Assembly: GCA_913009685.1 (NCBI GenBank)
Contig: CAJVXP010000025.1
Span: 1-34,776 of the forward strand
DNA from: an uncultured Bacteroidota bacterium
GTDB lineage: Bacteria > Bacteroidota > Bacteroidia > Bacteroidales > F082
DNA: 34,776 bases
Reading direction: 5' to 3'
Positions within the stretch are counted from its first letter, which is position 1. Each line of letters opens with the position of its first letter. The position numbers were made by a program, and so were the translations under genes. The notes beneath the pieces are model-generated. The model did not search any database and had not been told where the DNA came from. It saw only the letters and a program-made list of their open reading frames with translations. This document shows positions 1 through 34,776 of this stretch, piece after piece.

Positions 1-105
1 TATGTTGAGGATTAAAGAATGAGGGTGGTGCAAGGGGTGCAGTTGAGCGTTCTCATGGTAGTAGTTTTAATGGTGTAGATGCATTGGTCTTTTGTTTTTT
101 TTTTT
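1..105. other. Probable non-genomic read-through sequence beyond the adapter
   Basis: This stretch lies outside the P7 end of the adapter at 106-171. Read on the minus strand it begins, directly after the adapter, with 11 A (T at 95-105) and continues as C/A-rich sequence. That is what a read looks like when it runs past the end of the library molecule: poly-A, then low-quality noise. No gene is supported. The small minus-strand ORF here encodes the well-known adapter peptide RSEEHTSELQS and is not a protein. A chimeric second insert is the alternative, but the poly-A tract favours read-through. Confidence 0.75.
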
Positions 106-171
106 CAAGCAGAAGACGGCATACGAGATAAAGGAATGTGACTGGAGTTCAGACGTGTGCTCTTCCGATCT
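106..171. other. Illumina TruSeq-type P7/index adapter (assembly contamination)
   Basis: Positions 106-129 match the 24-nt P7 flow-cell primer (begins CAAGCAGAAGACGGCATACG). Positions 130-137 (AAAGGAAT) are an 8-nt index slot. Positions 138-171 match the 34-nt index-read/adapter part (begins GTGACTGGAGTTC, ends CTCTTCCGATCT). The reverse complement of the index, ATTCCTTT, fits my memory of TruSeq LT index 27 (ATTCCT plus two bases). The whole structure is synthetic, so genomic sequence begins at 172. Confidence 0.98.
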
Positions 172-936
172 ATGGTAAAATGGAAGGCTGAAATGCAAGG
201 TATGCGTTCGGGCAAGGGCAGGCAAACAGGTTACGGACAAGGTATGCAAAACCGGCAGCAACCCATATTCCAAAAGCTGAGTAACCCTGCGCTGGGATTA
301 TTGATGGATGGAAACCAAATGAACGGGATGATGATACATCGCGCGATGAAAGAAAACCGGCAAATGGGAAGAACGTGTGGCCGGAATCATGACATGATGG
401 CCATGCGTAATCCCGAAATCAGAGCCAGAGTGAAAGCTTATGCTGACGAAAATATTTTTCCTGTCATCAGCAAAGAGAGAGAAGCTTTTGACAAAGTCCT
501 CAGCAAGCGCGAAAAAAAGATTATCGCCAAAGTCAGGCAGCAAAAGCAAGCCCGAAGAGCCAAAATGCAGCAAATGCGTGGTAACGGCAGAATGGTCATG
601 AATGATTCTGTCCGCCTCGTTATGTGGCAGCAGATGGATAAAAACAGAATTGCCCTCCGGCAGATTGTCCTGGACCATTACGGCGAATTGCAAAAAGAAC
701 TGGCCTTCATTAGGACGCAAATGCCGCAATGGAGACAGAATATCCGCAACATAGTCATGCAAAACAGACCCAACCAAAGACTTTCACAAAAATCTATGGG
801 ACGACATCATCCCATGAACCGGCAAATGGTCCGAAAGCTGTGGAAAAACAGTCGTGAGATCAGATTTCTACTCTTTGACCCGCAGCATCCTGACAGCAAT
901 ATGTTTATGCACACCATGCAGGGAATCAGGAGATAA
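172..936 (+). CDS. Met-rich Spy/CpxP-like (LTXXQ-type) protein, 5' partial
   Basis: The open frame runs from the adapter junction to a stop at 934-936, leaving at least 254 residues. The ATG at 172 is simply where the insert starts, and the true start and any signal peptide lie beyond the contig end. The first 90 residues are strikingly rich in Met, Gln, Gly and Arg (for example DGNQMNGMMIHRAM, HDMMAMRN). The middle, VKAYADENIFPVISKEREAF followed by a charged KREKKIIAKVRQQKQ helix, resembles the Bacteroidota Spy/CpxP-like periplasmic family, whose members act as small helical chaperones or metal-stress sensors. A Cu/Ag-binding role for the Met-rich part is inference. The family call rests on recalled motif similarity and helical character only. 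Confidence 0.55.
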   Translation: MVKWKAEMQGMRSGKGRQTGYGQGMQNRQQPIFQKLSNPALGLLMDGNQMNGMMIHRAMKENRQMGRTCGRNHDMMAMRNPEIRARVKAYADENIFPVISKEREAFDKVLSKREKKIIAKVRQQKQARRAKMQQMRGNGRMVMNDSVRLVMWQQMDKNRIALRQIVLDHYGELQKELAFIRTQMPQWRQNIRNIVMQNRPNQRLSQKSMGRHHPMNRQMVRKLWKNSREIRFLLFDPQHPDSNMFMHTMQGIRR

Positions 937-965
937 TAATCCCGGATGTTCCTCCAGATTTTATA

Positions 966-1001
966 AACCATTCCTGAATTTTCCACAGGAGTGGTTTTTT
1001 T
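966..1001 (+). terminator. Intrinsic terminator after the Met-rich gene
   Basis: AACCATTCCTG (966-976) pairs with CAGGAGTGGTT (986-996) with one G-U pair. The loop is about 9 nt and a T run covers 995-1001. It lies 30 bp after the stop at 936. Confidence 0.8.
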
Positions 1002-1127
1002 GTATGTAAAAAGATCCTGTTGCAGCGGAAAAGTTGTTCTGCAAACGATTGAAATACATCTTTTAAAGCAAAATGGTGCCCCGGAATATTTCAGGGAAGG
1101 GTTCTGTTGTTCTTGTTTTCACAAGGC

Positions 1128-1158
1128 TTGGCCGTTTCACGAAATTGCTGTATTTTCG
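1128..1158 (+). promoter_or_regulatory. Candidate Bacteroidota promoter for the MFS gene
   Basis: TTG (1128-1130), 20 bp, then TATTTTCG (1151-1158), one mismatch from the TAnnTTTG -7 consensus of Bacteroidota. The ATG at 1179 follows 20 bp later. This supports 1179 over the in-frame start at 1107. Confidence 0.4.
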
Positions 1159-1178
1159 AACTTTCTAAAAATTTCGTT

Positions 1179-2693
1179 ATGGCAAGAAAACCGCATCTCA
1201 GCTTTTGGCAAATTTGGAATATGAGTGTCGGATTTTTCGGAATACAGTTCGGCTTTGCTTTGCAAAACGCCAACGTAAGCCGGATTTTTCAGACTCTCGG
1301 TGCAGATATTGGTAACCTTTCCATCCTGTGGGTGGCCGCTCCGGTAACGGGGCTTATTGTTCAACCCATCATCGGGCATTACAGCGATAAAACCTGGACC
1401 CGCCTCGGCAGGCGGAGACCTTATTTTCTGGCCGGAGCACTGCTGGCATCGCTCGCATTGCTTATCATGCCCAACTCACATGTGCTGTGGATGGCTGCCG
1501 GGATGCTCTGGATTTTGGATGCCTCCATCAACATCTCCATGGAACCTTTTCGCGCTTTTGTTGGCGACATGCTGCCCGGAGAACAACGCACACAGGGCTT
1601 TGCCATGCAGAGCTTTTTTATCGGAACGGGAGCTGTGATTGCCAGTGTATTGCCATGGATAATGACCAACTGGTTGCACATCAGCAATACTGCACCCGAA
1701 GGGGTTATCCCTCCTTCGGTAAAATGGGCGTTTTATATCGGGGGAGCGGTCTATTTTACGGCCGTATTGTGGACTATCATCACCACTAAAGAATATCCGC
1801 CCGAACAACTGAAAGATTTTGATGCGGAAGAGGAAAAACGCACACACATTAGTGTTACGACAACACCAGATGCTATCAATCACCATGAAAAAGGTAAAAA
1901 ACAAACACGCAACGGGCTTCTCTGGCTCATTTTTGGAATATTGCTCACCATTTGGTTTTATGAAGCGGAACTTACCAAAGATTTGTATGTGCTTTCCCTT
2001 GGTTTGGTCGCATTGGGATTTTTGATGCTTATTTCCGGTTTTATGCAGCTCCGGGGCAAAAATCAGGCTGCTCTTGTGGAGATTATGAACGACATGTTTA
2101 ACATGCCCAAAACCATGCTGCAACTTGCTCTTGTACAGTTTTTTAGCTGGTTCGCCCTATTTTCCATGTGGATATATACCACTCCGGCAGTTACGGAATA
2201 TATATTTCATACGACCAACACGGCTTCGGCAGCTTACAATAACGGAGCTGACTGGGTTTCCATCTTGTTTGCCGTTTACAATGGCTTTGCTGCCATTGTT
2301 GCCTGGTTTCTCACGCCGCTCGCCAAAGCCACCAGCAGGAAATCGGCCCACGCCATCTCGCTGCTTCTCGGAGGATTGGGGCTTTTTTCCATCTATTTTA
2401 TCCACGACCAGTATCTGTTGATTATTTCTATGTTGGGCGTTGGCGTCGCCTGGGCCAGCATTTTGTCTATCCCTTACGCCATTCTCACCAATGCGTTGCC
2501 ACACGACAAAATGGGAATTTACATGGGGATTTTTAACTATTTCATTGTAATTCCACAAATTGTAGCGGCGGCCATTCTGGGTTTCTTTTTGCAAAAGTTT
2601 TTTCACAGTGAAGCCATTTACGCACTGATTATTGGCGGAATTTCCATGTTTCTGGCCTCTGTCTTGATTTTGTTTGTGAAGGATAATAATTAA
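1179..2693 (+). CDS. MFS sugar transporter, SLC45/GPH-like
   Basis: A 504-residue inner-membrane protein with about 12 hydrophobic segments. Near residues 67-81 it has the MFS loop motif GHYSDKTWTRLGRRRP, whose RLGRRRP form is typical of the SLC45/sucrose-maltose cation symporter branch. A charged central loop (about residues 205-245, with EEEKRTH) separates the two six-helix halves, as usual in MFS carriers. The likely function is proton-coupled uptake of a di- or oligosaccharide; the substrate cannot be read from sequence. The start at ATG 1179 is preferred because a -7-like box lies at 1151-1158 and the upstream extension is not transporter-like. The hydrolase gene starts 9 bp after the stop, so the two are probably co-transcribed. 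Confidence 0.8.
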   Translation: MARKPHLSFWQIWNMSVGFFGIQFGFALQNANVSRIFQTLGADIGNLSILWVAAPVTGLIVQPIIGHYSDKTWTRLGRRRPYFLAGALLASLALLIMPNSHVLWMAAGMLWILDASINISMEPFRAFVGDMLPGEQRTQGFAMQSFFIGTGAVIASVLPWIMTNWLHISNTAPEGVIPPSVKWAFYIGGAVYFTAVLWTIITTKEYPPEQLKDFDAEEEKRTHISVTTTPDAINHHEKGKKQTRNGLLWLIFGILLTIWFYEAELTKDLYVLSLGLVALGFLMLISGFMQLRGKNQAALVEIMNDMFNMPKTMLQLALVQFFSWFALFSMWIYTTPAVTEYIFHTTNTASAAYNNGADWVSILFAVYNGFAAIVAWFLTPLAKATSRKSAHAISLLLGGLGLFSIYFIHDQYLLIISMLGVGVAWASILSIPYAILTNALPHDKMGIYMGIFNYFIVIPQIVAAAILGFFLQKFFHSEAIYALIIGGISMFLASVLILFVKDNN

Positions 2694-2702
2694 TTGCAGA
2701 AC

Positions 2703-3494
2703 ATGGTTGTCGAGGATGAATTTGTCGAATTGTCCGGCTTGCAGTTGTTTACGCGCAAACTTATCCCGGAAGGAAAGCCTGCAGACAAAAACAGCCCGGT
2801 GGTCATTTTTCTTCACGAAGGACTCGGTTCGGTGAACCAGTGGAAAGATTTTCCGGAAAAATTTATCAGAGAATGCAACCTGCCTGTTCTGCTTTATGAC
2901 CGGCAGGGTTACGGGAAATCTTCACCTCTCACCGAAAAACGCGGGCTGGATTATATCCATAAAGAAGCAGAACTACTGGAGCATCTTATTCAACATTTTT
3001 CACTGAAAAAATATTATCTGCTTGGACACAGTGAAGGAGGATCACTGGCGTTGATTCATGCAGCTCATCATCCGGAAGGATTGATAAAAGTCATTACTTT
3101 GTCGGCCAACACCCAGGAGGAGCCTTGCGTTACGCCGGGGATTGAGAATGTCAGGAAACAATACGAAAGGCCTGCCTCCAAACTGAAACAGGCGTTACGG
3201 AAATATCATGGAGCACGTTGTGATGCTGTTTTTTATGCGTGGTGCGATACCTGGACAGCCGGTTTTTTCCAAAACTGGAATATAAGAGAGGAGCTGAAGA
3301 AAATTCAGGTTCCCGTTTTGGCTTTCCATGGCCGTAACGATCAGTACACCAGTCTGCAACAGGTGGAAAATATCCGCCGGTTTGTACCGGAAAGAAAAGA
3401 GATACACATTTTAAATCAATGCAGCCATCATCCCCATTTTGATTATCCGGAGAAAGTGCTGGCTGCTGTCTGCAATTTCATTGCTCAGGATTAG
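2703..3494 (+). CDS. Alpha/beta-fold hydrolase
   Basis: A 263-residue cytoplasmic protein with no signal peptide. The oxyanion-loop motif HEGLGS is near residues 38-43, the nucleophile elbow GHSEGG has Ser110, the acid is probably Asp213 in GRNDQ, and the catalytic His is one of the cluster in CSHHPHFD (about 242-245). This is the complete Ser-Asp-His order of the family, and the HEGLGS form recalls short-chain esterase/peptidase-like members. The substrate is unknown. A TTG nine bases upstream is in frame, but the ATG at 2703 is a better start. It follows the sugar transporter by 9 bp, so its substrate may be related to transport. The 3' end overlaps the convergent SurA-like gene by 17 bp. 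Confidence 0.8.
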   Translation: MVVEDEFVELSGLQLFTRKLIPEGKPADKNSPVVIFLHEGLGSVNQWKDFPEKFIRECNLPVLLYDRQGYGKSSPLTEKRGLDYIHKEAELLEHLIQHFSLKKYYLLGHSEGGSLALIHAAHHPEGLIKVITLSANTQEEPCVTPGIENVRKQYERPASKLKQALRKYHGARCDAVFYAWCDTWTAGFFQNWNIREELKKIQVPVLAFHGRNDQYTSLQQVENIRRFVPERKEIHILNQCSHHPHFDYPEKVLAAVCNFIAQD

Positions 3495-4932
3495 CCCGTT
3501 GGCTTTCCTGCTTTTGCTGTCCGTGTAACCACTGGTGACGGAAACGACAACGCCGGAACATGGGATTTATCCGCACAAAAGTATCTTTTGCTTTTTCATT
3601 TATCCAGGCATCGATGGTTTTTTGCTGCTTATCCTGCAAAGCCCACTGCTCAAAGCGGGTATAATCCTGTTTGAGGTTAGCTTTGTGAGGCGGAACCAGT
3701 TTTTCAAGATATAGCAGACGATAAGCATCTTTCTGGTTATCCGTTTTAAACGGCACGGGATTGGAAATTTGTCCCGGTTTAAGCTTGTTAACTATAAATG
3801 AAACCTGCGGAGCAAGCTGCTCCCCTTCAAATTCGATACTTCCTGTTTGCGGATTCAGCAGATAACCACCATTATTTTTGTCCTTACCTTGCGAATACTT
3901 TTCTACTGCTTTATCGAAGGTTATGGAATCGGAACGAATTTCTTTGACAATAGTATCTAATTTCATCCTGGCCTTTTGCAAATCCTGGATGGAAACTTTA
4001 GGCACAAGCAAAATATGGCGTACATTGATGTAATCTCCTTTACGGGCAATCATCTGAATGATATGATAACCGGCTTTTGTCTTCACCACACCCGATATCT
4101 CTCCGGGTTTTAGCTTATAGGCTGCAGCTTCAAAAGCCGGATAGAGCTGTCCCCGGCCATAAAAACCCAACTCACCGCCGTTTTTGGCAGAGCCGGGATC
4201 TTCCGAATACAAGATGGCAAGCGTAGAGAAACTCTCCCCGTTCAAAATACGTTTACGCAACTCCAGCAATTCTTTCTTTACACGTAGTTTTTCTTCCACA
4301 TTGACAGGTGGTTTCCTGACAATTTGCCGGATGACATACTCTGTTTTTATCATGGGGATGCTGTCTTTTGGCTTTTTCTTGTAAAAGGCTTTTATTTCGG
4401 AAGGCGTTACGGTAATATTACTTATAATCTTCTGCTGTACCTGTTGGGCCAGCATCTGGTCTTTGACGATGTTATGGATTTCCGATTTAATCTCCGACAT
4501 GGATTTTCCATAATATTTTTCTAACTTTTCCTGACTTCCAAACTGGTTAATAAAACCGGAAAGTCTTCTCTCCAATTCTGCACTCACCTGCGCTTTGTTA
4601 ACCTCGATACTGTCAACTTCGGCCTGGGCAACCATAAGTTTCTGATAGAGCAGGCTTTCCAGAATCTCACATTTCATATCCTCTTCAGTACCATTGATGG
4701 AACCCCGCATCCTGTAATTTAAATACTGATTTTCAATATCGGATTCCAGTATTAGTGTGTTGCCCACCACGGCAACCACCTGATCGAGGACTTTTCCCTT
4801 TGGTGCGCTCGTGCTGTCGCTTTGCTGGGCTATTGCCGATGGCTGACCGGCAATAAACAGGAGGATGAAAACAAGCAAGCCCCAGAGGCTGTTAGTGCTA
4901 ATAAGATTTCGTTTTATCGGGTTCTTTGTCAT
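3478..4932 (-). CDS. surA: SurA-like periplasmic peptidyl-prolyl isomerase/chaperone
   Basis: A signal peptide (hydrophobic WGLLVFILLFIAG, cleavage near AIAQQ) precedes a SurA N-domain (about residues 45-190: VLDQVVAVVGNTLILESDIE) and two parvulin rotamase domains (about 198-297 with YSEDPGSAKNGGELGF, and 302-408). This is the SurA order. SurA-type proteins escort unfolded outer-membrane proteins across the periplasm. The length is 484 residues from the ATG at 4932, which lies one base after the stop of the preceding lipoprotein gene. An in-frame ATG at 4947 would overlap that gene by 14 bp and is the alternative. The C-terminus (RRCRFRHQW...) is basic. It is the last gene of the guaB operon and converges on the hydrolase gene. 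Confidence 0.88.
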   Translation of the reverse strand: MTKNPIKRNLISTNSLWGLLVFILLFIAGQPSAIAQQSDSTSAPKGKVLDQVVAVVGNTLILESDIENQYLNYRMRGSINGTEEDMKCEILESLLYQKLMVAQAEVDSIEVNKAQVSAELERRLSGFINQFGSQEKLEKYYGKSMSEIKSEIHNIVKDQMLAQQVQQKIISNITVTPSEIKAFYKKKPKDSIPMIKTEYVIRQIVRKPPVNVEEKLRVKKELLELRKRILNGESFSTLAILYSEDPGSAKNGGELGFYGRGQLYPAFEAAAYKLKPGEISGVVKTKAGYHIIQMIARKGDYINVRHILLVPKVSIQDLQKARMKLDTIVKEIRSDSITFDKAVEKYSQGKDKNNGGYLLNPQTGSIEFEGEQLAPQVSFIVNKLKPGQISNPVPFKTDNQKDAYRLLYLEKLVPPHKANLKQDYTRFEQWALQDKQQKTIDAWINEKAKDTFVRINPMFRRCRFRHQWLHGQQKQESQRANPEQ

Positions 4933-4933
4933 G

Positions 4934-5848
4934 TTAATAGATTTCAAATTCTTTTTGTTTTATGGCATGTTTAAAAATATCTGCCCGTAATTGATTAATC
5001 ATTTCTGTTTTGCGCTTATTTAAAATTATTTGCCGGATAAAATTTGCTTCCATATCTTTGGGAGAAATGTCATCTTTAATTTTAAAGTTGACAAATTTAA
5101 GCAGATAAATCTTGCTGTCGTCCTTTAACCGGATAATTCGGTGATTTTTGAGATAGATATCCTGGTTATAGGTTTCGATAGGAATCACTTTCAACACTTG
5201 ATTAAACGGAATCCAGTTGTTTGTGTCTGTCGAAAAAGATTCGGCCATGACCGGAGCATAATTTTCCAGCGAATCCAGTAAAATACTGTCGGGCAAATGA
5301 AACATTCCCCGGAAAACCTTTTCTAGCTGATGACTGTCTTCCCGCTTCCGGTCTATAATGGCATAAATGACCTTCACAATATTTTCTTTCAACTGAAAAT
5401 CTTTCAGATGACTTTTGTAATAGTCATCAATTTGTTTGTCAGTTACAACAGTATCCATGTTTTGTATTACGTATTCCGTTTCATATTGGTAGATAATCAA
5501 CGAATTACGATATTCTTCAAGCCGTTTTTGGAAATTTAGTTTTTCCTCGGGCAGGTTTCTTTCGGCTTGATGAAGGAGCAGCTGGGTATGTACCCACTTG
5601 TTGATATAGCTTTGGCAAAAAAGCAGACTGTCGCGCGATGAAGCCCCTTTGGGGATTATTTCTTTTAAATCATTAACATACAGATATTTGTCGCCGACAC
5701 GTGCCAGCGGAGCATCGCCTGTTTTATTTTTATGCTTACAACCTGTCAGCCCGATGCCTGTGAGGATAGCCAAAAACAGCATCATCACAAACCAACCGTG
5801 AAAGCCGGTTTCTTCCTTCCGGAAAAAGATATTTAGCCTGCGCTGCAT
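4934..5848 (-). CDS. Lipoprotein with SurA/PpiC-like helical fold, no isomerase domain
   Basis: 304 residues. The N-terminus is extended (MQRRLNIFFRKEETG) before a hydrophobic segment and a lipobox LTGC with lipidated Cys37. The next residues resemble a SurA/PrsA N-domain (PLARVGDKYLYVNDLKEIIP, then coiled helices), but the parvulin signature (G-G-x-L-G) is absent. It is likely a periplasmic chaperone working with its two neighbours. An internal start at residue 22 or 23 (MMLFLAIL) would give a standard lipoprotein signal. The ATG overlaps the stop of the upstream gene (TGATG), so translation is probably coupled, and the downstream SurA-like gene follows immediately. The family assignment is inferred from context and weak N-domain similarity. 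Confidence 0.7.
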   Translation of the reverse strand: MQRRLNIFFRKEETGFHGWFVMMLFLAILTGIGLTGCKHKNKTGDAPLARVGDKYLYVNDLKEIIPKGASSRDSLLFCQSYINKWVHTQLLLHQAERNLPEEKLNFQKRLEEYRNSLIIYQYETEYVIQNMDTVVTDKQIDDYYKSHLKDFQLKENIVKVIYAIIDRKREDSHQLEKVFRGMFHLPDSILLDSLENYAPVMAESFSTDTNNWIPFNQVLKVIPIETYNQDIYLKNHRIIRLKDDSKIYLLKFVNFKIKDDISPKDMEANFIRQIILNKRKTEMINQLRADIFKHAIKQKEFEIY

Positions 5849-7875
5849 CAGGATTTCTTTTTGTTTAGTGATTTTATTAATTTATGCAAAACTTTTTCGT
5901 TGATATGCACGGGATATTTCCTTCGGAGCTGCTGTGCCCATTGTTTATCTAAATAATCCTGATAGTCAGAGGTAACAAGTCCGCGGGCATGCTCAAAAGT
6001 CATAATGCCCGGTGGAATAATTTTTTTGATAAAAACCAGACTGACTTTATTTTCCACTTCAGATGGGATGTGTTTGGAGAGTCCGGGCTTCCATTCAACC
6101 GCATCAACCATTCTGTTTTCGCCTTTCCGGAAAGTACCGCTGTCAGCCTCAAGGCCTTTTAACATTATTTCATGTTTCCTGATATCCTGCAAAAGTTTTT
6201 CGCTGCCGTTGTGTCTGCTTAAAAGTGAATCCAGCTGGCTCAGAGAGGATTCCGGACAAGAAAAAATAATTGCTTCGGCTTCCACACCATGTTTGTACTT
6301 CGGACGATGCGTTGTGTAAAAGTTTTGTAAACCTACCGTATCTTTCATGGCTTCCGACCAAACTAATTTATCCGTCAGGTTAAAAAGCAGAATCCCATCG
6401 TGGTATTCGGTCATTATTGCTTTAAAATCGGGATAAAAATCTTCGAGATGTTCGTTTTCATAACGAAGAGAGTTCTCATCAACAAACTGTTTGAACAAAA
6501 GACTAAGCATTACGGATTTGTCCTGATAGCTCTTACCCTGTTGATGTTTTTCAACAAAACGGGCAAAATCCTGCCGGGTATAGACTTTCGGGTCTTTTTT
6601 ACCAATTTCCATAATGGTTTTGCTCCATGTCCCCGGCAGGCTGTCAGCCTTGAGTTGCCCTTTCCGTATCAAAGAATCCATAGCATTAAACAAGGCTTGT
6701 TTGGCGTTGGTATAAATTATAAGGTCGTTATCCTTTTTGATTTTTGCTAAAACAGCTTCTTTGCTTTTCTCCGCGCGCTGGTCTCTTGCAACACGTTCTT
6801 TCAGCATGGATTGTTCCTGTTTGAAAGTTCCCGGTTGCTTCCGGCTGAGCAGTTTAATGATATGAAAGCCGTAAATGGTCTGGAAAGGTTTGGAAATTTG
6901 TCCGGGCTGCAGCTTGTCAACTTGTGAAACAAACTGCGGGACAATACGTCCGGAAGAAAATTTTGGCAGCTTGCCACCGTTGCCGGCAGAGCCACGGTCT
7001 TCCGAATATTTTTTGGCCGCCTCTTCAAACGGCATACCTTCTTTGATTATCCGGTAAATGTTCTGAATTTTTCTGGCTTTGGCCGCCGAATCGGCAGGAG
7101 TAAAACCTGGTTTCAGCGCGACAAAAATATGCTCCACCCCGGCAACACCCATAGCCGGACGCTTGTCGGTTACCTTTATTAAATGATAACCATAGCGGGT
7201 GTGGACAGGTTTTGACACACTTCCCACGGGAGTGGCGTAAGCGGCTGTTTCAAAGGGATAAACCATATTGAAAACCGAAAAGTAACCAAGGTCACCCCGG
7301 TTGGCCCGGTGTCCGCGCTGTTTTCCGGGAATGGCTTTCCGGCTTCTTGCTGAAGGATCTTCCGAATATTTCACGGCTGCTTCGCCAAAATCCAGACCGT
7401 TCATAATTTCCGAACGGATTTTATTGATTTTATTCCAGGCTTTCAGCGTGTCGGCGGGACTGGCATCCGGGCTGACGCGGATAAGAATATGGCTGACACG
7501 CACATCGTATTGCATCCGGTTATATGCCTCTTTCACAAGCGAATTCATCACTTTTTCATCCATAAAATAATGCCGGGCAAGTTGTTTGCGGTAGCCTTTC
7601 AGCTCTCTTTTAAAAGCGGCAATAGTATCCATTTTCAGGCTTTCGGCTTCTAACACCTTTAGTCTGAAATTAATATAAAGCTGAAGGTAATCCTGCAGGC
7701 TGGTGGTGTTTTCGCCTTCAGTGCCGTTTTTATTATAGATGCTCAGAAATTCACCGGCGGTAATTTTCTGCCCGTCAATGTTGAGCAGCTCTTTTTTCAT
7801 TAAACCTTTCTGTGCATGAACGTTGGCTGCAAAGAAAATAAAAGCTGCAAAAAGCCAGATTTTTTTCATATTCAA
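5848..7875 (-). CDS. Periplasmic parvulin-type peptidyl-prolyl isomerase with two rotamase domains
   Basis: 675 residues. The signal peptide is residues 1-21 (cut after VHA). An N-terminal helical chaperone segment (about 25-120) is followed by parvulin domain 1 at about 124-237 (VRVSHILIRV, YSEDPSARS, GDLGYFS, YGYHLIKV), with an insert at 178-192 rich in basic residues. Parvulin domain 2 is at about 246-345 (VEHIFVALKP, YSEDRGSAGNGGKL, YGFHIIKL), then a 330-residue C-terminal region without recognised domain. This is the long PpiD/SurA-type architecture common in Bacteroidota. The start could also be the Met two codons later. It lies 11 bp after guaB and overlaps the next gene by one base. 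Its likely role is outer-membrane protein folding. Confidence 0.85.
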   Translation of the reverse strand: MNMKKIWLFAAFIFFAANVHAQKGLMKKELLNIDGQKITAGEFLSIYNKNGTEGENTTSLQDYLQLYINFRLKVLEAESLKMDTIAAFKRELKGYRKQLARHYFMDEKVMNSLVKEAYNRMQYDVRVSHILIRVSPDASPADTLKAWNKINKIRSEIMNGLDFGEAAVKYSEDPSARSRKAIPGKQRGHRANRGDLGYFSVFNMVYPFETAAYATPVGSVSKPVHTRYGYHLIKVTDKRPAMGVAGVEHIFVALKPGFTPADSAAKARKIQNIYRIIKEGMPFEEAAKKYSEDRGSAGNGGKLPKFSSGRIVPQFVSQVDKLQPGQISKPFQTIYGFHIIKLLSRKQPGTFKQEQSMLKERVARDQRAEKSKEAVLAKIKKDNDLIIYTNAKQALFNAMDSLIRKGQLKADSLPGTWSKTIMEIGKKDPKVYTRQDFARFVEKHQQGKSYQDKSVMLSLLFKQFVDENSLRYENEHLEDFYPDFKAIMTEYHDGILLFNLTDKLVWSEAMKDTVGLQNFYTTHRPKYKHGVEAEAIIFSCPESSLSQLDSLLSRHNGSEKLLQDIRKHEIMLKGLEADSGTFRKGENRMVDAVEWKPGLSKHIPSEVENKVSLVFIKKIIPPGIMTFEHARGLVTSDYQDYLDKQWAQQLRRKYPVHINEKVLHKLIKSLNKKKS

Positions 7876-7886
7876 AATCAGATAAT

Positions 7887-9371
<1,485 letters not shown>

Positions 9372-9383
9372 TTAAAGTTTATG

Positions 9384-9391
9384 CAAAAATA
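9384..9391 (-). promoter_or_regulatory. -7 promoter box for the guaB operon
   Basis: TATTTTTG on the minus strand is an exact TAnnTTTG match, 21 bp upstream of the guaB ATG. I see no clear -33 TTG at the usual distance. Confidence 0.45.
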
Positions 9392-9392
9392 T

Positions 9393-9834
9393 CAAAAATC
9401 CGGTATTCTCAGAAAACCTTTTTTGGGAAAAGCCATTTTAACAAGTTTTAACGGAAAAGGCCGGGTTTTTCAGGAGGTTTTGTTTTCCGGATTATTATCC
9501 TACCTTTACAGGCTGCAAAACCGCACCTGAAAACAGACCAGCCTCTTTTTTACCGAAAACAAAAAACCGGCCAACGAAGAACAGAATGATAAACACAATA
9601 AGAATAGGATGTTATCCTGCCTCTGTTTTAGAATGAACTGTAGATTTTGAGGTGATATAGACAAGTTGTGCAGCAGCTTAACGAATAACGAAAATGATTG
9701 ATCATACAAAGACAAAATTAAGTAATTTGAAAAAAACCCGAAATTAGAGGAATTATCCTTGGACTTTTCCTGAAAGGAATCAACTATAACAATGTTATCA
9801 AGCCTAAACCAATGTGCATCTTTACAGCTTAAAA
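9393..9834. other. Intergenic region without a supported gene
   Basis: About 440 bp between the small lipoprotein gene and the guaB promoter. A 110-codon minus-strand frame exists but its composition (many Phe, Leu, Cys, Ser) is that of translated AT-rich noncoding DNA. Only short weak palindromes are visible, such as ATAACA-A-TGTTAT near 9786-9798. Confidence 0.5.
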
Positions 9835-10296
9835 TCATTTTACAATGGTAAACTTACGGGACTTTGAAATGCCATCGCATTCTAATACACCGTTGTACCA
9901 TACCTTGGTAACAATTGAGGCGTTGATATTTTTAGTAAATTCTGCTGTTATAGTGTCTGTGATTTGATCATTCAACTGAAGCAAAGTTGTATCTACTTCC
10001 AGAAAAACACGTAAAAAATATACATGGGTCGAATGGTTTAAGACTATAACAAAATTGTGGGGAATATCATAATTAGGATAATTAACCTCTTTTTTTACCC
10101 CGTCCACTACATTGTAAAGATGCATATTATCGGCTGAAAAATGGTTCGTGGTAGAAGTATTCAGTAAATCCTGTCCCTTTGCGTTTTCGTATGTGATCTC
10201 TGCACCAGTAGAATCAACAAAGGATTTCTCCTTTTTTTTACAACCCGTTACCACCAACAAAGGGATTAGCAAAAATAAAAACAGTATTTTCTTCAT
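9835..10296 (-). CDS. Small lipoprotein of unknown function
   Basis: 153 residues. A strong lipoprotein signal (MKKILFLFLLIPLLVVTGC) with lipidated Cys19 is followed by a lysine-rich tether (KKKEK). The mature part is rich in beta-forming stretches (NFVIVLNHSTHVYFLRVFLEVD) and contains no motif I recognise. The basic residues after Cys are unlike the acidic surface-export signal known from Flavobacteriia/Bacteroides, so retention on the periplasmic face is the more likely location (inference). The gene stands alone, with about 440 bp downstream and about 670 bp upstream free of genes. Confidence 0.75.
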   Translation of the reverse strand: MKKILFLFLLIPLLVVTGCKKKEKSFVDSTGAEITYENAKGQDLLNTSTTNHFSADNMHLYNVVDGVKKEVNYPNYDIPHNFVIVLNHSTHVYFLRVFLEVDTTLLQLNDQITDTITAEFTKNINASIVTKVWYNGVLECDGISKSRKFTIVK

Positions 10297-10957
10297 GGTT
10301 TTGATTTTAAATTATTTAATTCTTTTCACTCAAAGGATTTTTATCATCTTCCTTGTTAATTAAAATCCTCTGAATCGAACAAGGATTAAAAGGATATTTC
10401 TTTCAGGTTTTGGTTAGGGCAATATTATATAAAAAAAAAGAAAAAAGCAATTTTTATTTTTTTGTAATTGTTTAACGTTACTTTTCAAAGTATTAGCTAA
10501 TAATTAGCTGTTGAAAAGAATGAATGACACAAAATAATCAAAATCGAAACTCAATCATTTGCATCATATTTCCCAAAATATATTATTGAGCAAAAAGTAT
10601 TATAAAAAAATAGATGTGTAGTATAAAAGCCGACTGCATAACATCGGCTCATAGTGCATACCGCAATTAGTTGTAAATATGATAATTAAACATTAAAGGA
10701 AAATATAGGTAAATAGAAAAATCAAACAATAAAATGCGCCACGCACCATAGCCCAAACCGTTATTTTTTTATATTCTACGATTGGACTTTGTGTTTGAAA
10801 AGCTTTTCTGGATTTTCCGGGCATGTTTTGCCACTAAAAACAGGTGTAATTTCAAGGCCAAGTAACCTGATATAATGGTCTGTTAAATCAATTCTCCCGG
10901 CAGCAGAAGAATTCCCGAACTTATACCAACAATGACCCTGAATTACCGATAAATAAA
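10297..10957. other. AT-rich intergenic region with palindromes
   Basis: About 660 bp separating divergent genes (lipoprotein and priA). No convincing gene is seen on either strand. It contains a nested inverted repeat at 10481-10518 and a smaller hairpin, AGCCGA/TCGGCT, near 10629-10650, plus several A/T tracts. It must hold the promoter of the lipoprotein gene, but I see no exact TAnnTTTG box next to it. Confidence 0.5.
10481..10518. repeat. Nested inverted repeat (cruciform/hairpin)
   Basis: The outer arms CTTTTCAA (10481-10488) and TTGAAAAG (10511-10518) enclose a perfect inner palindrome AGCTAAT-A-ATTAGCT (10495-10509). There is no T run at the end, so it is not a standard terminator. 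It may be an operator or structural element. Confidence 0.6.
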
Positions 10958-10965
10958 TACCTTTG
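10958..10965 (+). promoter_or_regulatory. -7 promoter box abutting the priA start
   Basis: TACCTTTG is an exact TAnnTTTG match. It ends 4 bp before the priA ATG, so the transcript would begin at or next to the start codon. No clear -33 element is seen. Confidence 0.45.
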
Positions 10966-10969
10966 TTCT

Positions 10970-13459
10970 ATGGATAGGATCACCCTGTTTGCCGAGGTAT
11001 TGCTGCCGCTTCCCATTCCCGGAACGTTTACCTATCGCGTACCGTTTGCGTTGAATGATGTCATAAAACGGGGCCACCGTGTTTCGGTACAGTTTGGCCG
11101 CCGCCATGTTTATGCAGGACTGGTGCTGGAACTTCACGAACATCCACCGCAAAAAGGAACGCCGAAATATATTTTATCCATTCTGGATGAAAAGCCGTTG
11201 GTCAATGCTCTGCAATTTCAGTTTTGGAAATGGATGGCGGATTATTATATGAGTACTCTGGGCGAAGTGATGGCTGTCGCATTACCTTCAGCCTTCAAGC
11301 TGAGCAGCGAGTCGAAAGTGGTCTTGTCGCCCGGATTTATTCCTGATAATGAAACATTAAACGAATCGGAATACCGGATTACCGAAGCGCTTTTGCAGAA
11401 AAAAGGTCTCACCATTAGCGAAGTAACCCAAATTGTTGGCTATCAGAAAGTTTTGCCTTTGCTGAAAACCATGATTGAGCGTCGGCTGATTACTATGGAA
11501 GAAGAGCTGAAACAGCAGTATAAGCCCAAAAAAACGAAAATGGTGAAGTTGACGTCGCAATATCTTGAAGAAAAAGCACTGCAGGAGCTGATGGATCAGC
11601 TGGGAAAAAAGGCGCACAAGCAGTTGGAACTGGTGATGGGATTTCTTTCTATGTCGGGGTTTCCGCTGAAGAAGGATTTTTCCGTGGCAAAAGCGGAGCT
11701 GCTGGCCAAAACAAAAGCCGGCGATGCTGCTGTTAAAGCCCTTGTGGATAAAGGCGTTTTTCTTCTTGAAGAAAAAATTATCAGCCGCTTTACAGAAGAA
11801 GATACAGAAACTGCCGGCTCGTTTGATTTGAGCCCGGGTCAGCAGGAAGCTTACGAAGCGCTTACGGCGCAAATGCAGGAACATTTGGTGGTGTTGCTGC
11901 ACGGCGTTACTTCCAGTGGTAAGACGGAGTTGTACATCAAGCTGATGGAAGACGCACTGCAACAGGGAAAGCAGGTGCTTTATCTTTTGCCGGAAATTGC
12001 CCTTACCACACAAATTATCAACCGTCTGCGAAAGCATTTCGGCGATGAAATAGGTGTTTATCATTCGCGTTATAACCAAAACGAACGGGCTGAGGTGTGG
12101 GAAAACATTGCCGGCATCCAGCAGGCCGGCGTACACAAACCTTACCGTATTATTCTGGGGCCACGTTCGGCGATGTTTCTGCCGTATGAAAACCTGGGAC
12201 TGGTCATTGTGGATGAGGAACATGATGCCTCCTACAAGCAATTCGATCCCGCACCACGCTACAATGCCCGTGATGCGGCCATCTATCTTGCTAATCTTCA
12301 CAAAGCCAAAGTAGTGCTCGGCTCTGCCACACCTGCCATAGAAACCTATTTCAACGCTAAAAACGGAAAATACGGACTTGTTTCTCTCACCGAGCGCTTT
12401 GGCGGCGTCCAAATGCCTGAAATCAAAGTGGTGAGTATGAAAGAGGAAAAACGCCGCCGGTTATTAAAATCTCATTTCACTTCCGTACTGCTTGAGCATA
12501 TCAAACAAGCACTTGAAAAACAACAGCAGATTATCCTTTTTCAAAACCGCCGTGGTTTCTCGCTGCGTATCGAATGTGAACAGTGCAACTGGATTCCCCA
12601 GTGCAAAAACTGCGATGTCACCATGACCTATCACAAAAAGCAGGAGCTGCTGAAATGTCATTACTGTGGTTATTCGCAACCGGTGCCGGCAGTATGTGAA
12701 GCATGTGGCAGCCCGCATTTAGTTATGCAGGGCTTTGGAACGGAAAAAGTAGAGGAGGAGCTGTCGCTGATTTTGCCCGATGTCCGCATTGAACGTATGG
12801 ATTTGGATACCACGCGTTCGAAAAATGCTTTTCAACGCATCATTTATAACTTTGAAAACCGGAAAACCGACATCCTCACCGGCACACAAATGGTTACCAA
12901 AGGGCTCGATTTTGACAATGTGCAGGTGGTGGGCATTCTGAGTGCCGACAACATGCTCAGCTTCCCCGACTTCAGGGCACACGAACGGAGTTTCCAAATG
13001 ATGGAACAGGTGAGCGGCCGTGCCGGCAGGAAGAAATATCAGGGAATGGTCATCATCCAGACCTGGCAACCAGGCCATCCCGTCATTCACGATGTGGTAA
13101 ACCACGATTTTGAAAATATGTACGCCAGAGAATTAACTGAAAGGAACCGGTTTAAGTATCCGCCGTTTTACCGGCTGGTGATGATAAAGCTGAAACACAA
13201 AAAACCGGAATTGCTCAACGAGGCTGCCGCCGTGCTTGCCCGCGATTTGAAAGCCCGTTTCGGAAACCTTGTTTATGGCCCCGAGTATCCCATGGTCTCA
13301 CGCATAAAAAACCTTTTCATCAAGCAAATTCTGTTCAAAATCCCCCGTAACAAGCAGCAGGCAGAGAAAAAGCAACTGTTGAAACAAAGTCTGGACAATT
13401 TTAAAACGTTATCGAAATATAAATCTGTACGCGTTCAGGTGGATGTGGATCCGCAGTAG
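10970..13459 (+). CDS. priA: Primosomal protein N' (PriA), replication-restart helicase
   Basis: A 3'-to-5' superfamily 2 helicase that reloads the replisome at stalled forks. 829 residues. The N-terminal DNA-binding domain starts LFAEVLLPLPIPGTFTYRVP. Walker A is GVTSSGKTEL (Lys318), Walker B is VDEEHD (about 414-419), and helicase motif III is GSATPA. Two zinc sites are formed by eight cysteines (536, 539, 545, 548, 563, 566, 576, 579). The motif V/VI part GTQMVTKGLDF...QVSGRAGR is intact. It is longer than the E. coli protein because of an insert at about 175-285, common in Bacteroidota. It converges on the hydrogenase-like operon 30 bp away. Confidence 0.98.
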   Translation: MDRITLFAEVLLPLPIPGTFTYRVPFALNDVIKRGHRVSVQFGRRHVYAGLVLELHEHPPQKGTPKYILSILDEKPLVNALQFQFWKWMADYYMSTLGEVMAVALPSAFKLSSESKVVLSPGFIPDNETLNESEYRITEALLQKKGLTISEVTQIVGYQKVLPLLKTMIERRLITMEEELKQQYKPKKTKMVKLTSQYLEEKALQELMDQLGKKAHKQLELVMGFLSMSGFPLKKDFSVAKAELLAKTKAGDAAVKALVDKGVFLLEEKIISRFTEEDTETAGSFDLSPGQQEAYEALTAQMQEHLVVLLHGVTSSGKTELYIKLMEDALQQGKQVLYLLPEIALTTQIINRLRKHFGDEIGVYHSRYNQNERAEVWENIAGIQQAGVHKPYRIILGPRSAMFLPYENLGLVIVDEEHDASYKQFDPAPRYNARDAAIYLANLHKAKVVLGSATPAIETYFNAKNGKYGLVSLTERFGGVQMPEIKVVSMKEEKRRRLLKSHFTSVLLEHIKQALEKQQQIILFQNRRGFSLRIECEQCNWIPQCKNCDVTMTYHKKQELLKCHYCGYSQPVPAVCEACGSPHLVMQGFGTEKVEEELSLILPDVRIERMDLDTTRSKNAFQRIIYNFENRKTDILTGTQMVTKGLDFDNVQVVGILSADNMLSFPDFRAHERSFQMMEQVSGRAGRKKYQGMVIIQTWQPGHPVIHDVVNHDFENMYARELTERNRFKYPPFYRLVMIKLKHKKPELLNEAAAVLARDLKARFGNLVYGPEYPMVSRIKNLFIKQILFKIPRNKQQAEKKQLLKQSLDNFKTLSKYKSVRVQVDVDPQ

Positions 13460-13489
13460 GCCCACTTGTTTCTGAAGTAGTTTTTCAGG

Positions 13490-15394
13490 TTACATTACTA
13501 TCATGCCAATAATAAAAACCGTTATAAACAAAATCAAAATATAGGTTACGTAAGTGCTGATTTTACCATTCATCAATACCGAAGCCACTCGTTCTCCGAT
13601 TTTTTTCACCAAACGGGGTAAGGCCGTCATTGGCCGTATTAATACATCCTCCACTTTAATTCTCCTGTACGTCTTATCTTTTATCTCACGGGTTTTATAA
13701 AACCCGCGTAACACATGTTCCAGAATTTGAGAATAGGCTGCCGCACTAAAATATTCCTTCTCTTCGAGTTTTACACCTCCGTTCCATGAATTTACTTTAC
13801 GCACCTTTTTTTTCGTTTTTACGAAAAGGATCACCGGAATAATCAGCAATACCAGCATGATGAGGCCAATAAAAGTTGGAGAGATCACACCAAAAACAGG
13901 TTGCCCGGAGGCGAGCACCAGTGGAGCCGGTATTCCCAAAAGGCCGATGAGCAGGTGAGGAAAACCAAGAAGTATGATAATAAACGGTAACGCAATGCCA
14001 CCCAAAACCAGGATTAATTCAAGACTTAACTCAGCAATGTGCATTAAACGGGAAGGAATTTTAAGGCTTTTTCGGCCATGGTCATATCCCAGGGCGGTAT
14101 AACCAATTAATTTCACCATGGCAAAGCCGATAATTCCTATTGCCAAAGCAATAAATACACCGGCAAGAGCAGAAAAAAACGCCAGGGAAGTGCTCGGAAA
14201 ACGATAGGATTGAAACAGTGTTTCCAACACCATCCATTCGCCTGCATAACCAATCAAAGGAGGGAAAGCACTAAAAGAAAGCGCCGAAATGACAATACCA
14301 AAAGCGGGGATACGTCCTACGCCACTCCATACGCCCCGGGCTTCATCAATAGTATGTACGTTATAGGCCTCTTTGGCATGGCCTATGGACATAAACAACA
14401 ACGTTTTAGAGAATGTGTGGGAAATGGCCATTACAATGGAAGCTGCCTGGGCAAATAAAGCCAGGTAATGCAGGTTGCCGGAGAGAAAATTGCCTGCCAA
14501 AGCATAAAAACCAATGGCAGCCAATATGATACCATTGTTCTCAACTGTAGAATAGGCAGGTAATAATTTTAATTTATTGGTCGCTGCTGCATGCAAACTA
14601 CCCCAAAAAGCAGAAAAAGCTCCAAGCAGAATCAGAATAATATCCCAGGTCTCGTTGTTAGGCAACAGAGGGATAATTCGTTCCAGCCCATATACTCCCA
14701 TCAAAGTTACAGGTGCGCTGAGTAATGCCGCAGTATTATCCGGTATTTCTCCGTAAATACCACGCATCCAGCCATGAAAGGGGACAATGTCCATCTTAAC
14801 AATAAAACCTAAAGAAATCATTACCAAAGCGAAAAGACTTCCTTTGTTCATGCTTTCGAAAGATAAACTACCGGTAGTAAAATATAACGCCGAGAATCCG
14901 ACCAAAAGAAAAACCGTAGAGATTTCACCAAAAGCAAGAAAGCGGTAAGCTTTTTCAAAAGGGTGGTCTCTTCCCATCATCATAAGAAAAGCAAATATGG
15001 TCATTACTTCCCACCCTATCATCAAGGTAAAACCATCTTGTGCAGTCAGTATCAAAACCATGCCGACCAGACTGATGTTGAATCCCAACGGCAAAGTTTT
15101 TTGTGCGTAAAAATTGGAATAATCAATAGAGTATAATGCCAGAGCCATCCAGGAGATGGCAGCAATTACGAGAAATATGGCTGATAAATGGTCGATAGAC
15201 AAAGTGAGGACGAGATTGTGCAACAACGGGTAAGCCCATAATATTTTTGGCTGTGGATGAACCAAAGTATAGCATCCGATAAGAAAAATTCCGATAGAGC
15301 CGGCAAAACCAAAACCATAGCTCAGTTTTATTTTTGAAGAACTGACAGCTCCCCCAATAAACAAACTTAAAGAAAGAAAAAATATAAGTGCCAT
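13490..15394 (-). CDS. Antiporter-like membrane subunit of the hydrogenase-related complex (HyfB/NuoL-like)
   Basis: 634 residues with about 14-16 membrane segments, a proton-translocating Nqo12/NuoL-type subunit closest in layout to HyfB/HycC. The residues that carry protons in this family are kept: Glu129 in GWEVMTIFAF, Lys200 in FIVKMDIVPFHGWM, and His207. The substrate channel region GEIPDNTAALLSAP is also intact. The C-terminus carries a soluble stretch (residues about 525-600, VNSWNGGVKLEEKEYFSAA...) followed by a last helix, as in HyfB. It is the last gene of the operon, 2 bp after the small-subunit gene; in Hyf and Hyc operons this subunit usually comes before the hydrogenase subunits. 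Its presence with conserved charges suggests the complex still moves ions. Confidence 0.9.
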   Translation of the reverse strand: MALIFFLSLSLFIGGAVSSSKIKLSYGFGFAGSIGIFLIGCYTLVHPQPKILWAYPLLHNLVLTLSIDHLSAIFLVIAAISWMALALYSIDYSNFYAQKTLPLGFNISLVGMVLILTAQDGFTLMIGWEVMTIFAFLMMMGRDHPFEKAYRFLAFGEISTVFLLVGFSALYFTTGSLSFESMNKGSLFALVMISLGFIVKMDIVPFHGWMRGIYGEIPDNTAALLSAPVTLMGVYGLERIIPLLPNNETWDIILILLGAFSAFWGSLHAAATNKLKLLPAYSTVENNGIILAAIGFYALAGNFLSGNLHYLALFAQAASIVMAISHTFSKTLLFMSIGHAKEAYNVHTIDEARGVWSGVGRIPAFGIVISALSFSAFPPLIGYAGEWMVLETLFQSYRFPSTSLAFFSALAGVFIALAIGIIGFAMVKLIGYTALGYDHGRKSLKIPSRLMHIAELSLELILVLGGIALPFIIILLGFPHLLIGLLGIPAPLVLASGQPVFGVISPTFIGLIMLVLLIIPVILFVKTKKKVRKVNSWNGGVKLEEKEYFSAAAYSQILEHVLRGFYKTREIKDKTYRRIKVEDVLIRPMTALPRLVKKIGERVASVLMNGKISTYVTYILILFITVFIIGMIVM

Positions 15395-15396
15395 GA

Positions 15397-15867
15397 TTAT
15401 CTTCTTTTTGTTTTACTGATGTCCAATAACAGTCCCAAAATTTGCGAAGGAGACGGTACTCCTGTCAAGGCGGCAACGTGGTTTGGTAATTCGGGATAAT
15501 CCATCAAGCCGGGATGATCCGGAAAATCATCAATTGTTATGATATAAAAAGGTTCAGGAAACTGAGAGATTGTTTCTTTTAAAGGTTCCAGCATGGCTTT
15601 TGCCGGACGCCCCAAGATAAGGAGTACATCGGCATGCCTTGGCGAATCGGTGAAATAAATACCAAAACGATGGATGTTATACTGAGGAGATTCCAGTGCG
15701 TTTATCTCAAAATTCAGTGCGTTGCTGCTCCCCGCATCCAAAATATATATAAACAGCGAGCGGTGAAAAATTTTCGTCGTTGCATTACGCAGTTTTACGG
15801 GAGAAATATATTTCTTTTGCTCCGTCAGCTTTCTTCTTAGTCCGTATAATGGCCACCATTTGATCAT
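15397..15867 (-). CDS. Cysteine-free small subunit (HyfI/HycG/NuoB-like) of the hydrogenase-related complex
   Basis: 156 residues, clearly related to the NuoB/HycG family: YILDAGSSNALNFEINAL aligns with the family's D-x-GSCNxCxxEI-AL, followed by the conserved YNIHRFGIYFTDSPRHADVL block. The protein contains no cysteine at all. The four ligands of the proximal [4Fe-4S] cluster are replaced by Ser48, Leu51, Phe115 (in IDDFP for GDCA) and Val137 (in TGVPSP for PGCPP). No cluster can bind in the usual way. The fold-forming blocks remain and the frame is open, so it looks like a maintained structural subunit rather than a pseudogene. It starts 55 bp after the large-subunit gene. Confidence 0.88.
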   Translation of the reverse strand: MIKWWPLYGLRRKLTEQKKYISPVKLRNATTKIFHRSLFIYILDAGSSNALNFEINALESPQYNIHRFGIYFTDSPRHADVLLILGRPAKAMLEPLKETISQFPEPFYIITIDDFPDHPGLMDYPELPNHVAALTGVPSPSQILGLLLDISKTKRR

Positions 15868-15922
15868 GATATTGATTTGTTAGCTGTTTACTTTTTTGTT
15901 TTATTAAATGACATTTTCGCGG

Positions 15923-17170
15923 TTAACAGGATGCATCGGTAAAATGAATCCCGAAAGAATCAAATATAAAAGGAAAGTCGGTAAATATTGCCCCCTCAAG
16001 GGCGTGCGAAACGGCATGCATTCCGATGTAAGAAGGGGTAAAGGGGTTGACATCCTGCACATTACCATTTTTTACATTCAGATAATATCCCAAAGCGCCA
16101 CTTGGGGAATTTACCACGCTGTAACCTGTTCCCCCGGTCTTGTCTTTGCGTATCTGCGTTTCTTCATTGTCTATCCACGAATCACTTGTACGCAAATGAT
16201 CGATCAGATATTGACAGGAATTTACAATTTCCCCGGCTCTGATTTCCATTCTTGCCAGAGCGTCTCCTCCGCTCTGTGTGATCACGGGAAGGCTGATTAG
16301 ATGACTTGTTGTGGTATTCAGACCATCCTTAATGCCACAAGCCCGTAAAGAGGGGCCGGTTAAGCCCATGCTCTCGGCCATGTCCGGTGTCAGTGTACCG
16401 GAAGTATGTAAGCGATCGAGAAAATTATAGTTGGCAAGGCCGTGTTCGTATAACCTGGTAAAGGTGTTTGCCAGATTTTTGTATCCATCAACTGCTTTTT
16501 GAACTGCCGGGCCGGACGGATTATTGTTTAACCTGCCGATGCTATTGATACCCATTAAATAACGTGATCCGGTCAGCTGCTCGTTTAACCGGAGTGCTTC
16601 TTCAAAAAGAGCACTTAAATGAGCAGCCAGCACCTTTTGTGCCGCAGCCGCAGCAAGTTTGTATATTACATACAAATGGTTGTAAATACGTTCCGCCTCC
16701 AACAAAAGTATGCGCCAGTTCTTTGTCAGCAAAGAGGTTTTTATTTCCAATGCCGTTTCAACAGACTGACTGAAAGCAACAGAATGCGACATAGCAAAAT
16801 TGCTGCATACCCTTTCGGCCATAAGTAAACCTGCTTCCGGCGATGTCATTTGCATCGTGCCTGCCATTTCGCGATACTTCCAACTGAGATCAATCGTTGC
16901 ACGCAAAATTTTCTCGCCATACGTATAAAGCTGAAAAACACCGGCTTCCCGTATACCGGAAGTAACAGGGCCATAGCGGAAACGAAATACCCCGGGGCCG
17001 GTTACGGGATAATCATTAATTTTAAAAGAATGTTTTTTTAAAAAAGAATAATTACCATATATATCTTTCTGATTTTTCCCGTCATCATTTATCAGCATCT
17101 CTTGTCCATCATCAAGAACGTAAAGTTTGTCGCCTTTGCTCGTTGATATTATGCCTATTAATATTTTCAT
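15923..17170 (-). CDS. Large subunit (HyfG/HycE/NuoD-like) lacking the Ni-Fe ligands
   Basis: 415 residues from the ATG at 17170, two bases after the preceding stop; a longer frame to 17260 would overlap the upstream gene by 88 bp. The NuoD/HycE core is recognisable: GPGVFRFRYGPVTSGIREAG, GEKILRATIDLSWKYR, RVCSNFAMSHSVAFSQSVE, LLEAERIYNHLY, and the C-terminal HAVSHALEGAIFTDFP. In HycE the N-terminal ligand pair is CGIC; here it is Cys122-Ser-Asn-Phe125. The C-terminal pair DPCxxC is replaced by GIHFTD (His409, Asp412), so three of the four ligands are gone. The NuoC-like N-terminal domain of HycE/HyfG is reduced to about 55 unrelated residues. A Ni-Fe centre is not expected. Confidence 0.88.
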   Translation of the reverse strand: MKILIGIISTSKGDKLYVLDDGQEMLINDDGKNQKDIYGNYSFLKKHSFKINDYPVTGPGVFRFRYGPVTSGIREAGVFQLYTYGEKILRATIDLSWKYREMAGTMQMTSPEAGLLMAERVCSNFAMSHSVAFSQSVETALEIKTSLLTKNWRILLLEAERIYNHLYVIYKLAAAAAQKVLAAHLSALFEEALRLNEQLTGSRYLMGINSIGRLNNNPSGPAVQKAVDGYKNLANTFTRLYEHGLANYNFLDRLHTSGTLTPDMAESMGLTGPSLRACGIKDGLNTTTSHLISLPVITQSGGDALARMEIRAGEIVNSCQYLIDHLRTSDSWIDNEETQIRKDKTGGTGYSVVNSPSGALGYYLNVKNGNVQDVNPFTPSYIGMHAVSHALEGAIFTDFPFIFDSFGIHFTDASC

Positions 17171-17172
17171 AA

Positions 17173-18546
17173 CTACAAAAGATTTTTTAACAGCATTTCG
17201 AAAAAAGGAATACACAGCAATGAAAGAAATGAAAGTGTCAGATTGACAACCGGAATCCATGTCTCAATTCGCGAATGCCCATTGTACGGCTCATCATGTG
17301 AAGTAAAGATCATTTTGCCCACCTTGAAATTAACCGAAATGAAAGCAATGGCTACAAATATTAACAGAAAAAGCGCTATTCCCCAGCCGTAGCTTGCTAT
17401 CAGTGCCGAAAAGATGAAAAATTCTCCGGCAAAAATACCAAAGGGTGGAGCGCCCGTAACGGCCATGGAAGCCAGGAAAAGAGTGAATGCCGTCCGTGGC
17501 ATCCTGGAAAGCAAGCCGTTGACGCCCTTCATATCTGTGGTATGATAAGCGGTAAGAATATTTCCCGTTAAAAAAAAGATCCCTGATTTTGCCAGACCAT
17601 GAGAAACAATGATAATTCCCGCACCGAGAAGCCCGTATCCTCCGAGGGAAAAGCCGACAAGAATCATTCCCATATTTTCCATGCTCGAATAGGCAAACAT
17701 CCTCTTGTAGTTTCGTTGTACCGCCATCAGTAATGCAGCTGAAATGATGGTAAGGATACCCAATATCATGGAAAATAGCCGTACGGTTACAGATGGGTTG
17801 ATCTGAATCATTCTGTACATGGCGTATAAGGCAACAGGCAACAATACGCCCGAAAAGATAGCACTAACCGGAGACGGCGCTTTCCCGTGAACATCGGGTA
17901 ACCAGGTATGCATGGGGAAAATCCCCGCTTTTGTGCCGAATCCCACAAGCCCCAGTAATGTACCAATCAAAAATACACGGTTCTCAGGATGATGTATAAT
18001 TAATTCATGCATACTTAGCGTTCCTGCCGAACCATAAATAAAGGTCATGGAGATAAGAGAAATTGCCAAACCTACCGAAACAATAATGACATACCGCCAT
18101 GCCGACTCTATCGAAACCTGATCGTTTTCCGTAGCAACCAGCAAAGCACTACTTACCGTAGTAGCCTCAATGCCAACCCAAATTAATCCCAGATTATCTA
18201 CTACCACCGAAAAAAACATGGCTGCGACAAAAATATTCATCAAAAAATAATAAAGCCGATATTGAAATAAGAAATTCTTTTTCCGCTTAAAATAAGCCAT
18301 TGAGTAAAGGACTGTACTGAAATAGACAAGAGCAATGGTAAGCATTAATAATTTCGACAATCCGTCCACATAAAAAAAGTTGTCTGTATAATTGGGCTGA
18401 AAAAGGAGATAAACAGCAGCGGCCAACGATAAAAACGAAACCAATACCGATACGGTTCTTTCCAGATAGCGAACAGGTATAATACATAAAACAGCTCCCG
18501 AAAGGCTAAAAAGTAAAGGAAGCAAATACATGATGTGCTGATTCAT
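17173..18546 (-). CDS. Antiporter-like membrane subunit (HyfF/NuoN-M-like)
   Basis: 457 residues, about 14 membrane helices, proton-translocating Nqo13/14 family. Key charges are retained: Glu127 in LIWVGIEATTVSSALL, Lys206 in GTKAGIFPMHTWLPDVHGKAPSPVSA with His213, His220 and Lys222, and the later GLAKSGIFFLTGN. It matches HyfF in length and in its place between the HyfE-like and HyfG-like genes. It follows the HyfE-like gene by 14 bp and is followed after two bases by the large-subunit gene, so translation is likely coupled. It probably forms one of the ion paths of the complex. Confidence 0.9.
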   Translation of the reverse strand: MNQHIMYLLPLLFSLSGAVLCIIPVRYLERTVSVLVSFLSLAAAVYLLFQPNYTDNFFYVDGLSKLLMLTIALVYFSTVLYSMAYFKRKKNFLFQYRLYYFLMNIFVAAMFFSVVVDNLGLIWVGIEATTVSSALLVATENDQVSIESAWRYVIIVSVGLAISLISMTFIYGSAGTLSMHELIIHHPENRVFLIGTLLGLVGFGTKAGIFPMHTWLPDVHGKAPSPVSAIFSGVLLPVALYAMYRMIQINPSVTVRLFSMILGILTIISAALLMAVQRNYKRMFAYSSMENMGMILVGFSLGGYGLLGAGIIIVSHGLAKSGIFFLTGNILTAYHTTDMKGVNGLLSRMPRTAFTLFLASMAVTGAPPFGIFAGEFFIFSALIASYGWGIALFLLIFVAIAFISVNFKVGKMIFTSHDEPYNGHSRIETWIPVVNLTLSFLSLLCIPFFEMLLKNLL

Positions 18547-18560
18547 AACTTGATGGTTTT

Positions 18561-19217
18561 TTATCCCCGTAATTCAGTATTATAATTATCCCCTTCATGA
18601 AGAATTGTGTTTTCCCTCACCCGCATTATCAAACTGGAGACGACTACCAATCCCAGAAGATCCAAAATGACTCCTGCTTCCACGATAAAGGGCAATCCTC
18701 CGAAGACCCATCCCGAAAGCATGACTACCGCATTTTCCATTACCAAAAACCCAATCATTTGAATATAAGCATGTTTATGTGTGATGATGAGTAATGAAGC
18801 TTGCAAAAACAAGGCAATCGGCACAGACCCCGACTTGACTTTTAATATTCCATATAAACTGCCCTGATAAAGAAAATAACTAAGCATAATCAGTCCGAGG
18901 GAAACCAGGATAGATCCGCCAATTCCCATTATGGGTTTATCTTCGCGTACACGCCACGGCTTTTCGTGTAACCGGTGCAGCGCTTTGTTTATTATAACAG
19001 GAATTGTTATTCCGCGAACAACAACTGTAAGACCTGCCAGGACAAACAGCAAATATTCTTCCTGGGGATTTCTTAATCCCAGCAGTACCAGAAAAATAGC
19101 GACGATAAAAGAGGAAATGGCAAATAATACTATCGTACTTTTCACATATACTTCCCACTGCATGAACAATGTCAGAACGATAAGCAGGAATCCCAATATC
19201 TCAAATATTTGATCCAT
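18561..19217 (-). CDS. HyfE-like (NuoK-related) membrane subunit
   Basis: 218 residues with about seven hydrophobic segments. The hallmark membrane glutamates of the HyfE/NuoK type are present: Glu161 in GFLVMENAVVM and Glu180 in PFIVEAGVILDLLG. The 218-residue length equals the usual HyfE size rather than the roughly 100 residues of NuoK. It lies 7 bp after the HyfC-like gene. Its likely role is part of the ion-conducting arm linking the NuoH-like subunit to the antiporter-like subunits. Confidence 0.88.
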   Translation of the reverse strand: MDQIFEILGFLLIVLTLFMQWEVYVKSTIVLFAISSFIVAIFLVLLGLRNPQEEYLLFVLAGLTVVVRGITIPVIINKALHRLHEKPWRVREDKPIMGIGGSILVSLGLIMLSYFLYQGSLYGILKVKSGSVPIALFLQASLLIITHKHAYIQMIGFLVMENAVVMLSGWVFGGLPFIVEAGVILDLLGLVVVSSLIMRVRENTILHEGDNYNTELRG

Positions 19218-19224
19218 TATATTA

Positions 19225-20169
19225 TTATTGCATTATGTAATAAGCTAAACTTGCAAGAAACGCCAAAGCAAAAGCAACTGCCAGAAAATCAAAGTTCTTA
19301 TACAAACGAAATTTTGAGACCGTTGTATTTATAAGAGCAAAAACAATGATAAGCCCCAATAACTTTAAAAGATGGATTCCCATGTAAACAATTATACTCA
19401 GAAAACCACTGTGTGCCAGCGGTACGCCAAAGGGAATCATGTAAACATTCAGAAATACACTCATTAAAATGAAGACTTTCATATAAGAGGCCCATTTATA
19501 GACTGCCAGGTCCTGTCCGCTATATTCAAAGGGCATTGCCTGGTCTATCATCCCCAGTTCTCCGTTGGTGTGCGATTCTATGGGTAATTGTCCGGTTTCA
19601 ATAAGCAAAACCATAAAAAAAGCAGCGGATACAAAGCCATGTACAAGAGAAAAATACCACTGTGGAGAACTTCTAAGTACATTATTGATTACAAACGGGT
19701 TATTGGTATTGGACAAAACGCCCAGCATAATAAATATTAATACGGTAATCGGTTCGGCAAGTGCCCCAATGCTTGCGGCCCGCGAAGTTCCCAAATGTGC
19801 ATAGTTGCTTCGGCTGTCAATAGCGGAAAACTTTTTGATAGCAGCAGCAGCGCCAAAGAAAAGTCCTCCACCGATAAAATCGGCAGCAGGTGCATAGGCC
19901 AAAGGAAAAGCAGTGATAATAGGAAGAATCATCGCCAAAAAGGCGTAAAGCATAAGTACAAAATAAGGACCAAACCGGAAAACAGGGGAAGAGACCAAAG
20001 GTACCAGACTCTCTTTACGAAAAAGTTTTGCCAGATCGTAATAGGGCTGAAAAACAGATGGTCCCTGTTTGGATTCTATACGTTCTTCAATGGCCCGCTG
20101 CACACCAATTACAAGTGGTGCGGCAAGAGCCACATAAAGTATCTCTATAAAACTATATAAGTATAACAT
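19225..20169 (-). CDS. HyfC/EchB-like (NuoH-related) membrane anchor subunit
   Basis: 314 residues, eight or so helices, first gene of the six-gene operon. NuoH/HyfC landmarks include the cytoplasmic loop RAIEERIESKQGPSVFQPYYDLAKLFRK in two blocks (about 25-52), and ESHTNGELGMIDQAMPFEYSG, which carries the acidic residues of the quinone/E-channel region in complex I. This subunit normally holds the hydrophilic module to the membrane and passes conformational change to the antiporter-like subunits. The start codon at 20169-20167 lies at the edge of a perfect 11-bp inverted repeat in the leader. Confidence 0.9.
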   Translation of the reverse strand: MLYLYSFIEILYVALAAPLVIGVQRAIEERIESKQGPSVFQPYYDLAKLFRKESLVPLVSSPVFRFGPYFVLMLYAFLAMILPIITAFPLAYAPAADFIGGGLFFGAAAAIKKFSAIDSRSNYAHLGTSRAASIGALAEPITVLIFIMLGVLSNTNNPFVINNVLRSSPQWYFSLVHGFVSAAFFMVLLIETGQLPIESHTNGELGMIDQAMPFEYSGQDLAVYKWASYMKVFILMSVFLNVYMIPFGVPLAHSGFLSIIVYMGIHLLKLLGLIIVFALINTTVSKFRLYKNFDFLAVAFALAFLASLAYYIMQ

Positions 20170-20219
20170 AACTCTTACTAAAAAGTGATTAATCTAATCA
20201 TCATTTATGTAAGAGTTAT
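20168..20219 (-). promoter_or_regulatory. Leader hairpin that captures the start codon of the hydrogenase-related operon
   Basis: ATAACTCTTAC (20168-20178) and GTAAGAGTTAT (20209-20219) form a perfect 11-bp inverted repeat separated by 30 nt. The A and U of the first start codon (20169-20167) are the last two bases of the 3' arm in the mRNA. The loop holds a second perfect repeat, TGATTA/TAATCA (20186-20191 and 20195-20200), and an 8-codon reading frame (MMIRLITF, 20204 down to a stop at 20178). It could act as an RNA switch on translation or, as DNA, as a paired operator. Function is inference. Confidence 0.6.
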
Positions 20220-20277
20220 CGGTTGCGAATTACAACATTTGGGTGAACTCTACCACCACGTCTTTTAAGAATTTCGG

Positions 20278-20306
20278 CAAAAGTAATATTTTTTTATACA
20301 TACAAA
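20278..20306 (-). promoter_or_regulatory. Promoter of the hydrogenase-related operon
   Basis: On the minus strand, TTTG (20306-20303), 17 bp, then TACTTTTG (20285-20278), an exact TAnnTTTG box. The spacing lies within the range known for Bacteroidota promoters. Transcription would start near 20274, giving a leader of about 105 nt that contains the hairpin. Confidence 0.55.
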
Positions 20307-20398
20307 AAAATATAAAAAATTTTACGGGAGTAATTATTAGAAGCCCCCTTTAAATAAACAGTGGCTATTCGCAACTTTCGCGTCTTGAAAAATCATAA

Positions 20399-20415
20399 TC
20401 TCGTTTAAAACGAGA
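20399..20415. repeat. Perfect 8-bp palindrome between the receptor gene and the hydrogenase-like operon
   Basis: TCTCGTTT-A-AAACGAGA. It lies 45 bp beyond the stop of the TonB receptor gene and about 90 bp upstream of the operon promoter. It has no T run directly after it on the minus strand, so it is a weak terminator candidate or an operator. Confidence 0.5.
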
Positions 20416-20460
20416 CCCGTCACTTTATTTCGTTACAAATCCTAAGCATATTTATTGTCA

Positions 20461-22869
20461 TTAAAACTGCACACTTGCTCCCAACCGTACATTGAAAGGA
20501 TTACCCGGCGTAAAGTGCAATTCATCAACGGGTTTCCGCTCCCATTTCATGCGGGTTTCCGTGTCAAACTGTGCTTCGTTCCATTGGGTGTTGAGCAGGT
20601 TTTCAATGGCAACGGAGAGAGTGTATTTCTTCCAGTGGTAAGATGCTCCGAGATTGATCAACGTATAACCCAAAGCGGTTACCGTATTGTCTTCGTTAGC
20701 CGGCCGGCTGCCGATGTGGATAGTGCGTAGCGAAACATCAAATCCGTGGTAGTCCGCCATGGTTATTCCTCCCGTCAGGGTAAAATTGGGTGCCAGCGGA
20801 ATATAGTTACTGCCTTTTGGAAGACCGTTGATTCTGCCTTGCGAAAGTGTCATGTCGGCGTCGGCCCAAAGCCATCGGGTGATTTTCAATCTTCCTTCAC
20901 AGTCCAGTCCCAGACGTTGTGTGGGATTGCTTAACTCGGAATATCCGCCGTCGCCCACATATACAAACTCTTTGTCGAGGTACATGTACCAAACTGCCAT
21001 CCCCAGATTCAGCCGTTTGAACAATTCGGTACGGAAACCTGTCTCGGCTCCGTAAGCTCTGGGCATGGTTCCGGTGAATTGCTGTTGCGGGTCAAAATTA
21101 TGTTTTATCAGCCAATCGGATATTTCTTTTTCACTTCGTCCTTCACGAACCATAACCTGCTCTATTTCTTTTGCTTTTTGTGTGAATATGACGTTACGTG
21201 CATCGTTGGAATGAAATCCGGTACCGGCATTGAAATAAATATCCACCTTGGACGAAGGGCTGAAAACAACATTGAATTTCGGATTGAGCATGCCTTGCTG
21301 GGCATATCCCGAAGCATGTGGTAAACCGTTGGAAAGGGTGTCGCCGGCACTTCCCAGGTGGTCGTCTACGTTGTAGGTAATGTAGTTACCCCTAAGTCCA
21401 ATTTCGATACGCCAGTGTTGATTGAAAATAATTTTGCTTTGTCCCCAGACATACAGGTTTGTTTCGTTGATACCGGCATTCGACAGCGCATTCATCCGGA
21501 TACGATTGGGACTGTGCCACAGGGCAGACTGAATAGCATCGTTGCGAAATCCCGCACCCAGGGTGTTGATAAAGATAACCGAACCCTTTTTCCGGTGAAT
21601 CTGATAAGTAGCATTCATTCCGCTGAGCCACCGGCTTTCGTTTTGTTCAATCATATCGCCGTTAACCGTATCCATCAGATAATAAGTAAAATCGGAAAAA
21701 AGTTTGAAGGTGTAACGGGTAAGATATGCCTGTAAATGAAACGCATGGTTATCTTGTTTTTTATCATATACCAGCGACATGTTTTCCCGGGAGGTTGTGC
21801 CGCCTTCCATAGGGTCTAATGCCCCAAACCGGTCGATAATACCGGCTTTTACTACCCGCTCAGGCACCTGTCCCGAAGCATTCCAGGCAGAATTGAATCC
21901 GTTAACAGTAAAGGTCAGCCTGCTTTGCTGGGTTATGTTGATAAAGTATTTTCCGAATATGTTGAGCCGTTTCAGGTTCTGAGGATTATCAAAAGGGCCA
22001 TCGGTAGCGTAATATTGCGCGGCAAGGATGCCATTTTGCCGGGCATTGCCTTTTCCTGTTTGCAACAGCAGGGTGGTCTTCAGAGTGTTAAATTGTCCGA
22101 TTTCCAAATGAAAACTGTTGCTTTTTAAAATATCTTTGGTTTTGAAAGCAATGGCGCCTGCAGTGGCAAAATCACCAAAACGGGCAAAATAGGGGCCTTT
22201 GTAAATGGAAAGGTTGCCGATAATCTCCGGGATTAGATAATGCAGGTCGGCATAACCCTGTCCGTGGGCATGGCTTACCATGTTTACGGGAATACCATCC
22301 ACGGAGATATTTACATCCGTGCCGTGGTCGCAATCGAACCCACGGAGAAATATTTGCTCTGCCTTACCACCACCGGCATGCTGTGCAATAATGAGCCCCG
22401 GGACCAGCTTTAATAAATCTTGTGACGATTTTACCGGTCTCAGCTCCAGGTCGATGCTTCGGATGGCCTGTGACGAGGCTATGGAAAACGGTCGTTTGGC
22501 CGTTACGGTCAGGTCACTCATATCAAAAGCAGCAGGTTGCATTCTGACTAACAAAGCTGTGGTTTTATTTGCAGATACCTTCACCACGAGTTGTAGTGTT
22601 TTGTACCCCAGATGCGAAAAAGCCAATGTGTATGTTCCCACTTCGATACCGTGGATCTGGAATTTCCCTTGCAAATCGCTGGTAGTGCCTATCAGACTTT
22701 TCTCGACAACAATGTTAGCAAAAGAAATTTCGTTTCCGGTTTTTGCATCAAGCAACTTGCCCGCAACGGAACCCCATGAATGAGCCATTACCGGTTGAAA
22801 AAATAAAACAAATGTCAAACTCATTAACCATGTTTTGACTGAGCGGGAAAATAATGTAAATATTACCAT
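20461..22869 (-). CDS. TonB-dependent outer-membrane receptor, probably for a nickel complex
   Basis: 802 residues: signal peptide (about 1-29, cleavage near VMAHS), a CarboxypepD_reg-like beta-sandwich domain (about 33-115: SVAGKLLDAKTGNEISFANI), a plug domain (about 130-245: SSQDLLKLVPGLII, QIFLRGFDCDHGTDVNISVDGIP, SHAHGQGYADLHYLIPE), and a beta-barrel ending in a C-terminal Phe. Energised by TonB-ExbBD, it imports a ligand across the outer membrane. The gene starts 33 bp after nikR on the same strand, and the Cbi-type nickel/cobalt transporter is nearby, so nickel is the likely cargo; this is an inference from context. The His/Asp-rich plug segments (DCDHGTD, SHAHGQG) fit a metal ligand. 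Confidence 0.85.
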   Translation of the reverse strand: MVIFTLFSRSVKTWLMSLTFVLFFQPVMAHSWGSVAGKLLDAKTGNEISFANIVVEKSLIGTTSDLQGKFQIHGIEVGTYTLAFSHLGYKTLQLVVKVSANKTTALLVRMQPAAFDMSDLTVTAKRPFSIASSQAIRSIDLELRPVKSSQDLLKLVPGLIIAQHAGGGKAEQIFLRGFDCDHGTDVNISVDGIPVNMVSHAHGQGYADLHYLIPEIIGNLSIYKGPYFARFGDFATAGAIAFKTKDILKSNSFHLEIGQFNTLKTTLLLQTGKGNARQNGILAAQYYATDGPFDNPQNLKRLNIFGKYFINITQQSRLTFTVNGFNSAWNASGQVPERVVKAGIIDRFGALDPMEGGTTSRENMSLVYDKKQDNHAFHLQAYLTRYTFKLFSDFTYYLMDTVNGDMIEQNESRWLSGMNATYQIHRKKGSVIFINTLGAGFRNDAIQSALWHSPNRIRMNALSNAGINETNLYVWGQSKIIFNQHWRIEIGLRGNYITYNVDDHLGSAGDTLSNGLPHASGYAQQGMLNPKFNVVFSPSSKVDIYFNAGTGFHSNDARNVIFTQKAKEIEQVMVREGRSEKEISDWLIKHNFDPQQQFTGTMPRAYGAETGFRTELFKRLNLGMAVWYMYLDKEFVYVGDGGYSELSNPTQRLGLDCEGRLKITRWLWADADMTLSQGRINGLPKGSNYIPLAPNFTLTGGITMADYHGFDVSLRTIHIGSRPANEDNTVTALGYTLINLGASYHWKKYTLSVAIENLLNTQWNEAQFDTETRMKWERKPVDELHFTPGNPFNVRLGASVQF

Positions 22870-22902
22870 TTTGAAATTAGTGTTACTTATGTATAAAAAA
22901 AA

Positions 22903-23304
22903 TTAGTCGCTTCCTGCAATTACAAGGGTTCCGTATTGAATCCCTTTAAGTGAAATCAATTGCCGGGCCAGCATTTCCAAATCATTGGCTTTGCCTTTTA
23001 CTGCCAAGGTCTCCAGACAGTTTTCGTGGTCCAAATGAACATGCTGAACAGACAAAATGAGGTCGTGATAATCATGCTGTAAGTGTGTTGATTGTGTTTG
23101 CAGTTCTCTTTGATGATGGTTGTAAATCAAAATGATGGCTCCGGCCACGACTTTGTTCACTTCCCGATCCTTTTTAATGGTTTCCTTATTGATTAAATAC
23201 CGGATGGTTCGCGACCTGTTGGGGAACTGATGGTCCAGGGTTATGTTGTCAAGTTTGTCCAGTAGTTTTTTTTCTATGGAAATACTAAATCGTGATACGT
23301 ACAT
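22903..23304 (-). CDS. nikR: Nickel-responsive transcriptional regulator NikR
   Basis: 133 residues, the usual NikR length. The N-terminal ribbon-helix-helix DNA-binding part is VSRFSISIEKKLLDKLDNI...FPNRSRTIRYLI (residues 3-38). The C-terminal ACT-like tetramerisation domain carries the high-affinity nickel site: His88, His90 and Cys96 in QHVHLDHENCLE, plus His77 from the partner subunit. These align with E. coli His87, His89, Cys95 and His76. With nickel bound, NikR usually represses nickel uptake genes. It is followed by the TonB receptor gene in the same operon and is probably autoregulated; candidate repeats lie upstream. Confidence 0.96.
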   Translation of the reverse strand: MYVSRFSISIEKKLLDKLDNITLDHQFPNRSRTIRYLINKETIKKDREVNKVVAGAIILIYNHHQRELQTQSTHLQHDYHDLILSVQHVHLDHENCLETLAVKGKANDLEMLARQLISLKGIQYGTLVIAGSD

Positions 23305-23533
23305 ATTTTTGGTTTTTATTCAAAATAAACAGGGTGAATGGTCTGTGTGAATTGTTTGTGGTTTTTGGCACAAAAAAGTGTGAAATTGGCAACATGCCAC
23401 CGTGAATGGTTGTTTTTTCCCGGGGCGCGTAGAAACGGGCAACAGAAAGCTGGCTTATGTTTTGGCGCTGAATATCTCTCTTCAACATCTTTTTTCCAAT
23501 TTTACACGAAATTAATTTTTGTCTTTTTTCCGG
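23305..23533 (-). other. Long nikR leader with GTGAA-type repeats
   Basis: If transcription starts at the -7 box at 23534-23541, nikR has a leader of about 225 nt with no supported gene. On the plus strand it contains GTGAATGG at 23334-23341 and 23402-23409, and GTGTGAA at 23345-23351 and 23378-23384 (33 bp apart); another GTGTGAA is at 23548-23554. A small hairpin TGGCA-ACA-TGCCA lies near 23386-23398. No riboswitch class is recognised. Confidence 0.45.
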
Positions 23534-23541
23534 CAAAAGTA
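23534..23541 (-). promoter_or_regulatory. -7 promoter box of nikR
   Basis: TACTTTTG on the minus strand. The surrounding 16 bases (CGGCAAAAGTAATATT on the plus strand, 23531-23546) are identical to those at the hydrogenase-related operon promoter (20275-20290). Confidence 0.5.
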
Positions 23542-23556
23542 ATATTAGTGTGAATA

Positions 23557-23600
23557 TATTAACAGTAATTACAAAAGAATTTGTAAATTTATTAACAGTA
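23557..23600. repeat. Direct repeat pair with central inverted repeat upstream of nikR
   Basis: TATTAACAGTA occurs at 23557-23567 and 23590-23600, exactly 33 bp apart. Between them is a perfect inverted repeat TTACAAA-AGAA-TTTGTAA (23569-23586) centred almost at the midpoint. The first copy sits about 16 bp upstream of the -7 box, overlapping the -33 region. A near copy, TATGAACAGTA, lies at 24229-24239 in the leader of the nickel transporter. It is a candidate NikR operator; NikR binding is inference. Confidence 0.5.
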
Positions 23601-23753
23601 TAAATAAGCTTTGATAACAGGACTAAATTGAGGAGAAGCGATTCGATGGAATCCGGTGATGGAATGTATTGTTGTCGTGATGCGGAAATTGAAGCGGGTT
23701 GTATTTTTAATATGCAGGAACAAGTGGATGGAAAGGAGCGGAGAGAGGATGGT

Positions 23754-24053
23754 CTATTTGGCGTTGGGTCTGACAATCACATAGATATCTTCGTTGTCTT
23801 TTCTCATGAAATATTTTTCGCGGGCATATTTTTCCAGTTGGAGGGTGTCGTATTTCAAGGCATTCAGAGCGCTTTTATTATTTTTGATTTCAGTTTTGTA
23901 AAAATGTTTTTGTTGTTCGAGGCGATCAATTTTATTACTCAGCCTCATCTGCTCACGAAGATTATCACTGTCGAAGAACACCATCCAAATAATGAATGCC
24001 AGCCCGGTGTAGAAATAGCGGTTATTAATATGTTTTAGAAAAAAGCGCGTCAT
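23754..24053 (-). CDS. ftsB: FtsB/DivIC-type septum formation protein
   Basis: 99 residues: short cytoplasmic start, one membrane helix (about 15-27, YTGLAFIIWMVFF), then a leucine-zipper-like coiled coil (SNKIDRLEQQKHFYKTEIKN) and the terminal motif KYAREKYFMRKDNEDIYVI typical of DivIC/FtsB (the YAREKYxMKKxxEdvyvi block). It is a bitopic divisome protein expected to pair with FtsL/FtsQ homologues. The start at 24053 (MTRFFLKH) is set by the family's length and by a -7 box at 24062-24069, which lies inside any longer frame. It is transcribed alone, divergent from the nickel transporter; there is no functional link to its neighbours. Confidence 0.9.
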   Translation of the reverse strand: MTRFFLKHINNRYFYTGLAFIIWMVFFDSDNLREQMRLSNKIDRLEQQKHFYKTEIKNNKSALNALKYDTLQLEKYAREKYFMRKDNEDIYVIVRPNAK

Positions 24054-24061
24054 TGTACTTG

Positions 24062-24069
24062 CAAAAGTA
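24062..24069 (-). promoter_or_regulatory. -7 promoter box of ftsB
   Basis: TACTTTTG on the minus strand, ending 8 bp before the ATG at 24053. The predicted leader is only about 5 nt, and the box rules out the upstream in-frame Met at 24203. Confidence 0.5.
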
Positions 24070-24219
24070 ACTGAATTGACAGCAGAAAAACCTGCATTTC
24101 GAAAATTTTTATAAGCGGGGTTGTTAACAAAAGGAGGGGGTAGCCCTTGCCGGCATCTCAAAATAATATTTAGCAAATAATGTTCAATTTCGGGTAAATC
24201 CACTAATTTTGACTCGAAA

Positions 24220-24227
24220 TAAATTTG
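24220..24227 (+). promoter_or_regulatory. -7 promoter box of the nickel transporter operon
   Basis: TAAATTTG, an exact TAnnTTTG match 30 bp upstream of the ATG at 24258. Directly downstream (24229-24239) is TATGAACAGTA, one mismatch from the direct repeat found upstream of nikR, well placed for repression. Confidence 0.45.
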
Positions 24228-24257
24228 TTATGAACAGTATTGATTAAAGAATGATAT

Positions 24258-25754
24258 ATGCACATCCCCGACGGATATATTTCACCAAAAGTTTTTGTGC
24301 CTTTTTATTTGCTGTTTATCCCTTTGTTTGTAAAAGGGATAAAGAAACTTCGTCAACAGTTGGATGCGGAAGTGTTACCCCTGTTGTCATCTTTGACCGC
24401 CTTGTCTTTTATTATAATGATGTTTAACATCCCGATTCCAGGCGGCACCAGCGGACACGCTCTTGGCGCTGCACTCATTGCCATCATATTCGGTCCCTGG
24501 GCAGGATTCATGGCAATATGTCTTGTGCTTTTGTTACAGGCGTTGCTGTTTGGTGATGGAGGCATCACGACCTACGCTATTAATGCAATAGCAATGGGAT
24601 ATGTCGCCTCTTTTTCAGGATATTACACGTATAAACTGCTTAAAAATAAAATTTCAGAAAAGTTAAATTACTTTCTTTCCGGCTGGGTTAGCATTGTGTT
24701 GGCTTCGGTGGTTGTTGCCATTGTTCTCGGCATAGAACCTTACATTGCTAAAGATGTCAGTGGAGTCCCTGTTTATTTTCCTTATGGCTTAAAAGTTACC
24801 CTGCCTGCTATTGTGGGGTCTCACATGCTGTTTTTTGGTGTTGTAGAAGGGGTCTTTACTTTGTTTGGAGTTTCCTATTTTAAACGTTATTTTGATATTG
24901 GGCAGGGTTATAAAACCATCGGGGTCAAAAAGGAAACTTCCGATATTTTTCTGTTTTTCATTGTTGTTTTACTCATTATGCTGCTCGTGCCCTTGGGATT
25001 AATAACGGGAAACCCGGCGTGGGGCGAGTGGAATCTGAGCTTCTTTCATGAAAATCTGGGGTTTATTCCACAGGGAATAAAAAGCTTTTCGGCGTTTTAT
25101 TCTGCGCCATTATCCGACTACTCTTTACCCGGAATAAGCGCCATAGCTTCCTATTATCTTTCGGCTATTTTAGCGATTTTCATTACGACTTTTATATTTT
25201 ATCTCTTTTCCCGTAAAAGAAATGTTCTTTTTGACAAATTATTCTTTGTTAATTATTTGCTTGTAATTTTTGCTGTTGTGGTATCTTCGAACCTCTACTT
25301 CATATCCTTTCTTTTGGTTATCGCCTTATTGCTCTCGGGAAAAGATATTTTTAAATTGATGTGGAGAACACTTGCTGCCATTTTCGTTTTTAACCTTCTG
25401 TCTTCAGTATATTTCATAATTACTAAAAATTACACGAGCCTGGTAGTTTTTAATTTACGCACTTTCACCATCTTGTATTTTACTTTGCTTGCCGGGAAAA
25501 AATTAAATCTGTTTGCCATTTTTAGCTTTTCGCCATTTATAAGTTATACTTTGACGCTGGCTTATAGTCAAATTATGAATTACCTGACAACTTACGAGCA
25601 AATGAAACAGGCACTGGACAGCAGAATAGTAAAGAAAATTACATTATTGAATTCCTATCACATTCTGGGATATCAGATTAGCTTGTTTATAAAGAAATCA
25701 ATTGAAAATTCAAAAGAGATAACGCAGGCAATAAATTCAAGGACCATAATATGA
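24258..25754 (+). CDS. cbiM: Fused nickel/cobalt ECF transporter protein (CbiM-NikL/CbiN-like-CbiQ)
   Basis: 498 residues. Residues 1-215 are a CbiM/NikM substrate-binding protein: the N-terminus MHIPDGYIS and GGTSGHALG supply Met1, His2 and His67, the residues that coordinate Ni2+ in characterised NikM. Residues about 230-300 (VPLGLITGNPAWGEW, LGFIPQG) match the NikL/PDGLE-type auxiliary domain, which otherwise is a separate CbiN/NikL protein or a CbiM extension. Residues about 300-498 are a CbiQ-like transmembrane coupling protein with a degenerate coupling motif (EQMKQALDSRI). Having all three membrane parts in one chain is unusual. The stop overlaps the start of the ATPase gene by 4 bp (ATGA). 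Nickel rather than cobalt is favoured by the nikR neighbourhood. Confidence 0.88.
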   Translation: MHIPDGYISPKVFVPFYLLFIPLFVKGIKKLRQQLDAEVLPLLSSLTALSFIIMMFNIPIPGGTSGHALGAALIAIIFGPWAGFMAICLVLLLQALLFGDGGITTYAINAIAMGYVASFSGYYTYKLLKNKISEKLNYFLSGWVSIVLASVVVAIVLGIEPYIAKDVSGVPVYFPYGLKVTLPAIVGSHMLFFGVVEGVFTLFGVSYFKRYFDIGQGYKTIGVKKETSDIFLFFIVVLLIMLLVPLGLITGNPAWGEWNLSFFHENLGFIPQGIKSFSAFYSAPLSDYSLPGISAIASYYLSAILAIFITTFIFYLFSRKRNVLFDKLFFVNYLLVIFAVVVSSNLYFISFLLVIALLLSGKDIFKLMWRTLAAIFVFNLLSSVYFIITKNYTSLVVFNLRTFTILYFTLLAGKKLNLFAIFSFSPFISYTLTLAYSQIMNYLTTYEQMKQALDSRIVKKITLLNSYHILGYQISLFIKKSIENSKEITQAINSRTII

Positions 25755-26500
25755 TTGAAGTAAAAAATATTTATTTTAAGTATGCGAAAGAGTTCGTACA
25801 AAAAAACACAAGTTTTTCCGTATCTAAAGGCGAAAAGATCGCTCTGTTTGGCGTTAACGGCAGTGGGAAAACATCTTTGTTAAAACTGCTGGACGGCTTA
25901 ATTTTCCCCCAAAAAGGCGAAATATTATTTGAGGGACAGAAACTCACAAAACAAAGTTTAAAAGATAAAGATTTCAGAAAAGAATTTCGAACTTCGGTGG
26001 GCTTGTTGTTTCAGAATCCTGATATCATGTTATTTAACCCGAGTGTTTATGAGGAATTATCTTTCGGATTAAAACAACTTCAACACAGGAATTTAGATGA
26101 AAAAATTAATTATTGGGCTGAAAAACTAAACTTGTCGGGGCTGCTAGACAAATCTCCCGTAAAACTGAGTGGAGGCGAAAAACAACGGATTGCCCTGGCT
26201 TCGATACTCATCTTAGAGCCTAAACTTTTACTTTTAGATGAACCGTTCTCTTCATTAGATCCAAGAGCAACCGGCTGGCTTATCGACTTCCTGAATTCTT
26301 TGGATTCAACCCTTATTATGGCGCTTCACAATATGGAATTAGCGAGAGAAATTGCCGAACGGGTTATCGTGCTTTCCGAAAATCACGAGATTATATATGA
26401 TGGCGACATAAACGACTTTGCCAACAACAAAGAGGAATTGGTAAAAGCCGGTTTATGGCATCGCCATTCGGGAAAGGAACCTCATTTTCATAATTTTTAG
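25751..26500 (+). CDS. cbiO: Nickel/cobalt ECF transporter ATPase (CbiO/NikO)
   Basis: 249 residues, a complete ABC ATPase: Walker A FGVNGSGKTS (Lys40), Q-loop LLFQNPD, signature LSGGEKQRIALA (139-150), Walker B LLLLDEP (about 159-165), D-loop SSLD, and switch His193 in ALHNMELA. It powers the fused CbiMNQ-like membrane protein, with which it overlaps by 4 bp. The C-terminus LWHRHSGKEPHFHNF is histidine-rich (237, 239, 245, 247), which could bind the transported metal or sense it; this is seen in the sequence but its function is inferred. Confidence 0.94.
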   Translation: MIEVKNIYFKYAKEFVQKNTSFSVSKGEKIALFGVNGSGKTSLLKLLDGLIFPQKGEILFEGQKLTKQSLKDKDFRKEFRTSVGLLFQNPDIMLFNPSVYEELSFGLKQLQHRNLDEKINYWAEKLNLSGLLDKSPVKLSGGEKQRIALASILILEPKLLLLDEPFSSLDPRATGWLIDFLNSLDSTLIMALHNMELAREIAERVIVLSENHEIIYDGDINDFANNKEELVKAGLWHRHSGKEPHFHNF

Positions 26501-26520
26501 GTTGTGTTCTTTTTATATCG

Positions 26521-26655
26521 TCAGGAAGGCTTCCCCGCCCCATCCGGTTCATTTATATCTCCCAACTGCATCAGGATATCTTTAGCTTCAGCTTCATCCA
26601 CAATGCTTATGGCACTGCCTACATGAACTAAAACAGGGAACTTACTGCCGGTCAC
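26521..26655 (-). pseudogene. hypC: Remnant of hypC (C-terminal half), hydrogenase maturation chaperone
   Basis: A 44-codon minus-strand frame whose residues 7-32 read like the end of HypC/HybG: VLVHVGSAISIVDEAEAK here versus VLVHVGFAMSIIDEDEAK in E. coli HybG, as I recall it. The conserved N-terminus starting Met-Cys, with the Cys that binds the Fe(CN)2CO precursor, is absent: upstream of the match the sequence is the 3' end of the TPR gene. The only possible start is a GTG overlapping the TPR stop (GTGA). It is therefore a truncated, non-functional remnant left by a deletion or rearrangement. HypC is needed only for Ni-Fe hydrogenase assembly. Confidence 0.75.
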
Positions 26656-28664
26656 TCCGAGCAGTATCTTTTGATGACGTTGTAAGCTTCTGAAATACCC
26701 AGTTCTCCGGCTTTACTCAGATCTTTGCACGCCAGTTTGTTTTCTTTCAGATAAAGCAGAATCAAAGCGCGGTTATAATAGGCTTCTGCCATTTTGGGCT
26801 CCAGTTTTATGGCCATGGAATAATCATCTATAGCACGTTGATACAGCTTTCGCCGAAGTTTCAGGTTAGCTCTGTTGTAGTATGCAAAACTTATGTTGGG
26901 ATTTATTTTCAATACTTTGGTATAATCTTCCAGGCTTTTTTTGTAATCAGGTGGGGGCAGGGATTTTACCGCGTTGCTCTTGTTAAAATTGCTGCGGCTT
27001 ATACCGATCTGGCCTTTATACATTTTTTCGACATAAGTCGACTCGTCCCACCCGGCTTGCGTGGCTGCCCGGTTAAAGTAAGCATAGACAATGGCAGAGT
27101 CGCTTCTCAGACAACGGTCGTAATCGGCGATAGCTGCTGAATAATTTAGCATCATGCTTTGTATGATCCCTTTAATAAAGAATGCGTTGGCGGGTTCGCT
27201 GAAGAGAGATGCGTTTTTATCAATATACCGCTGCTTTTTCAGCGCATCTTGTTTACTCACAGGCCAGTGTTTTGTAGTGAACAGCAGTTTTATACCCAAT
27301 TTGTTGCTGGCATTAAAAAGTGAAATATTTTTATCTAAATAGATGCCTTCGTGATACTGGTCGTAAACCGAAGCCGGCAGATCAAAAGCATAAATCAGAT
27401 AAAAATCGGGTTTTGGCTCAATGTTTATTTTCCGGAACTGGACGCGGCCTTTGCGCATTTCGCCATTCAGAAAATCAGCTTCGAAAGCCATGATTTTGTT
27501 GAAGTAACTGGAGTCGCCGTATTGCTTGTATAGTTCGCGGCTCACTTTATTGTCGCCATGTGCTTTGGCGATGATGTGCGTGGCCGAATTATGGTCTGCC
27601 AGGGCACCTTTTTTGTCCCCCAGTTGCTCGCGGGCATACGAACGGTTGATGTAGGCTCCAACAAAACCGGGGAAAATCTCCAGCGCTTTAGTGTAATCTT
27701 CTTCTGCCCCTTTCGGATGTTTCAGCTGCAATTCTACCACACCCCTGTTATAATAGGCATACACATTTTTCGGGTTTATCTCAATTACTTTATTATAATC
27801 GGTCAGTGCGCCTTTATAGTTCTTCCGCATAGACTTCAGCAGCGCCCGGTTGTAATAGGTCAGCGCATTGTTGGGATCGAGTTTGAGAACCTTGTCGTAA
27901 TCCTGTAAAACACGTGTGGTATCCCCGAGTTTCAAATAGGTAAGCGCCCTCTGAAAATAGATGTATGGGTAGTCGGGTTTCAGTGTTGCAGCATGGTTAA
28001 AATCTTTTAGCGCACTTTGCAGGCTATCCATTTCATAGCGAATCATGCCGCGTTTTATCCAGGCATCCACATTAAAATAGTCAAGCCGGATAGACTTATT
28101 TACATCGCGCATGGCGAGGCTGTCTTTTTCCATTAAATGGTAAGCAATTCCCCGACTCAGGTAAGCATCGCTTGCTTTTGGGTCCAGTTGAATGGCTTTG
28201 GTGTAGTCTTCAATAGCTGATTTGTATTTATTCATGTGCATTTTGGTGTTACCGCGTGCTACATAAATTTCCGGATTGAAAGGGTCGAGATCCAATGCCC
28301 TGGCAAAATCGGCGAGAGCATGTGGAAAGTCATTCAGCTGGTCGTAACAAATGCCGCGATATTGATAAGCCCGGGTGTAAAGCGGATGAATCTGGATGGT
28401 GCGGCTAAAATCATTGGATGCACCTTTAAAGTCTCCAAGGCTGTATTTTGCAATACCCCGGAGAAAAAAGGCTTCAAAACCATTGGGCTTGGAGCCAAGA
28501 GCGGTATTAAAATCGTAAATAGCCTGCGTGAAATTACTTTTGGATAGTTCCGCCTGCCCGGCCCAAAGAAAATGCTGGTAGCTTACCTGCGCTTTCACAA
28601 GTGCCGGAAACAGCAAAAGGCTAAGGATAGACAAATGGATAATATTCCTGATACTTTTTTTCAA
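26652..28664 (-). CDS. Large periplasmic TPR-repeat protein
   Basis: 670 residues. The signal peptide is LKKSIRNIIHLSILSLLLFPALVKAQ (in two parts: basic start, then hydrophobic run, cleavage after VKA). More than ten tetratricopeptide repeats follow (about 30-370 and again 490-670), each with the pattern A-Y-x-x-RG/NRA and ALxDYxKAI/LDP. A non-TPR segment lies at about 375-485. TPR arrays are protein-binding scaffolds; the partner is unknown. A start at TTG 28664 is preferred over TTG 28673 because an exact -7 box (28671-28678) covers the latter. The stop overlaps the GTG of the hypC remnant. Confidence 0.82.
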   Translation of the reverse strand: MKKSIRNIIHLSILSLLLFPALVKAQVSYQHFLWAGQAELSKSNFTQAIYDFNTALGSKPNGFEAFFLRGIAKYSLGDFKGASNDFSRTIQIHPLYTRAYQYRGICYDQLNDFPHALADFARALDLDPFNPEIYVARGNTKMHMNKYKSAIEDYTKAIQLDPKASDAYLSRGIAYHLMEKDSLAMRDVNKSIRLDYFNVDAWIKRGMIRYEMDSLQSALKDFNHAATLKPDYPYIYFQRALTYLKLGDTTRVLQDYDKVLKLDPNNALTYYNRALLKSMRKNYKGALTDYNKVIEINPKNVYAYYNRGVVELQLKHPKGAEEDYTKALEIFPGFVGAYINRSYAREQLGDKKGALADHNSATHIIAKAHGDNKVSRELYKQYGDSSYFNKIMAFEADFLNGEMRKGRVQFRKINIEPKPDFYLIYAFDLPASVYDQYHEGIYLDKNISLFNASNKLGIKLLFTTKHWPVSKQDALKKQRYIDKNASLFSEPANAFFIKGIIQSMMLNYSAAIADYDRCLRSDSAIVYAYFNRAATQAGWDESTYVEKMYKGQIGISRSNFNKSNAVKSLPPPDYKKSLEDYTKVLKINPNISFAYYNRANLKLRRKLYQRAIDDYSMAIKLEPKMAEAYYNRALILLYLKENKLACKDLSKAGELGISEAYNVIKRYCSE

Positions 28665-28670
28665 CGGGCA

Positions 28671-28678
28671 CAAAATTA
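28671..28678 (-). promoter_or_regulatory. -7 promoter box that decides the TPR gene start
   Basis: TAATTTTG on the minus strand is an exact TAnnTTTG match. It overlaps the TTG at 28673 and ends 6 bp before the TTG at 28664, so only the latter can be on the transcript, with an almost absent leader. Confidence 0.45.
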
Positions 28679-28723
28679 CACTTTAACCCGCATTATTCAT
28701 AAATTTTTTAAAATATGAGTAAA

Positions 28724-28951
28724 TAGGGTCTGCTGAAAAAGTCCGTGGTGCATCAGATACAAGGCCGCAAGGCGAAGCTGTATACTAATACTGCGAGCCA
28801 TAGCAACGAAGTAGATGATGTGCTGCGGGCTAACTAAACAAAAAATGCAGGGAAATTAACGCCTTGCAGTCAAAAACTTTGCATTTGAAGTTGCTGAGTT
28901 TAATATATCTTATTGATTATTATGCAATAGAGTGTTTTTCAGCAGACCCTA
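28724..28951. mobile_element. MITE-like element with 17-bp perfect inverted termini
   Basis: TAGGGTCTGCTGAAAAA (28724-28740) is repeated in perfect inverse orientation at 28935-28951. The element is 228 bp including flanking TA dinucleotides (224 bp without), too short for a transposase and without any meaningful ORF. The TA flanks would fit a TA target duplication as made by IS630/Tc1-type enzymes, though TA may instead be part of the repeat. Its parent insertion sequence should share the GGGTCTGCTGAAAAA ends. It sits in a gene-free gap between the Omp85-like and TPR genes. Confidence 0.75.
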
Positions 28952-29155
28952 AATATGTGAGTTATAAATCGATGAGACTTTAATTTTGAGAAACAAAATT
29001 ATTTAGTCGAACTGATCCCAAGCGCAATCGAGGGATCTTATGGGTTATATTCCCCATTCCTTGAAGTGATTAAATAATATTTCCATTGAGAATTCCTCGT
29101 TAGCTTGCTGCGGGGAGTTTCATTAAATGGAGGATAATCACTTCTGGTAATTTTC
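28952..29155. other. Intergenic region with a degenerate palindrome
   Basis: The remaining part of the roughly 480-bp gap that also holds the MITE. It contains GATCCC (29014-29019) and GGGATC (29032-29037) as a hairpin with a 12-nt loop, resembling dispersed REP-like palindromes, and a partially decayed second one near 29095-29125. No gene is seen. Confidence 0.4.
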
Positions 29156-30574
29156 CTAAATCGGAGCAACAAAGCTAAGAAAAAAATGGCGCTGATTACT
29201 TCTGTTCAATACATATTCAGCCCTAATAACGACATCGTAATAAGTAACAAAGTCAATTCCCACGCCGACACCGTAGAGTAGTTTGTTGTTTAAAAAGCTT
29301 CTGTCCTTTTCAGGAGTATCGCTGGCCACATAAGCTGCATCAAAAAACAGATTTGCATACAAACCATAAAAAAACCGATTGAATTTTTCTGTTTTTATAA
29401 AAGGAATCAGTACCGTCTTTTGGGGAACTATGGCAAATTTTATATTCGACCTGATTTGACCAATCCAGTTACCGCTCACGAGGTAAAGCTGGTATCCTCT
29501 GATCTTCATTGGTTTGTAACCCAGACCTTTTTGAAGAAAATAGGGCTGGTATTTAGTGGGAACCATTTCGGCTGCAAGCGAATAAGCAAAATACCATCGC
29601 TTATGCAACTGGAGGTATTGATCGAAAATCAGATAGAAACTGAGCATATTCACCTCTTTGGATAGCAATCCAAGCCCATCTTGTCTTATATCAGCTTCGG
29701 CATAAAAACCTTTAAGCGGGTAAGGGACATAATCACGAAAATCATATTTAAAATTATATTCCAGTGAGAGGTAAGAAAATTTATCCTGCGTATAAGCAAA
29801 TTCAGGGTATAATTTCAGTAAAGTATCGGCATATTCCCGGTGATCGAAGCCCAACGTAAGGGTGTGAAGGTAATAGTATTCTGGCCTAAAAGTGGCTGAT
29901 AATGTTCCAAAATACCATTTTTTGGAATAAGCTTTCTCCGTGTGATAAGAGACCAGTTTGTTCTCCAGAAGTTTGTAATCCGTTTCGTGATTTAGTGTGG
30001 CTCCGGCGGAAATCAGTATTCCCCATTTCTGCTTTTTGTTTATATAAGGTATTCCCCAATCTAATTGCAGACTTTTGTCATAACCTCCCTGCAGCAGCAC
30101 ATTCAGTGTCTCCATACGTCCTCTGAAATTAAATACTGTCAGGTTGACGCCATAATTTAGCCGCGAAAAAGTTTTTGTTTCCCACCACACATTGAAATTA
30201 CGATCAGTATAGATAAAAATCGGAATAGGCCAGATATACCACCGCTCTGTTACCTCTACGTAAAGGTCAACCTTATTGAAATCATGTCTTTGCGGAGTTA
30301 TTTCAACACTGTTAAACAGGGAGCGATTCATAAGATTTTCGCTGCTTTTTTTTATTTTTCTCAGAAGTTGATGAAGGTAAACCGTATCTCCTCTTTTTAA
30401 CTCAATTTCGCGTAAAATGATGTATGTTTTGGTTTTCTTGTTCCCCGTAACATGAATGTTGTCAATTACAAAAGTTGTATCACTTTTTGTAAGCCGGTAC
30501 TGCGCAAAAACATGCGGTGTCCCCACAAAAAGCAGGAAAAAAGCCAATAATAAGCAGGATTTTAGGCTAAACAT
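29156..30574 (-). CDS. POTRA/Omp85-like outer-membrane barrel protein
   Basis: 472 residues. The signal peptide is 1-24 (cut after VFA). A single POTRA-like domain follows (about 35-110: FVIDNIHVTGNKKTKTYIIL, then SLFNSVEITP, VDLYVEVTERWY), and residues 130-472 form a beta-barrel of alternating aromatic strands, including the GLGYKPMKIRGYQLY turn similar to the conserved RGY/F segment of BamA-family barrels. Proteins of this type insert or export proteins or lipids at the outer membrane, but it is shorter than BamA (one POTRA instead of five), so the exact role is open. It overlaps the upstream CBS gene by 8 bp and is surely co-transcribed with it. Confidence 0.82.
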   Translation of the reverse strand: MFSLKSCLLLAFFLLFVGTPHVFAQYRLTKSDTTFVIDNIHVTGNKKTKTYIILREIELKRGDTVYLHQLLRKIKKSSENLMNRSLFNSVEITPQRHDFNKVDLYVEVTERWYIWPIPIFIYTDRNFNVWWETKTFSRLNYGVNLTVFNFRGRMETLNVLLQGGYDKSLQLDWGIPYINKKQKWGILISAGATLNHETDYKLLENKLVSYHTEKAYSKKWYFGTLSATFRPEYYYLHTLTLGFDHREYADTLLKLYPEFAYTQDKFSYLSLEYNFKYDFRDYVPYPLKGFYAEADIRQDGLGLLSKEVNMLSFYLIFDQYLQLHKRWYFAYSLAAEMVPTKYQPYFLQKGLGYKPMKIRGYQLYLVSGNWIGQIRSNIKFAIVPQKTVLIPFIKTEKFNRFFYGLYANLFFDAAYVASDTPEKDRSFLNNKLLYGVGVGIDFVTYYDVVIRAEYVLNRSNQRHFFLSFVAPI

Positions 30575-31229
30575 TCAGATAATTCATTAAGGAGTTGTAA
30601 CGCTCTCTCAAATCTTCGTTATCGTCCTCTTCGCCAAAAGAAGCTTTTACAAAATAGTTATAACGCTCAAAAGTTTTAAGGATAGAAGAGATGTCCACTT
30701 TGTTTATTTTTAGAAAGACATCCAGGCGGGTAGAGTCTTCGTGGTTGAGCAGAAAAATACTGAGAATTTTGGCATCGTTTTCTTCTACAATTTTTGCCAG
30801 TTCAGTGAGGCTGTAGTCGTTGTAAGTCATCTCCAGCACAACAATTCCGCCTGGGTTATCAACGGACAACGACAGGGCAAAATATTTTATCAGATTTTGC
30901 AGGTTGATGCTTCCGAGATAATTTCCCTCCCCATTCAGCACAGGTACAAGACTCAGATTCTGCTCGTTGACCAGCTTTAAAACATCATAAATATGCTGAT
31001 TTTCGAAAACATAGGGGTGCTTTAGCGAAAGCTTATGGTTACCCAAAGGCTCGTCAAAATTGTTCAGGTTATAAATGTCAAGCTCTGAAATAAGGCCCAG
31101 AAATTCCTGATTATTTACGATGGGCAAATGCGAAACTTTGTATTCCTCCATCCAGCTCAGGGCTGTTTTCCCCGTGTCGGAGGTCTTTAGCGGCATAATG
31201 CCATCGGTGATGAGGTGTTTGGCAATCAT
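30567..31229 (-). CDS. CBS-pair protein with ACT-like C-terminal domain
   Basis: 220 residues, cytoplasmic. The first CBS motif is at about 1-60 (KVSHLPIVNNQEFLGLISELDI) and the second at about 70-125 (NLSLVPVLNGEGNYLGSINLQNL), followed by an ACT-like domain (about 130-205: GGIVVLEMTYNDYSLTELAKIV). This resembles AcuB-type proteins of Bacteroidota. CBS pairs bind adenosyl nucleotides and act as energy or redox sensors; the regulated target is not evident. An exact -7 box (31258-31265) lies 28 bp upstream. The 8-bp overlap with the Omp85-like gene shows a two-gene operon. Confidence 0.85.
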   Translation of the reverse strand: MIAKHLITDGIMPLKTSDTGKTALSWMEEYKVSHLPIVNNQEFLGLISELDIYNLNNFDEPLGNHKLSLKHPYVFENQHIYDVLKLVNEQNLSLVPVLNGEGNYLGSINLQNLIKYFALSLSVDNPGGIVVLEMTYNDYSLTELAKIVEENDAKILSIFLLNHEDSTRLDVFLKINKVDISSILKTFERYNYFVKASFGEEDDNEDLRERYNSLMNYLNV

Positions 31230-31257
31230 TTGTCCAATTATTATTAATATAATACAG

Positions 31258-31265
31258 CAAAGATA
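31258..31265 (-). promoter_or_regulatory. -7 promoter box of the CBS/Omp85-like operon
   Basis: TATCTTTG on the minus strand, an exact TAnnTTTG match 28 bp upstream of the ATG at 31229. Confidence 0.45.
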
Positions 31266-31346
31266 ACAGAAAGGTTAAAAAGGAAAATAAAACTTTGAAT
31301 TTTTATGAAAAACCATGTTCCCTGATACGGAAAAATCGGAGAAGCC

Positions 31347-31468
31347 AAATTACAAAAATCAAATGACAAATAAATTCCAAATCCAAAACAATGCCAGAGA
31401 AAGATGGTTTGGTTTTTTTTGAAATTGTAATTTGGCGATTATTTGTCATTTGTCTTTTGTGATTTCAA
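31347..31468. repeat. Long imperfect inverted repeat
   Basis: The core arms CAAATGACAAATAA (31360-31373) and TTATTTGTCATTTG (31439-31452) are perfect 14-bp complements. With the flanks the arms extend to roughly 35-40 nt with mismatches. The loop of about 65 nt includes a T tract (31422-31430). It resembles dispersed CAAATGACAAAT palindromes that I recall from other Bacteroidota genomes. It lies between the CBS gene promoter and the tRNA genes. Confidence 0.6.
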
Positions 31469-31472
31469 AAAG

Positions 31473-31498
31473 AAAAAGGCGCTGAAAAGCACCTTTTT
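31473..31498 (-). terminator. Terminator after tRNA-Leu
   Basis: On the minus strand AAAAAGGTGCT-TTTC-AGCGCCTTTTT forms an 11-bp stem with one G-U pair and ends in a T run, 5 bp beyond the tRNA 3' end. Confidence 0.8.
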
Positions 31499-31502
31499 CA
31501 CG

Positions 31503-31587
31503 TACCTGAGGCGGGACTTGAACCCGCACGAGCGCAATGCTCATTGGATTTTAAGTCCAACGTGTCTACCAATTCCACCACTCAGGC
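31503..31587 (-). tRNA. tRNA-Leu (anticodon TAA)
   Basis: 85-nt class II tRNA. The acceptor GCCTGAG pairs with CTCAGGT (first pair G-U). The anticodon stem TTGGA/TCCAA encloses loop CTTAAAA with anticodon TAA. A variable arm (GAGC-ATT-GCGCTC region) and the T loop GGTTCAAGTCC are present. The 3' CCA is not encoded. Confidence 0.95.
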
Positions 31588-31598
31588 ATGAAGTCAAA

Positions 31599-31635
31599 GA
31601 AAAAATCCCGTCCCGAAAATAGCGGGATCGGGATT
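31599..31635 (-). terminator. Terminator between tRNA-Gly and tRNA-Leu
   Basis: On the minus strand AATCCCGATCCCG (31635-31623) pairs with CGGGACGGGATT (31615-31604) with one bulge, followed by TTTT. It lies 4 bp after the tRNA-Gly 3' end, upstream of tRNA-Leu, and so may attenuate read-through. Confidence 0.65.
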
Positions 31636-31639
31636 CGTG

Positions 31640-31712
<73 letters not shown>

Positions 31713-31817
31713 ATATCCAAAATTGGAGTGCAAATGTAAAACTTTTTTTATTTATCAAACAAGTAAAATGTAAATTTTGAATTTTTTTTTAGATTTTGAG
31801 CTCCTTTGCCTCATTTT

Positions 31818-34427
31818 TCAGGAAATCTTTTTCAGTAAGTTCTTAATTTCGTTTAACTTCATTAAGGCTTCTACCGGTGTAAGCGTATCGATGTCCATAT
31901 TTAAAATATCCTGTTTGATTTGCTGCAAAAGCGGGTCGTCTAACTGGATAAAGCTTAGCTGAAAATCATCAGATACCGATATTTTTCCCAAACCTTCTTC
32001 CAGCTCTTTGTGCGAATGGGTTTTCTCCAGCACTTTCAACAATTCTTTGGCACGTTTCAAAACTTTTGCCGGCATCCCGGCCATCTCTGCCACATGAATT
32101 CCAAAGCTGTGTTCGCTGCCACCCTTTTTCAGTTTTCTTAAAAAAATGACTTTGTTACCCATCTCTTTGATCGAGATATGATAGTTTCTGATGCGCGGAA
32201 GGCTGGCAGCCATTTCATTCAGCTCGTGGTAGTGTGTGGCAAACAGTACTTTGGCGCGGTATGCCGCATGGTTGTGCAGGTATTCTACAATAGACCAGGC
32301 AATGGAAATACCATCGTAAGTGCTGGTTCCGCGCCCGATTTCATCTAACAGGATAAGGCTGCGGTTGGAAATGTTGTTCAGGATGCTGGCCGTTTCGTTC
32401 ATCTCCACCATAAAAGTGGATTCGCCGGACGAAATGTTGTCGGAAGCCCCTACCCGGGTGAAGATTTTGTCCACCTGCCCGATTTTTGCCTCTCTGGCGG
32501 GAACATAACAACCCATTTGCGCCATGAGGACAATGAGCGCTGTTTGCCGCAGAAGCGCCGACTTTCCGGACATGTTAGGGCCGGTGAGAATAATAATTTG
32601 TTGTTTTTGGTTGTCAAGATAAACATCGTTGTCCACATAATGCTCGTCCTGAGGCAGGTTTTGTTCAATCACAGGATGACGTCCGCCTTTGATGTCGATG
32701 GCATACCCGTCATTAATTTCCGGACGATGATAATTGTTTTCAGTAGAAACAGAAGAAAATGAAACCAGACAATCCAGCGTAGCCATTAGTGTGGCATCTA
32801 ACTGAATGGGTTTGATAAACGTGGCGGCGTATTGAACTAATTGTTCAAAAAGCTGCTGTTCCAAAACCTGGATTTTATCTTCTGCACCGAGGATTTTTTG
32901 TTCGTATTCTTTAAGCTCTTCAGTGATGTACCGCTCCGAGTTAGTCAGCGTTTGTTTGCGATGCCACTCTTCCGGAACTTTGTCTTTGTGCGTGTTGGTA
33001 ACTTCAAGATAGTAACCGAAAACGTTGTTGTAACTGATTTTAAGTGATGGGATTCCTGTACGTTCGCTTTCGCGTTTCTGAATTTGTCTGAGGTAATCTT
33101 TTCCTGAAAAAGCAATTTTACGAAGTTCGTCCAACTCTTCCGAAACACCCTCAGCCATCACGCTGCCTTTGTTTATTGAAACCGGAGCATCTTCTTTAAG
33201 TTCCGCCTGCAATTTATTGGTTAACTCACTGCAAAGGTTTATTTGCTCTGCCATTTTCTCCAGAACAGGCAGGCCGCTTTCAGAACAAATAGTCTTTATC
33301 TCCACAACCGAATGCAGGGCACGTTGCAATTGTTTCAACTCTCGCGGATTGACGCGGTAGGTGGCCACTTTGGAAATAAGACGTTCCATGTCGCCCAGCT
33401 TCTTAAATTCCGGATGAAGTTTATCCACAGTTTCCGGATGCTGTATATAATATTTTACCACGTTGAGCCGTTCGTCAATGGCGGTTTTTTCCTTTAGCGG
33501 AAGCGTAATCCACCGGCGCATAAGTCGTGCCCCCATGGGCGAATCGGTTCTGTCCATGATGCCGAGGAGCGAGTTTCCTCCTTCAAACAGCGGATAAATC
33601 AACTCCAGATTACGGACTGTGAACCGGTCAAGCCATACATATTTTCCTTCGTCAATACGGCTGATCTTGGAAATATGATCCAGTTTGTCGTGATGCGTTT
33701 CATGCAGATAATGAACAGTGGCCCCCGCGGCAATAATACCTTCGGTAAGTTCTTCTATGCCAAATCCTTTCAGTGATGTCGTTTTGAAATGGCGGAGCAG
33801 GATCTCCCGACCGAAGTCTTCACGGAAAACCCAATCATCAAAAAATGTTAAATAAAAACGGTCGCCAAATTCTTCGAGAAACCTTACCCGGTTCTGCCGT
33901 TGGACAATAACTTCATTCGGGGCAAAACCCTGCAACAGTTTGTCAATATATTCTCTGTTGCCACGGGCAATGAAAAACTCGCCGGTGGAAATATCCAAAA
34001 GCGAAATACCGGAAATGCCGGTGGTAAGATGAACGGCAGCAAGGAAATTGTTCTCTTTTTGTTCCAGTACATTGTCGTTGAGTGACACGCCCGGTGTAAC
34101 CAGTTCTGTAACACCACGTTTTACGATTTTTTTTGTGAGTTTCGGATCTTCTAACTGGTCGCAAATAGCCACACGGTAACCCGCTTTGACCAGCTTAGGT
34201 AAGTAGGTGTCGATAGAATGGTGCGGAAAGCCGGCCAGCTCCACAAACGAAGCCGAACCGTTGCGCCTTTTGGTCAGCACAATCCCTAATATCCCTGAGG
34301 CTTTGATAGCATCCTCACCGAAAGTTTCGTAAAAATCACCCACGCGAAACAGCAGCAAAGCATCCGGGTATTTTGCCTTGATGGTATTGTATTGTTTCAT
34401 TAATGGTGTCTCCACGTATTTTCCCAT
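31818..34427 (-). CDS. mutS: DNA mismatch repair protein MutS
   Basis: 869 residues from the ATG at 34427. Recognises base mismatches and recruits MutL. The mismatch-binding Phe-x-Glu motif is F32-Y33-E34 in [13 protein letters not shown]. The connector, lever and clamp domains follow, then the ATPase: Walker [12 protein letters not shown] (616-625), Walker [17 protein letters not shown] (691-706), and the helix-turn-helix [11 protein letters not shown]. The C-terminus [15 protein letters not shown] is the usual dimer/tetramer helix. The longer frame to 34532 is not used, because a -7 box at 34452-34459 lies inside it and the family starts at [13 protein letters not shown]. Confidence 0.98.
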
Positions 34428-34451
34428 GTTGCCTGCTTGTTTTTTACAGCA

Positions 34452-34459
34452 CAAAGGTA
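34452..34459 (-). promoter_or_regulatory. -7 promoter box of mutS
   Basis: TACCTTTG on the minus strand, an exact TAnnTTTG match 24 bp upstream of the ATG at 34427. It fixes the start against the longer frame. Confidence 0.5.
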
Positions 34460-34776
34460 ATAATTGCGCTGTTTTATAAAAACATGATTTTTTACCCGAA
34501 TAAAAGTATGTAAAGTCTGTAACTGATTGCAAAAGCTTCTATTTTGCGAGCCACGCCAAAGCGTGGTGAAGCAATCTCACTCATGTTACCCTGCTTTCGA
34601 TACGTTTCTAATTTTAGGGGACTTCTAATAATTGGTATTGTTCATCTCATTCAATACTCCGGTAAGTTTTTGAAATCGACTATTACACGAAACATAACGT
34701 ACTGATATAGAATAAATTAACCATTTCGCATCTCATTAGTTAATAAGCTCGTTTTCAGGTTGTTATAAAAACTTAC
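34460..34776. other. Intergenic region at the right end of the window
   Basis: No gene supported on either strand. The only clear structure is the hairpin CCACGC-CAAA-GCGTGG (34551-34566) within TTTTGCGAG...GTGAAGCAATCTC, which resembles the widespread GCGAG...GAAGCAATCTC class of short dispersed palindromes (from memory). Confidence 0.4.

Follow-up and report, generated by a model that had tools for sequence, protein, structure and literature searches.

A redox-centre-free Ehr-type operon of Bacteroidota preceded by a fluoride-riboswitch-like leader RNA

The six-gene hydrogenase/complex I-related operon of an uncultured Bacteroidota bacterium is best read as the Bacteroidota branch of a fluoride-associated Ehr subfamily that has given up Fe-S and Ni-Fe chemistry, stands under fluoride-type leader control and would serve ion movement, a reading to which we assign a probability of roughly 60%. 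It builds on direct observations in the analysed stretch of DNA (the window, 34,776 nucleotides) and in related loci, namely the gene content, the loss of ligands, the conservation of the operon, a covarying leader and the grouping with operons lying under certified fluoride riboswitches.

At the gene level, the six open reading frames are found where the first-pass annotation had placed them (13490-20169, minus strand), in the order C-E-F-G-I-B and separated by gaps of 7, 14, 2, 55 and 2 bp (Table 1). Pfam and NCBIfam concur with the subunit assignments, most scores lying under the NCBIfam curated cut-offs, and the products are equivalent to EhrA, B, C, D, L and S (HyfB, C, E, F, G and I, respectively), as expected of an Ehr complex. 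The mechanically called ORF of the large subunit begins too far upstream (17260), its ATG lying at 17170, and the small subunit obtains 15.9 bits against PF01058, under the Pfam cut-off of 27. The best PDB match of the HyfC-like protein is subunit 4 of E. coli FHL (7z0s_D, 6e-34); the HyfB-like protein matches HycC (7z0s_C, 6.9e-29), the large subunit HycE (7z0s_E, 2.6e-22) and MbhL (6cfw_L, 2.9e-19), and the small subunit MbhJ (6cfw_J, 1.1e-14). The HyfC-like protein contains the Ehr-type three-residue insertion LGMIDQAMPFEYSG and is 36.5-38.1% identical to its counterparts in three fluoride-associated plasmid loci (L192-L194, see below), against at most 33.7% to the other relatives listed.

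Table 1. Features of the operon and its leader in the window
Feature	Coordinates	Strand	Evidence or remark
HyfC/NuoH-like membrane anchor (EhrB-type), 314 aa	19225..20169	-	operon gene 1; PF00146 91.9 bits
HyfE-like membrane subunit (EhrC-type), 218 aa	18561..19217	-	NF008556 7.5e-10, under cut-off
HyfF-like antiporter-type subunit (EhrD-type), 457 aa	17173..18546	-	PF00361 180 bits; NF005042 1.2e-121, under cut-off
Large subunit (HyfG/NuoD/EhrL-type), 415 aa	15923..17170	-	PF00346 64 bits
Small subunit (HyfI/NuoB/EhrS-type), 156 aa	15397..15867	-	NF005012 1.2e-11, under cut-off
HyfB-like antiporter-type subunit (EhrA-type), 634 aa	13490..15394	-	last gene; NF005046 3.2e-103, under cut-off
Leader RNA, fluoride-riboswitch-like, 95 nt, ending in the HyfC start codon	20167..20261	-	CM R1 84.5 bits, the score of a training sequence (CM R1 was built partly from this leader)
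Leader P1 hairpin: GGTG, 8-nt loop, CACC; loop positions 3-8 form the pseudoknot	20242..20257	-	
Leader P2 hairpin	20222..20236	-	
Pseudoknot 3' strand AACTCT; can pair with the P1 loop or the start-codon region	20212..20217	-	
P3 3' strand, holding the HyfC start codon (ATG 20169-20167)	20167..20178	-	minimum-free-energy fold
TACTTTTG, candidate promoter box directly upstream of the leader	20278..20285	-	three T columns invariant in 7 loci

The most conspicuous trait of the operon is the disappearance of its redox centres. The small subunit is indeed cysteine-free (0 counted) and has no N-terminal ferredoxin-like domain, its cluster slots being occupied in the alignment by S48, L51, F115 and V137. 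Cys is absent from seven of eight aligned small subunits and the eighth has none at the ligand columns; the motif GSSNALNFE is invariant in all eight. The large subunit has lost three of its four Ni-Fe ligands, as the first-pass annotation had proposed: alignments show that C122, the first Cys, is kept and that F125, H409 and D412 fill the other slots, and both the His of the GPxH motif (replaced by Thr) and the Asp of DPC are gone. C122, H129, H409 and D412, three of which are Ni-Fe ligand slots, are invariant in eight sequences. The four Ni-Fe Cys and the proximal [4Fe-4S] cluster that define a group 4 [NiFe] hydrogenase or formate hydrogenlyase are absent, and the operon lacks what would mark it as complex I, with no Cys for N2, no GPxH His and no NuoEFG among the neighbours. 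The usual electron transfer, already denied in the first reading, looks impossible through the operon's own cofactors. A hidden redox complex, fed with electrons by a partner encoded elsewhere or allowing a quinone to react without a cluster, would agree with the usual view that Ehr relatives couple redox chemistry to ion transport (a passage of PMC6349859) and with the proximal-cluster ligands retained by the Caballeronia and Burkholderia members; it is nevertheless very improbable in view of the missing small-subunit cysteines, the lost GPxH His and DPC Asp and the lack of a shared redox neighbour, since no conserved redox protein adjoins the operon in eight loci (ORFs of at least 90 aa).

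Missing proximal ligands do not set the operon apart, contrary to what had been suggested. Of the 16 Ehr-type small subunits with readable ligand positions in the alignment, 8 likewise lack three or four of the four, a count that leaves out those of L124 and L130 (mis-extracted) and L129 (none), and all four Ni-Fe ligands are lost in the 15 Bacteroidota Ehr large subunits read, leaving out that of L127 (mis-extracted here, corrected for one of the earlier trees). By parsimony, the state of the proximal cluster has changed at least five times in a 27-row tree of Ehr relatives. Uniqueness on the ground of zero cysteines was rejected because cluster loss recurs among these relatives. As for the proposal of a predicted complex with inspection of its pockets, it was followed only as far as single-subunit predictions from seven-row alignments, which reached pLDDT 36.9 (large) and 55.9 (small), values too low for any claim on pocket geometry. 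Another locus, L040 of genome G047, was considered as founder of a second conserved cofactor-poor clade and found no support in its 6-genome family.

The charges of the membrane arm have been preserved. Those named by the first-pass annotation (HyfB E129/K200, HyfF E127/K206, HyfE E161/E180) are invariant in seven or eight aligned sequences, the two HyfE-like Glu showing no variation in seven. Of the charges that characterise an Mrp-type cation/proton antiporter, both antiporter-like subunits keep the TM5 Glu/TM7 Lys pair, E129/K200 in the HyfB-like and E127/K206 in the HyfF-like protein, together with a TM12-type Glu, and neither keeps that of TM8. TM8 displays Pro in the HyfF-like subunit and, in all eight HyfB-like sequences, Leu instead of a Lys that is present in E. 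coli HyfB, HycC and all Bacteroidota Ehr HyfB-type subunits of the same alignment. The loss of this Lys implies that the ion path is altered and that exchange is not assured. The earlier suggestion of a conformational ion pump, antiporter or gradient sensor stands in that ion transport is the most plausible activity, and cedes to the fluoride context, which is more concrete than a generic pump or sensor.

Various lines of evidence indicate that the operon is maintained, as had been supposed. Of the 12 genomes of the genus, six contain it complete and a seventh shows part of it; two Paludibacter MAGs also have it, one copy being truncated. Orthologues in five other genomes of the genus are 63-84% identical, which places the operon far from chance. 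Values of dN/dS between 0.035 and 0.126, well under 1, and six open, undamaged genes in all six complete genus copies led to the rejection of decay; together with the covarying leader, they make a dead remnant retained by chance scarcely credible in spite of the long stem branch of the clade. The operon's flanks in the window include nickel/cobalt uptake genes and no fluoride genes, and a simple pattern search of the window for a NikR-like site returned none.

At the regulation level, a conserved leader RNA is located just beyond the annotated interval and, like the fluoride context, had gone unmentioned. It is present in 8/8 loci having upstream sequence (the window, L056 of Paludibacter and six other genomes of the genus, among them G003, which is absent from the CM R1 training set). 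In the window, AACTCT matches the P1 loop at 6/6 pairs and the competing helix is P3; in the minimum-free-energy fold (z-score -4.36) the A and U of the start codon are paired with the P3 5' strand. Changes on both sides affect 9/22 pairs of the nested form and 7/16 of the pseudoknotted form, and the covariation score of 0.286, against shuffled means of 0.178 and 0.177, is such that 0/500 shuffles reach that of either form. The box directly upstream is a putative -7-type promoter box of the Bacteroidota kind. CM R1 found seven matches in 172 genomes of the family, all in the window's genus and with no other target gene; across the order (295 genomes) it recovered just the window's copy and a false match, on both strands, between convergent genes (G036).

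The resemblance of this leader to the fluoride riboswitch, RF01734, emerges only when short stretches are searched. RF01734 then gives the lowest Rfam E-value for L056 (21.8 bits, E 2.4e-4) and L039 (21.0 bits, E 5.5e-4), the G002 leader scores 15 bits (E 0.078-0.23) and L036 15.0 bits; the best of these remains under the gathering score of 34, and the window's own leader has no RF01734 listing at E up to 10. The leader escaped detection when the window was scanned with Rfam at its gathering thresholds, and again when 61 kb of related loci were scanned with E values up to 1, and a model from 17 certified copies placed L039 (E 1.1) and L056 (E 2.0) under two spurious matches, the other leaders being unlisted. 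At the structural level, P1 with its 8-nt loop (3-4/4 pairs), a pseudoknot of 5-6/6 pairs and A40, U41 and U48 occur in 8/8 leaders, an architecture (P1, P2, pseudoknot, A40-U48 linchpin, U41) equal to that of the 17 certified riboswitches, although the match is partly by construction because the script looked for these features. Position 6/38, which the script did not score, is G6/C38 in 8/8 leaders versus A6/U38 in 17/17 certified copies; in the numbering of the fluoride riboswitch, which has an A6-U38 pair, this would be a compensatory change if the two positions pair. Parts of PMC8752731 and PMC11077080 describe the A40-U48 linchpin and the requirement for U41. A variant riboswitch whose G6-C38 alters specificity, so that the operon answers to a ligand other than fluoride, could draw on this uniform difference and on the weak RF01734 scores; it is distinctly unlikely, as the same operon group lies under certified fluoride riboswitches elsewhere, L056 neighbours enolase, dynamin and MutS_V genes, and the linchpin pair and U41 are retained. 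Within the genus, 5/7 operon-bearing and 1/5 operon-less genomes have certified fluoride riboswitches, numbers too small to test; no copy in G000 itself exceeds the cut-off.

The closest relatives found, which reside on Mycobacterium, Burkholderia and Caballeronia plasmids and share the C-E-F-G-I-B order, are accompanied by certified fluoride riboswitches and by genes of fluoride resistance. Plasmid records were matched by the large subunit (188) and HyfC (83), and seven regions were fetched. Burkholderia L194 and Caballeronia L193 carry a certified fluoride riboswitch directly upstream of the operon (55.9 and 50.7 bits, respectively), whereas the one of M. branderi L192 (40.9 bits) precedes a NUDIX gene, after which HyfC comes next; 0/3 other fetched plasmid Ehr loci have one. 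The gene context includes pyrophosphatase, dynamin, MutS and HAD hydrolase in L194, universal stress protein, enolase and a mismatch-repair-type protein in L192, the enolase, dynamin and MutS_V genes downstream in L056, and MutS_V in L039. Formate hydrogen lyase and mutS genes are reported behind the crcB motif in a section of PMC2864571. The window clade and L192-L194 form one 10-row group (SH-aLRT 100) in the 27-row tree, nested inside Ehr with E. coli Hyf as the root (SH-aLRT 96 and 100 on the path), which together with the broken Ni-Fe ligand set and six matching subunits bears out the proposed Ehr relationship. This tree was a quick search without bootstraps on chosen loci with one outgroup; L196, represented by a large subunit alone, and HyfF from L194 were not included, and long branches are flagged for L192, L195 and the outgroup. 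Earlier trees, built without the plasmid relatives, had given the clade a very long stem and a position next to Ehr instead of inside it; one of them used 28/34 loci, those with five or more of the six subunits, after prior exclusion of three Nuo loci. We define the fluoride-associated Hyf-like subfamily by order, single tree group and 5' leader, all found here, the Bacteroidota leader being only fluoride-like. No aligned member retains more than a single Ni-Fe Cys out of four: M. branderi has one in the third slot, the window clade has C122.

These relatives also bear on the non-redox alternatives. According to a passage of PMC11139923, exporters are the commonest genes under fluoride riboswitches, Na+/H+ antiporters come second and formate hydrogen lyase is among the commonest. 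Direct export, in which the proton-motive force would drive F-/HF outward through the complex and make it a third exporter type next to Fluc and CLC-F, would fit such control and context and dispense with a redox centre, but it is unlikely: the fold has no known anion path, its conserved groups are of the cation/proton carrier type, and a CrcB-family gene close by in L196 means that export is already covered there. Quite improbable is a DAB2-like, PMF-driven non-redox enzyme, in which zinc or another metal would occupy the emptied Ni-Fe pocket and hydration or hydrolysis would be powered or gated by the antiporter-like subunits. The unchanged C122, H129, H409 and D412 would suit it, as would the precedent of DAB2, whose Cys2His zinc site is driven by a complex I-like subunit (part of PMC13144422); however, L192-L194 lack C122, H409 and D412 (H129 is in 2/3, and M. 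branderi has Cys in the H409 slot), for which reason this site cannot explain the subfamily.

HF enters cells as a weak acid, acidifying the cytoplasm (as described in a passage of PMC11139923) and running down the proton-motive force. Under the preferred reading of a redox-free, ion-moving Ehr branch, a leader descended from, and built like, a fluoride riboswitch would control translation: without ligand, one 5' strand would mask the AUG, and with ligand bound the P1-loop pseudoknot would hold that same strand, leaving the AUG free. The Bacteroidota leader presumably still senses fluoride and works in the ON direction. The complex, which probably assembles, would be made on demand, and ions would move through HyfC, HyfE and the antiporter-like HyfB and HyfF. 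The likeliest exchange is that of H+ for Na+ or K+ (or F- with H+), and the old hydrogenase arm would remain as scaffold or gate. We infer that the 'formate hydrogenlyase' of fluoride regulons, at least in this clade, is an ion-translocating Ehr complex for fluoride/pH homeostasis and not a redox enzyme. A bolder version, which we advance only tentatively, makes this redox-free complex I relative a dedicated, PMF-driven fluoride-defence transporter that expels F-/HF or swaps incoming protons for cations; in that case the regulon's 'formate hydrogenlyase' would be a misnamed ion transporter and repeated cluster loss would show that redox chemistry is unneeded for the job.

Ehr function is described as unknown in the portions of the literature consulted, and the link between fluoride riboswitches and 'formate hydrogenlyase' has long appeared odd, a review passage reading it as a metabolic shift. 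A redox-free clade under a fluoride-type leader brings both puzzles within reach of tests on a single strain with a single salt. If the main reading is true, complex I-type subunits work without electrons in a stress response, a natural uncoupled system becomes available for studying the ion path alone, and a start-codon-masking variant with a changed tertiary pair is added to the fluoride riboswitches.

Compared with known systems, the operon shares with Ehr (Geobacter ehrABCDLS and kin, the Geobacter complex being treated as nonfunctional in a passage of PMC13194489) the six subunit kinds, the broken Ni-Fe ligand set and the HyfC insertion, present in 13/13 Bacteroidota Ehr HyfC and 0/6 Hyf, Hyc, Nuo and hydrogenase homologues. 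Unlike Ehr, it has no Fe-S ligand or N-terminal ferredoxin-like domain, its large subunit is ~80-150 residues shorter, and it shows the C-E-F-G-I-B order and the fluoride-type leader. E. coli FHL, Mbh, Mbs and complex I, with the homologous core and the best PDB matches of the window subunits, have Fe-S chains, and FHL and Mbh also Ni-Fe. DAB2 (a PMF-driven carbonic anhydrase) and Mrp antiporters likewise employ complex I-type membrane subunits without redox chemistry, but the soluble partner here is different, and the TM5 Glu/TM7 Lys pairs are kept, unlike in DabB2, reported without ion-pair motifs in part of PMC13144422. The leader differs from RF01734 in its start-codon-masking helix, whereas transcription terminators are reported for many crcB RNAs in a section of PMC2864571. 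Finally, the operon shares gene order and tree group with the fetched plasmid members, which have certified riboswitches and may represent the 'formate hydrogenlyase' of fluoride-riboswitch (crcB motif) gene lists (Weinberg 2010; Baker 2012, via a passage of PMC11139923); the members aligned lack the Ni-Fe Cys set of a true formate hydrogenlyase.

At the protein level, the reading of the first-pass annotation that the HyfI-like small subunit carries no cysteine and that the HyfG-like large subunit has lost three of its four Ni-Fe ligands is upheld by the sequence and by alignments. The small subunit (156 aa) contains no cysteine at all, and alignment with group 4 hydrogenases and NuoB places S48, L51, F115 and V137 in its cluster slots. 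In the large subunit, alignment identifies C122 as the retained first cysteine and F125, H409 and D412 as the occupants of the remaining Ni-Fe slots. Residues C122, H129, H409 and D412 are invariant in the Bacteroidota clade at the site of the old Ni-Fe pocket, and this Cys/His/His/Asp set could form a non-redox metal site exclusive to Bacteroidota. Compared with most relatives among the Ehr (Ech-hydrogenase-related) complexes, the small subunit also lacks the N-terminal ferredoxin-like domain, and the large subunit is some 80-150 residues shorter at its N-terminus, where the relatives carry a stretch that, judged by sequence, looks like a NuoC/HycE-type domain.

Coordinates of the operon, its leader and neighbouring genes in the window
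Feature	Position	Strand
Conserved leader RNA, ending in the HyfC start codon	20167-20261	minus
Six ORFs, HyfC-, HyfE-, HyfF-, HyfG-, HyfI- and HyfB-like	20169 to 13490	minus
HyfG-like large subunit	15923-17170	minus
TonB-dependent receptor	20461-22869	
NikR C-terminal domain protein	22903-23304	
CbiM and ABC ATPase	24258-26500	
MutS-domain protein	31818-34427	

The large subunit is present in the window's own genome and in five others of the 12 in its genus (63-69% identity), all six with the complete operon, and in a seventh (G003) a 5 kb contig carries the leader and HyfC and breaks off inside HyfE. Two Paludibacter MAGs also carry the operon (56-80%), one of them (L057) without its upstream end. 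Small subunits are cysteine-free in seven of eight cases, the single cysteine of L057 adjoining a ligand column rather than occupying one. Across the genus, gene starts coincide and no gene varies in length by more than two codons. Nei-Gojobori dN/dS for G011/G004, the closest pair, is 0.049 for HyfC, 0.057 for HyfE, 0.035 for HyfF, 0.126 for HyfG, 0.084 for HyfI and 0.069 for HyfB; other pairs are near saturation, with pS about 0.7-0.85 against the window. The operon is rare. Among 173 genomes from the family, six have a high-scoring large subunit, every one in the window's genus, and six further matches at about 60 bits are other relatives; samples of the order (393 genomes) and phylum (395 genomes) returned only the window's own large subunit, the next best scores being 157.6 and 158.9 against 790 bits. 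Six loci came from a pattern-seeded scan of a collection of 84,980 species; such a scan picks up only close relatives, and the window's own record may be missing from it. Neighbours common among the eight loci are those proper to the close pairs (L037/L038 and L056/L057) and MutS-domain proteins, found in the window 11 kb from the operon and also in L039 and L056; no redox protein recurs near the operon among these loci. A nickel/cobalt uptake cluster (20461-26500) adjoins the operon in the window and is absent from the other seven loci compared.

Proximal-ligand loss had been proposed to set this operon apart, a claim contradicted by its relatives. Bacteroidota Ehr small subunits are of two kinds, with the proximal cluster intact (L121, L122, L123, L125, L126, L127, L133, L134) or with at most one of the four ligands left (L040-L044, L046, L051, L131), and all four Ni-Fe cysteines are absent from the 15 Ehr large subunits read, a set that excludes the mis-extracted L127. 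Since the ligand state changes at least five times on a concatenated tree of 27 rows, redox loss is a recurrent trend, carried furthest in the window clade. L041-L044, L046, L051 and L131 constitute a Bacteroidales Ehr group devoid of the proximal cluster, whose displayed members retain a ferredoxin-like domain at the N-terminus, bearing one apparent [4Fe-4S] motif. L040 (G047:C386) is a second, separate cofactor-poor Ehr operon, ordered I-B-C-E-F-G, whose small subunit has one ligand-column cysteine and no ferredoxin-like domain; the other matches read in its six-genome family include none like it, being ordinary Ehr or Nuo.

At the regulation level, a conserved block ending at the HyfC AUG surfaced in the upstream sequences examined for regulators, outside the interval covered by the first-pass annotation. 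Six copies of this leader, folded singly, are more stable than shuffled sequences (z-scores -2.5 to -5.2). In the folds of the window, L035 and L036 (from G002), the hairpins P1 and P2 are accompanied by a helix, P3, extending as far as the AUG; L037 has the same elements but stops short of it, and L039 and L056 favour different pairings in the 5' part. P1, P2 and P3 make up the seven-copy consensus, and all 7 copies pair the A and U of the AUG. Both-sided changes affect 9 of the 22 pairs of this nested form and 7 of the 16 pairs of an alternative form, where the 5' strand of P3 is bound by the P1 loop instead, the latter seven including three of six pseudoknot pairs; the covariation score is 0.286 for either form, and slid versions reach at most 0.113 and 0.164. 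A covariance model of the seven copies recovered an eighth in G003 at the HyfC start (57.9 bits), with no further match in the 12 genus genomes at E up to 1; at E up to 5 it matched none of 26 further loci of the Ehr, hydrogenase and Nuo types. The leader looks like a dedicated switch of the operon, and because its two structures exclude each other, ligand binding would free the AUG and turn expression ON. Upstream of the operon, the G002 contig also bears a cobalamin riboswitch over the cut-off (L054, 633-807, minus strand, 88.1 bits).

In Rfam searches of short stretches, the fluoride riboswitch (RF01734) gave the lowest E-value, with 21.8 bits for L056 (E 2.4e-4), 21.0 for L039 (5.5e-4) and 15.0 for L036 (0.078); the window's own leader was unlisted for it. 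Because all scores fall below the gathering score of 34, the leader is not counted as a certified fluoride riboswitch. The identity is also countered, on score alone, by a covariance model of 17 certified copies, which ranked L039 (E 1.1) and L056 (E 2.0) under two spurious matches, left the other leaders unlisted and gave no significant match in 38 sources. When compared with these 17 copies, in the placement that the script picked as showing riboswitch features best, the leader is alike in P1, the 8-nt loop and the pseudoknot, and at A40, U41, U48, R49 and Y50. Outside the features scored by the script, certified copies have A6/U38 in 17/17 and Bacteroidota leaders G6/C38 in 8/8. We take these positions to pair at long range, as in the fluoride riboswitch crystal structure, in which case the exchange would be compensatory. 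A40-U48 is described as the linchpin of the riboswitch, and a U41A copy as unresponsive (PMC8752731, PMC11077080).

It is the plasmid relatives that tip the balance towards fluoride. A tblastn search over plasmids returned HyfC-like matches at 37-40%, from Mycobacterium branderi, Burkholderia and Caballeronia; they resemble the window's protein more than do the Bacteroidota Ehr proteins used for comparison. Of the six best matches, three were examined (H31, H33, H35), H34 and H36 scoring as H33 and H35 and H32 lying outside the set. The order C-E-F-G-I-B holds in M. branderi (L192) and B. cenocepacia (L194) by annotation, HyfF being unannotated in the latter, and in Caballeronia (L193) by HMM. 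The B. cenocepacia HyfF is apparently split over two frames (9916-12544). Genes for a universal stress protein, histidine phosphatase, mismatch-repair-type protein, enolase and DUF190 surround L192; MutS, dynamin, inorganic diphosphatase, HAD hydrolase and DUF190 surround L194; and in Alicyclobacillus (L196) CrcB-family and DUF190 genes lie close to a lone large subunit, neighbourhoods that fit fluoride resistance. At the gathering level, Rfam places 18 fluoride riboswitches over L192, L193, L194 and L196, among them one directly ahead of HyfC in each of L193 and L194 and one ahead of a NUDIX gene followed by HyfC in L192; the other plasmid loci L195, L197 and L198, ordinary Ehr loci ordered B-C-E-F-G-I, have none. 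The lone Ehr-type large subunit of L196 (8435-10137) stands behind its own certified riboswitch, one of six in 19 kb. A tree rooted on E. coli Hyf, from a quick search without bootstraps and with long branches flagged for L192, L195 and the outgroup, unites L192-L194 with the window clade in a single group within Ehr (SH-aLRT 100). Proximal ligands are variably kept inside this group, being retained in Caballeronia and Burkholderia, gone from all Bacteroidota, and gone from Mycobacterium, which keeps a ferredoxin-like motif; therefore the fluoride role seems independent of electron transfer.

The fluoride link is seen again in Bacteroidota. Downstream of the operon, Paludibacter L056 has enolase, dynamin and MutS_V genes, and L039 has MutS_V. 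Certified fluoride riboswitches precede a dynamin gene in five genus genomes (assigned by Pfam in L163 and by a similar start in four) and, in a sixth genome, a Na+/H+ exchanger. L174 and L175 (G011, G004) contain RF01734 matches slightly under the cut-off, at about 31 bits, close to a short ORF and preceding a 299-aa ORF.

It has been reported that mutS and formate hydrogen lyase genes stand behind the crcB motif (Weinberg 2010, PMC2864571). Formate hydrogen lyase (background in PMC9474812) is listed among the commonest fluoride-riboswitch-associated enzymes, under metabolic acclimation, with Na+/H+ antiporters ranking next behind exporters (2024 review, PMC11139923); PMC8004769 likewise names it, and a fluoride operon with eno, uspA, ppaC and crcB is described in PMC5533749. 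Ehr complexes figure in PMC6349859, PMC3569383, PMC6688271, PMC13194489, PMC7894505 and PMC10284858 as having lost the Ni-Fe ligands, with a function uninvestigated or unknown. A part in pH homeostasis is suggested in PMC6688271; Geobacter Ehr proteins are abundant during formate growth (PMC7894505) and are treated as nonfunctional in PMC13194489. Among the open-licence titles and abstracts in the matches listed, none connects the complex of the fluoride regulon with Ehr or with the loss of redox centres.

The no-redox, ion-transport part of the first interpretation is still favoured; ligand loss as a unique mark is not, given the repeated tree changes. By crossing membranes and dissociating inside the cell, HF brings down both pH and the proton-motive force (PMC11139923). 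Without redox input, a complex with two antiporter-type subunits plus a HyfE and a HyfC would have to draw on a gradient already in place, moving ions downhill, and the exchange may be H+/cation or F-/H+. Both antiporter-type subunits retain the TM5 Glu, TM7 Lys and TM12 Glu. In place of the HyfB TM8 Lys, the window clade has Leu and L192-L194 have Asn, which hints at a changed ion path shared across the fluoride group; L198, outside it, also has Asn there. The fluoride context makes the function of this orphan complex directly testable, and DAB2 provides, as described in PMC13144422, a precedent for the PMF-driven, non-redox use of such a subunit.
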